From assembly GCF_001913155.1 (NCBI RefSeq), contig NZ_CP018760.1:2852001-2916000 (forward strand): a DNA stretch of 64,000 nucleotides. The letters run 5' to 3'. Source of the stretch: Maribacter hydrothermalis. GTDB taxonomy: Bacteria; Bacteroidota; Bacteroidia; Flavobacteriales; Flavobacteriaceae. Made by a program: the position numbers and the translations under genes. The notes beneath the pieces are model-generated. The model saw only the letters and a program-made list of their open reading frames with translations, had not been told where the DNA came from and searched no databases. The number at the start of each line of letters is the position of its first letter. The stretch's first letter is position 1. Shown here piece by piece: positions 1 to 64,000 of the stretch.

Positions 1-456
1 AAATCTTGCGGGAGAATAAAAAGTAAAGATTGGAAACTAGTTGTTATTGGAGAAGGGCCTCTAGAATTAGAATTAAAAAATGAGGGTAATATGCTTAATG
101 TCTCAAAAAATATTCTTTTTTTAGGACAAAGACAAGGAATTGGTTTATATGCGTGGTTTAATATTTCTCAAATTTTTGTACTACCAAGTATTTATGAGCC
201 ATTTGGTGCTGTAGTTAACGAAGCCCTCCTTGGAGGGTGTAAAGTGCTTTGTTCAAAAGTTGCGGGTGCATCCACTCTAATCAATGAGAAAAATGGAATT
301 TTATTTGACCCAACAAATGCAAAAGAATTTGAAGAGAAGTTGGACCAATTACTGAAGAGTATCGATGGGAATCCTCATACTATTCATTCTATAAGAGAAA
401 GTACAATGCCATTTAGTTTTCAGGATAAAATAGACATCTTAATCCCTGTATTATAG
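1..456 (+). CDS. Glycosyltransferase family 4, C-terminal part (5' end outside window)
   Basis: The reading frame is open from base 1, so only the last 151 residues are present. They correspond to the nucleotide-sugar-binding Rossmann domain of a GT4 (GT-B fold) glycosyltransferase. The fragment starts with a beta strand of the type KLVVIGEGP, followed later by VLPSIYEPFGAVVNEAL, which contains the paired glutamates (EPFG...NEAL, an E-x7-E type motif) that bind the donor sugar nucleotide. The C-terminal glycine-rich stretch NGILFDP is also typical. It lies 10 bp upstream of an ATP-grasp gene and in the same direction, so it is probably part of the polysaccharide operon. Donor and acceptor cannot be read from the sequence. 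Confidence 0.85.
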   Translation, partial: KSCGRIKSKDWKLVVIGEGPLELELKNEGNMLNVSKNILFLGQRQGIGLYAWFNISQIFVLPSIYEPFGAVVNEALLGGCKVLCSKVAGASTLINEKNGILFDPTNAKEFEEKLDQLLKSIDGNPHTIHSIRESTMPFSFQDKIDILIPVL

Positions 457-466
457 ATATTGTTCA

Positions 467-1351
467 ATGAATACTAATGAAAGAAAATATAAAACTAATT
501 TTAAAAGGTTTTTGCTTAAATGTTTGCGAAAATGTACTACCGATAAATTATATTATCAAATACGCTATTATTATACGTTTAAGCGCCCGCTCAATTTAAA
601 AAAGCCGGATACCCTAATGGCCACTATTATTTGGCAAAATTTGTATGACCGTGCACCTATTTATACGGAACTAGTAGATAAATATGCGGTAAGGGTCTAT
701 GTAGAAGAAAAAATTGGAGCTCAATATTTAAATGACTTATATGGGGTTTATGACACTGTAACTGAGGTTGATTTTGAAACTTTACCTCAACAATTTGTAT
801 TAAAAGGCACCCATGGGGCAGATATGATTTTAATATGTAAAAACAAAGCGGACTTTGACATTGACGGTGCAAAGCGTAAAATGGATACATGGTTAAAAAC
901 CAATTTTTACCAGCTTTGGGGAGAGCATGCATATAACCATGTGCCACCGCGTATTATTTGCGAACAGTTCTTGGCCAATGAAAACGAGAATGCGCTAGTC
1001 GATTATAAATTTCACTGCTTTCATGGAGAGCCTAAACATATACAAATAGATAGGAATCGGTTTATAGATCACACCCTAAATTTTTATGACTTAGAGTGGA
1101 ATCGTCTTCCATTTGGATTATGGTACCCACAATCTGAAAAAGATTTGCCGAGGCCAAAAAATTTAAATGTTATGGTTGATTTAGCACGTAAATTGGCTAG
1201 AAATTTTAAATTTGTACGTGTAGACTTTTATAATATAGAAGGTAGAATCTATTTCGGAGAAATGACCTTTTACCCTTGTAATGGTTTTGGTGTTTTTACT
1301 CCCCCCGAAAAAGATTTTGAGTTTGGTTCTTGGCTAAATTCAAGGGAATAA
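467..1351 (+). CDS. TupA-like ATP-grasp protein of polysaccharide locus
   Basis: This 294-residue protein resembles the TupA-like ATP-grasp family, which occurs in capsule and teichuronopeptide-type loci. Members are thought to ligate an amino acid or similar group to a sugar carboxylate at the expense of ATP. Visible signatures are the strand QQFVLKGTHGAD near residue 110 (ATP-binding lysine and glycine-rich turn), ICEQFL near 165, the DYKFHCFHGEP segment near 180, and the C-terminal VRVDFYNIEGRIYFGEMTFYP, where the D and E residues would bind metal. No signal peptide is seen, so it should act in the cytoplasm. It sits between two glycosyltransferase genes with gaps of 10 and 22 bp. The substrate is unknown. 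Confidence 0.8.
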   Translation: MNTNERKYKTNFKRFLLKCLRKCTTDKLYYQIRYYYTFKRPLNLKKPDTLMATIIWQNLYDRAPIYTELVDKYAVRVYVEEKIGAQYLNDLYGVYDTVTEVDFETLPQQFVLKGTHGADMILICKNKADFDIDGAKRKMDTWLKTNFYQLWGEHAYNHVPPRIICEQFLANENENALVDYKFHCFHGEPKHIQIDRNRFIDHTLNFYDLEWNRLPFGLWYPQSEKDLPRPKNLNVMVDLARKLARNFKFVRVDFYNIEGRIYFGEMTFYPCNGFGVFTPPEKDFEFGSWLNSRE

Positions 1352-1373
1352 ATAACTAGAACAAATAAGGCTT

Positions 1374-3641
1374 TTGAAAATACTCTTTATTCATAACAAT
1401 TACGCAAGTAACACTACAGGTGAGGAATACGCCGCAGAATCCTTAAAAGAAATTTTAGAGCAGAATGGCCATGAAGTAAAATGGTTTAGGCGTTTTTCTG
1501 ATGTGATTAATGATTCTTTTCTTAGAAAGGTGCAAGCTTTTTTTTCGGGTGTGTATAATCCTAGGGCAGTACATGAACTTAAAGTCTTGTTAGATGAATT
1601 TCAACCCGATGTAATTCAAGTTCAAAACTTATATCCTTTTATATCCCCTGGTATTGTAAAGACCATAAAACGTAGAGGTATACCCTTGGTAATGCGTTGC
1701 CCTAACTATCGTATTTTTTGCCCTACTGGCTTGCATTTAGACGGCCAAGGTGCTATTTGCGAAAAATGCCTAAGCGGAACACGGGAACTTAATTGTATTC
1801 TTAAGAATTGTGAAAATGATGTGCCCAAGAGTGTAGGCTATGCACTCCGTAATTTCTTGGCACGTACTTTTTGGCATGTTACTAGCGCTATGGACGCTTA
1901 CATTGTACAATCGGCTTTTCAGAAACAAAAATTTATAGATAATGGTATACCTGCAAACAAACTGTTTGTGTTACCAGGCTTAAGTTCAAAGAATAGTATT
2001 TCGAAATCTAATTTAATACCAGAATATGTAACGTTTATTGGTAGGGTAAGTGAAGAAAAAGGAATTAAAGAGTTTATTAAGGCAGCATCTTTTTTGCCGA
2101 ATGTTCCATTCGTAATAGCCGGCAGTATACCAAAAAATTTATCGTATTTAATTGAGGAATTTCCAATTAATTTAGAATGGCGCGGTTTTATTGCAGGTAA
2201 ACAATTAGATGATTTGTATGCATCCTCAAAAATCATTGTAGTACCAAGTAAGTGGTACGAAGGTTTTCCTAATGTGCTAACCAGTGCTATGAAACATGGT
2301 AAGGCTATCATAACGAGTAACCTTGGGGCAATGGCGAATATTATTGAGCATAATGAAACAGGGATACTGGTGCAACCGGGTGATGTAATTGGATTAACAG
2401 GAGCTATTAAAGAGTTGTTTACCGACGATGAAAAAAGAAGCTTACTGGGGAATAACGCTCGGAAAAAGGCGGCTTTAAGATATAATAGTACAAAGGTTTA
2501 TGATCAGTTGCTTTATTTGTATGACTCATTATTATCTGAAAAAGACCGGAAATCGAAGAATATACTGGCCGTTTTACACTACCCGCCACCTGTTCATGGT
2601 GCGGCAATGGTAGGTAAATTTATAATGGAAAGTAATTTGATTAATAATAAATTCAAAATAAATTATATTAATCTAGGAACATCAACAAAAGTAAATGAAA
2701 TTGGATATGGAAGTTTTCTGAAAATTAAAAGATATATTAAGATATTATATAATACACTAAAACACTTATACAAGGATAAACCCAAACTTGTTTATATTAC
2801 TTTAACCTCGTCTGGTGCAGGTTTTTTTAAAGATGCTATTGTCGTGTTTTTAAGTCAAATATTTAGTAAAAAAATTGTGCTACATTTTCATAACAAAGGG
2901 GTGAAAACAAAACAGCATCAATGGTTAGACAATTTATTTTATAGGCAGGTTTTTAAAGGGTCAGAAGTGATATTATTATCAAATTATTTGTATGAAGATG
3001 TCAAAAAATATGTGTCAGTAGAAAATGTTCATATTTGTCCAAATGGAATTCCATTAACAAATAGTTCATTGAAGTCAAGTCTTGTGAAGAATGAAGTAGT
3101 ACAGCTCTTATTTTTATCTAATCTTATAGCTTCCAAAGGCGTATTTGATTTGCTTATGGCTTGTCAAATCCTAAAGAATAAAAGAGTACCTTTTTTTTGC
3201 AGATTCATTGGTAATATTGGGGATATAAGTCTTGCGGAATTTATTGCAAAAGTAAATGAATTAGGCCTTTCTGATTGTGTCTGTTATGATGGTCCAAAGT
3301 ATGGTTTAGAAAAAGAGATTGCTTTCGAAAATAGCGATATATTTGTTTTTCCCACAAAAAATGAATGCTTTCCATTGGTTTTATTGGAAGCTTCGCAGCT
3401 CTCCTTGCCAATTATCTCAACCAATGAAGGGGGTATACCAGATATTGTAAAGAATAACCAATCAGGATTTTTAGTTGAAAGACAGGATTCCTTAGAACTT
3501 GCTAAAAAAATTGAACTCCTTATAACAAATTCGGAATTACGTGTTAAAATGGGAGAAATTGGGAAAGAAAATTTTAATGAATTCTTTACTTTAGATAAGT
3601 TTGAAGAAAGATTCTCACAAATTTTGGAAGAAATAGTTTAA
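1374..3641 (+). CDS. Two fused GT4 glycosyltransferases
   Basis: One 755-residue frame encodes two complete GT-B glycosyltransferases. The first (about 1-390) begins with MKILFIHN and the segment TGEEYAAESL, has a cysteine-rich patch (CP, CEKC, C...NC) common in one GT4 subgroup, and the donor-site motif WYEGFPNVLTSAM. The second (about 395-755) restarts with ILAVLHYPPPVHGAA and ends with a motif of the form NECFPLVLLEAS followed by GGIPDIV. The start codon is TTG; no better ATG lies upstream of the conserved first strand. GT4 enzymes are normally 350-400 residues, so this is a fusion, possibly adding two successive sugars. The second half looks more AT-rich than the first, which may indicate a recombination junction near base 2600. 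Confidence 0.85.
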   Translation: MKILFIHNNYASNTTGEEYAAESLKEILEQNGHEVKWFRRFSDVINDSFLRKVQAFFSGVYNPRAVHELKVLLDEFQPDVIQVQNLYPFISPGIVKTIKRRGIPLVMRCPNYRIFCPTGLHLDGQGAICEKCLSGTRELNCILKNCENDVPKSVGYALRNFLARTFWHVTSAMDAYIVQSAFQKQKFIDNGIPANKLFVLPGLSSKNSISKSNLIPEYVTFIGRVSEEKGIKEFIKAASFLPNVPFVIAGSIPKNLSYLIEEFPINLEWRGFIAGKQLDDLYASSKIIVVPSKWYEGFPNVLTSAMKHGKAIITSNLGAMANIIEHNETGILVQPGDVIGLTGAIKELFTDDEKRSLLGNNARKKAALRYNSTKVYDQLLYLYDSLLSEKDRKSKNILAVLHYPPPVHGAAMVGKFIMESNLINNKFKINYINLGTSTKVNEIGYGSFLKIKRYIKILYNTLKHLYKDKPKLVYITLTSSGAGFFKDAIVVFLSQIFSKKIVLHFHNKGVKTKQHQWLDNLFYRQVFKGSEVILLSNYLYEDVKKYVSVENVHICPNGIPLTNSSLKSSLVKNEVVQLLFLSNLIASKGVFDLLMACQILKNKRVPFFCRFIGNIGDISLAEFIAKVNELGLSDCVCYDGPKYGLEKEIAFENSDIFVFPTKNECFPLVLLEASQLSLPIISTNEGGIPDIVKNNQSGFLVERQDSLELAKKIELLITNSELRVKMGEIGKENFNEFFTLDKFEERFSQILEEIV

Positions 3642-3877
3642 TGTAACTTTTAAATTAAAAGTAAGAGAATCGATGCTAGTAAAAAAGGCATTAACAAAAT
3701 TTAATATGTAAACCCAACTTTAAAATGTATGTTAACTGTGTTTTTAATAAGAATAAAATTTACGGTTGCGGGTCAATATTAACTTGATTGAGCTCATTTT
3801 TTTTTGTAAGAAAATGTAAATTTATATATTCATAATGCCATTCCCCCAAGTTTAAAATTTTACTCAAGAGTCCACTT

Positions 3878-4594
3878 ATGCAGATATTTGATTATAACGT
3901 TATTACAAAGCTTCCTGAATTACCGGTTAAATCGAAAACCTTCATTAATACCATAAATCCACATAGTTATTGTATGGCGGAAAAAGACGCGGAATTTAAA
4001 AATGCACTTTTAAGTTCAGATGTTTTATTACCGGATGGAATAGGGATTGTATGGGCTGGCAAAGTTTTAAAAGACAGAAAAATAAGTAAGATTGCCGGCT
4101 TTGATATTTTTGTTTACTTATTGGACTATTTAGAAGAGAATAAAGGCAGTTGTTTTTTTCTTGGTGCTTCGCAAAATGAATTGGATTTAATTCGTTCAAA
4201 AGCAGCGGTAGAATACCCTAATATTACTATTGGTATGTATTCTCCACCTTTTAAAAGTGAATTTTCTGCGGAGGACAGTAAAGAAATGTGCGACCAAGTA
4301 AATGCATTTAAACCAGATGTGTTGTTTGTGGGTATGACAGCCCCCAAACAAGAAAAATGGGTTCATGCACATAAAGACGCCCTAAATGTAGAAATCACCT
4401 GTTGCATAGGTGCCGTTTTTGATTTTTATGCGGGTACTGTAAAACGTTCGCATCCTTTTTGGATAAAACATGGTTTAGAGTGGTTACCACGATTCTTTAA
4501 AGAACCAAAAAGATTGGCTGAACGCAATTTAGTTTCTACACCTAAATTTATTTTAGAAGTATTCAAACATAAAATAGCACCTAAAAAAGGATAA
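3878..4594 (+). CDS. WecG/TagA/CpsF family glycosyltransferase (GT26)
   Basis: A 238-residue protein of the usual GT26 length. Family signatures are visible: the N-terminal TINPHSYCMAEKD segment, DGIGIVWAGK, the phosphate-binding stretch CFFLGAS, VLFVGMTAPKQEKW, and the C-terminal GLEWLPRFFKEPKR. GT26 enzymes add ManNAc(A) or a related sugar to a polyprenyl-diphosphate-linked acceptor on the cytoplasmic side of the inner membrane, usually as the second sugar of a repeat unit. A 236-bp gap precedes it, so it may start its own transcript. The 13 bases GTCCACTTATGCA at its start codon also occur upstream of the Wzc-like gene at 5764. The exact sugar cannot be stated. Confidence 0.9.
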   Translation: MQIFDYNVITKLPELPVKSKTFINTINPHSYCMAEKDAEFKNALLSSDVLLPDGIGIVWAGKVLKDRKISKIAGFDIFVYLLDYLEENKGSCFFLGASQNELDLIRSKAAVEYPNITIGMYSPPFKSEFSAEDSKEMCDQVNAFKPDVLFVGMTAPKQEKWVHAHKDALNVEITCCIGAVFDFYAGTVKRSHPFWIKHGLEWLPRFFKEPKRLAERNLVSTPKFILEVFKHKIAPKKG

Positions 4595-4622
4595 TATTTG
4601 TGTTTAGTTTTACTCTTCCAAA

Positions 4623-5687
4623 ATGCCGTATTCATTGAGCACACTTACATCCCTTAAAAAATTATTTCAACTCATAGAAAATAAGCGGTTTCATTATTTA
4701 CATAAAAAGGAGGCTTTAACTATATATAATGAGTTTTCTAAAGTGAAAAATGCAATTTCTAAGTTAGATAGAAAGAAAGCAGATGACTATGCCATAGAAG
4801 TTTTAGGGTCTAAACGATTTGCGCCGTGGCTATATGTATATACCATTAATGCTGGTGTATTTAAAGAAGGTTGGATTCCTGATAATTATTATAGAGAAAT
4901 TGTCGTTCCTAAAGTACAAGGGGCACATGGCCAATTGTCCTTTAGTAATATGATAACCAATTCTTTCTTTGAAACCACCTTATTTCCCGATCAGGCCTAT
5001 AGTGCAAATGGCAAATGGATCTCAAAAGATAAAAAGCTATTAAAACATGCTGACTTGGCTGACGTATTTTTTGAACAAAGTGATAAGATAGTTTTTAAAA
5101 AAGATAACTCGCTAAAAGGAAAAGGAGTGTATTGTTTTTCTAAGATAAATTTTAATAGTGATGAAATAAATGAATTGGGTAACGGTGTAGTTCAAAATTT
5201 TATTCATCAACATGCTTTTTTTAAACAATTTTGTGCTAGTGCTTTAACAACTTTAAGAATAACCACTGTCGTTAATGCAACGAATACGATAGAAGTTAGG
5301 GCTTCCTATATAAAATTTGGCAGAGCGGGTGAAACACATGTAAATGGGAAAGCCCAAATTGCAGTTGCTGTCGATTGTAATACAGGTGAGTTGGCAGAAT
5401 TTGGACATTTGTCTAATTGGAGTTCAACCAATGTTCACCCAGATAGTAAAGAACGTTTTAAAAATAAAATCATTCCTAAGTATAGAGAGGCAATTGAGCT
5501 ATGTAAAGAACTTCACGAGAACGTCCCATATATTGGATGTATAGGCTGGGATGTAGCAATTGATGAAGAAGAAAAAATACATATTATAGAATGGAACGGA
5601 TTTCATAACGATATAAAATATAGCGAAATGACCCAAGGCCCTTGTTTTTTAAATTTAGGATGGGAAAACTTGTGGAAGACCCATTAA
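4623..5687 (+). CDS. Sugar-transfer-associated ATP-grasp protein
   Basis: A 354-residue protein resembling the 'sugar-transfer associated ATP-grasp' family, found in O-antigen and capsule loci. The N-terminal third is helical and basic. The ATP-grasp part starts near DKIVFKKDNSLKGKGVY (ATP-binding lysines around residue 155-165), continues through VVQNFIHQH and LRITTVV, and ends with IGWDVAIDEEEKIHIIEWNG, where the D, E and N would coordinate magnesium. There is no signal peptide, so it is predicted to be cytoplasmic. It is the second ATP-grasp enzyme in this locus, which suggests that the glycan carries an amide-linked or otherwise ligated substituent. It lies 28 bp after the GT26 gene. Confidence 0.8.
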   Translation: MPYSLSTLTSLKKLFQLIENKRFHYLHKKEALTIYNEFSKVKNAISKLDRKKADDYAIEVLGSKRFAPWLYVYTINAGVFKEGWIPDNYYREIVVPKVQGAHGQLSFSNMITNSFFETTLFPDQAYSANGKWISKDKKLLKHADLADVFFEQSDKIVFKKDNSLKGKGVYCFSKINFNSDEINELGNGVVQNFIHQHAFFKQFCASALTTLRITTVVNATNTIEVRASYIKFGRAGETHVNGKAQIAVAVDCNTGELAEFGHLSNWSSTNVHPDSKERFKNKIIPKYREAIELCKELHENVPYIGCIGWDVAIDEEEKIHIIEWNGFHNDIKYSEMTQGPCFLNLGWENLWKTH

Positions 5688-5740
5688 ACATCAATGAATT
5701 ATGTTCCCAATTGGTAATGATTCTTTAAATTTGTCCACTT

Positions 5741-5767
5741 ATGCATAATCTTGATTTATATTCATGA
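5741..5767 (+). other. Possible 8-codon leader ORF coupled to the Wzc-like gene
   Basis: A short frame MHNLDLYS ends with a TGA that overlaps the ATG of the next gene (ATGA at 5764). The bases around its start, GTCCACTTATGCA, match those around the start of the GT26 gene at 3878. It could be a remnant of a duplicated gene start or a translated leader that couples ribosomes to the kinase gene. A TAnnTTTG-type box (TAAATTTG) lies at 5726-5733. This is a sequence observation; translation is unproven. Confidence 0.25.
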
Positions 5768-8076
5768 AAGACGCTCCGTTTAGTTTAGATCTTGAGGAAA
5801 ACGACCAGCCTTTAAACTTAAAAGCAATTGTTCAGAAATACCTTAGATATTGGCCTTGGTTTATAGGGGCACTTGTTTTGTGCTTGGCTTTGGCCGTTAT
5901 GTATTTGCGCTATGCGCCAATCATATACCAGTCTACTTCAAAAATTAAAATTGTAGACGAAACCAAAGAAATAGATGTCGCTACAAATCCTTTATCCGTT
6001 TTAGGAAATACTTCTAAAATTAATATGGATAATGAAACCGAGATTTTAAAATCGTACAGAATACTTAATCAAGTAGTAGAAGATTTAAACTTGGGCGTGT
6101 CCTATTTTAAAAAAGGGAGTATTAAGACCACACCCGTTTGGAATCCCCAGTTTAAGGTACTAAAAGACATTGCGGAAGATAGTTTGGTAGAACCAAGAAC
6201 ATTTACCTTCACGATAAATGAAAATGAAATTTATGTAGTTGACGAACAAGAACATGCTAAAACAATTTCATTTTCGCAATTGGATTCTTCTTTAACAGGC
6301 CTGCCTTTTATAGTACAATTACAGCCAGGTGCCGATTTTCAATCGTTTCAAAATGTAAGTTATGAGGTGGTGTTAACTTCTAATAAGGAGGTAAACTTGC
6401 AATTGGCGAGAGACTTACAAGTACAGCCTACCTCAAAAAGCAGTGATATAATTTCGCTTTCCTTACAAGGAGAAAGTGTAGAAAAATCGGAGGCGATATT
6501 AAATACCTTGGTTAAGAAATTTAACCAAGATGGTATTTTAGACCGACAACAAGTATCGCGTAGAACGATTGATTTTATTGATGAACGTTTTTTATACCTA
6601 TCTACGGAGCTAGATTCTATTGAAGGCGGAAAGGAAGATTTTAAAAAGGAAAACAATCTTTCGTACATAGAAGCCGATGCCGGAATTTCCTTAGAGCGGA
6701 AATCCAATACGGAAAGTGAAGTAGCTACTTTAGAAACTCAAATTTCACTATCGGACTTGTTGAAAAAATCGGTAATTGGTCAGGCGGCTTTTGAACTGCT
6801 TCCTGTTGATGTTGGTTTAGAGAATACAGGTTTAAACAATTTGGTGGACCGGTACAACGACTTGGTGCTACAACGAAATAAGTTATTGCAAACCGTGGGT
6901 GCCCAACACCCAAGTTTGGTAGCGCTATCCACCCAGTTAGAAGGGGCAAAGGTAAATATCATTAAAACCATTAACATTTACCAAACGCAATTACGTACCT
7001 CATTACGGCAGTTAAACCAAGAGCAGTCCAAGGTAAATAGTGTGTTTTCGAGACTACCGGAAAAAGAGAAACGGTTACGTTCTATAGAGCGTCAGCAGAG
7101 TATTAAAGAAAACTTGTTCTTGTTATTATTACAAAAAAGAGAAGAGGCGGCCATTAATTTTGCGGTGACGGCACCCTCGGTAAAAATTGTTGATTATGGG
7201 TTAACCAACACCATACCCGTAGCACCAAAGAAAATAGTGGTTTTGGGTATTGCCGGACTGCTTGGCTTATTTCTTCCGTTTGCATTTTTGTACATTAAAT
7301 TTGCATTGAACGATAAAGTAGAAGAGCGGGCTGATGTGGAGAGTGTTTCTAGCGCAATTCCATTTTTAGCGGAAATACCGCACTTTAAAAACGATAAGAT
7401 TTTTACTGATTTTAATGACCGTTCTATATTGGCAGAGTCGTTCCGCATTTTGGCGACCAATATCAACTATATGCTGCCCAAAGGGAAGAAAAAAGAAGGA
7501 AGTACCATTTTTGTAACTTCGGGCAACATGAACGAAGGCAAGAGTTTGATTGCCTATAATTTATCGGTTGCCTATGCCAGTATTAATAAAAAGGTGTTGT
7601 TAGTAGGTGCAGACCTAAGAAGTCCGGAGCAGCACAATTATTTTAAAATGGGCATCAATACAAAAGGCCTAACGGACTACTTACAGCACCCGGAAACCAA
7701 CTGGCAAGATTATGTGTACCCAGGTTTGGAAAGCAGTAAACAACACCATGTATGCCTTAGTGGTGCCATACCGCCAAATGCGCCGCAGCTACTTTCTAGC
7801 GATGCCTTTGAAGATTTTATTGCTCAGGCCAAAGAATTCTACGACTTAATTATTGTGGACACCGCACCGACCATTCCGGTAACGGATACCCTATTAATTT
7901 CCGAACATGCCGATGTAACTTTATTTGTAGCACGAGCGGGAGTAACGGACAAATCGGTACTACAAGAAGCCAACGACCTTAACCGTAGGGATAAGTTAAA
8001 GAACATGGCTTTTGTACTGAACGACACACAAATGAATGCTAAAAACACCTATTCGTATTCCTATAAAAAGAAATAA
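5764..8076 (+). CDS. Wzc-like polysaccharide co-polymerase and tyrosine autokinase
   Basis: This 770-residue protein is of the Wzc/Ptk type, which controls chain length and export of surface polysaccharide from the inner membrane. Order of parts: a cytoplasmic N-terminus, a first membrane segment near residues 35-52, a periplasmic Wzz domain, coiled coil and GNVR-type region, a second membrane segment near 492-515, then a BY-kinase domain. Kinase motifs are SGNMNEGKS (Walker A, Lys593), LLVGADLRSP (Walker A', about 614-623) and LIIVDTAPT (Walker B, Asp699). The C-terminus SYSYKKK has only a few tyrosines, a short version of the usual phosphorylated tail. It follows the ATP-grasp gene by 76 bp and is closed by a strong terminator. 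Confidence 0.93.
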   Translation: MKDAPFSLDLEENDQPLNLKAIVQKYLRYWPWFIGALVLCLALAVMYLRYAPIIYQSTSKIKIVDETKEIDVATNPLSVLGNTSKINMDNETEILKSYRILNQVVEDLNLGVSYFKKGSIKTTPVWNPQFKVLKDIAEDSLVEPRTFTFTINENEIYVVDEQEHAKTISFSQLDSSLTGLPFIVQLQPGADFQSFQNVSYEVVLTSNKEVNLQLARDLQVQPTSKSSDIISLSLQGESVEKSEAILNTLVKKFNQDGILDRQQVSRRTIDFIDERFLYLSTELDSIEGGKEDFKKENNLSYIEADAGISLERKSNTESEVATLETQISLSDLLKKSVIGQAAFELLPVDVGLENTGLNNLVDRYNDLVLQRNKLLQTVGAQHPSLVALSTQLEGAKVNIIKTINIYQTQLRTSLRQLNQEQSKVNSVFSRLPEKEKRLRSIERQQSIKENLFLLLLQKREEAAINFAVTAPSVKIVDYGLTNTIPVAPKKIVVLGIAGLLGLFLPFAFLYIKFALNDKVEERADVESVSSAIPFLAEIPHFKNDKIFTDFNDRSILAESFRILATNINYMLPKGKKKEGSTIFVTSGNMNEGKSLIAYNLSVAYASINKKVLLVGADLRSPEQHNYFKMGINTKGLTDYLQHPETNWQDYVYPGLESSKQHHVCLSGAIPPNAPQLLSSDAFEDFIAQAKEFYDLIIVDTAPTIPVTDTLLISEHADVTLFVARAGVTDKSVLQEANDLNRRDKLKNMAFVLNDTQMNAKNTYSYSYKKK

Positions 8077-8099
8077 ATACTGCGGAAGAAGCATATACA

Positions 8100-8138
8100 G
8101 TGGCGCCCGCAATTATAGTTGTTGGGCGCTATTTTTTG
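8100..8138 (+). terminator. Rho-independent terminator after the polysaccharide locus
   Basis: The stem GCGCCC/GGGCGC with an inner CAA/TTG helix is followed by a run of six T at 8132-8137. It starts about 25 bp after the Wzc-like stop codon. Confidence 0.8.
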
Positions 8139-8156
8139 TTATGGTGTTAGTGAGTA

Positions 8157-8320
8157 TGAAGTACAAAGTACAAAGTACAAAGTATTAAGTATAAAGTATT
8201 AAGTACAGAGTACAAAGTAGAAAGTACAAAGTATTTAGTAAAGCGTTAAAATCACGAACAACGAATAACGAAGTATTAAGTATAAAGTACAAAGTATTTA
8301 GTAAAGCGTTAATTTTAACA
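8157..8320. repeat. AGTACAAAGTATT-type low-complexity repeats
   Basis: Short units of the form AGTACAA and AGTATTA follow one another irregularly. A 25-base stretch at 8224-8248 that ends in TTTAGTAAAGCGTTA is repeated at 8287-8311. No coding frame is supported. The same words return at 8733-8806, partly inverted. Confidence 0.7.
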
Positions 8321-8442
8321 GCCATCAACGAACAACAAACAACCATCAATGAACAATCATACGCACTTTTGAATTGAACTTGAGTTTTGAGCTTGAACTT
8401 GTATTTGAATTTGTTTTTTTTTCATCAACGAACACTTGTGCT

Positions 8443-8690
8443 GAGCGTAGCCGAAGTGACATGGTGTGTTCCAAAGTTCTCGACTGCGCTCGAAATGACA
8501 TTTAGAAAGTATCGGTCATTGAGCGTAGCCGAAGTGAAATTGTGTGTTCCAAAGTTCTCGACTGCGCTCGAAATGACATTTTGAAAGTATCGGTCGCTGA
8601 GCGTAGCCAAAGTGACATCGTGTGTTCCAAAGTTCTCGACTGCGCTCGAAATGACATTTTGAAGGTATCGGTCACTGAGCGTAGCCGAAG
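8443..8690. repeat. Three tandem 78-bp intergenic repeats plus a partial fourth
   Basis: The word GAGCGTAGCC recurs at 8443, 8521, 8599 and 8677, exactly 78 bp apart. Each full unit also holds GTGTGTTCCAAAGTTCTCG and a small palindrome around CGACTGCGCTCG. Units differ by a few point changes. I recognise the GAGCGTAGCCGAAG and CTCGACTGCGCTCGA words as a dispersed intergenic repeat type in flavobacteria. The open frames across it on both strands arise because 78 is divisible by 3; they are not genes. Confidence 0.85.
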
Positions 8691-8732
8691 CAACCGACAA
8701 CCATCAACGAACAACGAACAACAAAGTATTAC

Positions 8733-8806
8733 GTACAAAGTACAAAGTATTAAGTATATTGTATTTAGTAAAGCGTACTAAGTACTTAATACTTTGTACT
8801 TTGTAC
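8733..8806. repeat. Perfect 24-bp inverted repeat (potential stem-loop)
   Basis: The arm at 8733-8756 (begins GTACAAAGTACAAAG) is the exact reverse complement of 8783-8806 (ends CTTTGTACTTTGTAC). They are separated by a 26-base loop. It has no T-run typical of a terminator directly after it. Confidence 0.75.
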
Positions 8807-8825
8807 TTACAACGCGAAGCGTTAA

Positions 8826-8923
8826 AACCATCAACGAACAACCATCAACGAACAACCATCAACGAACAACCATCAACGAACAACCATCAACGAACAACCA
8901 TCAACGAATAACCAACAACGAAC
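8826..8923. repeat. Seven tandem 14-bp units AACCATCAACGAAC
   Basis: Five exact copies are followed by two with one change each. The array ends about 10 bp before the start of the next gene, so it lies in its 5' leader. There are no unique spacers, so it is not a CRISPR array. Scattered copies of the same word occur at 8320-8350 and 8698-8720. Confidence 0.85.
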
Positions 8924-8933
8924 AAGGAACCAC

Positions 8934-10025
8934 ATGCAAATGAAAACACTACATAAATTAGTACTAGCAACGTTAATTCTTACTTCGTTGACCAGTAAAG
9001 GGCAGCAAGAAAAGAATCCGAATGTATTTTTAATCACCCTGGATGGGGTGCGTTGGCAAGATGTTTTTACAGGTATCGATACCAATTTACTCAATAGCAA
9101 CTATACCCATAATAAAGAATTGTTAATCAGTAAATATGTAGGGAAATCTGAAGAAGAAAATAGAAAAATGCTCATGCCCTTTTTCTGGAATACCATTGCA
9201 AAAGAAGGTCAATTACATGGGAACAGAACAAAAGGTAGCACGGTAGACCTTACCAATAAAATGTTGTTTTCCTACCCTGGGTATAATGAAATTTTAACCG
9301 GTAAGGCAGATGATGAGCATATTAACAGTAACGATAAAAACTATAACAAGAATGTGACCCTATTGGAAACAGCCAATGCTTCAGAACTATATAGGGGTAA
9401 AGTTGCGGCTTTTGCGAGCTGGGATGTATTTCCGTTTATCATCAATGATAAAAGAAGTGGTGTGCCGGTAAATGCAGGGTACATGGATGCTGTTGGGGCG
9501 TTGAATGAAAAGGAGAAATTTTTAAATGAAATACAACGTCAGGCACCTATAATCTGGGAGAGTGTACGGTTAGATGTATTTACCCATCACTTTGCAAAGG
9601 AATATATACAAAAAGAGCATCCAAAATTAGTCTATATCGCTTATGGTGAAACGGATGATTTTGCACATGAGGGCGCGTTCGATTTTTATATGAAGTCGTT
9701 ACAAAATACCGATGCCTTAATTGCCGATTTATGGGAGTATGTACAAAACGATACCTTTTATAAAGACAATACCTATTTTATCATCACTACGGATCACGGT
9801 AGAGGCGATGGCGTAGCGGAAAGTTCTAAATGGACGAGCCATGGTGCGGATGTGCAAGGTGCGGAACACACGTGGTTGGCCATTATAGGTCCTGGCATTT
9901 CTAAAAAAGGAGAAGTCAGCAACGAACAACTGTTCACTAATCAAGTGGCGCCTACAGTAGCTGAAATTTTAAAATTGGAAACCAATGCTACCAATACGCC
10001 GGCGAAACCACTGGAGCTAAACTAA
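8934..10025 (+). CDS. Secreted alkaline-phosphatase-superfamily phosphodiesterase
   Basis: This 363-residue protein has an N-terminal signal peptide (hydrophobic segment to about residue 22). It carries the metal-site pattern of the alkaline phosphatase superfamily in its nucleotide pyrophosphatase/phosphodiesterase branch: LDGVRW (Asp37), a putative nucleophile in FSYPGYNE (Ser113 replacing the usual Thr), YGETDDFAHEG, TTDHGRG and GAEHTW. Two zinc ions would be bound and a phosphoester cleaved in the periplasm or outside the cell. Translation may start at 8934 or at the ATG at 8940. It is a single gene preceded by the 14-bp tandem array. The substrate is unknown. Confidence 0.85.
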   Translation: MQMKTLHKLVLATLILTSLTSKGQQEKNPNVFLITLDGVRWQDVFTGIDTNLLNSNYTHNKELLISKYVGKSEEENRKMLMPFFWNTIAKEGQLHGNRTKGSTVDLTNKMLFSYPGYNEILTGKADDEHINSNDKNYNKNVTLLETANASELYRGKVAAFASWDVFPFIINDKRSGVPVNAGYMDAVGALNEKEKFLNEIQRQAPIIWESVRLDVFTHHFAKEYIQKEHPKLVYIAYGETDDFAHEGAFDFYMKSLQNTDALIADLWEYVQNDTFYKDNTYFIITTDHGRGDGVAESSKWTSHGADVQGAEHTWLAIIGPGISKKGEVSNEQLFTNQVAPTVAEILKLETNATNTPAKPLELN

Positions 10026-10030
10026 GCGCT

Positions 10031-10131
10031 TTTATTGGTACCGCCAAAGGGTATAATACCCCGAGGCTTGCCTCGAAATTAAAAGTTCGTTTCGGGCGAA
10101 TGCCTCTTGGGCTTGCCCCGAGGTAGTTTAC
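10031..10131. repeat. 101-bp dispersed intergenic element, copy 1
   Basis: This stretch is repeated at 34576-34676 with only two differences that I can see (positions 10039 and 10107). It contains the small palindrome CGAGGCTTGCCTCG and a second GGGCTTGCCCCGAGG segment, so its transcript could fold into adjacent hairpins. It begins 6 bp after the phosphodiesterase stop codon. A decayed third copy lies at 11081-11149. Confidence 0.9.
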
Positions 10132-10154
10132 ACTCGTGCTATTTTTGAATATAT

Positions 10155-10191
10155 AAAAAGTGGCTGCTTATGAATTAAACAGCCACTTTTT
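10155..10191. terminator. Bidirectional terminator
   Basis: The perfect 12-bp stem AAAAAGTGGCTG/CAGCCACTTTTT with a 13-base loop carries A-runs and T-runs on both sides. It lies between two convergent genes and could serve both. Confidence 0.85.
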
Positions 10192-10219
10192 ATTGTTTTG
10201 TAAAGTATTGGTGTACCTT

Positions 10220-10831
10220 TTATTTCATTTGGTAAACAACGCTTACCGTAAATTGTTCTTGGTAATCGGTGTAGTAACTTACCCAGTCTTCATTTTTATA
10301 CTGGTTGCTACTAATAGAAATGATATCGCCAACAGTAGTATTTATAGCCTTGCAAAGTAGTGTGGCATTGGCCATGGCATCTTTTAAGGCAATTTCAAGC
10401 GCTTCCTTATTTTTTTCCGGAGCTACAGATTGCTTTACTTGAAATTGTAATGAAACCCCTTGTAAATTGGTCTTTACTAATTTCATCGCTATTTCTTTAG
10501 AATTGGTTTCGTAGTAAAGAACAGTACCATCACGTTGGTATCCTAAAGAAAAATATTCCATTTCTTTTTCTTCGAATTTAGAAATATCGATTCCTTGTTC
10601 TTTAAGCGCATTAAAATATTGTTTTTTTAACTGATCTAGATTTTCTAAGCGGGTATCGGCATAGTACACCTGGTCCATGCTAAGGGTGGCTTTTATTCTG
10701 TAGTTGTCGATTATTTTTTCTAACGGCGCCATGCCTGTTACGGAGACGGTGCGTTCTTTTAAATTTGTTTGTGCTTCAATTGAAGACATACATAAGAACA
10801 CAAGAAGAATAAATGATGCTAATTTTTTCAT
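10220..10831 (-). CDS. Secreted SIMPL (DUF541) domain protein
   Basis: With the start at 10831 (MKKLASFILLVFL...) the protein has 203 residues and a clean signal peptide ending near SIEAQ. The upstream in-frame ATG at 10858 would put charged residues before it and is less likely. The mature part has the SIMPL-domain pattern: TVSVTGMAPLEKI near the start, LDQLKKQYFNALKEQGID, a middle strand pair, and ALEIALKDAMANATLLCKAI, the helix preceding the last strands. SIMPL proteins are periplasmic or membrane-attached and their biochemical role is poorly defined. It appears to be a single gene. Confidence 0.75.
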   Translation of the reverse strand: MKKLASFILLVFLCMSSIEAQTNLKERTVSVTGMAPLEKIIDNYRIKATLSMDQVYYADTRLENLDQLKKQYFNALKEQGIDISKFEEKEMEYFSLGYQRDGTVLYYETNSKEIAMKLVKTNLQGVSLQFQVKQSVAPEKNKEALEIALKDAMANATLLCKAINTTVGDIISISSNQYKNEDWVSYYTDYQEQFTVSVVYQMK

Positions 10832-11080
10832 TGATACGTATAGTTTATGATTCATCAAATTTAGGCTATTATTTCTATGGAATAGAGTTGATTTTATGAA
10901 TATTAAATTGAGTTCAATACATAGTAGCGGCTTCTTTGTTCGATAATAAAGATATAAATGATGGGACGCCTGACTACCGTTTGGGCAAGCTAGTATGGTA
11001 ATTTACTTTTAAATTTCTTTTTAATGTCCCGGCGGACTTGCTTCGGGATAATTATTCGATAATTGAGATTTAAATGTTAA

Positions 11081-11149
11081 GAGGCTTGCCTGGAAATAAT
11101 AATAGAGCTTCCTAGAAATGCCTATTGGACTTGCCCTGAGGTTGTTTAC
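11081..11149. repeat. Decayed third copy of the 101-bp element
   Basis: The words GAGGCTTGCCTGGAAAT, GCCTATTGGACTTGCCCTGAGG and GTTGTTTAC match the 101-bp element in order, with scattered changes and indels. It ends 9 bp from the 3' end of the nucleoside hydrolase gene. The rest of 10859-11157 shows no gene. Confidence 0.65.
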
Positions 11150-11157
11150 GTAAAAAA

Positions 11158-12057
11158 TTAGTTTTTGGAAAATTGTAAAATATGCAAATAAAAATCCTCA
11201 TAAATTGCGGGAGCATCGACCGATTCATAAAAATTAATTTCCCTGTTACCACTATCTCTAGAAGTTTTAACAGTTGTTAGTTTTCCCATTTCTGGATAAA
11301 TAAAGGTGGTAATTAACGCTAAATCCCAAAGCACTCTATTTCTTCTACCCGAATCAATATGATCATACCAGCGCTTGTTTAAGAACTTGCCCAAACTCGT
11401 ATGCTCAATTTTGGTCTTCATAAGCTCAAAATCTATGTGCATGGCCGATGCAACACTTACCGGCATAATGGTCATTTCTACTGATGATTCAAGTAAATAG
11501 TCGAGTGCAAATTGATCCATTGCACAGTTAAAATCATTTCGCTTTAGAATTTTATGTTCAAAATCCATCGTGGTACCCAACCAATGCACCTTAATTTTAG
11601 AAGCTATGCTTGGGTCTATAAATAGGGCGGAGGCAACGTTTGTTAACGCGCCTAATACCAGTATCGGTAATTTACGTTCTTCGGAATGCTGCTTGGCCTG
11701 TTTAATTATTTCGTACGCAGCTGCCGAATGTTGTGCTTGATCGCCCCAATCGTACATACGAGCTATGGCTCCCCTATTGGTTTTAACGGACAGTCCCATT
11801 TCACCAAGAAGCTGCTGGTTTAAACGGTGACTATTTTCCATAGAATTCTCAACGGCCCAATGACTCGTTTGCCAATGCGCGGCATTTAAAGCAATTACGT
11901 TGACCGTGGGTTCTATAAGTATACGGGCCAAGGCATAGAGGTCATCAACTTCGTTTCCCGTATCTGCATCCACGATAATATCTTTCTGACCATGTGCAAT
12001 TCCAAAAATTAACAAGCTCAACAGTACGAGATAACTAGAAAAAATTCTTGATTTCAT
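11158..12057 (-). CDS. Secreted nucleoside hydrolase (IunH-like)
   Basis: Starting at the ATG at 12057 gives 299 residues with a signal peptide (hydrophobic to GIAHGQ). The open frame continues 27 codons upstream, but those residues precede the signal peptide and are probably not translated. The hallmark calcium-binding motif of nucleoside hydrolases follows directly: DADTGNEVDD. Further family features are LVLGALTNVASAL and the late NRVLWDLALIT, where the aspartate closes the metal site. These enzymes cleave the N-glycosidic bond of nucleosides to ribose and base. Export suggests scavenging of external or periplasmic nucleosides. Confidence 0.88.
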   Translation of the reverse strand: MKSRIFSSYLVLLSLLIFGIAHGQKDIIVDADTGNEVDDLYALARILIEPTVNVIALNAAHWQTSHWAVENSMENSHRLNQQLLGEMGLSVKTNRGAIARMYDWGDQAQHSAAAYEIIKQAKQHSEERKLPILVLGALTNVASALFIDPSIASKIKVHWLGTTMDFEHKILKRNDFNCAMDQFALDYLLESSVEMTIMPVSVASAMHIDFELMKTKIEHTSLGKFLNKRWYDHIDSGRRNRVLWDLALITTFIYPEMGKLTTVKTSRDSGNREINFYESVDAPAIYEDFYLHILQFSKN

Positions 12058-12692
12058 AAATAGATACGTATAATTTTTAACAAGATAGAGGAAAACCGAA
12101 AATGACCAAAACTTGACAACTATAAACTGCAGGCACAACTGCCATTTATACTAGTATTAGGTTTTGATAAAAAGGGCAATTAAAAGTAGATGTTACAATT
12201 TACGACTTCCATCGATAAAAATGGCTAAGTGAACTACACCGTTACCGGGATCAGTTCTTGAAAATAACTTTACACCAAATTAAGCCATATGCCTATGTGT
12301 AAATACGTATACCTTGATAATCAATATAATAAGTGAATAGCCGACATCTAAAAAATAAAAACCGACAACTTTTATAAAAAGTTAACAACCGCTAGGCAAG
12401 ACCACGAAATATTCAATTTCAAATTTAAATCTGCATTGTAGGGTAGAATGAACAAAAGGTCAACCGAATTAAAACCACAGCTTACAGTAGTTCACCATAA
12501 AGTATCGATAGTTTAAGGGAATTGTAAGTAAATTACTTCAATATAGGAAAGAAAAAAAGAACACACTTACAATTTGAAGGATTACACCTACAATAAAGTA
12601 ATGATACACAACAAAGGTAGGAAAAATAGTACTTAATCGGATATTTTTGCTGTTCATCTATAAAACATACAAAATCATCTAATTACTATTTT
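12058..12692. other. Intergenic region without a recognisable gene
   Basis: No coding frame is supported. It separates the divergent nucleoside hydrolase and surface-protein operons. The only signals seen are a -7-like TATTTTTG at 12642-12649, about 44 bp before the start at 12693, and a small hairpin AACTTTTATAAAAAGTT near 12369. Confidence 0.5.
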
Positions 12693-13160
12693 ATGAAAAC
12701 AAGTGTACAAATTGTAAGCAAATTAATAACAATCCTCCTTCTTTTTTATTCCTGTTTTAGTACCGTAAGGGCTCAGGAAAATAATGGACATGAATATGTA
12801 GGTCAACTACCTGAAGCGATTATTTCGCAGAGTTTAAATAATGCCAAATTATGGGAAGAATCTACGGTAAGTTTTACTGACGTTCCTACCTTATATGTCT
12901 TAAACCATGGAGTAGAATTGGACCTACCTTCAAATTTGGTTGTAAGTGGTAAGCCAGTTGTACTTATAAATAAAGGAGATATAAATGCTTTGGGGAATCC
13001 TCCATATTTCCTATTTCACACATTAAAAATAGATGAGGTAAAGGCTTTTGTACGCATCTATCTATCCTATGATGTAAATGGTGAACGAACAACCAAGAAT
13101 GAAGAACTATACTTTGTGAAAACCCAAAATGGTTGGGAAGTATCCAATAATCAATTATAA
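12693..13160 (+). CDS. Secreted protein of unknown function in the T9SS operon
   Basis: A 155-residue protein with an N-terminal signal peptide (hydrophobic core [12 protein letters not shown], cleavage likely after VRAQ). I do not recognise a domain. The mature part is mostly beta-strand-like, with [12 protein letters not shown] and [17 protein letters not shown], and ends with GWEVSNNQL, reminiscent of small extracellular beta-sandwich proteins. It lies 20 bp upstream of the giant surface protein and in the same direction, so the two are probably co-transcribed. Confidence 0.7.
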
Positions 13161-13180
13161 CCTCCAAAATAAGTTTAAAT

Positions 13181-16100
13181 ATGAAATTCAATACACTAAA
13201 ACTAGTATTGGTCTTTTTGTTTTTGGCCAATATGTATACCATACACTCGCAAACCAATCGGGTATTAAATAACACTCGACTACGAATTGGTAGTGGAATA
13301 GAAAACTCTATAAACAGTGCGGGCAATATGCAGCAACCATTTTATTATAATGGTTCTACGTATCGACAACTAACGTATAGTAATTACCCATTAGACATTC
13401 GTTGGGGTGTAGGTGGTGACGGGTCCGCTAGCTGGAATATTAACGGAAATTTTAATGAAAACCCTGTTTTAACCAATCAAGTATACGATTATTCAGGTTT
13501 TACCATTACCAATAATACTACAGGAGAAGGTTACGGACAAATAAAAACTACGGGTGAAATAACGGTTAATAGTCAGCTGTTCAGGGTAGAAAATATTTTT
13601 GAACTACTACAGCCCGAAGGTTACATTGCCATTAAGGTAAAAATAACCAATATTAGTGCTTCACCAGCAACGAACGTTCGTTTATGGGTAGGTACCAGAG
13701 ATGATTATGTAGGTGGTACTGACGTACCAACAAAACAAAGAGGTAATTTGGTGGATGAAGAATTTGTCCAAATAGCAAATCAAGCAGACCAAGCGAAAGC
13801 AATTAAGATCTCTACCGCGCAAGAAGCAATTCTATTTTTTAGTAATTCGGACAGAGCGTATTCTACAATTAGTAGTTGCTGTTCGTTTACCAATGCTACC
13901 AACCAGGACCCGGCAACAAATGCTATAACCCAAACAGGAGATGGTTCTTATGCACTTTATGTTCGCTTTGATGATTTAGCTGTAAACGAAAGCGATGAGC
14001 TTATTTGGTATTATGGTGCTGGTACATTACCGGAAATTGATGAAATTATTAGTAGAGTTGCAAGTGCAGCTATAGGTGCATTTGACAATATCACTTACAA
14101 TTCTGCCGATTATGCCGCAACAACGGTATCGGACGGCACAGGATATTATGTTTTGGTACCTAGTGGCTCAACACCACCTACCGAGGCTCAAATAGAAGCC
14201 GGTGTTGATTATAACGGGGTATCGGTTGTTTTGGCCGATAATGCGGCAATGCTTGCCGACCAGGAGCAAGTTTTTAATTTAACAGGTTTGTCAGCGTTAA
14301 CGGCGTATGATTTCTATTTTGTTTCTAAATATTTTGATGGCGTTTCGGATGCTTATACTGAAATTATAGATGAAGAATTAAATACGAAAGAGGCTCCGCC
14401 GACATTGACCCAAATTAACCCCTCTACAGCGGCATTTGGAGAAACCATAACATTGACCGGGACAAATTTCTTAACAGCCGATGAAGTTCTAATAGGTGGT
14501 CTTAATGCTACATTTACCGTAATTGATGCCCAAACTATTGAGGCAGTTGTTCCAAACAACGTACAAGATTTTACCATTACCGTGACGAATGAGAGCGGTA
14601 CGGCATCAAATAACTCTGAAGGAGAAGGCAATAGTGATGCAGCTTGTAGTACAGGTTGGTCAGCTGCTTGGCAAGAATTGACTACGCCAGTTGCAGGAAC
14701 ATTAAAAACGGTTACATTAAAATTAGCAAATACCCATTCAACGAATTCGTATGATTTGTATTTAGAGTTATATGATGTCGATAATGCGCCGGGTTCTTCG
14801 GACACAGGATTAAAATTCAGTAATTCAATTGAGACTTCACAGGTAACTACAGTTGCGAACAATACTGCTGCTTCCGAAATTACGTTCACTTTTGATAGTA
14901 GTGTAAATTTATTGGAGAATACAAATTACTATGTGGTACTTGTCGGTTCTGGGACCAATCCTCCAATTACCGGGAATCAAGGAATTTTTAAAAATTGCAC
15001 GAGTTCTCCAGATGGCGGAGCTGCAGGGAATTTAGGAACTTTATACCATAGCTTTACTATGGGCCCTGTATTTGATATTAGTAATCCGCCTACAGCAATA
15101 AATAGTACGCCTTCTAGTATTGAAGAGAATAATGAAGTAAATGATGTTGTTGGTAGCTTAACCGCTACGGATGCAGATGTTAGTGATTCCCATACGTTTC
15201 AATTAATTGCAGGTGCTGGCGATACGGATAATGCTAGTTTTAGTATTTCTGGAGCAAACTTGGTAGCGAGCGAAATATTCGATTTTGAAACTAAATCCAC
15301 TTACAGCATCCGCATTTTAACAACAGATGAAGATGGTAATACCTATGAAGGTACTTTAACAATAACCATAACCGATGAAGTAGATGAAGATGCGGATAGT
15401 GACGGAATTAAAGATTCTATAGATAATTGTCCTGCAATTGCAAATGCGGATCAATTGGACACGGATAGTGATGGAGCGGGTAATGTATGTGATACCGATG
15501 ATGACAATGACGGAACGTTAGATGCGGAAGATGATTTCCCATTAGATGATTCGGAAGATACCGATACGGATGGTGATGGAACAGGCGACAATGCCGATAC
15601 CGATGATGACAATGACGGAACGTTAGATGCAGAGGATGACTTCCCATTAGATGATTCGGAAGATACCGATACCGATGGTGACGGAACAGGCGACAATGCC
15701 GATACCGATGATGACAATGACGGAACGTTAGATGCGGAAGATGATTTCCCATTGGATGATTCGGAAGATACCGATACGGATGGTGACGGAACAGGCGACA
15801 ATGCCGATACCGATGATGACAATGACGGAACGTTAGATGCGGAAGATGACTTCCCGTTGGATGATTCGGAAGATACGGATACCGATGGAGACGGAACAGG
15901 CGACAATGCCGATACCGATGATGACAATGACGGAACGTTAGATGCAGAAGATGACTTCCCGTTAGATGATTCGGAAGATACCGATACCGATGGTGACGGA
16001 ACAGGCGACAACGCCGATACGGATGATGACAATGACGGCACTTTAGATGCGGAAGATGACTTCCCATTAGATGATTCGGAAGATACGGATACCGATGGAG

Positions 16101-17719
16101 ACGGAACAGGCGACAATGCCGATACCGATGATGACAATGACGGAACGTTAGATGCGGAAGATGACTTCCCATTAGATGATTCGGAAGATACGGATACCGA
16201 TGGAGACGGAACAGGCGACAATGCCGATACCGATGATGACAATGACGGAACGTTAGATGCAGAGGATGACTTCCCGTTGGATGATTCGGAAGATACGGAT
16301 ACCGATGGAGACGGAACAGGCGACAATGCCGATACCGATGATGACAATGACGGCACTTTAGATGCGGAAGATGATTTCCCGTTAGATGATTCGGAAGATA
16401 CCGATACCGATGGTGACGGAACAGGCGATAATGCCGATACCGATGATGACAATGACGGAACGTTAGATGCAGAGGATGACTTCCCGTTAGATGATTCGGA
16501 AGATACCGATACCGATGGTGACGGAACAGGCGACAATGCCGATACCGATGATGACAATGACGGTACGTTAGATGCAGAGGATGATTTCCCGTTAGATGAT
16601 TCGGAAGATACCGATACCGATGGTGACGGAACAGGCGACAATGCCGATACCGATGATGACAATGACGGCACTTTAGATGCGGAAGATGACTTCCCATTAG
16701 ATGATTCGGAAGATACGGATACCGATGGAGACGGAACAGGCGACAATGCCGATACCGATGATGACAATGACGGAACGTTAGATGCGGAAGATGATTTCCC
16801 ATTAGATGATTCGGAAGATACCGATACCGATGGAGACGGAACTGGCGACAATGCCGATACGGATGCTGACAATGATGGTACGCTAGATGCCGAAGATGCT
16901 TTTCCGTTAGATGATTCGGAAGATACCGATACGGATGGTGATGGAACGGGCGACAATGCCGATACCGATGCTGACAATGACGGTACGTTAAATGCGGAAG
17001 ATGACTTCCCGTTAGATGATTCGGAAGATACCGATACCGATGGTGACGGAACAGGCGACAATACTGATGATTTGCCAAATAATCCTAATGAAATTAAGGA
17101 TACCGATGGTGATGGTACAGGAGATAATTCAGATGCCTTCCCTAATGATCCAAATGAAGATACGGATTCAGATGGCGATAATGTTGGTGATAATACAGAT
17201 GTTTTTCCTAATGATCCTAGTGAAACAATCGATACAGATAACGACGGAATTGGCAATAATGCCGATACCGATGATGATAATGATGGGTATTCTGATGCGG
17301 TTGAAGCAGAAGAGGGAACAGATGCGAACAACTTAAATGATATCCCTAATGATAATGACAACGATGGTATTCCGGATAGTACGGACTTAGATGATGATAA
17401 TGACGGGGTAAATGATGATAATGATAGCTTCCCAACAACAGAAGAACCTTTATTAATACCGGCCCAGGCTTTTACGCCTAACGGCGATGGTATTAACGAT
17501 ACTTGGATTGTTCCAGGGATAAACAATTATCCAAATAATCTGGTGCAAGTATATAATCGCTGGGGACACGAAGTATTTATTGCAAGTAAATATCAGAACG
17601 ATTGGAGTGGTAGACATAAATCAAATTCAGATATGTTGCCATCAGGTTCTTACTTATATGTAATAGATCTAGGGAATGGTACGCCTCCTATAAAAGGCTG
17701 GATATTTATCAATTATTAA
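13181..17719 (+). CDS. Giant T9SS surface protein with IPT, cadherin-like and calcium-binding repeats
   Basis: A 1512-residue exported protein. Order: signal peptide (to about HSQ), a large beta-rich N-terminal region with a CC pair (about 25-400), an IPT/TIG domain ([22 protein letters not shown], about 405-485), a beta-sandwich (about 490-640), a cadherin-like domain (about 645-740), then from about 745 to 1420 thrombospondin-type-3-like DxDxDG repeats, and finally a type B sorting domain ([17 protein letters not shown] ... [12 protein letters not shown] ... SGSYLYVID). Type B C-terminal domains direct T9SS secretion and surface attachment, as in gliding-type adhesins. Adhesion is inferred. 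The adjacent PorP/SprF gene fits the usual pairing. Confidence 0.9.
15513..17065 (+). repeat. 15 near-identical 105-bp coding repeats (35-residue calcium-binding unit)
   Basis: The core [14 protein letters not shown] appears 15 times at exact 105-bp spacing (first TTCCC block near 15536, last near 17006), joined by [21 protein letters not shown] linkers. Most copies encode the same protein and differ only in synonymous GAT/GAC, CCG/CCA or GGT/GGA choices. Copies 14 and 15 have amino-acid changes (DADNDG, AEDAFP, TLNAED). Spaced aspartates should bind calcium and make a rigid rod. The length of the array makes it prone to expansion and contraction. Confidence 0.95.
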
Positions 17720-17737
17720 TCATAATACAGTTATAAA

Positions 17738-18625
17738 ATGAAGTATATATATAAAATCATAGTTATTCTTGTCTTTTTAATGGCGATAAAAGTATCGGCT
17801 CAACAAGACCCAAATTACACCTTGTACGTGTATAATATGAACCTAATAAATCCCGCGTATGCCGGTGCAAATAATACCACTGACTTGGGTGTTAATATTC
17901 GTAGTCAATGGTCTAATGTAAAAGGCGCACCAGAAACGCAAAGCTTTATTTTTGGTACTCCTGTAGGTAGTAATCTAGGTGTAGGTTTATCCATTATTAG
18001 TGATAAAACTTTTATAGAAAAACAAACCTCTATTGCTGCGGATTTTTCCTATCATTTACAACTTTCAGAAAATCATGATCTGTACTTAGGTTTAAAAGCA
18101 GGGTTTAATTCTTATAATGCCAATACAGAGGGGTTAGTGACGTATGGGATTCAACAAGACCCTAATTTAATGAACCTTAGCGGTCGGTTTAATCCCAATT
18201 TTGGAGCAGGTGCATATTTTAGCCATGAAAAATATTTTTTATCACTTTCTATGCCTAAAATTTTAACTAATGACCGATTAGAAGAGGAGAATGGTACGGC
18301 TAGGGCCGGTTCAGATAAACAACACATTTATCTGGGTGGAGGCTACAATATTTCTTTAAGCGGAAATATGGTTTTAAAACCTAGTGTTTTACTGCGATAT
18401 GTTAATGCTTCCCCTTTATCTGTTGATATTACTGCCATGTTAGAATTCAGTGAGTATTTTAATTTGGGAGCAGCTTATAGGGTAGATGAAAGCGTTAGTG
18501 GTTTAGCTATTTTTAAAGTTTCTAACTCCTTAAGAATAGGGTATGCTTATGAAGTTTCTACCCAAAGTGCAGTGAGGTATATGGATAATGGTACGCATGA
18601 AATTATGTTAAATTTAAAATTATAA
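17738..18625 (+). CDS. PorP/SprF family type IX secretion membrane protein
   Basis: A 295-residue protein with a signal peptide (to VSAQ) and the PorP/SprF signature beginning QDPNYTLYVYNMNLINPAYAGA, followed by RSQWSNVKGAPETQSF and GVGLSIISDKTF. The remainder alternates short beta strands, as in an outer-membrane barrel, and ends with EIMLNLKL. Family members sit beside large proteins with type B C-terminal domains and help attach or secrete that specific partner. It starts 18 bp after the giant surface protein and a terminator follows, so it closes the operon. Confidence 0.93.
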   Translation: MKYIYKIIVILVFLMAIKVSAQQDPNYTLYVYNMNLINPAYAGANNTTDLGVNIRSQWSNVKGAPETQSFIFGTPVGSNLGVGLSIISDKTFIEKQTSIAADFSYHLQLSENHDLYLGLKAGFNSYNANTEGLVTYGIQQDPNLMNLSGRFNPNFGAGAYFSHEKYFLSLSMPKILTNDRLEEENGTARAGSDKQHIYLGGGYNISLSGNMVLKPSVLLRYVNASPLSVDITAMLEFSEYFNLGAAYRVDESVSGLAIFKVSNSLRIGYAYEVSTQSAVRYMDNGTHEIMLNLKL

Positions 18626-18653
18626 GATTTAGTTAGTAGTGTTGTTTTAAGGT

Positions 18654-18687
18654 AAAAACCTGTAAATCATTGATTTACAGGTTTTTT
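18654..18687 (+). terminator. Terminator of the surface-protein operon
   Basis: AAAAACCTGTAAATC pairs with GATTTACAGGTTTTT around a short loop, followed by further T. It lies about 29 bp after the PorP/SprF stop codon and is symmetric enough to work in both directions. Confidence 0.85.
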
Positions 18688-18817
18688 AATTATGTGTTAT
18701 ACTAATTTTTAGCAGGGTTATTGGCGTGAGACCATTTTATTTAATTTCTAAAAGATGAAATTTTGAATTTGGTCAAGTGAAAAGTTCGGCACTTTATAGG
18801 CGAACAACGAGTAACGA

Positions 18818-18844
18818 AAAAAATCACCTTAAGGGTGGTTTTTT
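18818..18844. terminator. Terminator-like hairpin
   Basis: An AATCACC/GGTGGTT stem (one G-T pair) is flanked by an A-run and a T-run. It lies in the gap between the surface-protein operon and ssrA, and the unit it serves is not clear. A further small hairpin AAGGCT/AGCCTT lies at 18911-18930. Confidence 0.4.
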
Positions 18845-18847
18845 GAA

Positions 18848-18861
18848 GTGGAGCCGGAGGG
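18848..18861. repeat. 14-bp duplicate of the ssrA 3' end (attachment-site-like)
   Basis: GTGGAGCCGGAGGG here is identical to 19011-19024, the complement of the last bases of the tmRNA acceptor arm, in the same orientation and 163 bp away. Integrases often use ssrA 3' ends and leave such direct repeats. No integrase or cargo lies between the copies, so at most this is a remnant. Confidence 0.35.
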
Positions 18862-18943
18862 GGTACCTTACGGTTTTCCCAAAAGCTTCTGTTCTGCAAA
18901 TACAACTGTTAAGGCTAAAAAAAAAGCCTTGGTGTATAAAAAC

Positions 18944-18979
18944 AAAAATCCCAAACAAGTGAACTTGATGGGATTTTTT
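18944..18979 (-). terminator. Likely ssrA terminator
   Basis: AAAAATCCC pairs with GGGATTTTT, with an inner CAAGT/ACTTG helix. It starts about 30 bp beyond the mature tmRNA 3' end on its strand. Another small hairpin, CCACAA/TTGTGG, sits at 18988-19004 between the two. Confidence 0.7.
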
Positions 18980-19010
18980 ATTTTCATCCACAATACAGTT
19001 GTGGGTGATC

Positions 19011-19409
19011 GTGGAGCCGGAGGGAGTCGAACCCTCGTCCAAACAAGCAATTAAAGTGCTTTCTACATGTTTAGAATCTGATTGGTTTTCGATGTGTACC
19101 TGACCAGAAACCGCCTAATACACACTTATCTTCTTAAGATTTTGGTGGTGTCGCCAAAGTGAGCGGACACCCTTATGTTGACTTTTCTGGTGCTCCTATA
19201 AGAATCGCCATCAACAAGGGCTATTCAGGAACATCTCGCTTCCCTACCTTGTAGGGACGAGGCTAAATCCTACTATAATTCGGATTAAGCGGCAAGAGCG
19301 TAATTATTTTCGCCAATTAAAAGTGTGAAAAATGAGATTAACGAGCTGTTTCCCAGCGCTCGACATGCTTACAATTCAACTGGTCTCGCTGTCAAAACCG
19401 GTCGGCCCC
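19011..19409 (-). ncRNA. ssrA: tmRNA (transfer-messenger RNA)
   Basis: Read on the minus strand, the 5' end is GGGGCCGACCGGTTTTGACA and the 3' end GGTTCGACTCCCTCCGGCTCC, which pair as the tRNA-like acceptor with a T arm. In between is the resume region TTTTAATTGGCGAAAATAAT. The tag frame at 19314-19285 reads GGC GAA AAT AAT TAC GCT CTT GCC GCT TAA, giving the degradation tag (A)GENNYALAA. tmRNA rescues stalled ribosomes together with SmpB and marks the nascent peptide for proteolysis. About 399 nt; the terminal CCA is not fully encoded, so it must be added after transcription. Confidence 0.96.
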
Positions 19410-19617
19410 AATATGTAAATGAACTTAATGCGCTCTATTTGTGCGTTTCCTTTTCTGCAAAAAGGTCGGGCTTTCGGCAGTACACGGTACTTGCCTCTAT
19501 CCCTAACGCGGGCAGCAAAGCTAATAAATCTTTATGAACCACTATAATTTTTATGGCGACTAAAGCACAAGTGTTTCTAATTGCATAATTTAGTACAATA
19601 TTTATACCAAACCAGAT
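19410..19617. other. ssrA upstream region with flavobacterial-type repeat remnant
   Basis: This region holds the ssrA promoter area and the leader of the next gene. The stretch from about 19448 to 19520 (CTGCAAAAAGGTCGGGCTTTC, then ATCCCTAACGCGGGC) resembles a dispersed intergenic sequence I associate with flavobacterial genomes. No coding frame is convincing. Confidence 0.3.
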
Positions 19618-20823
19618 ATGAAGTTCGGAATCATTAGAGAACGTAAGAATCCGCCAGATAAGCGGGTAGTATTATCCCCAAAAGCCTGTCAAAAGGTCTT
19701 GAATACGCATAAAAAGGCAGAAATTATTGTTGAACCTTCTCCTATTAGGACTTATTCAGATGATATGTATCGGCAATTAGGGCTTACCGTAGCTGATGAA
19801 ATGAAGAACTGCGATGTGCTGTTAGGCGTAAAAGAAGTACCTATTGAATCGCTTATTCCCAATAAAAAATATTTTTTCTTTTCGCATACCATAAAGAAAC
19901 AACCGTATAATAGAAAATTACTAAAAGCCATACTTGAGAAAAATATAGAAATGTACGACCATGAGGTCATTACCAATGCACAAGAACAGCGTGTTGTTGC
20001 TTTTGGTAGGTATGCGGGGATAGTAGGTGCGTATAATGGTTTTAGGGCGTACGGTTTAAAATTTGGATTGTATCAATTGCCAAAAGCAAGTGAGTTAATA
20101 GACCAAGCAGCGCTTATTGATGAGCTGAAAAAACTTCGCCTGCCTAGTATACAAGTATTGCTTACGGGAAGAGGAAGGGTAGGTAATGGGGCAAGAGAAA
20201 TGCTTGATGGTATGGGTATGCGAAGAGTTACCGTGACAGAATATTTAGAAGAAACTTTTCATGAACCCGTCTATTGCCAAATAGATGCAGGTGAATACAA
20301 TAAAAGAAAAGATGGTGTTCGGGGTAATAAAGCTAACTTTTTTGCCCACCCAGAGGAGTATAAATCTAACTTTTTTCGTTTTGCTAAGGTGACCGATTTA
20401 TACATTGCCGGTCATTTCTATGGTCAAGGCTCCCCATATCTTTTTACCAGAGAAGATGCCAAAAATAAAGATTTTAAAATTCGTGTGGTAGCTGATATAA
20501 GTTGTGATATTGATGGGCCAGTGGCCACAACGATAAAACCTTCTACAATTGCAGATCCTATTTATGGGTACGACCCAGAATCTGAATCGGAGACCGATTT
20601 TAAGAATAATGATGCCATTGCAGTGATGGCCGTTGATAATTTACCTTGTGAACTACCTAGAGATGCTAGTGAAGGTTTTGGCGAAGCATTTATAAAAAAT
20701 GTAATTCCGGCTTTCTTTAATGAGGATAAAGATGGCGTACTGCAAAGAGCACGTATGACACAGAATGGTAAACTTACAGCGCGCTATGCCTATCTACAAG
20801 ATTATGTAGATGGTAAAGAGTAA
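19618..20823 (+). CDS. Saccharopine dehydrogenase-like / AlaDH-PNT family protein
   Basis: A 401-residue cytoplasmic protein. The N-terminus, MKFGIIRERKNPPDKRVVLSP, is the start of the alanine dehydrogenase/pyridine nucleotide transhydrogenase domain, with later KEVPIESLIPNKKYFFFSHT and the NAD-binding turn LTGRGRVGNGA near residue 180-190. The late segments VVADISCDIDGPVATTIKPSTIADPIYGY and LPCELPRDASEGFGEAF match lysine-forming saccharopine dehydrogenases. That reaction would convert saccharopine to lysine and 2-oxoglutarate with NAD, but Bacteroidota normally make lysine by the DAP route, so a degradative or other role is possible. It is a single gene with an ATG start. Confidence 0.8.
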   Translation: MKFGIIRERKNPPDKRVVLSPKACQKVLNTHKKAEIIVEPSPIRTYSDDMYRQLGLTVADEMKNCDVLLGVKEVPIESLIPNKKYFFFSHTIKKQPYNRKLLKAILEKNIEMYDHEVITNAQEQRVVAFGRYAGIVGAYNGFRAYGLKFGLYQLPKASELIDQAALIDELKKLRLPSIQVLLTGRGRVGNGAREMLDGMGMRRVTVTEYLEETFHEPVYCQIDAGEYNKRKDGVRGNKANFFAHPEEYKSNFFRFAKVTDLYIAGHFYGQGSPYLFTREDAKNKDFKIRVVADISCDIDGPVATTIKPSTIADPIYGYDPESESETDFKNNDAIAVMAVDNLPCELPRDASEGFGEAFIKNVIPAFFNEDKDGVLQRARMTQNGKLTARYAYLQDYVDGKE

Positions 20824-20852
20824 GGTGTTTTAAGCCTGGTTGTTTGATTTTT

Positions 20853-21236
20853 TTAATTAATTAGTAGAAACTGTTTTCGTATTTCTAAATACGTTACCGT
20901 GAGTATACCTAAGGTGTAGGCAATTAAATCTTGAATGCTAAAGACGTTACCGAAAATTAAGTTGGCCCATTTGTTTTGTTGAAGTCCCAAATATTCTAAA
21001 AAAGGAGTAAGCTGTAAAAACTCTATGACAAAAGCTATGCTTAATGTTGCCATTCCTACAACTAAATCATTGGCCCTCAAGAACGATTTAAAGAAGCAAA
21101 ACAAGAGAATAACTACTAAGTAATCTCCAAAAGTGTGCCTTATAAATCCTGATTCTAAAAACACGGCTATTGAAACTTCTATGGCGAACAGGAGTATAAA
21201 AGCCGTGAAATAAGTTTTATGGAATTTAAACTTCAT
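20853..21236 (-). CDS. DUF2809-type small membrane protein
   Basis: A 127-residue protein with about four membrane segments and the pattern IRHTFGDYLVVILLFCFFKSF ... SIAFVIEFLQL ... IFGNVFSIQDLIAYTLG, which I recognise as the DUF2809 family. The function is unknown. It is 19 bp downstream of a second small membrane-protein gene and belongs to a three-gene block of membrane proteins on this strand. Confidence 0.75.
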   Translation of the reverse strand: MKFKFHKTYFTAFILLFAIEVSIAVFLESGFIRHTFGDYLVVILLFCFFKSFLRANDLVVGMATLSIAFVIEFLQLTPFLEYLGLQQNKWANLIFGNVFSIQDLIAYTLGILTVTYLEIRKQFLLIN

Positions 21237-21255
21237 GTGAGTTGTAATTATAGGG

Positions 21256-21552
21256 TTAAGGGTTCAATATATAGATATATAAAAAACTAATAGGGTAATT
21301 TAAAAGAACCAAGATTAACGTCATCGTATGCTCTAAAATATCTTTAGTGTTTTTCAATACATGTATGAATTTTATAATCAATAGTAAACCGGATATGGGG
21401 ATATAACTTATTAAGACTATGATTCCTATTATTGGAACCAAATGATGTGTTGTCGCTAAAGCAATGAGCATTAGCAAAGTGGCTACGAGCCCATATATTG
21501 TTGCTATCCTAACAATTCTTCGGTTCCATTTATGTTTAACGAGAACTATCAT
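21256..21552 (-). CDS. Small membrane protein of unknown function
   Basis: A 98-residue protein with three hydrophobic segments (about 15-35, 38-60 and 75-95) and a basic N-terminus (KHKWNRR). I do not recognise the family. Its ATG overlaps the stop codon of the preceding DUF4173-like gene by four bases (ATGA), which suggests translational coupling and a shared role. Confidence 0.65.
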   Translation of the reverse strand: MIVLVKHKWNRRIVRIATIYGLVATLLMLIALATTHHLVPIIGIIVLISYIPISGLLLIIKFIHVLKNTKDILEHTMTLILVLLNYPISFLYIYILNP

Positions 21553-22949
21553 TTTGTATCTGTACTAACCAATTGCGTAAGGGTGTATTCTTGCCAAGTT
21601 TTAGTAGCTTGTACAGTTAAGTAATCCGTATATTTTTCCTGAATACGATTTCGTAAATTTTCATCCATCTCATTCAAATCGGCATATTCATATAATTGTC
21701 GACTATTAGTATTTCCCAAGCTAATGAGGTAATTTATATCAGGGTTATGAAGTGTGCTTATGTTAAACCATGTAATGGTATTATCCCAAGGAATAGCGGC
21801 ACTAAGTATTAAGAATGCAAATACGGTTGCTAAATTGGTCCGCACCAAATACACAAAACTCTTTACCCGAGCCACTTTTATATACGCTGTAATCAACCCT
21901 GTTAAATTTAGCATTAGGTATACAAAAACACCAATACGTTTGTACGTAAGGCCTAAGACCTCTACGTAAGTAAAATTTTTATAGCCGGTAAAAATAAGTA
22001 GTAGAAGATTAAGGCAGATCCATACATAGGTAAGTGATTTAATATGCTGGTTTTTCTTGTAAAAATTAAGATTCCCCCTAAAGAAATAGAGTATAAGAAC
22101 TATGGCAATAACTACAGAAAATAGTAACGCATAGACCCCTTGGTGCACGGACTCGGAATATGCCGCGTTAGTCATTTCTGTTTTTTGTACTATATAAATG
22201 ATATCTGTCGCTAAAAAGAAAAGAAGCAAAAGGTTTAGTGCAGTAAATATGATGGTACCTAGGGTATGCTCACTTTCTAATTTCTGTTTTTCAGTAATGA
22301 TAACTTCTTCAGTAGGCTTCTCTAAATGGTTTTTTTGTGCTAAATCGAAGGCCACTAATTCCCTTGCATCTAATGGCTTAAGTATGTTTAGGAAAAGGAT
22401 GTACCCTAAAAAGGTGAAGACAAGCCAAGGAATACTAACAAAATTAAAATTGATTTGAACTATAAGATTATCAAAAACCGGATTAGCATTTTTATATAAT
22501 ACGCCAAAGAGTACCAAAAGCAATACAGCAAAACAAGCACCTTTTAAACGGTTAATAACCTGTGGCGAAAAAGTATGTTTTGGACGTTCTTCTGTTTCTT
22601 TGTTTTGTTTTTGCGTGTAGTTTGCCACAAAGGCAATAAGCAGATTAGACAAGCCTAATAACCATGATAAATAAAGAGAGGTAGTGTTAGAAATAGATTT
22701 GCCAATAAACACAATGAGCGCCAAAAAATGGACAAAAATTGAAAAACCAGAAGGATTTAAGAATACAAGAATAGCTGTAACGCTATATATTAAAGCATAT
22801 TTCCAAGCGGTTGTTCGTTCTTTATTGATGGTGGCGGTAAGAACAATGACCAAGATGGATATTAAGAATAGATTTAAGCCAAAACTCTTACTATAAAATA
22901 ATAAGCTAAAGGCTATGGCAGACAGAATTGATTTAATGTGAATATTCAT
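21549..22949 (-). CDS. DUF4173-like polytopic membrane protein
   Basis: A 466-residue protein with about twelve hydrophobic segments and a polar C-terminal tail (DLNEMDENLRNRIQEKYTDYL). The pattern of an N-terminal membrane block, a charged cytoplasmic linker near residue 200-225, then ALLFSVVIAIVLILYFFRGNLNFYKK and WFNISTLHNPDINYLISLGN, fits the DUF4153/DUF4173 membrane family. It is the first gene of a coupled block with the 98-residue protein (4-bp overlap) and the DUF2809 protein. The function is unknown. Confidence 0.65.
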   Translation of the reverse strand: MNIHIKSILSAIAFSLLFYSKSFGLNLFLISILVIVLTATINKERTTAWKYALIYSVTAILVFLNPSGFSIFVHFLALIVFIGKSISNTTSLYLSWLLGLSNLLIAFVANYTQKQNKETEERPKHTFSPQVINRLKGACFAVLLLVLFGVLYKNANPVFDNLIVQINFNFVSIPWLVFTFLGYILFLNILKPLDARELVAFDLAQKNHLEKPTEEVIITEKQKLESEHTLGTIIFTALNLLLLFFLATDIIYIVQKTEMTNAAYSESVHQGVYALLFSVVIAIVLILYFFRGNLNFYKKNQHIKSLTYVWICLNLLLLIFTGYKNFTYVEVLGLTYKRIGVFVYLMLNLTGLITAYIKVARVKSFVYLVRTNLATVFAFLILSAAIPWDNTITWFNISTLHNPDINYLISLGNTNSRQLYEYADLNEMDENLRNRIQEKYTDYLTVQATKTWQEYTLTQLVSTDTK

Positions 22950-23075
22950 AATTATAATTATTTAGCGGTTAGAAGGGATTTTATTCTTACCATGATTAGT
23001 AAAGGATAATAGGCTGTAAACAAAAGTGTTGTATGACACAAAAGTTGAAATTTTGAGATTTTATTTTTCATGATG

Positions 23076-23528
23076 TTATGGAATTAAAAATGTGGACTTA
23101 ATACGATTAAGAGGTTGATTTAAAAGCTTTTGAAAATTAATTTGATGAAAGGGTAGTGCTGATTTTCCCAGCTTATATTTAGAAATAAAAAAGTTCCAGT
23201 ACTCTGGGAAAAGCACCGTACCTAGAAATAATACGGCGAACAAATAGATGCTTCGTTTACCATTACCAAACAAATAGTATTGCATACTAATTTCATCGGT
23301 TACGGTAATTCCTGTATTGGTTAGCACATGAAATACATCATGGTTTTCTAGTTTCTCTTGAAGTTGAAACATGTTATCTTTTAAAAAAAGCCCCATGTGG
23401 GAACCTAGCGTGTTTGCCGGGTAAGCCAGTAAATCTTGCGTTTCAAGATTCCATGCCTGGTTCGCTTTAAAGAACTGATATGGTGAAACACTCCAATCGT
23501 ATAATTTTTTTAAAATGGTTGCTCTCAT
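23076..23528 (-). CDS. Coq4-like protein
   Basis: A 150-residue protein with the Coq4 family metal-site pattern HDVFHVLTNTG near residue 76-86, preceded by AYPANTLGSHMGLFL and followed by DEISMQYYLFGNG, where the glutamate completes the putative zinc site. Coq4 of eukaryotes helps ubiquinone synthesis by binding lipid-like intermediates; flavobacteria use menaquinone, so the substrate here must differ. A TACTTTG-containing palindrome lies 13 bp before the start codon and matches the one before the regulator unit at 24532, which suggests shared control. Confidence 0.7.
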   Translation of the reverse strand: MRATILKKLYDWSVSPYQFFKANQAWNLETQDLLAYPANTLGSHMGLFLKDNMFQLQEKLENHDVFHVLTNTGITVTDEISMQYYLFGNGKRSIYLFAVLFLGTVLFPEYWNFFISKYKLGKSALPFHQINFQKLLNQPLNRIKSTFLIP

Positions 23529-23540
23529 TTCATTATTTAT

Positions 23541-23562
23541 AAAGTACTTTGAAATTCAAAGT
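23541..23562 (-). promoter_or_regulatory. Palindromic operator upstream of the Coq4-like gene
   Basis: ACTTTGAAATTCAAAGT (23546-23562) is a perfect 8-1-8 palindrome, preceded by AAAGT. The same 22-base block, with one change, lies at 24537-24558. It covers the expected -7 region on the minus strand, the position a repressor would occupy. The small winged-helix protein encoded between the two sites is the obvious candidate binder (inference). Confidence 0.55.
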
Positions 23563-23581
23563 AAAATGATAAAAAAATAGT

Positions 23582-23872
23582 TCAATTTCCAATTAGCTTT
23601 TCTAGCGCACTGATATGCTTCTTAAATTCTAATTTGCCCAGTTTGGTAGCAGAATACCGTGTATTGGGCTTTCTTCCAATAAACTGTTTTTCAACTTTTA
23701 TGTACGCTTCTTTTTCAAGCGCTTTGGTATGGCTAGCCAAATTACCGTCAGTAGCTCCAAGAAGTTCTTTCAACATATTAAAATCCGCGTAATCATTCAC
23801 CATTAAAATGGACATGATGCCCAATCGTATGCGGTGGTCAAAAGCTTTATTTATGTTATCAATTAAACTCAT
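23582..23872 (-). CDS. Small winged-helix transcriptional regulator
   Basis: A 96-residue protein consisting only of a winged-helix domain: IRLGIMSILMVNDYADFNMLKELLGATDGNLASHTKALEKEAYIKVEKQFIGRKPNTRYSAT. The recognition helix is around GATDGNLASHTKAL and the wing around GRKPNTRYS. This is the MarR/ArsR-like 'winged helix DNA-binding' type that in Bacteroidota often sits beside a small membrane protein. It follows the membrane-protein gene at 23897 by 24 bp, so both share the promoter with the operator at 24537-24558, which implies autoregulation. Confidence 0.85.
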   Translation of the reverse strand: MSLIDNINKAFDHRIRLGIMSILMVNDYADFNMLKELLGATDGNLASHTKALEKEAYIKVEKQFIGRKPNTRYSATKLGKLEFKKHISALEKLIGN

Positions 23873-23896
23873 AAATGGCGTTTTGCTAGGGCTAAA

Positions 23897-24532
23897 TTAA
23901 TCTCTATCGTATTTATAATACATTAATGCACCGTAAAGAATATGGCAAACACCAAACCCTAAAGCCCAAAAATACAATCCATAGCCTATAAACTGCGTAC
24001 TAATTAATCCGATTAGTATAAAAGCCAATCCCATATAACGGACATCGCCCATGGTATATTTGCTTGCATTAACACAGGCAAGACCATAAAAAATAAGTGT
24101 TGCCGGCGCTACTAAACCTGCCGCGCCATGTTGCATAAGTACTAAGCAGAAAAGGCCACCAACGACTAGGGGAATTAGGAAATTATACACTAGGCGCTTA
24201 CTGGTGCTATCCCAAATTTTTTCACCACTTTTTTTAGATTTCTTTAGAGTCATTACAAATCCTGTAATAGCTGCCATTACAAGAACTGCTAAAGCAATTA
24301 GGGTTAAATCTTTTGAAAGGGCGGTATCCCAAAGAGCTGAATTTCTACCAGCGAAGCCGTCGTAATTAGTTGGCGAAAAATCTTTTAATCTTACGTAGGC
24401 TAATGACGCTCCTATTAATGCATATATGCCTGCCAGTATTCCAGAAAGTCCGCTTAGGGATATAAACCGTGAAGACCGGTTCATTATATTTTTAATTTCG
24501 GTTATGTCGTTTAGATACTTATTTGCCTCCAT
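23897..24532 (-). CDS. Six-segment membrane protein co-transcribed with the regulator
   Basis: A 211-residue protein with about six hydrophobic segments. A soluble N-terminus, MEANKYLNDITEIKNIMNRSSRFISLSG, precedes the first helix, and a basic loop KKSKKSGEKIW separates the first and second pairs of helices. I recognise it only as a Bacteroidota membrane protein found next to small winged-helix regulators; the function is unknown. Its start is 4 bp from the operator-like palindrome. It may sense a membrane signal for the regulator (inference). Confidence 0.7.
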   Translation of the reverse strand: MEANKYLNDITEIKNIMNRSSRFISLSGLSGILAGIYALIGASLAYVRLKDFSPTNYDGFAGRNSALWDTALSKDLTLIALAVLVMAAITGFVMTLKKSKKSGEKIWDSTSKRLVYNFLIPLVVGGLFCLVLMQHGAAGLVAPATLIFYGLACVNASKYTMGDVRYMGLAFILIGLISTQFIGYGLYFWALGFGVCHILYGALMYYKYDRD

Positions 24533-24536
24533 AATT

Positions 24537-24558
24537 AAAGTACTTTGAAATACAAAGT
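24537..24558 (-). promoter_or_regulatory. Palindromic operator upstream of the membrane-protein/regulator unit
   Basis: ACTTTGAAATACAAAGT (24542-24558), preceded by AAAGT, matches the site at 23541-23562 at 21 of 22 bases. On the minus strand a TAACTTTG box (TAnnTTTG type) overlaps its upstream half, so a bound protein would block RNA polymerase. Confidence 0.55.
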
Positions 24559-24609
24559 TAAATTAAATATCATTTACTTTTACAAAACTGGGTAAAAAAT
24601 AGTTGAAAA

Positions 24610-25728
24610 TTAATTCTCTGGAGAAATAGTCCAAGAGATAGTAGGCGATACTTTTGGCGCGGTAAAACAGCCTAATGCTTTTAGTTTTAACGTAATTTCG
24701 TTTTTCTTTTCTAGTGTTTTTAGCGCTACTTTTTTTGTTTCTCCGGCCTTAAATTCAAATACCGGAGAGCTGTCATAAAAGGTGTAGTCAGATACGTTTT
24801 CGAAAAGTAAGTTACTACTGGTACTATTTTTAAGTTCTATTTCAAGTACTTGGGTATTTCGTAAATAGGTTGCTTTCTCAACAACGATACTTGCTTTTAA
24901 AAGTGGTACTAGAAATTCTTCTTTGCCCACTATCAACTCGTTATACACAGCAACGGTTCTACCGGCAAAAAGGGCTTCTTGTATACTTTCTATACTTCTT
25001 TCTTTTGCAAATACCAAGGTAATAGGTCTTTGATTTCCTTTTTCGGTATAATCCCAATCTATGAGCCCGTGAATATCGCTGGTGCCCATTATGGTTAAAT
25101 TATGTTCTAAAGCTAGTGCCAAAGATTCTTGGGCGTAGTCAACTGAATTAATGACCTCAATACCGTGTAGTTCATCATTTTTAATTCGGTCTTTTTGAAA
25201 ATCACTTAAAATAGGATTCCCAGTGGGCGATTGGTTATGCCAAGCAGGGTGATTCCAAAAAACAAACGCATTTTGCTTTTTGGCTTCTGCAAATGCCTTT
25301 TCAGCCTTGTCTTGTAAAATAGGATTGGCATCTTTTATAAATACCGCATTGTTATGCCCAATTGGAGCGCTACGGGTTATCTCAGAACCGTGAACAATCA
25401 TTAAATCGTGTTCTTTTGCTTCTTCTAATGCTATGGCATACGACCTATTCCTGTCCGGGTGGGGAATATCTTCCAAATGGGGTTGGTACTCTAAATGTTC
25501 CGTTAATGAAATAGCATCTAAATTATCCCGTAACGCTTCCATTACACGAATATTTGGCCAAACATATCCGTCAGAAAAAACAGTGTGTATATGTAGATCG
25601 GTCTTTAAACTTTTATACCCTGGAATATCGGGAAATGACAATGGTCTTGAACTTTGATGTTCGTGTTGTTGTGATGTTACGATCAACGAAGCCATTAATG
25701 AACATAAAAAGAGCAGTTTGGTTTTCAT
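24610..25728 (-). CDS. Secreted PHP-domain phosphoesterase (Sb-PDE-like)
   Basis: A 372-residue protein with a signal peptide (to VTSQQ). PHP motifs in order: DLHIHTVFSDG near residue 43-53, LTEHLEYQP near 75, HGSEITR near 113, FWNHPAWH near 155 and GTSDIHGL near 215. These form the metal site of the PHP hydrolase family. The C-terminal 110 residues look like a beta-sandwich. Homologous secreted PHP proteins in Bacteroidota are called Sb-PDE family phosphodiesterases; the natural substrate is not evident. It appears to be a single gene. Confidence 0.82.
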   Translation of the reverse strand: MKTKLLFLCSLMASLIVTSQQHEHQSSRPLSFPDIPGYKSLKTDLHIHTVFSDGYVWPNIRVMEALRDNLDAISLTEHLEYQPHLEDIPHPDRNRSYAIALEEAKEHDLMIVHGSEITRSAPIGHNNAVFIKDANPILQDKAEKAFAEAKKQNAFVFWNHPAWHNQSPTGNPILSDFQKDRIKNDELHGIEVINSVDYAQESLALALEHNLTIMGTSDIHGLIDWDYTEKGNQRPITLVFAKERSIESIQEALFAGRTVAVYNELIVGKEEFLVPLLKASIVVEKATYLRNTQVLEIELKNSTSSNLLFENVSDYTFYDSSPVFEFKAGETKKVALKTLEKKNEITLKLKALGCFTAPKVSPTISWTISPEN

Positions 25729-25807
25729 ATAAATGTGGTTTATTCAAATGTATGAAAATCAACCTAGATCTAGAACATTGTCATTAGCTCTCAAGATTAA
25801 ATAATGA

Positions 25808-26716
25808 TTAATTTATCAATGATACGCCGATACCTAAAGTTGTTTGTCGGTGGTTGTAATCGATAAGTGTTTCGCCGTAACCATCAAAAAATTGAAGATG
25901 ACCATTAAAGTTTTCAAGTATAGGAAATGACCAATTTAACTGTAGGCTACCTCTACTTTTATTACCATAATTTAAAGAATGTCTTGCAATGGCACGAAAA
26001 CGTTGCCTACCCCAGTCATACGTTATATCGGCTTCGCCACGGCCTATATAATCCGAAATATTTTCGTTGTCATCTATTTTACTTCCTATTTTAAACCATG
26101 GTTTTAGCATTACTTGCCAGTTGCCACGTTCAAAACCTGCATGAAAAGCAATACGGTTCCAGCTTCTTGAAATGGGGTCCGACTGACCGTTGGACTCATG
26201 AATTAAAGAGGATCCTATCATTTTTGCATCAAAACCAAGGAGTTTAAACTTAATTGGGAAATTGGCTATAATTTCTGGTTTATAATTTAATTCTCTAAAG
26301 GGTCGTGAGCGTTCGGTATTATAAATTTGCCAGTAGGCGGTTTGCGAATATCCCATCCATAAGTCCATACGACCATCAAACATATTATGAAAAATTTTTG
26401 TTTTGAGGCTTACTTGGAACTTAGCTTCCACATCGTTTAAGCTAACGGGCGCATCTAAAACTTTAGAAGAATTTTCTGCTTGTGGAAATTCATTAGGGTT
26501 GGTAGAATATTTGGCAACACTTAGGTATATAGGCTTGTAAGAGGTTATTAAAAAAGTACCTCGGTGGTGGTCATCAAGTTCCCATAATTCAGAAAGACTT
26601 TTACTGTTTTTAAAAATCCAATCATCATCAATATTGTCTTGACTATAGCTGTGCATATGAAGTAAAATAAATAAGGTAGTGTATAGTAGTGTAAAGGCTA
26701 TTCTATTATTTTTCAT
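25808..26716 (-). CDS. Outer membrane phospholipase A (OMPLA)
   Basis: A roughly 300-residue outer-membrane barrel with a signal peptide (to HSYSQ). The active site is clear in the segment LIHESNGQSDPISRSWNR: counting from the upstream Met at 26722, His175 and Ser177 form the dyad and Asn189 is the third residue, with the same 2- and 12-residue spacing as His142/Ser144/Asn156 of E. coli PldA. OMPLA is a calcium-dependent phospholipase active when the outer membrane is disturbed. The likely start is the second Met (26716). It lies 79 bp upstream of the PHP phosphoesterase gene in the same direction. Confidence 0.88.
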   Translation of the reverse strand: MKNNRIAFTLLYTTLFILLHMHSYSQDNIDDDWIFKNSKSLSELWELDDHHRGTFLITSYKPIYLSVAKYSTNPNEFPQAENSSKVLDAPVSLNDVEAKFQVSLKTKIFHNMFDGRMDLWMGYSQTAYWQIYNTERSRPFRELNYKPEIIANFPIKFKLLGFDAKMIGSSLIHESNGQSDPISRSWNRIAFHAGFERGNWQVMLKPWFKIGSKIDDNENISDYIGRGEADITYDWGRQRFRAIARHSLNYGNKSRGSLQLNWSFPILENFNGHLQFFDGYGETLIDYNHRQTTLGIGVSLIN

Positions 26717-26753
26717 GCACATTTTTTAAAGTGCAAAATTAGTCATTATGTAT

Positions 26754-27218
26754 TTAGTGACTTCCTATAAAATATGGTTTTAGCGTCCAGAAAGAAATCC
26801 AAATGAATGCGCCAAAACCTAAAATCCACAACCAAGCTTTTTATATCACTAAAGATTTAAAAGTGTAGGCTATTAAAAGCTGAGGTCTTGCAATAAGATG
26901 CCAAGAATTGAATCGAATAGATTTACCTAAAAAAAATCCAAATCCACTTATTAGTGACACGCTCAGAATAATAAGATTTGCATTGATAGGATAATTGTGT
27001 TTTTGTAAATTAGAGAATGCATCCATCATGGATAATATTCCGCGTAATAAGTCACTAATCGCAAAAATAATAAGTATTAAAATGTTTATCCAAACGATAG
27101 CAATAGGATTGACTATTTGAATGAGGTCTGTAATAACATAAGGGCTATGTGGTGAAAAAAATATCGATAAAAATAGAATTCCCCATACCTGTAAAGAAAA
27201 AGTAAATATGAGTTCGTT
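26754..27218 (-). pseudogene. DUF1361 membrane protein remnant
   Basis: In one minus-strand frame the segments SPYVITDLIQ, GFGFFLGKSIRFNSWHLIARPQLL and KAWLWILGFGAFIWISFW follow in the order of a DUF1361 membrane protein (family hallmark RWNSWD). The frame is closed by TAA at 26841-26843, after which the last helix continues in the same frame to 26754. Upstream it runs into a stop at 27219 with no ATG before the first conserved helix, so the N-terminal 60-70 residues are missing. Both defects argue for a decayed gene; a sequencing error is the alternative. Confidence 0.65.
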
Positions 27219-27301
27219 TTAAGAAAAATCTTTTAATTTTAGTTCTGCTTACATTGCTCTAAAGAGCTGTTATTGTTCTTGAAATAGGTATATTTAGAAC
27301 T

Positions 27302-27682
27302 ATGAAACCAGCAGAGAATTATATTTATAATCAACCGGAACCGTTTAGGGGTATTTTAATGCATTTGCAAGTGATGATTGAAACTACTTTACCAGATGTG
27401 GAACTGAAGTATAAATGGAATATTCCTTGCTTTTATATTGGTAAATCGCCCATCTGCTATTTAAACGCATCACATAAAAAAAAGTTTGTAGATATTGCAT
27501 TTTGGAATTCCGCACACCTTACAAAACATTTAAACGTACTAATTTCTGAAAACAGAAAAGTAGTACGTTCATTGCGATATAGTACTCTTGAAGATATTGA
27601 TAACAATATATTAATTGATGTTTTAAAAGATGCTTATTCCGTCCGCCAGAACGGATTTTATAAAAAAGAAGACATCAATTAA
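27302..27682 (+). CDS. DUF1801 domain protein
   Basis: A 126-residue protein with the DUF1801 (YdhG-like) pattern: FRGILMHLQVMIETTLPDVELKYKWNIPCFYIGKSPICYL, then KKKFVDIAFWNSAHL and the C-terminal VRSLRYSTLEDID. The fold is a small alpha/beta domain of uncertain function, possibly ligand or metal binding. Its last four bases overlap the 3' end of the convergent kdsA gene, so the two stop codons interleave. Confidence 0.8.
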   Translation: MKPAENYIYNQPEPFRGILMHLQVMIETTLPDVELKYKWNIPCFYIGKSPICYLNASHKKKFVDIAFWNSAHLTKHLNVLISENRKVVRSLRYSTLEDIDNNILIDVLKDAYSVRQNGFYKKEDIN

Positions 27683-28497
27683 AACTCATTAACAACAGCT
27701 CTCAACGCCACTAAGTCTGTCAATAACTTTTTCATCAATCCTAAATCTAACATGTTTGCGCCATCACTTTTTGCATTGGCACAATCGAAATGGGTTTCTA
27801 TGAAAAGTCCGTCTACTCCGGCAGCGATTCCTGCACGTGCCATTGTTCCAATTAATGCTGGTCTACCACCTGTAACACCCGATGATTGATTGGGTTGTTG
27901 TAAGGAATGTGTTACATCTAAAACTACAGGTGCATATTGTTTCATGGTAGGTACACCTCTAAAATCGACAATCATATCTTGGTAGCCGAACATGGTGCCA
28001 CGATCGGTAATGATAGCTTGCTGGTTTCCAGTTTCGGTAACTTTATTTACCGCATGCTTCATACTTTCCGGACTCATAAATTGTCCTTTTTTAATGTTTA
28101 CCGTTTTGCCTGTCTCTGCAGCGGCAACCACTAAATCGGTTTGGCGTGCTAAAAAAGCAGGAATTTGTAATACATCTACATACTCCGCAGCCATAGCAGC
28201 ATCTTGCTCTGTATGTATGTCCGTTACCGTTGGTATTTTAAAAGTTTCAGAAACTTTTCTTAATATTTTCAACGCCTTTTCATCACCAATACCCGTAAAA
28301 GAATCTAACCTGCTACGGTTCGCCTTTTTAAAACTTCCTTTAAAAACATAAGGTATTTTAAGCTCGTCGGTTAAGGTTACAATATGTTCTGCAATACGCA
28401 ACGCCATATCTTCACCTTCAATGGCACATGGACCAGAGAGAAGAAAAAAGTTATTGCTATCTGTATGTTTTATCTGTGGTAGTAAGGATAGGTTCAT
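27679..28497 (-). CDS. kdsA: 3-deoxy-8-phosphooctulonate synthase
   Basis: A 272-residue (beta/alpha)8 enzyme that condenses phosphoenolpyruvate with arabinose 5-phosphate to Kdo-8-phosphate for the lipopolysaccharide core. Signatures are FFLLSGPCAIEGEDMA, FKGSFKKANRSR, GIGDEKALKIL, DVLQIPAFLARQTDL, NIKKGQFMSPESM, TDRGTMFGY, DVTHSLQQPN and DGLFIETHFD. The ATG at 28497 (MNLSLLP) is preferred: a longer frame starts at a TTG at 28518, but that codon lies inside a TATCTTTG promoter box. The gene end overlaps the convergent DUF1801 gene by 4 bp. Confidence 0.95.
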   Translation of the reverse strand: MNLSLLPQIKHTDSNNFFLLSGPCAIEGEDMALRIAEHIVTLTDELKIPYVFKGSFKKANRSRLDSFTGIGDEKALKILRKVSETFKIPTVTDIHTEQDAAMAAEYVDVLQIPAFLARQTDLVVAAAETGKTVNIKKGQFMSPESMKHAVNKVTETGNQQAIITDRGTMFGYQDMIVDFRGVPTMKQYAPVVLDVTHSLQQPNQSSGVTGGRPALIGTMARAGIAAGVDGLFIETHFDCANAKSDGANMLDLGLMKKLLTDLVALRAVVNEF

Positions 28498-28515
28498 TCG
28501 TCGAATATTTTTAAA

Positions 28516-28523
28516 CAAAGATA
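28516..28523 (-). promoter_or_regulatory. -7 promoter box of kdsA
   Basis: TATCTTTG on the minus strand matches the Bacteroidota TAnnTTTG consensus and leaves a leader of roughly a dozen bases before the ATG at 28497. No clear -33 TTG is seen. Confidence 0.5.
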
Positions 28524-28581
28524 CTATTTTAAGAAGCGTACTGTTCTATTAAGATAAGATTGTCGAAAACCCAAATCGAAA

Positions 28582-29148
28582 ATGTATTTTAAGCGCTACT
28601 TCCCTTTATTTCTGTTTTTTGTTCTTGTGAATCAAGTAAATGCCCAGTTTGGGAAAAATTGCGAATTAAGACAGATGAAAATAAATATTCTAAATCCTGG
28701 GTTTGAATATGAAATGGCGCTAGGGACCAATACTACTTTTGATATTAAAGCCGGATTACAATTTGCTTTAGATCCACTTTTACCTGATGTATATGAAGAG
28801 CTGGCTTTTATGCCGGCCATTGCCGGACAGTATCGCTATTACTATAACTTCGAAAATCGTCAACGCAACAGAAGACAAATTTATGGTAACTCGGCAAACT
28901 ATATAGCTCCGGCTGCCGCTGTGTTTTTTCCAGGTACCCGTACTATTGAAAATAATATCGTAAAAGGTGCTTTTGGTTATGCAGGTGTGGTCACTGGGTT
29001 ACAGCGCAGTTTTAACTCAGGCTTCAATTTTTCTGTTGATGTAGGCGCTGCTTATTATACAGGGCAGTTTAATGGCGCTATTTATCCCGTTGCTAATTTA
29101 AGTATTGGTTGGATCGTTAGTGAAAAACGATGGTGCGTAGGCAGGTAA
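28582..29148 (+). CDS. Secreted beta-barrel-like protein, paralog 1 of 3
   Basis: A 188-residue protein with a signal peptide (to VNAQ). The mature part alternates short beta strands: KINILNPGFEYEMALG, TTFDIKAGLQFAL, AGQYRYYYNFENRQRNRRQ, GNSANYIAPAAAVFF, and a final GWIVSEKRW. The words YRYYxNF and GNxxNY recur in the genes at 29238 and 30034, so the three form a tandem paralog family. Size and strand pattern suggest a small outer-membrane barrel; the function is unknown. It is divergent from kdsA with an 84-bp gap. Confidence 0.7.
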   Translation: MYFKRYFPLFLFFVLVNQVNAQFGKNCELRQMKINILNPGFEYEMALGTNTTFDIKAGLQFALDPLLPDVYEELAFMPAIAGQYRYYYNFENRQRNRRQIYGNSANYIAPAAAVFFPGTRTIENNIVKGAFGYAGVVTGLQRSFNSGFNFSVDVGAAYYTGQFNGAIYPVANLSIGWIVSEKRWCVGR

Positions 29149-29237
29149 AGCCGTAAGTAATTTCATAATATTTCTTTAAAAGAAGTTGTAACATGTGTAT
29201 AAACCAGTAGTTTTAAATGCAACTTTAAACGAACCAC

Positions 29238-29819
29238 ATGAATAAAATTACCCTCATTGCCTTTTTATTGGCAGCACAGTTTGGATTTTCTCAAATAAAT
29301 GGAATAACCGAAAAAGGTTCTGGTATTGTTAATTTAGAAAAACACCAATTTAAGTTTAATTTTTTTAATCCGGGTATTAGCTACGAATTTGGCATTTTTA
29401 GAAATCAAACGGTTTCTACAGATGTGGGGTTAGGTGCTGCTACCTATGAAGAAGGGTACGCCTATGGTTTGGCCATGAATAATAGATATCGGTATTATCA
29501 TAATTTTCAAAGACGCTTAGATCGCGATAAAAATGTTTCTGGTAATTCTGGAAATTATATTGCAGCGGCACAAGCTATTTTCTTTTCTCAATTACGCCTT
29601 TCTACCAATATTCAAGGACCCAGTGATTTTAATTTAGGGTTTTATGGAATGGTATACGGTGTTCAACGTACCTACCCTAAAGGGTTTAATTTTAATGCCG
29701 AACTAGGGGCAGGATTTTATAAAGGGGACGGTGTTCCAGATGGTTACGGGCCACTTGTAAGTTTTAAATTTGGTTGGGTTGCTACTAAACGGAAATCTAG
29801 AAAACCAACCTTTGATTAA
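29238..29819 (+). CDS. Secreted beta-barrel-like protein, paralog 2 of 3
   Basis: A 193-residue protein with a signal peptide (to FGFSQ). It shares FNFFNPGISYEFGIFRNQT, NRYRYYHNFQRRLDRDKN, GNSGNYIAAAQAIFF and VYGVQRTYPKGFNFN with its neighbours on both sides. The C-terminus is basic (KRKSRKPTFD). Likely an outer-membrane beta-barrel of unknown role. A 161-bp palindromic element separates it from paralog 3. Confidence 0.7.
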   Translation: MNKITLIAFLLAAQFGFSQINGITEKGSGIVNLEKHQFKFNFFNPGISYEFGIFRNQTVSTDVGLGAATYEEGYAYGLAMNNRYRYYHNFQRRLDRDKNVSGNSGNYIAAAQAIFFSQLRLSTNIQGPSDFNLGFYGMVYGVQRTYPKGFNFNAELGAGFYKGDGVPDGYGPLVSFKFGWVATKRKSRKPTFD

Positions 29820-29840
29820 ACTGGCCTAATAGTTGATAAT

Positions 29841-30001
29841 GAACTCATCTTGACTTTTTCTTTTACCTACGAATTATACATTTTGCACCCTAATTTTGTC
29901 ATTGTTGAGTTCCGTAGCTATGGCTATGTAAATAAAAAATGACTTCATTACGGCACAAAAGCCATAATTCTCGGTTCCAAATAAAAAGTTAAGATGAGTT
30001 C
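29841..30001. mobile_element. 161-bp palindromic MITE-like element
   Basis: The ends are inverted repeats: GAACTCATCTTGACTTTTT at 29841-29859 and its complement with one mismatch at 29983-30001. Inside, the left arm (GAATTATACATTTTGCACC) and right arm (GAATTATGGCTTTTGTGCC when complemented) continue to pair imperfectly, down to a central TAGCTATGGCTA hairpin. So nearly the whole element folds on itself. It has no coding capacity. A possible AAT duplication flanks it, too short to prove transposition. Confidence 0.6.
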
Positions 30002-30033
30002 AATAACCTACAAGACAAAAACCAATCTAAAAC

Positions 30034-30582
30034 ATGAAAAAAATCATCTTCGTCGCAGCTATTTTTATGATTACTTTTTACAGTAATGCCCAGTCTGGTC
30101 AATTTGTTGAAGACGGACTGTTAAAAGCAAATCTTTTATTACCTGGGGTCTCTTATGAGTTTGGAGTAGGTAAGAGGACAACCATAAATACAGAAGCTAT
30201 TATTGGTTTTGCACTTAGGGGGGCATCTAATGTAGAAACACAATTTGGTTTATATCCTGGTTTTGCGGCCGATTTTAGATACTATAACAACTTTAATAGA
30301 AGAATTTCCAAAGGAAAAAATAGTACTGGGAATACAGGTAATTATTTCGGTTTTTTAAATCAATTTCAATTTGGCACACCTATAATTGGCGATTTGGAAT
30401 ATGCTTCGGACTATTATTATAATGTTGCTTTGGTATATGGTTTACAGCGTACGTACAAGAAAGGATTCTATTTTAGCCTTGCTTTTGGACCAGGAGTTTT
30501 TGTAAATGAGTTTAATACGGATGCGGGTGTTTTAATAGATGCTAGACTTGGTTGGGTAATAGGTGGTAGAAAAAAGCAGTAA
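30034..30582 (+). CDS. Secreted beta-barrel-like protein, paralog 3 of 3
   Basis: A 182-residue protein with a signal peptide (to SNAQS). It shares LLLPGVSYEFGVGKRTTINTEA, DFRYYNNFNRRISKGKN, GNTGNYFGFLNQFQF and ALVYGLQRTYKKGFYFS with the two preceding genes and ends with GWVIGGRKKQ. Strand-rich and exported, probably an outer-membrane barrel. It is separated from its neighbour by the palindromic element, so it may have its own promoter. Confidence 0.7.
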   Translation: MKKIIFVAAIFMITFYSNAQSGQFVEDGLLKANLLLPGVSYEFGVGKRTTINTEAIIGFALRGASNVETQFGLYPGFAADFRYYNNFNRRISKGKNSTGNTGNYFGFLNQFQFGTPIIGDLEYASDYYYNVALVYGLQRTYKKGFYFSLAFGPGVFVNEFNTDAGVLIDARLGWVIGGRKKQ

Positions 30583-30657
30583 TTTTATTAGCGAACTCGC
30601 TCAAAATCAATAAGATAAAAATAACATAAGTTTAAGTGTAGCTATTAATATTTAAAG

Positions 30658-30665
30658 TATCTTTG
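30658..30665 (+). promoter_or_regulatory. -7 promoter box of typA
   Basis: TATCTTTG matches TAnnTTTG and lies 19 bp upstream of the typA ATG. No TTG is present at the usual -33 distance. Confidence 0.5.
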
Positions 30666-30684
30666 CACGCTTAAAATAGACCTT

Positions 30685-32484
30685 ATGTCCACTACAAAGA
30701 ATATTGCGATCATTGCGCACGTTGACCACGGTAAAACCACCTTGGTCGACAAAATAATGTACCACTGTAGCTTGTTTCGTGAAAACGAAAATACAGGCGA
30801 TTTAATTTTGGATAATAACGATTTGGAAAGAGAACGTGGTATTACCATTACTTCCAAGAACGTTTCCGTTATATATAAGGATACTAAAATAAATATTATC
30901 GATACGCCTGGTCACGCCGATTTTGGTGGTGAAGTTGAACGTGTATTGAACATGGCAGATGGTGTTTTGTTATTGGTAGATGCTTTTGAAGGACCAATGC
31001 CACAAACTCGTTTTGTATTGCAAAAGGCAATTGATTTAGGTTTAAAACCTTGTGTTGTTATTAATAAAGTAGATAAAGAAAACTGTACTCCAGAAGAAGT
31101 TCATGAGAAAGTGTTCGATTTAATGTTCGAATTGGGTGCCGAAGAATGGCAGTTAGACTTCCCTACCGTTTATGGTTCTGCGAAGAATAATTGGATGAGT
31201 GACGATTGGAAGAATGTTACAACCAATATAGAGCCTCTTTTAGACATGGTTATTGAGCATGTTCCTACTTTTGAGCCAAAAGAAGGGAATACGCAAATGT
31301 TGATTACTTCTTTAGATTTCTCATCTTTTACGGGTAGAATTGCAATTGGGAGATTACAAAGAGGAACGTTAAAAGAAAATCAGCAAATATCTTTAGTTAA
31401 ACGCGATGGTTCTATCGTAAAATCTAAGATTAAAGAACTTTATGTATTTGAAGGCCTTGGACGTAAGAAGGTACAGGAAGTAGAAACTGGCGATATTTGT
31501 GCATTAGTTGGTGTTGAAGGTTTTGAAATTGGTGATACGGTTGCCGATATTGAAAATCCAGAGGCATTAAAGACTATTGCTATAGATGAGCCTACTATGA
31601 GTATGCTGTTTACCATTAATGATAGCCCGTTCTTTGGTCAAGATGGTAAATTTGTAACCTCTAGACATATTAAAGATCGTTTGGCGAAAGAATTAGAAAA
31701 AAATCTTGCGCTACGTGTAAATCCAACTGACAGTGCCGATAAATTTTTAGTTTTCGGTCGTGGGGTATTACACCTTTCTGTTCTTATTGAAACCATGAGA
31801 CGTGAGGGTTATGAATTACAAATTGGTCAGCCACAAGTAATTATAAAAGAAATTGATGGTGTTAAATGTGAGCCTATTGAGCATTTAACGATTGATTTAC
31901 CAGAAGAAGTTTCTGGTAGAGCTGTTGAAATGGTATCTATCCGTAAAGGAGAAATGACCAAAATGGAAGCAAAAGGCGACCGTATGTTATGTGAATTCCA
32001 AATTCCATCTCGTGGTATTATAGGTCTTCGTAACCAATTATTGACGGCAACTGCAGGTGAGGCTATTATGGCACATCGTTTCTTGGAGTACCAACCTATG
32101 AAAGGAGATATTCCTCAAAGACAAAATGGTTCTTTAGTGTCCATGGAAAAAGGTAAAGCAATTCCTTATTCTATTGATAAATTACAGGATCGTGGTAAAT
32201 TCTTTGTTGATCCAGGTGAAGATATTTACGAAGGTCAGGTTATTGGTGAAAACTCTCGTGGAGATGATATGACCGTAAACATTACTAAAACTAAAAAACT
32301 ATCTAACGTTCGTTCTTCTGGTGCAGATGATAAAGCTAAAATTGTTCCTGCAATTAAGTTTTCTCTAGAAGAAGCTTTAGAATATATTCAAAAAGATGAG
32401 TATGTTGAGGTTACTCCAAAACATTTACGTCTTCGTAAAATCTATTTAACGGAAAACGATCGTAAGCGTAATAAAATAGCTTAA
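30685..32484 (+). CDS. typA: Ribosome-associated translational GTPase TypA/BipA
   Basis: A 599-residue GTPase of normal TypA length. G1 is [10 protein letters not shown] near residue 10-19, the switch regions follow with RERGITI and [15 protein letters not shown]4 is NKVD near residue 127, then the EF-Tu-like domain 2 and EF-G-like C-terminal domains. The TypA-specific tail contains [25 protein letters not shown] and [22 protein letters not shown]. It binds ribosomes and is needed for growth under stress or cold. It is a single gene with its own promoter and terminators. Start is the ATG just after TATCTTTG. Confidence 0.97.
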
Positions 32485-32490
32485 TTATTA

Positions 32491-32517
32491 AAGCCTCTTT
32501 TTAAGAGGCTTTTTTTA
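32491..32517 (+). terminator. typA terminator
   Basis: AAGCCTCTT and AAGAGGCTT form a stem followed by a T-run, starting about 7 bp after the stop codon. Confidence 0.85.
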
Positions 32518-32524
32518 TAATTTT

Positions 32525-32549
32525 TAGCCACCTTTTTTGGTGGCTTTTT
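32525..32549 (+). terminator. Second terminator-like hairpin after typA
   Basis: AGCCACC/GGTGGCT with a six-T loop is followed by TTTT. It is a tandem back-up to the hairpin just before it. Confidence 0.7.
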
Positions 32550-32770
32550 AGTTTTATGGAATGGTTTTAAGAATATGGTGCTCTAAATTTTATAAATTAT
32601 CTGTTTGCTATTTTGCCAATTACAGCCAAATGATTGAGGAATATGTAAAATAATTAGCTTCATATTCTTACATCCTTAATAATGTCTTCCGGACTAATTT
32701 TTCTTCGTTTTGATATAAAATTTTATCTAATTTAAAGTTCAAATTAAACTCAACTCAAACGAAAATCAGT

Positions 32771-33559
32771 ATGCAACTAGAAGGAAAATATGTGCTCATA
32801 ACAGGAGGCACTCGTGGCATTGGAAAATGTATGATACAAGAACTTGTAAAAGGCGGTGTTAGCAAAATTGCAGTCATTGCACGTGACAAGCAAAATCTAA
32901 AACAATTGGCTCAAGAATTTGAAGGCGTAAAATTTATAAAAATTGCCGGGGATGTTGCCAATATTGAAGTTTTACGAGATGCAGTAGCTCTTATTGAAGA
33001 TAAATGGGGCCATTTAGATATTCTAATTAATAATGCAGGAATTGTTTCTGCAGGTCCGTTAGAAGATATTCAAGATGAGGATTTATATGATCAGGTAGCA
33101 ATTAATCTTACCGCTGTACTTTTGCTAACTAAATATTGCATACCTCTTTTAAAGGCTTCTAAAGAGGCGGCTATTTTAAATATATCTTCTGGTTTGGGTT
33201 TAATAGGAAAGCCATTTTATGCCGTCTATGGAAGCACAAAAGCGGGCATTAGGCAATTTTCTGATTCTATGCGAAGAGAATTAGCGCCTTTTAATATTTC
33301 TGTAACCTGTGCTTTTCCTACCGCTACAGATACTGATATGATGCAAAAATTTAAAGGACGCGAAATGGATTCGCCAGAGTTTGTTGCAGAACGATCTATA
33401 GCTGGATTATTAAATAAAGAAAGCCAAGTTATTTTTGGAGGTGAAGAACGACTGAATGAAAATGCTATGAATTTTAATGCCCCTGATGAGCTCGATAAAA
33501 TTATAGCAGAAAGTTATGAAGAACGTAAAACGGCCAGTATAGATCATAAAGCCGTGTGA
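32771..33559 (+). CDS. Short-chain dehydrogenase/reductase
   Basis: A 262-residue Rossmann-fold oxidoreductase. Cofactor motif VLITGGTRGIGKCM at residues 7-20, then INNAGIV near 88, NISSGLGLIGKPF near 137 (catalytic serine) and AVYGSTKAG near 150-158 (Tyr-x3-Lys). The length is that of classical SDRs acting on ketones or alcohols with NAD(P). The segment after TDMMQKFKGREMDSPEF suggests the DltE/YdfG-like branch. The substrate is unknown. It is probably co-transcribed with the lipoprotein gene 34 bp downstream. Confidence 0.88.
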   Translation: MQLEGKYVLITGGTRGIGKCMIQELVKGGVSKIAVIARDKQNLKQLAQEFEGVKFIKIAGDVANIEVLRDAVALIEDKWGHLDILINNAGIVSAGPLEDIQDEDLYDQVAINLTAVLLLTKYCIPLLKASKEAAILNISSGLGLIGKPFYAVYGSTKAGIRQFSDSMRRELAPFNISVTCAFPTATDTDMMQKFKGREMDSPEFVAERSIAGLLNKESQVIFGGEERLNENAMNFNAPDELDKIIAESYEERKTASIDHKAV

Positions 33560-33593
33560 TTTAATTGGCAAACCAACTAAACGGCAAACAACT

Positions 33594-34493
33594 ATGAGAT
33601 TACATTACAAAGTATCACTTTTAGTAATAGTAACATTTTTTATTTCCTGTAAAGAAACTCCTAAGCCAGATAATGACGTTTCGAAAGAAATAGCACCCGA
33701 AACCGACGTTATTTCCATCCCAGATTCGTGGGTAACTTCTAGGGTTGCAAAAGCAAAAGAAAGATTAAACGCTACGGAAGCAGGAAAAATAATATGGAAT
33801 GCTATGGAAGCACATGGTGGGTTGGCAAAGTGGTATGCAAACGGACCTATTTCTTTTCGTTTTAATTACCAGCCTTTAGATGACAAAACGACAAGAGATA
33901 GTTACCAAACAGTTGATACGTGGAGCAATAGAGCAGTACATACTAGTGCTACGGATAGCACCGATAAATTTGGTTGGACAGGCGAAAAAGCTTGGGTAAA
34001 AGCGAACGACAGTACTGCTTTTGCCTATGATACAAAGTTCTGGGCGCTAACGCCATTGTGGTTTGTTGGTCATCCCTTTATTTTAAATGGGGAAGGTGTA
34101 AACTTAGAATTGTTAGATTCAGAAATATATAAAGAGAAAGAGTACCATGTAGTAAAAGTAACTTTTGATGCTGAAACAGGTGATGCCCCGGATGACTACT
34201 ATATTCTTTACGTAAATAAGGAAACTAATAAATTAGCGGTTATGAGATACATTGTTTCGTACCCGGAGTATTTTAAAGATGGTGAGCATGCTCCAGAAAA
34301 ATTTACTGAATTTATAGGTGAACAAGTGGTGGACGGTATAACTATGCCAGGAGGATTTAAAACGTATTGGACGGTTAAAGAAAATCAACCTGGTGAATAC
34401 ATAACTAAAATTGATTTCACCAATGTGGCTTTTAAGACAGATTTACCGAAAGACTTTTTCGATGCTCCGGCCAATGCTAAGATTTTAAATTAA
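33594..34493 (+). CDS. Lipoprotein of DUF6503-like type
   Basis: A 299-residue lipoprotein: the N-terminus LVIVTFFISCKETPKP contains a lipobox ending in Cys20. After a short linker the mature protein is rich in beta strands (ISFRFNYQPLD, WSNRAVHTSATDS, KLAVMRYIVSYPEYF, MPGGFKTYWTVKE). It resembles outer-membrane lipoprotein families annotated as DUF6503 in Bacteroidota, and the general fold may be LolA-like; I am not certain of this. It follows the SDR gene and is closed by a terminator. Confidence 0.65.
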   Translation: MRLHYKVSLLVIVTFFISCKETPKPDNDVSKEIAPETDVISIPDSWVTSRVAKAKERLNATEAGKIIWNAMEAHGGLAKWYANGPISFRFNYQPLDDKTTRDSYQTVDTWSNRAVHTSATDSTDKFGWTGEKAWVKANDSTAFAYDTKFWALTPLWFVGHPFILNGEGVNLELLDSEIYKEKEYHVVKVTFDAETGDAPDDYYILYVNKETNKLAVMRYIVSYPEYFKDGEHAPEKFTEFIGEQVVDGITMPGGFKTYWTVKENQPGEYITKIDFTNVAFKTDLPKDFFDAPANAKILN

Positions 34494-34516
34494 TTCGTGT
34501 CATAAATAATGACCAT

Positions 34517-34549
34517 AAAAAATCCCAAAGATAACTTTGGGATTTTTTT
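34517..34549. terminator. Bidirectional terminator
   Basis: AAAAAATCCCAAAG pairs with CTTTGGGATTTTTT around an ATAA loop, about 24 bp after the lipoprotein stop codon. Confidence 0.88.
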
Positions 34550-34575
34550 GTTTTCTATTGTAAGCGTATTGTTAT

Positions 34576-34676
34576 TTTATTGGCACCGCCAAAGGGTATA
34601 ATACCCCGAGGCTTGCCTCGAAATTAAAAGTTCGTTTCGGGCGAATGCCTCGTGGGCTTGCCCCGAGGTAGTTTAC
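34576..34676. repeat. 101-bp dispersed intergenic element, copy 2
   Basis: Same element as 10031-10131 with two differences seen. It is so close to the ROK kinase gene that its last bases (GTTTAC) contribute that gene's TAA stop codon on the minus strand. Confidence 0.9.
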
Positions 34677-35419
34677 TTTTTGACTTTGTATTGAGAGGCT
34701 ACTGCGGCACCAATAATACCGGCATGGTTTTGTAATTCTGCAGCAATTACTTTAGTGTCAATTTTTATCTGTGATTTAAACGAATCAAAATCTTTTGATG
34801 CTCCGCCCCCTAAAACAATTAAGTCCGGAGATACGATCAATTCAACATATTCTAAAAAGGTATTAAAACGTTTTCCCCATTTTTTATATGAAAGTCCTTC
34901 ACGGTCTTTTGCTGAACCTGCAGCCCATTTTTCAATTTTAGAGTATTTTTTATAAGGAATTTGCCCTAATTCAAAATTAGGAATTAGTCTGCCATCTAAA
35001 AAAGCACCACTACCTAAGCCGGTGCCTATGGTGATCATAACAACAAATCCTTTTTCACCTTTTCCTATGCCATAGTTCATAGTAGCATAGCCTGCTGCAT
35101 CTGCATCGTTGATTACCGTAAAATCTAGTCCGGTTTTCTTTTCTAAAATTTCTTCAACATTAACGCCAAGCCAACTTTTATCGAGATTTCCTGTTGCTTT
35201 ACAAACTCCGTTTTTAATAATGGTAGGGAATCCACAGCCAACTTTTCCTTTGTAATCAAAATGCGCAACAATTTCAGCGATTACATCGGTCATTGCTTCA
35301 GGTGTTCTGGGTATAGGTGTCGGAATTCTAAAACGTTCAGTGAGCATTTCACCTGTTTCTGAATCAACTAAAGCTCCTTTTATTCCAGAGCCACCTACAT
35401 CAATACCTAGTAAAGTCAT
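34673..35419 (-). CDS. ROK family kinase, polyphosphate-glucokinase-like
   Basis: A 248-residue sugar kinase. N-terminal ATP/phosphate loop [17 protein letters not shown], then [27 protein letters not shown] (catalytic Asp in the DADAAG context), [15 protein letters not shown] and [15 protein letters not shown]. The canonical ROK zinc motif (HxxGH/CxCGxxG) is absent; instead [37 protein letters not shown] is present, as in strictly polyphosphate-dependent or dual glucokinases (PpgK). It would phosphorylate glucose from polyphosphate or ATP. The 3' end abuts the 101-bp repeat. Confidence 0.85.
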
Positions 35420-35522
35420 TTTGTTTTTTATTATGAATTACAAAGAAACGAAAAAGATTCGGCTCTTCGAAGTGGGTTTTTATTGGGTTTTATAATACGT
35501 AAAATCAATCTAATAAGGGCAT

Positions 35523-35547
35523 AAAAAAAGGACCTTATGGTCCTTTT
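35523..35547. terminator. Terminator between the ROK kinase and a small secreted protein gene
   Basis: AAAAGGACC-TTAT-GGTCCTTTT hairpin with A- and T-runs on either side, just downstream of the gene at 35554 on the minus strand. Confidence 0.85.
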
Positions 35548-35553
35548 CTCTTT

Positions 35554-35862
35554 TTATTCTGGCATTTCCAGATTTACGATAGTACTAATTTGTATCTCTT
35601 CCTCATCTTCATCTAACTCCGTATCTACAGTAAAAGTGATCATAAACTGCCTGCCTACATAAGTATCGCTGGTTAGTTCAAATTTTGTACTAATTTCGTT
35701 AGATACATTCGTAAATTCTGCCCTATAACCATCAGAATCGGTAAAAACATACATCTCGTCAATATAGCCTTCATAGGTACCGTTCATAGTTTCGGTATTT
35801 TGGCCGTAAGTAGTTGTAAATGAAGTAATAGCTACGAATAATACAATTAAAATTGATTTCAT
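35554..35862 (-). CDS. Small secreted protein of unknown function
   Basis: A 102-residue protein with a signal peptide (to TTYGQ). The mature part is acidic and strand-like (GTYEGYIDEMYVFTD, KFELTSDTYVGRQFMITFTVDTELDEDEEEIQISTIVNLE). The domain is not recognised; the size suggests a single small beta-sandwich. It is a single gene with its own terminator. Confidence 0.65.
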   Translation of the reverse strand: MKSILIVLFVAITSFTTTYGQNTETMNGTYEGYIDEMYVFTDSDGYRAEFTNVSNEISTKFELTSDTYVGRQFMITFTVDTELDEDEEEIQISTIVNLEMPE

Positions 35863-36071
35863 TGTTTTTTGTTTATTAGTTATCTTTTTGATTTTGTTTT
35901 GTCGACTTTACTAGTTGTTTTATTCAACTAAAAAGTTGATACAAATGAAATCTAATTATTTGAATAACGAGTATTTTTATCATTTTATTATAAAAGATTT
36001 TTTAAATCTTAATGTGCTGTAAGTCAGTTAGGTATTTTTACTTTATTGTGTTAAAATAATTTTCCAGTCTA

Positions 36072-36103
36072 TTGCAAAAGAGCACGTTTAGATAGTACCT
36101 TTG
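36072..36103 (+). promoter_or_regulatory. Promoter of the GWD-like operon
   Basis: TTG at 36072-36074, 21 bp, then TACCTTTG at 36096-36103. This is a close match to the Bacteroidota pattern TTG-N19-21-TAnnTTTG. The predicted transcript start is near 36110, 17 bp before the start codon. Confidence 0.6.
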
Positions 36104-36126
36104 AGTAATAATTTAATACCATAAAA

Positions 36127-39054
36127 TTGAAAAATTATAACTTAAATTCCATTTACAGTATTTTAATTATTGCCCTTTTTACTTCCGTTACTATTGCATA
36201 TTCACAAACATCAGTACCTGCTGATAATATCAAAACTTTAGTTGAAAAGTATAAGAGTGACATTCGAGGTCCGTATAGAGATATTCGGTGGTTTTGTACC
36301 GATGGTAGTATACGCCAACCTAAAGACCCATGTCCCGATGATATAGGTCCTGGAGTGCAGCATGCACGGTATAAAGATGAGGTTGTTGCATTAGGGAAAA
36401 GCAATCATATCTTTTTTGGTCAAATATTGGCATTTTCTAATAATGAAGAGATTTGGGATTCTAATAACAACCATTCTCGATTAAAACAATACCAATTAGA
36501 TAAATACTTACGCCTTATTGATGATGGTTGGATAAATAAGAAAAGCCAGTATTATAGAGGTTCGGTACAGGTAGAAGATGAGGAAGCTTGGGGAATTGCT
36601 TTTTATAAGTGGATCTTGGCCAAAGATAGTGTGGTTGCAGATAATTTTTATTTCCTAAGACAATCTTTAAAAGATATACCACATAGTGGTGATGACAATG
36701 TTGCACAGTTAATGCGAAGCGAATCGAAAGTTATTTCTGATCTATATACTCCGTTTATGGATTTAAGAACTAAAATTCATAGCCAGCCCGAGAAATCTGA
36801 TATTCAGAAAGTACTTGATTTTAAAACTAAGAATCAAAAATCATTAACTACTGATTTAAATAAGAAACTAGATGGCTTGGTAACTACCATGCAGACTTTT
36901 TTTAAGCCGGTAGATGTTCAGGCATTATTGAATAAATCTAAATTGGTAAAAGGGACAACTTTAGGGGATAAAGTACAAACATTTGTTCAGGGATTATCAA
37001 GCAATGAAAAACCGGCTTATTTGGTAAATGAAACAGCACAATTACTTTTAGATATAAGAGAAGGATTACTAGAAGAAAAACGACCATTGGCACGTTTACA
37101 ATTATTGGATATTTCATTAAAGTTAGAAGAACTTTTATTTCAAAATGCACCAAATTGGGAACCTACTACTGTTAGCGAACAATTAGAGAAAATATGTGCC
37201 TTGACCACGGCCTCGGTAGGTGCAGGATATTTAGAATTATGGGAATGGGAACAAGTTTCTGGGACCTTAAGCAAGTTTGGTCAAGAGCAATTAAGTTTGG
37301 CAGAGTTGACTCAAGTGTTAGAAACAGCAAGAGCCGCAGTAGAGTGGAGTGCTGCCATGGTTAAAGCAAATTATCAGGAAGTGGTAGATGTATACACCAC
37401 TTTTGAACCAAAATCATATGCCTTTATAGATGATAGAATAAGAGGTTCCATGGCTTTGCACTTAGGAAAAAGTGTTGGTGAATTAGGCGATTTTATCGCC
37501 AAAGAATCTGCACTAACAAATATGGTGATGGATATACCTAACCAAAGTACGTTTAGAGGGCTAAATCCTGGGTATGCTTTTGGTGAACTGGTTGTCGTAG
37601 ATGGGTCATCGGAAGATATAGAAGTGTCTTCGGATAAAATTTATATTTTTCAACGTTCTCCGTCAGATCTAAAACCTGTTGCCGGTATTGCCACTGTGGC
37701 CGAGGGTAATATGGTTTCTCACGTGCAATTACTAGCACGTAATTTAGGAATACCAAATGCAGCCTTATCCGATGCTAATCTTCAAAGTTTAAAAAAGTAT
37801 GATGGCGACCGTGTGTTCTATGCGGTTTCTAATAAGGGTAACGTCATAATTAAGCCCGAAGCAAAAATGACCGAGCAAGAACGAGAGCTTTTTGTGAAGA
37901 AGGAAAGAAACACCGATAAAATTGAAGTACCTGTTGAAAAAATTCAATTGGGAAATACCGATGTGCTGAATATGCGAAATGTAGATGCCAGTGATTCAGG
38001 CGCTTTATGCGGACCAAAGGCAGCTAATCTTGGCCAATTGAAAAAAATGTTCCCTGAGCAAGTGGTTGAAGGATTGGTAATTCCGTTCGGGATTTTTAGA
38101 GATCACATGGATCAGCAAATGCCAGGCGAGAATAGCTCGTATTGGGAATATTTAAATGCTATGTTTACAGAAGCCGAGCGTATGCGAAATGCAGATGTGC
38201 CGGAGCCAGAAGTTGAGAATTATCAATTACGTCAATTAGAGACTTTAAGAGAAGCTATTAAAAAAATGCCGTTGAAGGCTGATTTTATGAATCAGTTAGA
38301 AGCTAAGTTCAAATCGGTCCTGGGTTCGGACCTAGGTGCAATACCTGTATTTTTACGTAGCGATACCAACATGGAGGATTTAAAGGATTTTACCGGGGCA
38401 GGTCTTAACCTTACCTTGTTTAATGTTTTGGATAAGGAGAAGATTTTAAATGGCGTAAAAGAAGTTTGGGCATCGCCATATACGGAGCGTAGTTTTAAAT
38501 GGCGCCAGAAGTATTTATTGAATCCAGAAAATGTATTTCCGTCTATTTTGGTGATCCCAAGTGTAGATGTAGATTACTCCGGAGTTTTAATTACAAAGGG
38601 AATCAACTCTGGTAATGACCAAGATTTAACGATTGCTTTCAGTAGAGGTGCCGGTGGTGCGGTTGATGGGCAATCGGCAGAAACCTATACTATTTATGAT
38701 ACAGGTGGATATAGATTATTAGCTCCAGCTCGTGAACCTAAGTATAATTCGTTACCTGCTACAGGCGGTACTGGCAAGAAGGTTGCTACATTTCAAAAAA
38801 GAGTGGTGAACGAGAATAATTTAAATGAAATAAAGCAATTGGCAAAAACCATTCGAGAAACATTACCAAAAGAAACAAATTCCGATTACGAAGGTGCTTA
38901 TGATGTAGAGCTTGGTTTTAAAGAAGATAAACCATGGTTGTTTCAAATTCGCCCTTTTGTTGAGAATAAAAAGGCATTAAGTTCAGGATATTTAGAGTCT
39001 ATTACCCCGAAAATTAATACACAGAAAGAGATTTCATTAAGTACAAAATTATAA
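36127..39054 (+). CDS. Exported glucan-water-dikinase-like protein (PPDK-N plus phosphohistidine domain)
   Basis: A 975-residue protein with a signal peptide (about 33 residues, ending AYSQTS; TTG start). The helical N-terminal half (to about 480) contains FCTDGSIRQPKDPCPDDIGPG. Then comes a swivel domain with the phosphohistidine motif MVSHVQLLARN (His532), close to the SHVSVRARN motif of glucan water dikinase, and a C-terminal ATP-binding domain of the PPDK-N type from GPKAANLGQL (about 629) through FLRSDTNMEDL to FQIRPF (Arg942). No PEP-binding barrel follows. This order equals that of alpha-glucan/phosphoglucan water dikinases, which move the beta-phosphate of ATP via His to a glucan. Export into the periplasm, where ATP is scarce, is unexpected. 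Confidence 0.8.
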   Translation: MKNYNLNSIYSILIIALFTSVTIAYSQTSVPADNIKTLVEKYKSDIRGPYRDIRWFCTDGSIRQPKDPCPDDIGPGVQHARYKDEVVALGKSNHIFFGQILAFSNNEEIWDSNNNHSRLKQYQLDKYLRLIDDGWINKKSQYYRGSVQVEDEEAWGIAFYKWILAKDSVVADNFYFLRQSLKDIPHSGDDNVAQLMRSESKVISDLYTPFMDLRTKIHSQPEKSDIQKVLDFKTKNQKSLTTDLNKKLDGLVTTMQTFFKPVDVQALLNKSKLVKGTTLGDKVQTFVQGLSSNEKPAYLVNETAQLLLDIREGLLEEKRPLARLQLLDISLKLEELLFQNAPNWEPTTVSEQLEKICALTTASVGAGYLELWEWEQVSGTLSKFGQEQLSLAELTQVLETARAAVEWSAAMVKANYQEVVDVYTTFEPKSYAFIDDRIRGSMALHLGKSVGELGDFIAKESALTNMVMDIPNQSTFRGLNPGYAFGELVVVDGSSEDIEVSSDKIYIFQRSPSDLKPVAGIATVAEGNMVSHVQLLARNLGIPNAALSDANLQSLKKYDGDRVFYAVSNKGNVIIKPEAKMTEQERELFVKKERNTDKIEVPVEKIQLGNTDVLNMRNVDASDSGALCGPKAANLGQLKKMFPEQVVEGLVIPFGIFRDHMDQQMPGENSSYWEYLNAMFTEAERMRNADVPEPEVENYQLRQLETLREAIKKMPLKADFMNQLEAKFKSVLGSDLGAIPVFLRSDTNMEDLKDFTGAGLNLTLFNVLDKEKILNGVKEVWASPYTERSFKWRQKYLLNPENVFPSILVIPSVDVDYSGVLITKGINSGNDQDLTIAFSRGAGGAVDGQSAETYTIYDTGGYRLLAPAREPKYNSLPATGGTGKKVATFQKRVVNENNLNEIKQLAKTIRETLPKETNSDYEGAYDVELGFKEDKPWLFQIRPFVENKKALSSGYLESITPKINTQKEISLSTKL

Positions 39055-39055
39055 T

Positions 39056-39649
39056 ATGAAAAGTATCTGGCTGTTATTAATTGCTACGCTATTTTTTGTT
39101 TTTATTGGGTGCGATTTAGATGATGACGATGGGGTTGATGAAGAACTGCCAGCGATAACCACTGCAGGATTAAATACATTTGGATGTCTTATTAATGGAC
39201 AAGTGTATGTGCCTAAAAAAGGAAGCTTTTGTTTAGACTGTGCGAATACCCCAAAATTGCAATTGACTTATGGCGAAATTTTTGAAGGGTATCGATTTGC
39301 TTTAGGGACTCATAATGATATAGATGGAGATGTTGCCATGACATTGGAACTATTTAATGGTGTAGCGCCTTTAACCGAAGGGTTATATTCCCTTTCACAA
39401 ACAATATTAGAGGGCAATGATATTCCTATTTCCAATGCCTCTTGCTGGATTAGGAAAAAAATTAGTGGGCAAAAAATTGAATCAGAATTTTACTCAAATG
39501 AAAACATTGGTGGAGTTCTGGAAATCATTAAAATTGATGAAGAAAATAAGTATATATCTGGGACTTTTTATTTTTCGGCAGTAGATGGTAATGGTCAATT
39601 CGTTACTATAACCGATGGTCGTTTTGATGTTACGTATAAGAGTTTTTAA
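39056..39649 (+). CDS. Lipoprotein of unknown function in the GWD-like operon
   Basis: A 197-residue lipoprotein with lipobox FFVFIGC (Cys19), followed by an aspartate-rich linker DLDDDDGVDEE. The mature domain begins with TFGCLINGQVYVPKKGS, a start also seen in DUF6252-like Bacteroidota lipoproteins, and has a CLDCAN pair. It begins 1 bp after the stop codon of the dikinase-like gene, so the two are almost certainly co-transcribed and translationally coupled. Confidence 0.7.
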   Translation: MKSIWLLLIATLFFVFIGCDLDDDDGVDEELPAITTAGLNTFGCLINGQVYVPKKGSFCLDCANTPKLQLTYGEIFEGYRFALGTHNDIDGDVAMTLELFNGVAPLTEGLYSLSQTILEGNDIPISNASCWIRKKISGQKIESEFYSNENIGGVLEIIKIDEENKYISGTFYFSAVDGNGQFVTITDGRFDVTYKSF

Positions 39650-39669
39650 AAATTACTATTAATACAAGT

Positions 39670-40932
39670 ATGAAGAAAATTATAGTATTACTAATTGTTG
39701 TTTTAATTGCATCAGCATTTACCACATATACCTACTACCCAATTGACGGTTACGAACGTACAGGTATAAAACGATTAAAACGTTTAGAATTAATTAAAAG
39801 TGGGGAAATTAAAAATGTCCCGGCGTTACCTGCAGGTGCTTTAAAGTCTTATAACGAAATTCAATTAAACTTACTATCAAGAAAGAATGATAGTGCCATG
39901 GGTTTAATGCAGGTTAACGAGGCTTTTCAGAAAGAAATCAGTGCACTGTTCCGAGGTTTGGATAAAAGTTATTCATTGACCGTTTTAGATATCTCCGACC
40001 CAGAAAATGTACGTTACGCAGAACGAAATGAAACATCGGGCTATCAACCCGGTAGTGTAGGTAAATTGGCTGTTTTAGTCGGATTGTTTACCCAGTTAGA
40101 AAAAATTTATCCGGATTCATTCGAAAAAAGAACGGAGCTGTTAAAGAACAAATCGGTAAAAGCAGGCGTGTGGGGCTTAACTGATGAGCACACCATTCCT
40201 ATCTATAATATCGAAAAAAACACCTTGGTAAAACGACAGGTGATTGCTAGTGATGTATTTACTTTATATGAATGGGCAGACCATATGCTTTCTGTCAGTA
40301 ACAATGGCGCAGCAAGTATTGTGTGGAGAGAAACACTCTTAATGGCGGCATTTGGAGAGAAATATCCAGAGTTGACCCAAGAAGAAGCAGATACTTATTT
40401 TAAGGAAACACCAAAGAAGGAATTGACGGATTTAAGCAATGATGTAGTCAACTTGCCGTTGCGAGATTTAGGTATTACATCAGATGAATGGCGATTAGGT
40501 AGTTTCTTCACTAGAGGAGCAAATACGTATGTCGGTGATAAAGGTGGGAGTATCGGCTCTCCACAAGGTCTAATGAAATTTTTGGTTCAGTTAGAGCAAG
40601 GTAACGTAGTCGATGAAGCTTCTAGTTTAGAAATGAAACGATTAATGTATATGACGGATCGCAGAATTAGATATGCACAATCGCCAGCATTGAAAGAAGC
40701 TGCTGTGTACTTTAAATCGGGCTCCTTATACAAATGTGACCGAAGCAAAGACGAAGAATGTGGGAAATATATGGGGAACGTCACTAATTTTATGAACTCG
40801 GTCATCATAGTTGAACACCCAGATAATTGTAGGTATATGGTGGTGTTAATGACCAATGTTCTCCGTAAAAACTCCGCCAGCGACCACATGTATTTGGCAG
40901 GAAATATTGATAAGATTATACGAAAAGGATAA
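39670..40932 (+). CDS. Class-A-beta-lactamase-fold serine hydrolase
   Basis: A 420-residue exported protein (signal anchor LIVVLIASAFTTY). The penicillin-binding/beta-lactamase triad is visible: SxxK as QPGSVGKL (Ser129, Lys132), SxN as SNN (Ser210-Asn212) and KTG replaced by KSG (Lys349-Gly351). It is longer than true class A beta-lactamases (about 290 residues), with inserted segments near 130-190 and 225-265, and so may act on another ester or amide, for example in the cell wall. It is third in the operon after the dikinase-like gene and lipoprotein, 20 bp after the latter. A related protein is encoded at 57151-58056. Confidence 0.75.
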   Translation: MKKIIVLLIVVLIASAFTTYTYYPIDGYERTGIKRLKRLELIKSGEIKNVPALPAGALKSYNEIQLNLLSRKNDSAMGLMQVNEAFQKEISALFRGLDKSYSLTVLDISDPENVRYAERNETSGYQPGSVGKLAVLVGLFTQLEKIYPDSFEKRTELLKNKSVKAGVWGLTDEHTIPIYNIEKNTLVKRQVIASDVFTLYEWADHMLSVSNNGAASIVWRETLLMAAFGEKYPELTQEEADTYFKETPKKELTDLSNDVVNLPLRDLGITSDEWRLGSFFTRGANTYVGDKGGSIGSPQGLMKFLVQLEQGNVVDEASSLEMKRLMYMTDRRIRYAQSPALKEAAVYFKSGSLYKCDRSKDEECGKYMGNVTNFMNSVIIVEHPDNCRYMVVLMTNVLRKNSASDHMYLAGNIDKIIRKG

Positions 40933-41347
40933 TTTTTTTTTGCTTACGGCATAATTTAACAGCCTAATGTACTATTTGTCGGTAGGTTTTTTTTCTTTTA
41001 AGTCTTTTTTATATTAAACTACCAAGGGGCAAGACCATTAGGTTGTTATTACAATATTGGGATATAACGCTTTTTTCGTTGGCGTTACGTTAGGCTTTTT
41101 GCACATATTTTAGTTAATGATGGAGAACAATATGCAGCTTTATTAGCCATGATTGCCTTGGTAATATCTTAGTTACAAAGTATAAGGGCATAAATTAAAT
41201 ATGGACTATGCTTCTTTAAGAACGAATATTTTTTGAAAATTACATAGAAGAAGGGTGTTGGGTTAAAATTTGGGATAACCCATTTTTATTTAGAAAGCAT
41301 GATAGAATATGTATCTTTGGCGCACCATTAACTAAAGAAAATATTAC
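40933..41347. other. Intergenic region with a possible membrane-protein remnant
   Basis: Between stops, 41042-41113 reads VVITILGYNAFFVGVTLGFLHI, and 41101-41172 in another frame reads HILVNDGEQYAALLAMIALVIS. Joined by a frameshift they resemble two adjacent membrane segments, but each piece has only 24 codons and may be chance. A TGGGTTA/TAACCCA hairpin followed by TTTTT is near 41255-41287. Confidence 0.25.
41312..41319 (+). promoter_or_regulatory. -7 promoter box of the coiled-coil lipoprotein gene
   Basis: TATCTTTG matches TAnnTTTG and lies 28 bp before the ATG at 41348. No clear -33 TTG at the right spacing. Confidence 0.45.
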
Positions 41348-42001
41348 ATGTTAAAAAGAACACTATTTGTTGTCTTAGCTGCGCTTACGCTAATTTCTTG
41401 CTGGAAAGATAAAAGCCCTGAAGACCTTATTCGTTTAAAGGACAAATTCAAATCTCAGGTAAATTCATTTGAGAATAAAAAGGAGACCGCCAATAAAAAT
41501 GTAAATCAAGGTTTGGAATCTTTAAATGCCTTAAAAAGTGCACTAGAAGATACCAAAAATGAGGATAAAGAATTTGCAAAGGTATATGGTGATTGGGAAA
41601 AAGTAGATCGTCGTGTTCAAAATTTGAATAAGGAGTACGGAGATTTAAAAGAGAAAGCTTCTAACCTGTTTACAGCAATGGAAACACAAACCAATAGCCT
41701 TAGTGATGAAACTAGTAAAAAAACGCTTTTAGGAGCTATTGAGAAAGCTCGTACCAAGTATAATGGAACTTTAGCCAATACTTCGCAAGCAATAGACAAA
41801 TTAAGACTTCTGCATGGTGATGCTGTTGAGGTTGTAAAAGCCTTAGAAGTAGCTGCAGCGTTAAATTCATTTGATAATATTAATGACCAAATGAAAAGTA
41901 TAGAAGGTCGTGTAGACGGTATTATGCAAGAATTGAATGTTGCCGTAGTAGAAAGTAAAAAACTATACGAAAAGAAAATTACCGAGTTAGGGGAGGAGTA
42001 G
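41348..42001 (+). CDS. Coiled-coil lipoprotein
   Basis: A 217-residue lipoprotein with lipobox ALTLISC (Cys18). The mature part is almost wholly helical with heptad-like spacing of leucine and isoleucine (LNALKSALEDTKNEDKEFAK, LNKEYGDLKEKASNLFTAME, VDGIMQELNVAVVESKKLY), i.e. a long coiled coil. I do not recognise a specific family. It may be anchored in the inner leaflet of the outer membrane. Single gene with its own promoter box and a strong terminator. Confidence 0.72.
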   Translation: MLKRTLFVVLAALTLISCWKDKSPEDLIRLKDKFKSQVNSFENKKETANKNVNQGLESLNALKSALEDTKNEDKEFAKVYGDWEKVDRRVQNLNKEYGDLKEKASNLFTAMETQTNSLSDETSKKTLLGAIEKARTKYNGTLANTSQAIDKLRLLHGDAVEVVKALEVAAALNSFDNINDQMKSIEGRVDGIMQELNVAVVESKKLYEKKITELGEE

Positions 42002-42024
42002 AATACCTACTATACCTATTTAAT

Positions 42025-42065
42025 AAAAAAGCAGCCCGTATTTTAAAATACGGGCTGCTTTTTTT
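42025..42065. terminator. Strong bidirectional terminator
   Basis: A nearly uninterrupted 20-bp palindrome centred at 42045: AAAAAAGCAGCCCGTATTTT and its exact complement, ending in a T-run. Confidence 0.9.
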
Positions 42066-42450
42066 GTGGTTATTTAAGTGTTTAGTTGTCAATAGGTTGT
42101 GTAAGTGATGAATGAATTAATACGTTTTTAAACGCCTGTGAATAATACTATTGCAACATCATCGCAGCGCTATGACAGATTACATAGAACCGTAGGATAA
42201 GGGGTCTTTTGCCAAATACGACGCTTAACGGAAGAAAACAACCCAACATATCAAGTCACTATATGTAATTTATTCATAAAAATGTTTATTTTCTTAATGG
42301 TATTCATGTGTTCGCTACGCTCGGAAGGACCGCGCCATTTTATTCCCAATACCGTCGAAAACCAAAAAAGGTTTTCACTATATTTCCATAAAATAACGCG
42401 GACTACACATAGCGCTGCGTTGTGCGCAAGCCGAAAAAATAGACAGAGTT
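42066..42450. other. Intergenic region of unlike composition
   Basis: No supported gene; the open frame beginning at 42282 lacks a signal, family or sensible composition and overlaps the next gene in another frame. From about 42300 the DNA is richer in G and C (GTTCGCTACGCTCGG, CATAGCGCTGCGTTGTGCGC) than its surroundings. GTTGTGCGC at 42419-42427 is repeated in inverted orientation at 43045-43053, on the far side of the next gene. Confidence 0.35.
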
Positions 42451-43011
42451 ATGAAACATCTAATTGCTATTGCCCTATTCTTGTTCTCTTTCTCGGTAAT
42501 GGGGCAAAAGTTTCATACTGAATTTAAGTATACTGATTCTATTAATAAAGGCATATCGATTCAGAATAGTTATCCAAAAGCTGGACAAAAATACACAGAC
42601 CCTAATGGTAAGGAATATCGTTATGTTATATTTTGGACTTGTATAACTAATGAAACTAATTCTGACTTGGAAATAACTATTAATTTTCCTATTGATTCAA
42701 TCACAGTTCCTTCTTCACCAGACGTAAATTTTAATTTATATTTTCCAATGCAAGAAATGACCATTGAAAAAGAACCCTTGTTCAATTACGGTTTAGATTT
42801 AAAATCATTTTTCGATGAAAACATTGATAAATCGTCCGAATTAGTAAAAACCATTAGCCCAAATGAATCGCATCTTTTTTATGTTATTGCACTTTCCAAT
42901 AAAGGAGTAAATGGCGTGGTGCGAGCTGGATTTGAATTAAAAAAACGAGACCTAATCTATAAAATTAATGACTATGAATTCACTTGTGGAAAAATAACAA
43001 ACAAAAAATAA
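42451..43011 (+). CDS. Secreted protein of unknown function
   Basis: A 186-residue protein with a signal peptide (to SVMGQ). The mature part is strand-rich with YVIFWTCITNETNSDLEITINFP and a C-terminal NDYEFTCGKITNKK; two cysteines might pair. I recognise no domain. It is flanked by inverted GTTGTGCGC repeats and by long non-coding stretches on both sides, which suggests a recently acquired single gene. Confidence 0.6.
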   Translation: MKHLIAIALFLFSFSVMGQKFHTEFKYTDSINKGISIQNSYPKAGQKYTDPNGKEYRYVIFWTCITNETNSDLEITINFPIDSITVPSSPDVNFNLYFPMQEMTIEKEPLFNYGLDLKSFFDENIDKSSELVKTISPNESHLFYVIALSNKGVNGVVRAGFELKKRDLIYKINDYEFTCGKITNKK

Positions 43012-43449
43012 ACGAATTTGAACGGAAAGAGCGCGCAAAGGCCAGCGCACAACAAAGAACTGAGGTAAAATACAAACTATTTTTTCTTTAATTTTAGACA
43101 CTTGTTTTCTAGGCTCATAAATTCTAAAATCAGATTCTTTGAGCTTTTTCTATTTGATTTATCTGCTGTTTAACAAGGCATTATTGAAACGTAAGTATAA
43201 TTATATGGCTTTCTAGATTTTGCAATAGCAAAACGCAGTTTAAGTAATTTGCTAGTCACTGCTATAATTATTAGGACTTACTCATTCCTTAGTTCACGAT
43301 TCGCTCATAAACTAATTTGCATATCTTGTTGTGTTTAAAGGGATTACTAAAACACATAAAAATAAATTTCAAAACTTTCAATTTCCCACTTTATGTAGTC
43401 GCATACGCCCTTATAGTGTTAAGGATAGAAAGGTCAATGATCAAATAAT
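43012..43449. other. Intergenic region without a recognisable gene
   Basis: The first 45 bp are G+C richer (GAGCGCGCAAAGGCCAGCGC), the remainder very AT-rich with no frame of note. No terminator or promoter could be assigned with confidence. Confidence 0.4.
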
Positions 43450-44019
43450 ATGATAACAAATATATTAGATGTATTAGATTTAAACGGCAAACTAACTGAT
43501 GAGCAAATTAATTTTGTACAGTCTAAAATTGAAGTTTTAGAATTAGAAAAGAACGAATATGTATTGAAAATAGGTCAAGTTTGTTCCTTCATTGGTTTTG
43601 TGTCCAAAGGTTTAGTAATGTTCTATAATATTGCAGATAATGGTGAAGAAAAAGTTTGCGAGTTTATTAAAGAAAACGATTGGGTATCGCAATACCAAAG
43701 TATGATTACTGAGACCAAATCTAGTATTGAAATTAAAACGCTTGAACCAACCACATTACTTAAAATTTCGTTTTTAAACCTAAAACTTATTTTAGATGAA
43801 ATTCCATTGGTAGAGAAATCATTTAAACAGGTAATTGATAAGTTTTTACTAAAAATGTTGGAGCGGTCGCATAGTTTTCAAAATCTTAAAGCTGAAGAAC
43901 GCTATGCAATTTTTGTAAAAGAGAATTCAGAACTTATACAAAGAGTTCCTCAATACTATATAGCAAGTTTTTTAGGCATTGCCCCACAATCTTTAAGTAG
44001 AATTAGGAAAAATAGTTAG
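43450..44019 (+). CDS. Crp/Fnr family transcriptional regulator
   Basis: A 189-residue protein. Residues 20-115 form a cyclic-nucleotide-binding-type beta-roll (LELEKNEYVLKIGQVCSFIGFVSKGLVMFYNIADNGEEKVCEFIKENDW), followed by a long dimer helix and a C-terminal helix-turn-helix YYIASFLGIAPQSLSRIRKN. The phosphate-binding cassette residues of true CRP are not evident, so the ligand may differ or be absent; this subtype is common in Bacteroidota. It is 94 bp upstream of the NAD(P)H oxidoreductase gene and could control it. Confidence 0.88.
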   Translation: MITNILDVLDLNGKLTDEQINFVQSKIEVLELEKNEYVLKIGQVCSFIGFVSKGLVMFYNIADNGEEKVCEFIKENDWVSQYQSMITETKSSIEIKTLEPTTLLKISFLNLKLILDEIPLVEKSFKQVIDKFLLKMLERSHSFQNLKAEERYAIFVKENSELIQRVPQYYIASFLGIAPQSLSRIRKNS

Positions 44020-44113
44020 TAGAAATTCATTTCTTAACAAATGTGAATGCAATTAAAAGAATGATGGTTCAATTTTACAGCATCAGTTTAATTAGCATTT
44101 AAAATACTTAGAT

Positions 44114-44692
44114 ATGAAAATAGTGATACTAAATGGGCACCCAGATAATGAAAGCTTTGGTTTTGCTTTGGCAGAAGCATATAAAAAAGGAGTAATTACT
44201 TCTGGAGCAGAATTTAAAGAGATTGTAATACGAGATTTAGACTTTAATGTAAACTTGCAATTTGGATATCGAAAACGTACGGAGCTGGAGGCAGATTTGT
44301 TAGTAGCGCAAGAAAAAATAAAATGGGCAGACCATTTAGTTTGGATTTATCCGATTTGGTGGGGCTCATTTCCAGCTATTTTAAAAGGGTTTATAGACAG
44401 AGTTTTTTTACCGGGTTTTGCTTTTAAAAAAGTTGAAAACTCTAAAATAAAATGGGAAAAGTTATTAAAAGGGAAAACAGCAAGAATTATATCTACTTTA
44501 GATCAACCTGCTTGGTATTATAGGCTTGTAAATAAGGAGCCAAGTACAAATGCTATGAAGAAATTGGTGTGCGATTTTTGCGGAATATCCCCGGTAAAAG
44601 TGACAACCATTGGATCATTACGACTTTCTGAAGATAGATACAGGCGTAAATGGCTAACAAAAATTGAAAAACTTGGACAACAGAATAAATAA
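44114..44692 (+). CDS. Flavodoxin-fold NAD(P)H oxidoreductase
   Basis: A 192-residue protein of the quinone reductase/modulator-of-drug-activity type. It begins with MKIVILNGHPDNESFGFALAEAY (phosphate-binding loop for FMN or FAD) and has the characteristic DHLVWIYPIWWGSFPAILKGFIDRVFLPGFAF. These enzymes reduce quinones or related electrophiles with two electrons. It is followed after 1 bp by the class D beta-lactamase gene, so the pair is probably transcribed together. Confidence 0.9.
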   Translation: MKIVILNGHPDNESFGFALAEAYKKGVITSGAEFKEIVIRDLDFNVNLQFGYRKRTELEADLLVAQEKIKWADHLVWIYPIWWGSFPAILKGFIDRVFLPGFAFKKVENSKIKWEKLLKGKTARIISTLDQPAWYYRLVNKEPSTNAMKKLVCDFCGISPVKVTTIGSLRLSEDRYRRKWLTKIEKLGQQNK

Positions 44693-44693
44693 A

Positions 44694-45521
44694 ATGTTAA
44701 CTGTAATATTATTACTATTATGTTTCTCTTGCAAAGAGCATAACTCAAAAGCTACCCAACAGGTATTTGAAAGAGATTGTACAGTAGTGAAATCAGAATT
44801 TCAATCCATTATAGATAGTTCAGATGTTATCGGGTCTATTTTAATTTTTGATTTAAATAAATCCGTGTATTATTCTAATGATTTTAAATGGGCAAAAACA
44901 GGAAAATTACCCGCATCAACCTTTAAAATACCGAATACTATAGTAGGTCTTGAAACTGGTGTAATTAGAAGTGACAGCACAATTTTTAAGTGGGATGGAG
45001 AAGAAAAATGGCTAAAAGCGTGGGAACAAGATTTAGTTTTGAAAGACGCGTTTCAGTTTTCTTGTGTTCCCTGTTACCAAGAAGTAGCTAGGGAAATTGG
45101 TGTTGATAGAATGAATGATTACATTAAAATTTTAAAGTATGGAACTTTGGATATTGATTCAGTTAATATTGATAATTTTTGGCTAGAAGGCAAATCTAGA
45201 ATTACCCAGTTTCAGCAAATTGATTTTTTAAAGCGGTTTTATAAAAATGAACTTCCAATCTCTAGAAGAACATCTGAAATAGTAAAAAGTATACTGCTGA
45301 TTAAAAATACTGACCATTATAGGTTAAGTGGAAAAACGGGTTTGTCTAATGTAAATGAGGATTATAATGGTTGGTTTGTAGGCTATTTAGAACAAGATAA
45401 TAACACGTATTTTTTTGCCACAAATTTGGAGCCTAAAGGAAAAATTAATCTAGATTCGTTTATTAAAAAAAGGTTAGATGTAACAACTTTAGCTTTTGAA
45501 ATACTTAATATAATTGACTGA
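44694..45521 (+). CDS. Class D (OXA-type) beta-lactamase
   Basis: From the ATG at 44694 the protein has 275 residues and a lipoprotein-type signal (LLLLCFSC, Cys13). A longer TTG frame overlaps the previous gene and would spoil the signal, so it was rejected. Class D motifs: STFK (Ser75, Lys78, the site of carboxylated lysine), SxV as SCV (123-125), KYGT in place of the usual YGN, FWLEG near 162-166, KTG (214-216) and GWFVGYLE. It should hydrolyse beta-lactams in the periplasm, with spectrum unknown. Neighbours are an oxidoreductase and regulators; no mobile element or integron site was seen. Confidence 0.88.
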   Translation: MLTVILLLLCFSCKEHNSKATQQVFERDCTVVKSEFQSIIDSSDVIGSILIFDLNKSVYYSNDFKWAKTGKLPASTFKIPNTIVGLETGVIRSDSTIFKWDGEEKWLKAWEQDLVLKDAFQFSCVPCYQEVAREIGVDRMNDYIKILKYGTLDIDSVNIDNFWLEGKSRITQFQQIDFLKRFYKNELPISRRTSEIVKSILLIKNTDHYRLSGKTGLSNVNEDYNGWFVGYLEQDNNTYFFATNLEPKGKINLDSFIKKRLDVTTLAFEILNIID

Positions 45522-45586
45522 GATATTTTAGTTAAGATTACAATTATAAAATGGTTTTTAAATAAGAAGTTCAATCTTCTGAATTA

Positions 45587-45723
45587 ATGTTCAAAATATC
45601 AAGTCCTGTACACAGAAAGTTCGTAGAAAGCTACTTGTATTTAAACCGACTTCAAAACTGGAAGAAATAGGATTTATAAGTAATTATTTAGTGGTTGTAA
45701 ACTTAGCTGATTTTATTTTCTGA
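45587..45723 (+). pseudogene. Possible short gene remnant
   Basis: An ATG-started frame reads MFKISSPVHRKFVESYLYL and then NRLQNWKK before a stop; a one-base shift continues it with EIGFISNYLVVVNLADFIF. The joined 46-residue product looks protein-like, but the family is not recognised and no ribosome-binding site is evident. It could equally be chance. Confidence 0.2.
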
Positions 45724-45791
45724 ATTTATATATTTAATTTTCGATACTCACAATAGCTTGCTTAAAGAAGACATTATTTAAAAACGAGCAA

Positions 45792-46601
45792 ATGAAGCAT
45801 CGTATTTTTGAACCACATAAAGATTTAGCATCATTTGTTAAATGCTATTGGACTTTAGAAATTCCTAAGGCAGAGACTCCCACGAAAAATACAATTGTTC
45901 CCGATGGCTGTATAAAAATGATTTTTCATTATGGGGATAACTACAAGCACCATACGTTAAATGGAGATAGTTTTATTCTTCCTAAAAGTTTTGTTATAGG
46001 TCAACTTACGGAACCCTATGTGGTGGAGCCAATGGGCGAAACTGCAACCTTTTTCGTTTGTTTTCATCCTAATGGTTTTTTGCCTTTTACAACGTTGTCC
46101 ATTAAAGAGTTTGAAAATTGTGCAGTTGCTTTTAAAGATATGTTTGGCGAAGATGGGCATTTGGTATCGGAGCAAGTTTTAAAGGCAAATTCAACTTTAG
46201 AAAGAATTAGTTTTATTGAATCTTTTTTATTTAAAAAAATAGCTAGTAAGCATAGTATTGACCAAATCGTTAAATCTACGGTGGAAACAATTTTAACCGC
46301 AAATGGTCAATTTTCGGTAGATGTTCTTTCAAAGAAACATCAAATTCATCGAAGACAATTGGCGCGTAAATTTTCACTGAGCATTGGTTTAAGTCCAAAG
46401 CAACTATCGAAAACCATTCGCTTGCAAGCAGCTTTGAAAATGTTGTTAATAGAAGATGTTACTAGTTTAACTGGTTTGGCTTATGAAAATGAGTATTATG
46501 ACCAGGCTCATTTTATAAAAGAATTCAAAGAGTTTACAGGATTAACTCCAAAAGAATTTTATGGAGATGATTTAAAAATGTCTTTAATTTTTGAAAGTTA
46601 A
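45792..46601 (+). CDS. AraC family regulator
   Basis: A 269-residue protein. The N-terminal part (FVKCYWTLEIPK, TIVPDGCIKMIFHYGD, FVIGQLTEPYVVEPMGETATFFVCFHPNGF) is the DUF6597-like ligand-binding domain found in many Bacteroidota AraC proteins. The C-terminal 100 residues carry two helix-turn-helix motifs: VDVLSKKHQIHRRQLARKF and SLTGLAYENEYYDQAHFIKEFKEFTGLTPKEF. It lies 92 bp upstream of a VOC protein gene in the same direction, which it may regulate (inference). Confidence 0.9.
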   Translation: MKHRIFEPHKDLASFVKCYWTLEIPKAETPTKNTIVPDGCIKMIFHYGDNYKHHTLNGDSFILPKSFVIGQLTEPYVVEPMGETATFFVCFHPNGFLPFTTLSIKEFENCAVAFKDMFGEDGHLVSEQVLKANSTLERISFIESFLFKKIASKHSIDQIVKSTVETILTANGQFSVDVLSKKHQIHRRQLARKFSLSIGLSPKQLSKTIRLQAALKMLLIEDVTSLTGLAYENEYYDQAHFIKEFKEFTGLTPKEFYGDDLKMSLIFES

Positions 46602-46693
46602 ATTTAGCATTGTCCCATTTTTACAATTTTAAGGTTTCTAATCATTGCAATTTTGTAAAGCAATAAAGCAACGGAACTTAAATAAAGTAAAAG

Positions 46694-47068
46694 ATGAGAA
46701 ATGTAAATCCTGTTAACTGGTTTGATATAAATGTAGCGAACCTAGATAGAGCAAAAAGTTTTTACGAAACAGTTTTTGATATTAAACTTGTAGATTTTCC
46801 TATTGAATGGGGAAAACAATCTGGCTTTCCTTTCGACCCCAAAGGTTTAAATGTTACAGGTGCATTGGTTGAGAAAGATAATTTTACTAGAAGTGGAAAT
46901 AATACTGTGGTTTATTTTGAGTCCAAAGATTGTATTACTGAATTAGAAAGAGTCGAGCAAGCCGGAGGTGAAATCATCAAATCAAAAATGTCTATTGGAG
47001 AATTTGGTTTTGTAGCCATATTTATGGATACTGAAGGCAATAGTATTGGTTTACATTCTATAAAATAA
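46694..47068 (+). CDS. VOC (glyoxalase/bleomycin-resistance fold) protein
   Basis: A 124-residue single-domain protein of the vicinal oxygen chelate family: NPVNWFDINVANLDRAKSFYETVFDIKLV at the N-terminus and FGFVAIFMDTEGNSIGLHS at the C-terminus. Such domains bind a metal or small aromatic or dicarbonyl ligands; no catalytic set specific for glyoxalase I is evident. It follows the AraC regulator and ends before a strong bidirectional terminator. Confidence 0.88.
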   Translation: MRNVNPVNWFDINVANLDRAKSFYETVFDIKLVDFPIEWGKQSGFPFDPKGLNVTGALVEKDNFTRSGNNTVVYFESKDCITELERVEQAGGEIIKSKMSIGEFGFVAIFMDTEGNSIGLHSIK

Positions 47069-47148
47069 TTTCTACAATTTTACGGATTCAATATCAATTT
47101 TAAAGGTTTAGATAAAGAACTTTTTAGTTTTCTTTTCTTCATAAAAAA

Positions 47149-47186
47149 AGCAATCTTTATACTAATGAACTAGTATAAAGATTGCT
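47149..47186. terminator. Strong bidirectional terminator
   Basis: A perfect 16-bp stem AGCAATCTTTATACTA/TAGTATAAAGATTGCT with loop ATGAAC. It is flanked by A-run and T-rich sequence between convergent genes. Confidence 0.85.
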
Positions 47187-47235
47187 AAAATTTAAAAATA
47201 AGTACTCCTCGTATATTTTGTCCGTTTAATAATTC

Positions 47236-48582
47236 TTAATTCAAAACATCAGTAACACCAGGAGTAGGAATAGAATAGTTACCGTTAGCATCTGGTATGC
47301 TAGGCGGAGTAGAATCCCATGTAAGTTCACTTGGCATTAATAATTTTTCTGAAGCCATTGCATCTTCCCACGTAATTACTTTCCCAGAATAGGTTGCCAT
47401 ACGCCCCATAATTGCTGTCATTGTACTCATTGCTCCGTTTTCAGTATCACTTATAACTTCATTATTACGGATAGATGCAAATAACCTATCGTGCTCCACT
47501 TGGTATGGGTTAGGGTCATTTCTATTGCGGTAATCGAACAATTTTTCACCGTCAAAGCCAGTAATACTTGCAGCACCAGCATCGTTCATATCTATACTGC
47601 CTTTTGTTCCTTGAAAATTTTCACCAACTTTAGACCACGTGCCTGGTTGGTGGCGACATTGGCTTGCTATCACCGCGCCACTTGGGTAGGTGAATTCTAC
47701 AAAGTGGTGGTCAAAAATTTCACCATGGTCTTTTCCAGTACGTACCAATCTGCCGCCCATTCCTTGTGCAGAAATTGGGTATTCCCCAATAAACCAGTTA
47801 GCAACATCTATATTATGAATGTGTTGTTCTAAAATGTGATCTCCACACAACCAATTAAAGTAGTACCAATTGCGCATTTGGTATTCCAATTCCGACTGGC
47901 CTGCCTGTCGTGGTCGTACCCAAACTCCACCGCTGTTCCAATACACTTGTCCTGATACAATTTTACCAACATCACCTTGCTTTATTTTATCTGCAATGGC
48001 TATGTAATTATTTTGATAGTGGCGTTGCAGTCCTACAACTACATTTAGTTTTTTCTCTTTGGCAATTTTTGCCATTTCTAATACTTTACGAATCCCAGGC
48101 GCATCTGTAGCAACTGGTTTTTCCATAAATACATGCTTTCCGGCATAAATTGCATACTCAAAATGATAAGGTCTAAAACCTGGAGGAGTAGCTAAAATAA
48201 CAACATCGGCCTGATCTATTGCTTTTTTATAGGCATCAAAGCCTACATACTTATGGGCATCTTTAACATTTACTTTTTTAGTCCCTTCAAATTCTTTTTG
48301 CAAATTGAGAAGACTATTATCAAGTTGGTCTTGAAAGGCATCGGCCATGGCCACCAATTCTACATTTTCATCAGCTTTTAGCGCTTGATTGGCAGCACCG
48401 GTACCACGACCACCACAACCCACAACTGCGATTTTCAATTTTTTGTCATTAAAAACGTTGGCCATTGCGCTCATTTCTAATCCTGGTAAAAATAGTCCAG
48501 CACCCACGAGGGCAGTACTTTTACAAAAGCCGCGGCGCGAGTTTTCCGATTTCATTTTGGTTTTGTTGTTTAAATTGTTCAT
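47236..48582 (-). CDS. Tat-exported Gfo/Idh/MocA family oxidoreductase
   Basis: A 448-residue protein. The N-terminus has a twin-arginine signal, SRRGFCKSTALVGAGLFLPG. The nucleotide-binding fold starts with KIAVVGCGGRGTGAA (GxGxxG), followed by VILATPPGFRPYHFEYAIYAGKHVFMEKPVATD, where EKP is the family hallmark. C-terminal domain features are GSIDMNDAGA and the tail TWDSTPPSIPDANGNY. Such exported oxidoreductases carry the cofactor folded through Tat and act on sugars or glycosides. It starts 26 bp after the stop codon of the FGE-fold gene at 48609-49583, which is therefore upstream in the same operon. Confidence 0.9.
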   Translation of the reverse strand: MNNLNNKTKMKSENSRRGFCKSTALVGAGLFLPGLEMSAMANVFNDKKLKIAVVGCGGRGTGAANQALKADENVELVAMADAFQDQLDNSLLNLQKEFEGTKKVNVKDAHKYVGFDAYKKAIDQADVVILATPPGFRPYHFEYAIYAGKHVFMEKPVATDAPGIRKVLEMAKIAKEKKLNVVVGLQRHYQNNYIAIADKIKQGDVGKIVSGQVYWNSGGVWVRPRQAGQSELEYQMRNWYYFNWLCGDHILEQHIHNIDVANWFIGEYPISAQGMGGRLVRTGKDHGEIFDHHFVEFTYPSGAVIASQCRHQPGTWSKVGENFQGTKGSIDMNDAGAASITGFDGEKLFDYRNRNDPNPYQVEHDRLFASIRNNEVISDTENGAMSTMTAIMGRMATYSGKVITWEDAMASEKLLMPSELTWDSTPPSIPDANGNYSIPTPGVTDVLN

Positions 48583-48608
48583 GTTGTTTGGTTTTAATAT
48601 TTACGGGA

Positions 48609-49583
48609 CTATTTGCCCCAATAATTGTTGATTTCTGTTTCTTTAGGAATAGTAGGGTCTCTTACAATGCGGAAACCTACAAATGGGGCATCGGTATTCC
48701 ACCATTTGCTTTTTGGGAATTGAGGGTCCCTCATTTTCCAGTTTTCGTTAGAGCCTAAGCGTGCTGCACTTCGTAAATATTCAGCATCATCATAATAAGA
48801 GCCTCCACGTACAGATCGTGAGTATTCTTTCGTAGTACTATGTAATGGCGATTGCGTTATGCCATCTCTTGTCGTGTAAATTTTAGGCAAATATTCATCT
48901 AATGTCCATTCCGCTACATTACCATGCATATCATACAAACCCCAGGCATTAGGTTTTTTTTGCCCCACTGGGTGGTAGGTGTCTTGGCTATTCTCATAAG
49001 ACCACCCAAATTCACCAAGTAGTTTAGGGTCATCTCCAAAATGGTAGGCGGTGTTAGTGCCCGCCCGAGCACTATATTCCCATTCTGCCTCTGTAGGTAG
49101 TCTGTAAAAATTTCCGGTTTTAGCGGACAACCATTTGCAAAATTGAGATGCTGCATATTGCGTAACATTGCCAACAGGTAGCCCTTCTCTAGTACCCATA
49201 CCAAGACTCATATCAACATAAGGTATGGTTGCGCCAGAAATAGCATCCACTTCAATATTTATATCTGTGGATTTATTACTTGTATCAATGTCATCTATTG
49301 CTCTATTTACGAATAGATTGTAGAGTTCCCAGGTTATTTCATATTTAGAAATCCAAAATTCTTGTAATTCTACGGTGTGTTTTGGCCCTTCATCTTCCTT
49401 TCTTTTTTCTTCGGATGGAGCACTGCCCATAGAAAAGCTACCGCTTGGAATTCCCACCATTTCTATGGTTAAATTTGTACCTCCAATTCTTTGCGTAAAA
49501 TTTTTAGGTTTTTCTTCTTGTGAATATGAATGTGTTATCATACAAATACAGAGAAGAACGTAAAGTTTTTTTAATAAAATCAT
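48609..49583 (-). CDS. Secreted FGE/sulfatase-modifying-fold protein without catalytic cysteines
   Basis: A 324-residue protein with a signal peptide (to HSYSQ). The formylglycine-generating-enzyme fold is shown by EMVGIPSGSFSMGS, HTVELQEFWISKYEITWELYNLFV, PVGNVTQYAASQFCKWLS, YRLPTEAEWEYSARAGT, GLYDMHGNVAEWTLDEYL and RGGSYYDDAEYLRSAARLG ... FVGFRIVRD. In true FGE the segment after RGGS holds the catalytic cysteine pair; here there is none. So it may have lost sulfatase activation and serve a structural, GldK-like or other role. First gene of a pair with the Gfo/Idh/MocA oxidoreductase. Confidence 0.88.
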   Translation of the reverse strand: MILLKKLYVLLCICMITHSYSQEEKPKNFTQRIGGTNLTIEMVGIPSGSFSMGSAPSEEKRKEDEGPKHTVELQEFWISKYEITWELYNLFVNRAIDDIDTSNKSTDINIEVDAISGATIPYVDMSLGMGTREGLPVGNVTQYAASQFCKWLSAKTGNFYRLPTEAEWEYSARAGTNTAYHFGDDPKLLGEFGWSYENSQDTYHPVGQKKPNAWGLYDMHGNVAEWTLDEYLPKIYTTRDGITQSPLHSTTKEYSRSVRGGSYYDDAEYLRSAARLGSNENWKMRDPQFPKSKWWNTDAPFVGFRIVRDPTIPKETEINNYWGK

Positions 49584-50024
49584 ATTTTAAATATAAGATT
49601 TTATCATGTAAAATTTAGGATAGGTAACATACTTATATCTATTTGGACAATAGTAGTTTTGAAAAATGTTTTTATAGAAATAAACTCAATTAGAAATTAC
49701 TTCACTGCCGAACAAAAATGAGTTAAGGTTAATTTTATAACAAACCGTTATTGTATAAAAGTCACTGTCGTTGTATACTGCTACCAGTTTGATAGAATTA
49801 TCTAAATTTTATGAAAATTTCATAAGCGAGCAACCCTAATTCTATGTAATAGGTAATACTATTCAATTGTATTGCACGTTAAACGATGAAATATTTTAAC
49901 TTATAGTACTTTTGCTGCTATTTCGTTAACTAATATTATTTTGTTCAGCTTTTAAAAAATTAGAATAAAATAATTTAGGGTTTAATTCTTAAAGAATAAT
50001 AAGTCATAATTTACTGCATACCGT
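49584..50024. other. Divergent intergenic region with a promoter for the glucosidase gene
   Basis: No gene seen. TACTTTTG at 49907-49914 fits TAnnTTTG on the plus strand and would give a leader of about 100 bases before the glucosidase ATG. No good -33 TTG at standard spacing. No riboswitch was recognised in the leader. Confidence 0.4.
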
Positions 50025-52652
50025 ATGATTCATAAAAATGCTGAGGAAGAAAGATTAGCAACAGAGGATAATTATAAAAATTGGAAAAGATGGGGTCCGT
50101 ATTTAGCGGAACGGCAATGGGGTACTGTAAGGGAAGATTACAGTGAAAATGGATATGCATGGAGTTTTGTTAACCATGATAAAGCACGAAGTAATGCCTA
50201 TAGATGGGGCGAAGAAGGTATTGGTGGTTTTTGTGATTCACGAGAAATACTTTGCTTGGCACCGGCTTTTTGGAATGGTAAAGACCCTATTTTAAAAGAG
50301 CGTTTATTTGGATTAACTAATGATGAAGGTAACCATGGAGAGGATGTTAAAGAACTTTATTTTCACCAAGTATCGACACCTACACATTCCTATGCAAAGT
50401 ATTTATATAAGTATCCGCAGAAAAAATTTCCTTACGCCGAGTTGTTAAAAAAGAATGGGGAGAGGAGTAGAGAAGAGGCTGAATTTGAGTTGCTTGACAC
50501 CAAGGCTTTTACAAAAAACACTTATTTCGATTGCTTTATAGAATATGCTAAAGAAGATGTGGGCGATATTTTAATGAAAGTAACGGTGATAAATAGGGGG
50601 GCTAAGACGGCTAAAATCCATGTTTTGCCACATCTTTGGTTTCGTAATTTCTGGAAACATAATGATCGTTTTGAACGACCACAAATGAAATCCATCTCAG
50701 ATGCTTCGGTACAGAGCAGAAGTACACGAAATGGACGTTATTATTTTTATCATGAAGATGGTGAGCAACTGTTTTGCGAAAATGAAACGAACAACAAACG
50801 CATCTATAACGTACCTAATGAAGTAGATTATGTAAAAGATGGTATTAATGACCACGTTGTAAATGGTTTAGATACCGTTAACCCGGCTAAGAAAGGTTCT
50901 AAGCTTGCTGTTTGGCATAAATTAAGTCTAAAAGCTGGCGAAGAAAAGGTTATAAGAGTACGATTAAGTAAAAAGAAATTAGCAAACCCGTGGGGTAAAT
51001 TCGACACAATTTTTGAGAATAGAATTAAGGAATGTGAGGAATTTTATGGTGATATTTTAAAGAAAGATTTGCCAGCAGACCAACAAGAAATTGCTAGAAA
51101 AGCCTTTTCTGGTTTGTTATGGACAAAGCAATTCTATTACTACGATGTGTATAAATGGCTTTTTGGAGGCCCAGGAGAAGCTAAACCGCATCGAAATGAT
51201 TCTCGTAACGCAAAATGGCAACATCTTACGAACAGACATATAATTTCTATGCCAGATAAGTGGGAGTATCCTTGGTACGCTGCATGGGACCTTGCTTTTC
51301 ATATGGCTTCTTTTGTAGAAATTGACCCTTACTTCGCAAAAGAACAATTACTACTTGTATTAAAAGAAGGGTATATGCACCCCAACGGACAAATACCTGC
51401 GTACGAATGGAATTTTAGTGATGTAAATCCGCCGGTACATTCTTGGGCAGTTTGGAATGTTTATGAAAAAGATAAAAAACGAAAAGGAAAAGGAGATACT
51501 AAGTTTCTAGAAAAAGCATATCAAAAATTATTGGTAAACTTTACATGGTGGGTGAACCAAAAAGACACCAGTGGAACTAACCTTTTTGATGGTGGGTTTT
51601 TAGGACTGGATAATATTGGGGTGTTTGACCGGAACCATATGCCCCAAGGTATAAAACGTATGCAACAAGCAGATGCTACCAGTTGGATGGCCATGTTTAC
51701 CTTGAATATGTTTCGTATGACCATAGAGTTGGCAAAAGCTAATCCTATTTATGAAGATAGTGTTGCCAAGTTTTTTAAGCATTTCTTGAATATAGCTTGG
51801 GCCATGCACCATATTGGTCAAAAAGAAATTTCACTTTGGGATGATGAGGATAATTTCTATTATGATGTAGTAGAAATGCATAATGGTTCAACAGACCGTT
51901 TAAAAGTACGATCATTAGTTGGTATTATTCCATTATTTGCTGTTGAAATTATTCATAAAGATTTGTTCGAGGAATTAAAACATTTTAAGGTAAGAGCTGC
52001 CGAAATTGTAAGAACAAGACCAGACTTGGCATCATTGGTTTCTAATATTGAGGAGTTTAATGTGGACGGTAATTATCTGTTCTCTATTATGCGAGGGTTT
52101 AGATTAGAAAAATTACTTTATCGTTTGTTAGATGAAAAAGAGTTTTTGTCTGATTATGGCATACGCTCACTTTCTAAATATCATGAAGAACATCCATATG
52201 TTTTTAAGCATAATGGCCATCATCAAATTCAATATGAATCTGGTGAAAGTCGCTCCAATATGTTCGGTGGAAACTCTAACTGGCGCGGACCTATTTGGAT
52301 GCCCTTAAATTATATGATTATTCAATCATTAAGGAAATATTATTCATTTTACGGTAAGGAGTATGTTTATGAGTTTCCAACTGGTTCGGGTATTAAACTG
52401 AATTTGAACGAGATTGCGAACGAACTTTCTAAACGACTAATAAAACTTTTTCAAGCAAATGGGGATGGTAAATTTCAGTACCATTCTGAGGACGTCAATA
52501 AGGTATTTACTAAAGACGAACATTTTAAAAATGAACATTTCTTCTATGAATTTTTTGACGGAGATTCTGGTAAGGGATTAGGAGCTGCCCACCAAACAGG
52601 GTGGACAGCCTTAGTTGCCAATTTAATTATGGAGTTGGAGCAGCATTCCTAA
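50025..52652 (+). CDS. MGH1-type (GH63-related) glucosidase
   Basis: An 875-residue cytoplasmic (no signal peptide) protein. The N-terminal half is a beta-rich super-sandwich (AERQWGTVREDYSENGYAWSF, FHQVSTPTHSYAKYLYKYPQ), the C-terminal half an (alpha/alpha)6 barrel with GQIPAYEWNFSDVNPPVHSW, GGFLGLDNIGVFDRNHMP, ATSWMAMFTLNMFR, GGNSNWRGPIWMPLNY and GLGAAHQTGWTALVANL. These are typical of the bacterial 'glucosidase' family related to mannosyl-oligosaccharide glucosidases (GH63). The likely substrate is a glucose-containing oligosaccharide or glucosylglycerate-type compound. A paralog fills the right end of the window on the opposite strand. Confidence 0.85.
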   Translation: MIHKNAEEERLATEDNYKNWKRWGPYLAERQWGTVREDYSENGYAWSFVNHDKARSNAYRWGEEGIGGFCDSREILCLAPAFWNGKDPILKERLFGLTNDEGNHGEDVKELYFHQVSTPTHSYAKYLYKYPQKKFPYAELLKKNGERSREEAEFELLDTKAFTKNTYFDCFIEYAKEDVGDILMKVTVINRGAKTAKIHVLPHLWFRNFWKHNDRFERPQMKSISDASVQSRSTRNGRYYFYHEDGEQLFCENETNNKRIYNVPNEVDYVKDGINDHVVNGLDTVNPAKKGSKLAVWHKLSLKAGEEKVIRVRLSKKKLANPWGKFDTIFENRIKECEEFYGDILKKDLPADQQEIARKAFSGLLWTKQFYYYDVYKWLFGGPGEAKPHRNDSRNAKWQHLTNRHIISMPDKWEYPWYAAWDLAFHMASFVEIDPYFAKEQLLLVLKEGYMHPNGQIPAYEWNFSDVNPPVHSWAVWNVYEKDKKRKGKGDTKFLEKAYQKLLVNFTWWVNQKDTSGTNLFDGGFLGLDNIGVFDRNHMPQGIKRMQQADATSWMAMFTLNMFRMTIELAKANPIYEDSVAKFFKHFLNIAWAMHHIGQKEISLWDDEDNFYYDVVEMHNGSTDRLKVRSLVGIIPLFAVEIIHKDLFEELKHFKVRAAEIVRTRPDLASLVSNIEEFNVDGNYLFSIMRGFRLEKLLYRLLDEKEFLSDYGIRSLSKYHEEHPYVFKHNGHHQIQYESGESRSNMFGGNSNWRGPIWMPLNYMIIQSLRKYYSFYGKEYVYEFPTGSGIKLNLNEIANELSKRLIKLFQANGDGKFQYHSEDVNKVFTKDEHFKNEHFFYEFFDGDSGKGLGAAHQTGWTALVANLIMELEQHS

Positions 52653-52687
52653 GGAAGAGATTTAAAAAGTTGTATATTGAATCTATT

Positions 52688-52715
52688 AAGGCTATTTGTG
52701 ATTAAATAGCCTTTT
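52688..52715 (+). terminator. Terminator of the glucosidase gene
   Basis: AAGGCTATTT/AAATAGCCTT with loop GTGATT, followed by TT. It overlaps the upstream alternative TTG start of the following gene, which argues for the later ATG. Confidence 0.8.
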
Positions 52716-52734
52716 GTTCAATGGATATTTAGGG

Positions 52735-53547
52735 ATGAAAAACGATACTATAAATATATCGCAGATAGTCAAAAATGTATACCACTCTTCTAAGGATTTT
52801 AAATATGCGGTCTGCTGGATTAAGGACGAAATTAAAGGAATAGAGGTAAATAATGTTTTATACAAGAATATTTCTAATTCAATTTTTTTCCTCGATAATA
52901 AAGTAGATTGGAAACTTTATGCCGGGAAAAAAGGTATAAATTCGGGTTATTTATTGGAACTATCACCGCAAGTGCTAAGTAATCCCTTGTTAAGTAAGCT
53001 TCATATAAATAAGGTTAGACTATTTAATTCTGAAACAATTCCTTTGTTTAAATTGAGCCCCGGTATAGAAATTCGTACCCAAGCGATATTAGAAATGATT
53101 GATGAGCTTTTAGGTTCTCATTTAAATAATAAAGAAGATGCCTTGATATCGCTTTTAAACACCTTCTTTGTATACTGCGATGGCCAATGTAATATAAAAT
53201 CCATTATAGAAAAGAATCATACGAAGGCAAACATAGTATATGATTATAAGCAATTAGTAGATAAGAATATTGTAAGATCACATGAAGTTGCATTCTATGC
53301 TTCTCATTTAAATATTTCCTCAAAATACTTGAATGAATGTGTTCAAGAAGTACTTCGTGTAAGTTCAAAATCTATCATAATTGAACAATTGTTGATCCGT
53401 TCACGACACGCTTTAAAATTCACCAATAAAACTATCAAGGAAATTAGTTATGATCTTGGTTTTTCTACGCCAGATTATTTTAGTTATTTTTTTAAGACAA
53501 ATACAGGCGTCAACCCCTCTGAGATGAGGAAAAGTAGTAGTTCTTAA
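52735..53547 (+). CDS. AraC-type helix-turn-helix regulator
   Basis: From the ATG at 52735 the protein has 270 residues. The N-terminal 150 residues are a cupin-like or unclassified ligand-binding domain (FKLSPGIEIRTQAI). The C-terminal part has the two AraC motifs: EVAFYASHLNISSKYLNECVQEV and IKEISYDLGFSTPDYFSYFFKTNTGVNPSEMR. A TTG 21 bp upstream opens the same frame but lies in the glucosidase terminator. Its location just after the glucosidase suggests a local regulator. Confidence 0.85.
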   Translation: MKNDTINISQIVKNVYHSSKDFKYAVCWIKDEIKGIEVNNVLYKNISNSIFFLDNKVDWKLYAGKKGINSGYLLELSPQVLSNPLLSKLHINKVRLFNSETIPLFKLSPGIEIRTQAILEMIDELLGSHLNNKEDALISLLNTFFVYCDGQCNIKSIIEKNHTKANIVYDYKQLVDKNIVRSHEVAFYASHLNISSKYLNECVQEVLRVSSKSIIIEQLLIRSRHALKFTNKTIKEISYDLGFSTPDYFSYFFKTNTGVNPSEMRKSSSS

Positions 53548-53622
53548 TTTCAAAGGTAATACCGTGATTTTCACATTTTAGACAACTGATAATTTATCTA
53601 ATTTTCAGAAAAATAAAAGATC

Positions 53623-54168
53623 ATGGATAGAAAAAATTTTATTAAAAAATCGGGAGCTGGTGTCAGTTTCGCATTGTTTTCGGGTTTAATTTTCTGTAAA
53701 AGGGAAGATCAGGACACCTACAGGGTTATAAGTAATGACCCAAAAGTAATACGTGATACGGACGGTGATGTTTTAAATGTTATCGGAGATATACAGACCC
53801 ACAAATTATTAGGTACCGAAACAAATAATCAAATTTTTGAATGGGTTGATAATGTTGAGCCCGGTGTTGGCATTCCACTACACGTGCACACCAAAGAAGA
53901 TGAAATTTTTAGGGTAGTAAAAGGAGAAGTTGAATTAGTCATTGATGGTAAAAGTACTATTCTGAAAGAAGGAGATATTGCTTATGCACCTAAGGGCGTT
54001 CCGCATACATGGAAAGTGGTAGGTTCAGAAAAAGCCAAAATGATAACCTCTGCAATACCTGCGGGAATTGAATTTATGTTTAAAGAATTAGCACAATTGC
54101 CCCCTGGACCACCAGATTTTGAAAAGGTTGCTGAAATATGTGGTAAACAGGGTATTACTTTCATTTAG
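53623..54168 (+). CDS. Exported cupin-domain protein
   Basis: A 181-residue protein. The N-terminus MDRKNFIKKSGAGVSFALFSGLIFC resembles a signal sequence of Tat or lipoprotein kind without a clean RR motif. The cupin core has PLHVHTKEDEIFRVVKGEVEL (HxH...E ligands) and APKGVPHTWKVVG (second His motif), so a single metal-binding cupin barrel. The C-terminal tail LPPGPPDFEKVAEICGKQGI resembles quercetin-dioxygenase-like cupins of Bacteroidota. It follows the AraC gene by 75 bp. Confidence 0.82.
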   Translation: MDRKNFIKKSGAGVSFALFSGLIFCKREDQDTYRVISNDPKVIRDTDGDVLNVIGDIQTHKLLGTETNNQIFEWVDNVEPGVGIPLHVHTKEDEIFRVVKGEVELVIDGKSTILKEGDIAYAPKGVPHTWKVVGSEKAKMITSAIPAGIEFMFKELAQLPPGPPDFEKVAEICGKQGITFI

Positions 54169-54302
54169 TTGAAAGATTAAACCACCTATTTTTTCTTATA
54201 ATAAAAATTTGGTCAAAATCAAGCTTAAAGCATAAACTGTTAACGTTACTGTATTCTAATTAAGCTGTAGTACTCTTATTCATGGAAATATACTAAGCAG
54301 AA

Positions 54303-57125
54303 TTACCGCGAATCGCTTATGGCGGTGAAAGCATCCAAAGCAAAACTTCTAACTTTTGGGTCAGTATCATTAAGATGAGATTCTACTATACCTAAATAAC
54401 GCGGTTCTTTTTGTTGTGCAATAAGAAACAATACAGCTAGTTTAATTTTTAAATCATTGCCTAGTAAAAGCAGTCTAAAACATTCTAGCTCTGTAGGTAT
54501 TTTATGTTTTATTTTTTGAAGCTCTTCTTCTGAAGATATATCTAAAGCGGTTTCTTCAATTATGGGTAGCAGTTTACGCTTTAATTCGCCCGTAAGCAGG
54601 TTATCTAAAAATTCAATGGCATTATGTTGTGCTTCCTGTTTCTGACTTAAAAGACCTTCATAAGCAATGGCAACATCATTTTGCTGGTATCGTAAGCCTA
54701 AAAGTTTAAAAATACGCTCTAAACCAGAATCTAAACGGCGTTCTAAAAGTTCTAAAAGGCTTGTGCGTGCGTTACGTTCTGCATCACCAATTTCTTTTTT
54801 AGATTTTGTTCTGTTTCTATAAGAGATAATTATTTGGGTATGCATAGATGATAATGTTTGATGATGCAACTTACACTCATCAAAAATTACAGATACCACC
54901 TTATAACGATTAAATTTTAACTGAGGATGTGATGCTCTAATAGCGCTTAATGCTCTTACCACTTCTAAACGAACGGTTAGGTCATTATCTTTTAAAATAG
55001 CTAATAAGTGATGTACCGCTTCTTTTGAGTAAAACGATTGCATCGCCATAGGTATAAAACGAATCACCGATAATGACTGTAACCTTTCTTGTACATTTTT
55101 GCGTAACAACGGTAATATATGTGGGCCATACTGCTTAAAAGCTTCAATTACAGCTGGTCTATATCTTTTTTGTTCTAAATAAGGAATAATATGTTGACCT
55201 AAAGATGGGTCCATAGTAGTCCCTATAGATTTAATAGTGGTCTTTACAATTTCCTCATTTTTGTTTTTTAAAAATTCTAACAAGGTATTGTGGTAAATAG
55301 GCATATTGGCAACGCCTAATATTTCAATAACGGTTTCGGTATAAGGTATATCCTCAATATTTTTTTTACTGTTGTCAAGCGCTTTTGAAATTCGGTCTAA
55401 TAAAGAATAACGTTGCTTTAATGAGTGGTTGTTTTTAGCTTCCCGAGCTAAACAATATAATGCAGCCGATGATATTCGTTTATTGGAATCTTCTAAATAC
55501 GCATCAAATACAAAAGATTTGTCCTTATGACTAAAACTTAAAATGTATGCTAGGGTAGCAATGGTTAAATCGTGGTCATCAATTTTTAATAGCTCAGACA
55601 CTTCTGCCGTCATACTTTTAAAGTTCAAATAGTATAAGTTTTGAATAGCCGATAATTTTACTTTGTTACTTGGGTGGTCTAATAACAATTCTACATCTTC
55701 TGCAAAACGCCTATCGTTTATTTCCATCAGCTTGTCAAGCATAAAAAGTATTTGTTCTTCGCTACCTTTTTTAAAAACAGAACGCATACCTGCCACTACA
55801 GATTCCTTTGTTGTAGCTATTTTTTTTGTCTTTTTAAAAGAATTGGTGAGTAACTCTAAATTGGTTCTAAACGTTTTATAATACTCTATGCGCACTTTGT
55901 AGATAAAATACAACCAAAGACAAACAAGCACTATAATTAATATTCCAATATAAAACGAAGGGAGGTCTAGTCCGCGAACAACAAATATTAAAAGGCACCC
56001 TGCAATACCTGTGGCTAAACTATCTACAACGACATCTATAAACGATTTTGTTCTGTTTTTTAAATCGAAAGGTAATGGCAGTGTTAAAAGCTCTGAGGCA
56101 CTTTTGTGAATAGATTGTTTTAGTATACCATCCATCGCTTTAATTACAACAACAGCAGACAACTCAGGTAACATTAGAAATAAAATACTTCCTCCAAAAA
56201 TTCCCATAGGTAATAATAAAAGCGAAAAACCAACACCCCAAATACCTACAATTCTATGCGTAAAAAACAGCTGAATTACTAGTGATAATAGATTGAAAGT
56301 TGAAAACCAAAATGCGAAAAAAGAGGTGAGCTCATCAGCATCCGTTATGGCAGAAGATGCAAATTCACTAAACAGATAATCTACTAATTTAGCAACAACC
56401 ACACTTACGGCAACAATGCTAGCAATGTAAGTAAGGTGTTTAGATTTTAAAATAAGCTTTAAAGGAGGCTCGGTATTGCTGGCCAAATTTTTATGCTTTT
56501 TTATGGAGCCATTCTTCTTGACTCTAATATGCCAAATTTTACGAAGCAGTGGGATACAAAAGAAAAGAAGTAAGGCGGCAACGAACATCAAGTTTTCATT
56601 ACCAATAAGTGGTGCAAGAATAGAGGTAAGGTAACCTCCAAAAATTCCACCAATAATAGCGCCAGAGCCAATGAAACCAAATAGTCTTTTTGCCTCTCTA
56701 ATATTAAAAACTAAATTCGCTAATACCCAAAACTGCGAGGCGGATAGCACCGCATAAATGGCAACCCAGATGTAGAAAAAGTATAATAATACGCCACTAA
56801 CTACATGTAGCGACAAGAGTATTCCTAAACCAATTAAAATGAGTATTGAACTTACTATGGTTATTTCAATTACCTTTTTAAGAGGGAATCTAGATACTGC
56901 TTTTGAATAGAAATAGGAGGTGGTAACCGCTGTAATAGCAACTAATAAAAAGGCAAATGGTAATTGCTCAATGCCTAATTCTGATAGAAACAGCGCATTT
57001 ACCGTAGGCTTAATAATAAGTAATACCGCAATGACCAAAAAAATGTAGGCGAGCATCCACAGAGATACTTTGAACTCGCCTTCACGAACATCGAATATTT
57101 TTTTTATGAGTTTTTCTACCATCAA
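54303..57125 (-). CDS. ADP/ATP-carrier-like (NTT/MFS) transporter with HEAT-repeat tail
   Basis: A 940-residue inner membrane protein. About twelve membrane segments fill residues 20-430 (SLWMLAYIFLVIAVLLIIKPTVNALFL, QFWVLANLVFNIREAKRLFGFIGSGAIIGGIFGGYL), with the FxxGSGAxIGGxxGG-type segment that resembles nucleotide (ATP:ADP, Npt1/Npt2) transporters. Residues 440-940 are helical with HEAT-like repeats (AIQNLYYLNF, AALYCLAREAK, VVRALSAIRAS, LAVLFLIAQQ). NTTs normally swap ATP for ADP in obligate intracellular bacteria; in a free-living flavobacterium the substrate is uncertain. It is downstream of, and 25 bp from, the class-A-fold hydrolase gene. Confidence 0.7.
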   Translation of the reverse strand: MMVEKLIKKIFDVREGEFKVSLWMLAYIFLVIAVLLIIKPTVNALFLSELGIEQLPFAFLLVAITAVTTSYFYSKAVSRFPLKKVIEITIVSSILILIGLGILLSLHVVSGVLLYFFYIWVAIYAVLSASQFWVLANLVFNIREAKRLFGFIGSGAIIGGIFGGYLTSILAPLIGNENLMFVAALLLFFCIPLLRKIWHIRVKKNGSIKKHKNLASNTEPPLKLILKSKHLTYIASIVAVSVVVAKLVDYLFSEFASSAITDADELTSFFAFWFSTFNLLSLVIQLFFTHRIVGIWGVGFSLLLLPMGIFGGSILFLMLPELSAVVVIKAMDGILKQSIHKSASELLTLPLPFDLKNRTKSFIDVVVDSLATGIAGCLLIFVVRGLDLPSFYIGILIIVLVCLWLYFIYKVRIEYYKTFRTNLELLTNSFKKTKKIATTKESVVAGMRSVFKKGSEEQILFMLDKLMEINDRRFAEDVELLLDHPSNKVKLSAIQNLYYLNFKSMTAEVSELLKIDDHDLTIATLAYILSFSHKDKSFVFDAYLEDSNKRISSAALYCLAREAKNNHSLKQRYSLLDRISKALDNSKKNIEDIPYTETVIEILGVANMPIYHNTLLEFLKNKNEEIVKTTIKSIGTTMDPSLGQHIIPYLEQKRYRPAVIEAFKQYGPHILPLLRKNVQERLQSLSVIRFIPMAMQSFYSKEAVHHLLAILKDNDLTVRLEVVRALSAIRASHPQLKFNRYKVVSVIFDECKLHHQTLSSMHTQIIISYRNRTKSKKEIGDAERNARTSLLELLERRLDSGLERIFKLLGLRYQQNDVAIAYEGLLSQKQEAQHNAIEFLDNLLTGELKRKLLPIIEETALDISSEEELQKIKHKIPTELECFRLLLLGNDLKIKLAVLFLIAQQKEPRYLGIVESHLNDTDPKVRSFALDAFTAISDSR

Positions 57126-57150
57126 GAAATGGAAATCGCTATTCCAAGAC

Positions 57151-58056
57151 CTAAAGTACTGGCTTTTTTAACACTTTCTCAATAGGTTTTACTAAATCTC
57201 GTATAATTTGTTCGCCATTTGCATCATCTATCAAAGCAACTAAAATGTATCTTCTATTGTCATCTTCGCCCCAAACTAAAATAGAATCGGAGTGATACGT
57301 ACGCCAAGAACCCGATTTTCTGAATAGTCTAGCATTCGGAGCAATCTGATCTAAAGTGTTAACAAATTTATGGTGCAACTCTGGATCTTCCATAATAGCC
57401 AACATTTGCTTAGACCTTTTCTGATTTACTAATTTACCGTTTGCCAATAAATAATAGTACCTACATACTTGAGTTACCGATGCAGCATGACTCAAATTTT
57501 TTAATGGTTCGCGATTGGTGTCTCCGCCGCTTCCGTAACGCTTACCTACCCATAATCCCCCACCTTTCTGCTCATCGTAGAAAGCATATTTAGGATCTGT
57601 CATAACCGCTTCTAACTTTTCATAACCAACACGGTCAATCATTCTAGTAGAAGCTGCATTGTCAGATTTACTAATCATAAGACGCATATCTTTTTTCACT
57701 TCAGAAGTTTCTTTCAATTCACCTTTTTCTATAGCATCCATTGCAGCTAATAGAATGGCAATTTTTGGTAAACTGGCAGCATACATCATATGGTTGCCAT
57801 TTACACGAGCAAAACGAACATTTTCTGGGTTACTTAGGTCAACCAGACCCACAGCCATTTTCTTTTGTACGATAAGGTCGTTCCATTCTGGGTGTGATGT
57901 TAACTCATCTCTTAAACTGGTTTGTAACGAACTGTCAAGTAGTTTTTGTAGCGGTTTTATCTTCGAATTATCAATATGAAGTGGCAGCTCGTCTTGTGCA
58001 TTTATTGTCATGCACAGTAGAAATGAAAAAAGGAAAAAGACTTGGGTAGATCTCAT
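57151..58056 (-). CDS. Class-A-beta-lactamase-fold serine hydrolase
   Basis: A 301-residue exported protein (signal to INAQ). Motifs: SxxK as ASLPKIAIL (Ser95, Lys98), SDN (131-133) and KSG (Lys247-Gly249). Size and motif spacing match true class A beta-lactamases, though the omega-loop glutamate that deacylates beta-lactams could not be assigned with confidence. It may be a beta-lactamase or a cell-wall esterase/peptidase. First gene of a pair with the NTT-like transporter, and divergent from the DgcN/DgcA unit. Confidence 0.8.
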   Translation of the reverse strand: MRSTQVFFLFSFLLCMTINAQDELPLHIDNSKIKPLQKLLDSSLQTSLRDELTSHPEWNDLIVQKKMAVGLVDLSNPENVRFARVNGNHMMYAASLPKIAILLAAMDAIEKGELKETSEVKKDMRLMISKSDNAASTRMIDRVGYEKLEAVMTDPKYAFYDEQKGGGLWVGKRYGSGGDTNREPLKNLSHAASVTQVCRYYYLLANGKLVNQKRSKQMLAIMEDPELHHKFVNTLDQIAPNARLFRKSGSWRTYHSDSILVWGEDDNRRYILVALIDDANGEQIIRDLVKPIEKVLKKPVL

Positions 58057-58083
58057 TGATTTTTGCTTATTTTAAAATGTATT

Positions 58084-58091
58084 CAAAATTA
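58084..58091 (-). promoter_or_regulatory. Possible -7 box of the class-A-fold hydrolase gene
   Basis: TAATTTTG on the minus strand fits TAnnTTTG, 27 bp before the start codon. No -33 element seen. The rest of the 266-bp divergent gap shows no gene. Confidence 0.3.
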
Positions 58092-58322
58092 GGTAATGTA
58101 CTGATTAGGCATATGTTAATTTTTGTTTTCTTTGAACAATGGGTAATTTCAACAAAAACGCCATTTCGATATAAAAGTTGTAAAATGAAGTGTTAAAATT
58201 TTAATTATTTTCAGATTAAATACTACCTATGTATCCCTTTTTTTAAGGTTTGGTTTACAATAGTATAAAAGAGAATATTAAATTAATAGTTGTATCTTAA
58301 AAAATGGATTATAAAGTTACTT

Positions 58323-59384
58323 ATGAATCTTAAAGATGGTGTAAAAACTGCTGAGAATAAAGTGTCTGCTGAGGCACGTAGACTTAGTGATATGGTTAAA
58401 GATACTAGTAAATCTTTAGTAGACCGACTAGAATGTTTTGAAGACATTATAAGTTTAGAAGTAGGGGACACTGGTTTAAGCCGTGCAAAGACTTTAGAGC
58501 GGGAATTTGACCTTAGACAATTATATATTAAATATGAAGGTGATAACCCAACAGGCACCCAAAAAGACCGAATTGCATTTGCTCAGTTATATGATGCCTT
58601 AAGAAGAGAATTTACAATTGTTAGTCTAGCCACTTGTGGTAATTATGGTGTGGCTATGGCATTAGCCGCAGATTTAGCAGGTATGGCTTGTAAAATTTAT
58701 ATACCAGAAACTTACCATACGGATCGCATCGTTGAAATGGAAAGCTTAAATGCTGAAATTATCCGTATACCGGGTAGCTATGAAGATGTTGTTATGGAAA
58801 GTTCAAAATTAGCAACTGAAAATGGTTGGTACGACGCCAACCCTGGGGGTGCAAATACACCGTTACAAATATCTGCCTACGCATTAATTGCGCAAGAGAT
58901 TTTTGAAGATTTGGGGGATGCTCCTAAATACTGCGCAGTACCAGTTTCTAACGGAACTTTATTTGCTGGTATTTACAGGGGCTTTGTAAATTTATATAAA
59001 AGAGGAAAAACTTCTCGTATTCCAAAAATGATTGCGGCATCTTCCTCACATAAAAACCCCATTGTTGAATCGTTCTTACAGGGTCTTGATTATTGTAAAG
59101 ATTTAGATCCGGCGGCAATAAAAGAAACAAAATATAATGAACCATTAATTAATTGGCACAGCTTTGATGGGGAGGAAGCCTTATACGCTTTAAAAGAATC
59201 TGAAGGAGAGGCATTTAATATTAGTGATAAGAAACTGAAAGAGATGACCTCGCTTCTATATAAGAAGGAAGGGTTTCGAATTTTACCTGCATCGACAGCA
59301 GGTTTAATAGGACTTCTTGAATTAGATGAAAAAATGAATTTTGAGCCAGACCGTTTTGTGGCTGTACTCACTGCAAAAAATTAA
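58323..59384 (+). CDS. Fold-type II PLP-dependent enzyme (threonine-synthase-like)
   Basis: From the ATG at 58323 the protein has 353 residues; an upstream in-frame TTG at 58290 is less likely. The cofactor lysine is in NPTGTQKDR (Lys81), and the phosphate-binding loop in ATCGNYGVA near 104-112, patterns of the threonine synthase/cysteine synthase group. Later: DANPGGANTPLQISAYALIAQEI and CAVPVSNGTLFAGIYRGF. It is shorter than a true threonine synthase and lacks its N-terminal domain. It starts a four-gene unit with DUF1611, an epimerase and NhaD (gaps 9, -4 and 11 bp), so the substrate may be a D- or beta-substituted amino acid (inference). Confidence 0.8.
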   Translation: MNLKDGVKTAENKVSAEARRLSDMVKDTSKSLVDRLECFEDIISLEVGDTGLSRAKTLEREFDLRQLYIKYEGDNPTGTQKDRIAFAQLYDALRREFTIVSLATCGNYGVAMALAADLAGMACKIYIPETYHTDRIVEMESLNAEIIRIPGSYEDVVMESSKLATENGWYDANPGGANTPLQISAYALIAQEIFEDLGDAPKYCAVPVSNGTLFAGIYRGFVNLYKRGKTSRIPKMIAASSSHKNPIVESFLQGLDYCKDLDPAAIKETKYNEPLINWHSFDGEEALYALKESEGEAFNISDKKLKEMTSLLYKKEGFRILPASTAGLIGLLELDEKMNFEPDRFVAVLTAKN

Positions 59385-59393
59385 ATAAAATAG

Positions 59394-60467
59394 ATGAAAA
59401 AAGTTATTGACGGTAAAGCACTTGTATATTGTGAAGGGGCGTTTAATACGCCTTATGGAAAAACTGCTCACGGCCTAGTTCGTTTTACCGAACGCTATGA
59501 GGTTGTCGGAGTTTTAGATGAAAAATATGCGGGTAGAGATGCTGGTGATGTATTAGATGGTAGACCAAACGGAATTCCGGTTTTTAAAGATTTAGAAGCT
59601 GCAATTATTGCGCTTAAAACTACTAATAATTTACCAAGCTATTTAGTAATTGGTCTTGCTCCAGATGGCGGGAGATTGCCACAAGTAGCAAAAGCAACTA
59701 TTAAAGCGGCTTTGCAACAAGGTTGGAATGTTGATAGTGGACTGCACGATTTTTTAACTAATGACCCAGAATTGGTAGCATTAGCAAAAGACAAAAATGT
59801 AAAAATTAGGGATATAAGAAAAACTCCTGACCGTGACCAGTTGCATTTTTTTACGGGTGATATTGAAAAGGTAGATTGTTTAAAATTGGCTGTTTTAGGT
59901 ACCGATTCTGCTTTAGGTAAACGTACCACAGCTTGGATTTTGGTCCATGCGTTCCGCGCGGCTGGTAAAAAGGCCGAAATGATTGGAACCGGACAAACAG
60001 GATGGATGCAAGGTGCCAAATATAGTATGGTAATGGATAGTTGTATTAATGACTTCGTTTCTGGAGAAATAGAGCATGCAGTTGTCAGTGCATACAATAA
60101 TGAGAATCCAGATGTAATCGTTATTGAAGGCCAAGGTAGTTTAATGAACCCTGCCTATCCTGGCGGATTTGAAATACTAGCAGCTGGTAGACCAGATTAT
60201 GTAATTCTACAACATGCGCCAAAGCGTTTAGAGTATGATGGTTTCCCTGGTTATAAAATGCATTCGTTAGCGGAACAAATTAATGCTATTCAGGTGATTT
60301 CTGGGAAAGAGGTAATCGCAATTACCGTAAATCATGAAGATATGCAGAAAGATGAAATTCTTGATGTATGCAAATCTATTACACTAGAAACAAAACTTCC
60401 TGCTTTTGATGTATTGGAGTATGGTGCAGAAGATTTAATTACCCTTTTGATGTCTAAACTTAAATGA
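59394..60467 (+). CDS. DUF1611 / DgcN-like protein
   Basis: A 357-residue cytoplasmic protein of the DUF1611 family. An N-terminal Rossmann-like domain (VVGVLDEKYAGRDAGDVL, LVIGLAPDGGRLP) precedes a P-loop domain with LGTDSALGKRTT (Gly169-Thr179) and IEGQGSLMNPAYPGGFEIL. DUF1611 members were shown in marine bacteria to be N-acyltransferases (DgcN) that act in D-glutamate breakdown with the racemase DgcA. The gene overlaps the next one, a DgcA-like epimerase, by 4 bp (ATGA), strongly linking both. I infer the same chemistry here without proof. Confidence 0.85.
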   Translation: MKKVIDGKALVYCEGAFNTPYGKTAHGLVRFTERYEVVGVLDEKYAGRDAGDVLDGRPNGIPVFKDLEAAIIALKTTNNLPSYLVIGLAPDGGRLPQVAKATIKAALQQGWNVDSGLHDFLTNDPELVALAKDKNVKIRDIRKTPDRDQLHFFTGDIEKVDCLKLAVLGTDSALGKRTTAWILVHAFRAAGKKAEMIGTGQTGWMQGAKYSMVMDSCINDFVSGEIEHAVVSAYNNENPDVIVIEGQGSLMNPAYPGGFEILAAGRPDYVILQHAPKRLEYDGFPGYKMHSLAEQINAIQVISGKEVIAITVNHEDMQKDEILDVCKSITLETKLPAFDVLEYGAEDLITLLMSKLK

Positions 60468-61531
60468 GAATAACCAATATTTCTTTTGAGCGTTTAGATT
60501 TAAAATTATCTGACCCATATACCATCGCTTACGAGACCATAGACCGCACCAGTAATTTTATTTTAAAAATTGAAACGGATGGTAAATTTGTTGGCTATGG
60601 TTGTGCAGCGCCAGACCCTGTGGTTACCAATGAGTCTCCGGGTGATGTTACTGATGCTATTAAAAATATCATTATTCCGTATTTAAAAGGTAAGGACCCT
60701 TTTACCTATGCACTATTGTTGTTAGAACTAAAAGAACTTTTACGAAGAAGGTCTTCTGCATTGGCAATGGTAGATATGGCTTTGTTTGATATTATGTCGA
60801 AAAAAGCCGAGGTCCCTTTATATAAATTTTTAGGAGGATTTCGTACACATATGGCTACCAGTATCACTATTGGTATTATGGGCGTTGAAGAAACATTGGC
60901 CAATGCCAACGAATATGTAAAACAAGGGTTTACCATTTTAAAAATAAAAGGAGGTGCTAACCTAGAGGAGGATATTACCAAAATGAGGATGATTCATGAA
61001 AAACATCCAAATATAGAGTTGCGGTTCGATGGTAATCAAGGGTATTCCGTCAAAGAATCCGTGGCTTTTGTTAAAGCTACAGCTGCCATCGGTATTGAAA
61101 TTTTTGAACAACCTACTAAAATTGAATCGGAAGAACGATTAGGCCAAGTTACGGGGCAAGTAAGTATTCCTGTAATGGCCGATGAAAGTCTAAAAACATT
61201 GACCGATGCTTTTCGTTTGGCACAGAATGAGCGGGTAGATATGGTGAATATTAAATTACAAAAGGTTGGTGGAATTTGGGTAGGAATGCATATTAACTCC
61301 GTCGCAAAAGCAGCTAAATTAGATGCAATGGTTGGTTGTATAGATGAATGTGGATTAGGTATAGCCGCCGGATTACATTTTGCGCTGTCGAGACCAAATA
61401 TTGTTTATGCAGACTTAGATGGTCATTTAGATATTATTGACGATCCATATCATTCAGTTTTTAAACTAGAAAAAGGAATATTATACCCTACCGAAAAACA
61501 CGGATTAGGGTTCTCTGAAACTAACTTTTAA
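60464..61531 (+). CDS. Enolase-superfamily dipeptide epimerase / DgcA-like racemase
   Basis: A 355-residue enolase-superfamily enzyme of the MLE/AEE group. Catalytic residues in the order seen in L-Ala-D/L-Glu epimerase: Lys160 and Lys162 (LKIKGG), Asp189 (FDGN), Glu215 (FEQP), Asp240 (MADES) and Lys264 (NIKLQK). The spacing matches B. subtilis AEE closely. It can be a dipeptide epimerase for cell-wall peptides or, given the fused context with DUF1611, an N-acyl-D-glutamate racemase. The gene overlaps DUF1611 by 4 bp. Confidence 0.88.
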   Translation: MRITNISFERLDLKLSDPYTIAYETIDRTSNFILKIETDGKFVGYGCAAPDPVVTNESPGDVTDAIKNIIIPYLKGKDPFTYALLLLELKELLRRRSSALAMVDMALFDIMSKKAEVPLYKFLGGFRTHMATSITIGIMGVEETLANANEYVKQGFTILKIKGGANLEEDITKMRMIHEKHPNIELRFDGNQGYSVKESVAFVKATAAIGIEIFEQPTKIESEERLGQVTGQVSIPVMADESLKTLTDAFRLAQNERVDMVNIKLQKVGGIWVGMHINSVAKAAKLDAMVGCIDECGLGIAAGLHFALSRPNIVYADLDGHLDIIDDPYHSVFKLEKGILYPTEKHGLGFSETNF

Positions 61532-61542
61532 CTCACTTAATC

Positions 61543-62847
61543 ATGTATTTAACTTTACTTGCTGTTTTTATTGTTGGATATCTATTTATTGCGCTTGAGC
61601 ATTCTGTAAAAATTGATAAGGCTGCGACGGCCTTACTCACGGGTACATTGTGTTGGGTAGTTTTTATATTTGGGCGAGATGCTTTTTTAGCTAACATTCC
61701 TGGAGAAGAATCTATTCATTTTGTAACCGAAAGTCTGCGAGAAAATTTAGGAGAAATATCTGAAATTTTATTTTTCCTTTTAGGGGCCATGACTATTGTT
61801 GAAATTATTGATGCTCACGAAGGGTTTTCGGTAATCACCAATAAAATCACGACTACTAACCGTGTAAAATTATTGTGGATATTATGTTTGCTGACCTTCT
61901 TTTTATCGGCAGCATTAGATAACTTAACTACGGCAATTGTTATGTCTGCTTTATTACGCAAACTTATTCATGAGAGGAAAGACCTCTGGATGTTTGCCGG
62001 ACTATTAATTATTGCAGCCAACGCGGGTGGCGCATGGTCACCAATTGGTGATGTTACCACTATTATGTTGTGGATTGGAGGTCAAGTAACCGCAATGCAT
62101 ATTATTAAAGAAATATTCTTACCTAGTTTGGTATGTATGTTAGTGCCTTTGGCCATTGTTTCTTTTCGTTTTAAAGGGCATATAGCCAAATCTACAGAGC
62201 AGAACACTGTTGATTCCCATGGGTATGAAGTAAGTAATTTCGATAAAAATCTCGTGTTTGCTATAGGTATAGGGGCCTTGTTATTTGTGCCCATATTTAA
62301 AACAATTACTCATTTACCACCTTTTATGGGCGTGCTTTTAGGGTTGAGTGTTGTATGGATTACCACAGAAATTTTACATAGAAACAAAACTATTGAAGAA
62401 AAGAAAACATTGGCTATTTCCAGTGTATTAAGAAGAATTGATACCCCTAGTATTTTATTCTTTCTTGGTATTTTAGTTGCTGTGGGTGCATTGCAATCTG
62501 CAGGACATTTAGGGGATATGTCTCGTTTGTTAGATGCTAATTTCGATAGTATTTATGCGGTCAATTCCATTATTGGAGTATTATCTGCTATTGTGGATAA
62601 CGTGCCCTTAGTTGCTGGCACCATGGGAATGTACAGTTTAGAAGTATACCCGCCGGATTCTGATTTTTGGGAGCTACTAGCTTATTGTGCTGGTACTGGT
62701 GGTAGCATATTAATCATTGGCTCTGCAGCGGGTGTGGCGATAATGGGTATTTTAAAAATAGACTTTATGTGGTATGTAAAGAACATATCATTATTAGCTA
62801 TTATAGGATATGTTGCCGGTATTCTAACCTTTATGTTAGTGAATTAA
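61543..62847 (+). CDS. nhaD: NhaD-type Na+/H+ antiporter
   Basis: A 434-residue inner membrane protein with about twelve segments. Family motifs: AALDNLTTAIVMSALLRK (Asp in the fifth or so segment), AGGAWSPIGDVTTIMLW and AIVDNVPLVAGTMGMY, the paired half-helix residues of the ArsB/NhaD superfamily. It would extrude sodium for protons. Location at the end of the DgcN/DgcA unit, 11 bp after the racemase, suggests coupling of ion exchange to uptake or catabolism of the acidic amino acid. Its stop codon interleaves with that of the convergent gene. Confidence 0.88.
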   Translation: MYLTLLAVFIVGYLFIALEHSVKIDKAATALLTGTLCWVVFIFGRDAFLANIPGEESIHFVTESLRENLGEISEILFFLLGAMTIVEIIDAHEGFSVITNKITTTNRVKLLWILCLLTFFLSAALDNLTTAIVMSALLRKLIHERKDLWMFAGLLIIAANAGGAWSPIGDVTTIMLWIGGQVTAMHIIKEIFLPSLVCMLVPLAIVSFRFKGHIAKSTEQNTVDSHGYEVSNFDKNLVFAIGIGALLFVPIFKTITHLPPFMGVLLGLSVVWITTEILHRNKTIEEKKTLAISSVLRRIDTPSILFFLGILVAVGALQSAGHLGDMSRLLDANFDSIYAVNSIIGVLSAIVDNVPLVAGTMGMYSLEVYPPDSDFWELLAYCAGTGGSILIIGSAAGVAIMGILKIDFMWYVKNISLLAIIGYVAGILTFMLVN

Positions 62848-64000
62848 TTTTCTAATTGTTCTATAAGGTTTGCAATCAAAGCGGTCCACCCTGTTTGGTG
62901 AGCCGCTCCTAAACCTCGTCCGTTTTCTCCATGAAAATATTCGTAGAAAAGTATCAAATCTTTAAAGTTAGAATCTTGATAATACTTCTCGTAGTTTTTG
63001 TTAATAGGTCGGTTGCCAGAACTATCCTTTTCAAACATTTTAATTAAGCGCTTACTTAGCTCATCACTAACTTGTTTTAGATTCAGTAATTTGGTGCTTC
63101 CTGTTGGGTATTCAAAAAGGAAGTCGTTACCACTATAGGTTTGGTATTCACGTAATGTTTGTATAAATAGATAATTCATAGGCATCCAAATAGGTCCACG
63201 CCAGTTAGAGTTTCCTCCAAACAGGGAAACTGTAGATTCTGCTGGTTCGTAGTCAATAGAATATTCAATACCGTCTATTTGTATTTTATAAGGTTTTTCG
63301 TGAATTTTAGAAAGGGACCGAATTCCATAATCACTCAAGAATTCCTTTTCATCTAAAAGGGTCGTTACCAATTTTTGCATCCTATCTTTAGGAACTAACG
63401 ATAGTAGTAAATCGTCGCCATCTTCAAACTCTTGTATTACTTCGTACTTTAAATTCTCAGCGCGGTATTTTTTAAACCATAGAATACTTGCCTTAAATTT
63501 TGGAAATTTATCGAGCACATTTTTCTTAATAGTAAGTACAGCTGCTAAAGAAAGCATACCGGCTATAGAGCGTACTTTTATAGTTGTTGACCTACCGTCT
63601 GGTAAAATTAGGCGGTCGTAAAAGAAGCCCTCAATATCATCCCAGGTATTGGCCTTGTCAGTATCCATTTTATTTAATGCTTCTGCAATAAATACAAAAT
63701 GCCCAAAATACTTGGTAGCCATATCCTCATAAGAGTCGTCATGCTCGGCAATTCGCAAACTTATTTCTAACATATTTAGACTGTACATGGCCATCCATGC
63801 AGTACCATCTACTTGGTCTAGTAGTCCGCCACCGGGTACACCATGACTACGGTCAAATACTCCAATATTATCTAATCCTAAAAATCCCCCTTGAAAAACA
63901 TTGTTATCATTTCTATCCAACCGGTTTACCCACCAGTTAAAGTTTAAATTTAGTTTGTTGAAAATTCGTTTCAGGAATTTAATATCTCCTTCACCTGTTT
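62844..64000 (-). CDS. MGH1-type glucosidase, C-terminal part (5' end outside window)
   Basis: The frame stays open to the end of the window (FNWWVNRLDRNDNNVFQGGFLGLDNIGVFDRSHG at the edge), so at least 385 residues of a longer protein are present. It is clearly a paralog of the glucosidase at 50025-52652: GGFLGLDNIGVFDR, GTAWMAMYSLNMLE, KEFLSDYGIRSLSK, GGNSNWRGPIWMPMNY and GLGAAHQTGWTALIANL align in order. An internal TTG at 63920 is not a real start. It is on the opposite strand to the first copy, 10 kb away. The shared stop region with nhaD is a 4-bp overlap. Confidence 0.88.
   Translation of the reverse strand, partial: TGEGDIKFLKRIFNKLNLNFNWWVNRLDRNDNNVFQGGFLGLDNIGVFDRSHGVPGGGLLDQVDGTAWMAMYSLNMLEISLRIAEHDDSYEDMATKYFGHFVFIAEALNKMDTDKANTWDDIEGFFYDRLILPDGRSTTIKVRSIAGMLSLAAVLTIKKNVLDKFPKFKASILWFKKYRAENLKYEVIQEFEDGDDLLLSLVPKDRMQKLVTTLLDEKEFLSDYGIRSLSKIHEKPYKIQIDGIEYSIDYEPAESTVSLFGGNSNWRGPIWMPMNYLFIQTLREYQTYSGNDFLFEYPTGSTKLLNLKQVSDELSKRLIKMFEKDSSGNRPINKNYEKYYQDSNFKDLILFYEYFHGENGRGLGAAHQTGWTALIANLIEQLEN

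What the first reader, a model, noticed from the sequence alone, without database searches (positions are those of the whole stretch)
36072..40932. Exported glucan-water-dikinase-like enzyme in an operon with a lipoprotein and a penicillin-binding-fold hydrolase
The 975-residue protein has swivel (MVSHVQLLARN, His532) followed by the PPDK-type ATP-binding domain and no PEP barrel, the order of plant glucan water dikinases, yet carries a signal peptide. A dikinase needs ATP, which the periplasm is not known to supply. The partner genes (1-bp and 20-bp gaps, one clear promoter) are a lipoprotein and a class-A-fold hydrolase with SVGK/SNN/KSG motifs. Together they may phosphorylate or modify an envelope glycan, a system I do not recognise from the literature.
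Basis: partly seen in the sequence, partly recalled or inferred. Interest (0 to 1): 0.78.

Follow-up and report, generated by a model that had tools for sequence, protein, structure and literature searches.

The report
Exported dikinase module with nucleotide carrier
Some bacteria of the Bacteroidota group carry four genes that are nearly always inherited together: an exported enzyme of a type that uses ATP, two exported penicillin-binding-like hydrolases, and a membrane protein related to ATP carriers; this suggests an unknown way of doing ATP-dependent chemistry outside the cytoplasm.

Summary
In detail: the 975-aa protein (36127-39054) has swivel-then-ATP-grasp order, no PEP barrel found, an intact active site and strong signs of export. 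The partner list changes. The lipoprotein is an insert seen only here and in two other Maribacter loci. The hydrolase (hyd1) is a fixed partner: it follows the dikinase in 79 of the 80 best named loci, and strong matches fall in exactly the dikinase genomes (34 of 149 Flavobacteriaceae; 11 of 296 Bacteroidota). Two partners were missed because they lie about 13 kb away in this window: an NTT-family (ATP/ADP-carrier-type) protein with HEAT repeats (54303-57125, minus) and a second exported beta-lactamase-fold hydrolase (57151-58056, minus). In 64 of the 80 loci all four form one locus; full-length NTT-HEAT occurs in the same 34 of 149 genomes. The module is secure; nucleotide supply is a hypothesis at roughly 0.45.

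The parts
36072..36103 (+). Bacteroidota-type promoter-like site (TTG, 21 bases, TACCTTTG) upstream of the dikinase
   Evidence: 3 matches in the window, 2.26 expected by chance; supported by position only; the consensus is recalled
36127..39054 (+). exported dikinase (dik), 975 aa, TTG start
36127..36204 (+). inferred signal peptide, residues 1-26, with invariant Gln27 directly after it
   Evidence: Q27 invariant in 23 of 23; hydrophobic start in 123 of 127; 2 of the other 4 have only 9 residues there and 2 have short, less hydrophobic starts; pairwise identity 16% in columns 2-26 against 57% in 47-975
37558..37866 (+). phosphohistidine swivel region, about residues 478-580, His532 at 37720-37722
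   Evidence: H532 in 127 of 127
38005..38976 (+). PPDK-type ATP-grasp domain, residues 627-950, with K631, R744, E928, Q940, R942
   Evidence: E 1.9e-23; residues in 127 of 127
39056..39649 (+). lipoprotein, Riean_0653 family (NF052634); accessory insert, not a core part
   Evidence: E 3.2e-38; among loci held, found only in copies of the window (L001, L173), L095 and L096
39670..40932 (+). hyd1, exported beta-lactamase-fold serine hydrolase, 420 aa (SxxK/SxN/KSG)
54303..57125 (-). NTT-HEAT: NTT (TLC)-family membrane domain plus C-terminal HEAT repeats, 940 aa
57151..58056 (-). hyd2, second exported beta-lactamase-fold serine hydrolase, 301 aa (S95/K98, S131/N133, K247SG)

Best explanation
The four proteins form one envelope module. 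NTT-HEAT sits in the inner membrane and, by exchange, brings a nucleotide (most simply ATP out, spent nucleotide back) to the periplasm. The exported dikinase binds it in its ATP-grasp domain, passes the beta-phosphate to His532 on the swivel, and transfers it to an envelope substrate held by its N-terminal region (residues about 27-470, fold unknown). The two exported serine hydrolases act on the same substrate before or after phosphorylation; a peptidoglycan-type or other D-amino-acid or ester substrate is a guess from their fold. Shown by sequence: the module, its co-inheritance, the export signals, the intact catalytic residues and the NTT family assignment. Inferred: the transport direction and cargo, the phosphate acceptor, and that the hydrolases work on it. 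Separate confidences: module is a functional unit 0.95; dikinase is extracytoplasmic 0.93; it is an active phosphohistidine dikinase 0.85; NTT-HEAT supplies its nucleotide 0.45; the acceptor is a glycan 0.25.
For: Co-occurrence: over the same 149 Flavobacteriaceae genomes, full-length dikinase, full-length NTT-HEAT and hyd1 occur in the identical 34 genomes and in none of the other 115 (handle lists copied into). Hyd2 is strong in those 34 plus G127, where hyd2 and the first 39 residues of an NTT stand at the very end of a 10,156-base contig. Over 296 Bacteroidota, full-length dikinase and strong hyd1 fall in the identical 11 genomes; all 11 have an NTT-family match. Linkage: in the 80 best of 353 named relatives hyd1 follows the dikinase in 79; the 80th ends at a contig edge. 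All four genes in the same order and strands in 64 of 80. In 29 of the 34 genomes NTT and dikinase start within 6 kb of each other. They persist together when apart: NTT in the window (13 kb), G066, G093 and G125; hyd2 in G124; hyd1 and NTT in G318. The NTTs of 64 named loci plus the window fall into two types, 42% alike between types, while the dikinases are 66% alike between and 69% within, as if the slot were refilled. Export: signal region 16% identical against 57% for the rest; Cys57 and Cys69 both present in 123 of 127, both absent in 4, never one alone, as expected of a disulfide. Swivel His and five ATP-grasp residues in 127 of 127; the corresponding Lys, Arg and Glu contact ADP or Mg in rifampin phosphotransferase (passages of PMC4844700; correspondence recalled from motifs).
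Against: The module's NTT lacks the three AtNTT1 residues compared: K155 (ADP site), E245 and K527 (ATP site) align with L, A and T in the window protein (passages of PMC3306366; alignments; numbering check; the K155 stretch is a weak alignment). The cargo may not be ATP. Hmmscan did not list TLC for the window NTT, although the genome search did, 27.2 bits against a cut-off of 21, and AtNTT1 matched at E 3.1e-7. Of 13 other matching proteins examined, 12 have swivel His and all five ATP-grasp residues and look exported (by eye); 11 of these 12 lie in genomes with no match to the window's NTT, so an exported dikinase does not always need one. Two dikinase genomes, G338 and G322, have only a divergent NTT-HEAT or a single-domain NTT, away from the dikinase. 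Twelve of 80 named loci show no NTT in the stretch held: nine Maribacter (10 kb held, not searched further) and three near contig ends. In L109 hyd2 directly follows hyd1 with no NTT between. No structure could be predicted.
Confidence: 0.45

Rival explanations
1. Scavenging and import. The hydrolases release a compound from outside material, the exported dikinase phosphorylates it, and the NTT-like carrier takes the phosphorylated product (or nucleotide leftovers) inward, possibly against ATP. The carrier's cargo is then not mainly ATP for the dikinase.
For: The carrier lacks the AtNTT1 nucleotide-site residues; an NTT can carry other cargo: a paper titled as showing NAD transport by Chlamydia Npt1 is in the reference list seen (title only).
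Against: The dikinase would still need ATP outside the membrane; no uptake or catabolic gene is conserved beside the four (apart from the four core clusters no cluster is in more than 6 of 23 loci).
Confidence: 0.25
2. The dikinase works on nucleotides found outside the cell, and NTT-HEAT and the hydrolases serve the same envelope process in another role, for example as a HEAT scaffold or sensor, without feeding the enzyme.
For: Exported-looking dikinase-like proteins in genomes without a match to this NTT (11 of 12 examined), one type (L055, 1456 aa) with a type IX secretion tail. NTT-HEAT relatives also occur without the dikinase, beside an Omp85 barrel.
Against: Exact co-occurrence of full-length NTT-HEAT with this particular dikinase in 34 of 149 genomes, none elsewhere in that sample, and the two-type NTT slot.
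Confidence: 0.2
3. The N-terminal segment is not cleaved, or the protein stays in the cytoplasm, and it is an ordinary cytoplasmic dikinase next to cell-wall genes.
For: No experimental localisation and no dedicated signal-peptide predictor were available.
Against: Fast-evolving hydrophobic start before an invariant Gln; paired cysteines; the partner hydrolases of the window also begin with export-type segments (by eye).
Confidence: 0.05

Closest known systems
Plant glucan water dikinases (GWD/PWD)
   Same: Swivel before a C-terminal ATP-grasp domain, no PEP barrel (GWD order recalled). Plastid NTT supplying ATP to a compartment where GWD works is a suggestive parallel, by analogy only (recalled).
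   Different: No CBM or GWD1_pHisD match at E<=1; bacterial, exported, tied to hydrolases; substrate unknown.
PEP synthase / pyruvate phosphate dikinase
   Same: ATP-grasp and swivel are the nearest by sequence in the PDB (8a8e, E 8e-30 with the family profile).
   Different: Reversed domain order, no PEP/pyruvate barrel listed; exported.
Rifampin phosphotransferase and the two-component small-molecule dikinases (HpeHI)
   Same: ATP-grasp residues and phosphohistidine logic (passages of PMC4844700 and PMC12167813).
   Different: ATP-grasp first and swivel last in RPH; cytoplasmic (recalled); no linked carrier or hydrolases known to me.
NTT-HEAT fusion proteins of free-living bacteria (Major et al. 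2017, PMC5381601)
   Same: NTT domain followed by HEAT repeats; the passages seen call the fusions widespread, with unknown functional interplay.
   Different: The passages name a cyclic-nucleotide-binding neighbour, not a dikinase or serine hydrolase; here the fusion belongs to a dikinase module.
Class A beta-lactamase-like / PBP-like serine hydrolases (PF13354)
   Same: SxxK, SxN and KSG motifs, Pfam Beta-lactamase2.
   Different: Far below NCBI beta-lactamase cut-offs; paired with the dikinase; substrate unknown.

Membership tests
Glucan water dikinase | swivel followed by C-terminal ATP-grasp | tested here: met
Glucan water dikinase | GWD-type His domain (PF22973) | tested here: not met
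   no match at E<=1 in the protein or the genome
Glucan water dikinase | N-terminal carbohydrate-binding modules | tested here: not met
   no CBM family listed at E<=1
Glucan water dikinase | phosphorylates alpha-glucan | not testable with these tools
   needs an assay
PEP synthase / PPDK | PEP/pyruvate TIM barrel and ATP-grasp-first order | tested here: not met
Phosphohistidine dikinase (PEPS/PPDK/RPH/GWD superfamily) | swivel His plus ATP-grasp Lys, Arg, Glu, Gln, Arg | tested here: met
   127 of 127
Phosphohistidine dikinase (PEPS/PPDK/RPH/GWD superfamily) | AMP-forming beta-phosphate transfer | not testable with these tools
   needs an assay
NTT nucleotide carriers | TLC-type membrane domain | tested here: met
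   27.2 bits against cut-off 21; AtNTT1 E 3.1e-7; 4 of 4 orthologues scanned over the TLC cut-off; but not listed for the window protein by hmmscan
NTT nucleotide carriers | AtNTT1 functional residues K155, E245, K527 | tested here: not met
   L, A, T in the window protein
NTT nucleotide carriers | nucleotide exchange activity | not testable with these tools
   needs transport assay
NTT-HEAT fusions | HEAT repeats C-terminal to the NTT domain | tested here: met
Class A beta-lactamase | SxxK, SxN, K[ST]G | tested here: met
Class A beta-lactamase | match above a curated beta-lactamase cut-off | tested here: not met
   best 18.9 bits against 510 for the window's hyd2; none at E<=1 for hyd1
Anti-phage defence | match to a PADLOC model | tested here: not met
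   only one HEAT model for NTT-HEAT at E 0.0034

The most novel reading that the evidence does not exclude
A dedicated bacterial route that powers phosphotransfer chemistry in the periplasm: NTT-HEAT carries ATP or a related nucleotide out across the inner membrane to an exported dikinase, which phosphorylates an envelope polymer trimmed by two partner serine hydrolases. It would explain at least one branch of the uncharacterised NTT-HEAT proteins of free-living bacteria.
Probability: 0.4. Interest if true: 0.93.

Novelty: categorically new. Interest (0 to 1): 0.74.

Why it matters
The bacterial periplasm is generally taken to lack ATP (established view, recalled). A conserved module that joins an exported ATP-type enzyme to a nucleotide-carrier relative makes that view directly testable, gives a context to NTT-HEAT proteins of free-living bacteria, whose function is called unknown in the passages read, and points to an undescribed phosphorylated envelope component.

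Tried and rejected
Glucan water dikinase membership: rejected for lack of the GWD His domain and CBMs. Lipoprotein as core partner: rejected. A wider conserved operon with the ROK gene or other upstream genes: rejected; apart from the four core genes no neighbour cluster is in more than 6 of 23 loci. The 313-328 aa gene between hyd1 and NTT in L036 and L120 looks TerC-like to me (recalled, not scanned). Defence system: no PADLOC or PHROGs support. Plasmid-borne spread: 0 of 33 matched plasmid records cover 80% of the dikinase. The promoter count is not above chance. An S-adenosylmethionine carrier as a precedent for other NTT cargo was dropped, because I could not show that it is an NTT. Literature: the ten searches listed nothing on this module; only listings were seen except passages of PMC5381601, PMC4844700, PMC12167813 and PMC3306366, and the outline of PMC5381601. 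The co-occurrence was not corrected for shared ancestry; in the family sample 149 genomes give 148 genera in the tally.

Full report
What is there. The window is base 2852001-2916000 of a single-contig genome of 4.27 Mb. The closest named dikinase relatives are Maribacter species, 81-90% identical. The 975-residue protein has a PPDK-type ATP-grasp domain at 627-950 and, before it, a phosphohistidine swivel; both align to the PEP synthase 8a8e, where they come in the opposite order. No PEP barrel, carbohydrate-binding module or GWD His domain was listed at E<=1.

Is it active and exported? I aligned the window protein with 126 of the 240 listed hits of two protein searches, down to 39% identity. 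His532, Lys631, Arg744, Glu928, Gln940 and Arg942 are present in 127 of 127. In rifampin phosphotransferase, Lys22, Arg117 and Glu297 contact the nucleotide or Mg; Lys22Ala abolished activity, Glu297Ala did not (passages of PMC4844700). That these correspond to K631, R744 and E928 rests on the domain alignments and recalled motif positions. Export: 123 of 127 have a hydrophobic start; of the other four, two have only 9 residues before the conserved region and two have short, less hydrophobic starts. In 23 members the first 26 columns are 16% identical against 57% for columns 47-975, and an invariant Gln27 follows. Cys57 and Cys69 occur together in 123 of 127 and are both missing in 4, never singly, as expected of a disulfide outside the cytoplasm. 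There is no lipobox and no type IX sorting tail was listed, so the periplasm is the likeliest place.

The partners. The lipoprotein is not a core partner: among the loci held it occurs only in copies of the window and in two other Maribacter loci, L095 and L096. Hyd1 is. In the 30 loci returned of the 34 full-length family hits it directly follows the dikinase, apart from the lipoprotein in the window (30 of 30). In the best 80 of 353 named relatives it follows in 79; the other, L171, ends at a contig edge. The gap is at most 10 bp in 69 of 79; of the ten larger values, L140 and L158 come from my script starting in a short piece before a stop (their match ends give gaps under 10 bp), and the other eight are real, 89 to 1683 bp.

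Looking wider revealed two more genes. In 22 extended relatives plus the window, two further clusters recur downstream in 18 loci each: a ~943-aa protein and a ~311-aa protein, on the opposite strand. Pfam identifies the members scanned as TLC (ATP/ADP transporter) plus HEAT repeats, and as Beta-lactamase2. Both are in this window, about 13 kb past hyd1: 54303-57125 and 57151-58056, minus strand. The first is the only TLC match in the genome at E<=0.01. All four genes lie in the same order and orientation in 64 of 80 named loci. NTT is found downstream in 68 of 80 and hyd2 in 65 of 80. The 12 loci without NTT are nine Maribacter, where 10 kb were held and I did not look further, and three near contig ends; in two other Maribacter loci, L093 and L100, the NTT begins 7-8 kb past hyd1.

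Co-occurrence. The same 149 Flavobacteriaceae genomes were searched four times. Dikinase matched 46, of which 34 full length. NTT matched 40, of which 34 full length; the other six are single-domain or fragmentary. Hyd1 matched 34. The three sets of 34 are identical (Fisher p 2e-34, not corrected for ancestry). Hyd2 matched 36: the 34, G127 and, weakly, G028 (E 2.5e-4). In G127 hyd2 and the first 39 residues of an NTT stand at the end of a 10,156-base contig. NTT and dikinase start within 6 kb of each other in 29 of the 34. In 296 Bacteroidota, dikinase was full length in 11 of 21 matched, and hyd1 strong in 11 of 12 matched, the same 11. NTT matched 33 genomes including all 11: eight with a full-length NTT-HEAT, G207 with one split over two contigs, G338 with a divergent NTT-HEAT (30%) and a single-domain one, and G322 with a single-domain NTT only. 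Twenty-two genomes have an NTT-family match without the dikinase. The partners persist even when apart: NTT in the window, G066, G093 and G125; hyd2 in G124; hyd1 and NTT in G318.

The NTT slot. In 64 named loci plus the window the NTTs fall into two types, 42% identical between types, while their dikinases are 66% identical between and 69% within the two groups; pairwise distances of dikinase and hyd1 correlate at 0.89, of dikinase and NTT at 0.58. Arenibacter has both types (L145, L146 against L136-L138). Gene replacement in place, or unusually fast change, is the simplest reading. The slot is not always filled on the spot: in L109 hyd2 follows hyd1 directly, and in G093 the NTT lies 2 Mb away.

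Hydrolases. Hyd1 keeps S129-x-x-K132, S210-x-N212, K349-S-G351 and Cys356/Cys364 in 15 of 15 aligned. Hyd2 keeps S95/K98, S131/N133 and K247-S-G249 in 13 of 13 aligned. They lie far below curated beta-lactamase cut-offs, so PBP-like peptidases or esterases seem likelier than lactamases; no substrate is shown.

Evidence against the nucleotide-supply idea. In AtNTT1, K155 is assigned to the ADP site, K527 to the ATP site and E245 to translocation (passages of PMC3306366). I aligned the family profile to the AtNTT1 chain and fixed the numbering by the only offset that puts lysines at 155 and 527, which also gives E at 245. The window protein has Leu, Ala and Thr there; the K155 stretch is weakly aligned. 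Its cargo may therefore differ. Second, of 13 other matching proteins that I examined, 12 have all six catalytic residues and, by eye, an export-type start; the thirteenth, L191, lacks the swivel there. They come in two architectures, one of which (L055) has a type IX secretion tail. Eleven of the 12 lie in genomes without a match to the window's NTT. So an exported dikinase does not by itself require an NTT.

Reach. Named relatives of the dikinase include Salinibacter, Lewinella, KSB1, Calditrichaceae and Deltaproteobacteria records. Named relatives of hyd1 come from similar groups: Salinibacter, Calditrichota, KSB1, Krumholzibacteriia, Deltaproteobacteria. Whether the four genes are together in those other phyla was not tested.

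What is known. Major et al. 2017 describe NTT-HEAT fusions as widespread in bacteria and uncharacterised; the passages read mention a cyclic-nucleotide-binding neighbour and no dikinase. My searches found no description of this module. The nearest working parallel is the plastid, where an NTT brings ATP to a compartment in which glucan water dikinases act; that is an analogy from general knowledge.

Verdict. The module is real, conserved and undescribed as far as these searches show. The dikinase is very probably an active, exported enzyme. That the NTT-HEAT feeds it is the most economical mechanism but stays a hypothesis at about 0.45.

Noticed in passing
L217-L223 (genomes G388, G338, G334, G291, G226, G424): A second NTT-HEAT subfamily (~910 aa, 27-30% to the window's) sits in a different conserved gene cluster: an exported-looking protein that is an Omp85-type barrel in the one member scanned, a ~560-aa lipoprotein without Pfam match, and in 4 loci a relative of a calcineurin-like phosphoesterase lipoprotein.
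   Followed up: partly
L053-L057, L184-L188, L190, L192: Other exported-looking swivel plus ATP-grasp proteins of 624-727 aa and 830-1456 aa with intact catalytic residues; L055 has a lamin-tail domain and a type IX secretion tail.
   Followed up: partly
window 58290-61531: PALP enzyme, DUF1611 protein and enolase-family protein in a row, divergent from hyd2; resembles a D-glutamate or dipeptide-epimerase pathway (recalled).
   Followed up: no
window 44664-45521: A transpeptidase-domain protein with an STFK motif (PF00905, E 1.7e-34), class D beta-lactamase-like by recall, lies between the two halves of the module.
   Followed up: no
window 50025-52652 and 62844-63920: Two GH63/MGH1-like glycosidase ORFs lie either side of the NTT/hyd2 half of the module.
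   Followed up: no
L226 (G127 contig C123:8500-10156): Fragmented genome with hyd2 and the first 39 residues of an NTT at a contig end; dikinase and hyd1 not found in it.
   Followed up: partly
L011 / L037 (G148): The searched dikinase match runs over a stop codon near its start, while the extended locus L037 reads as a 966-aa ORF; probably the stop lies before the true start.
   Followed up: partly
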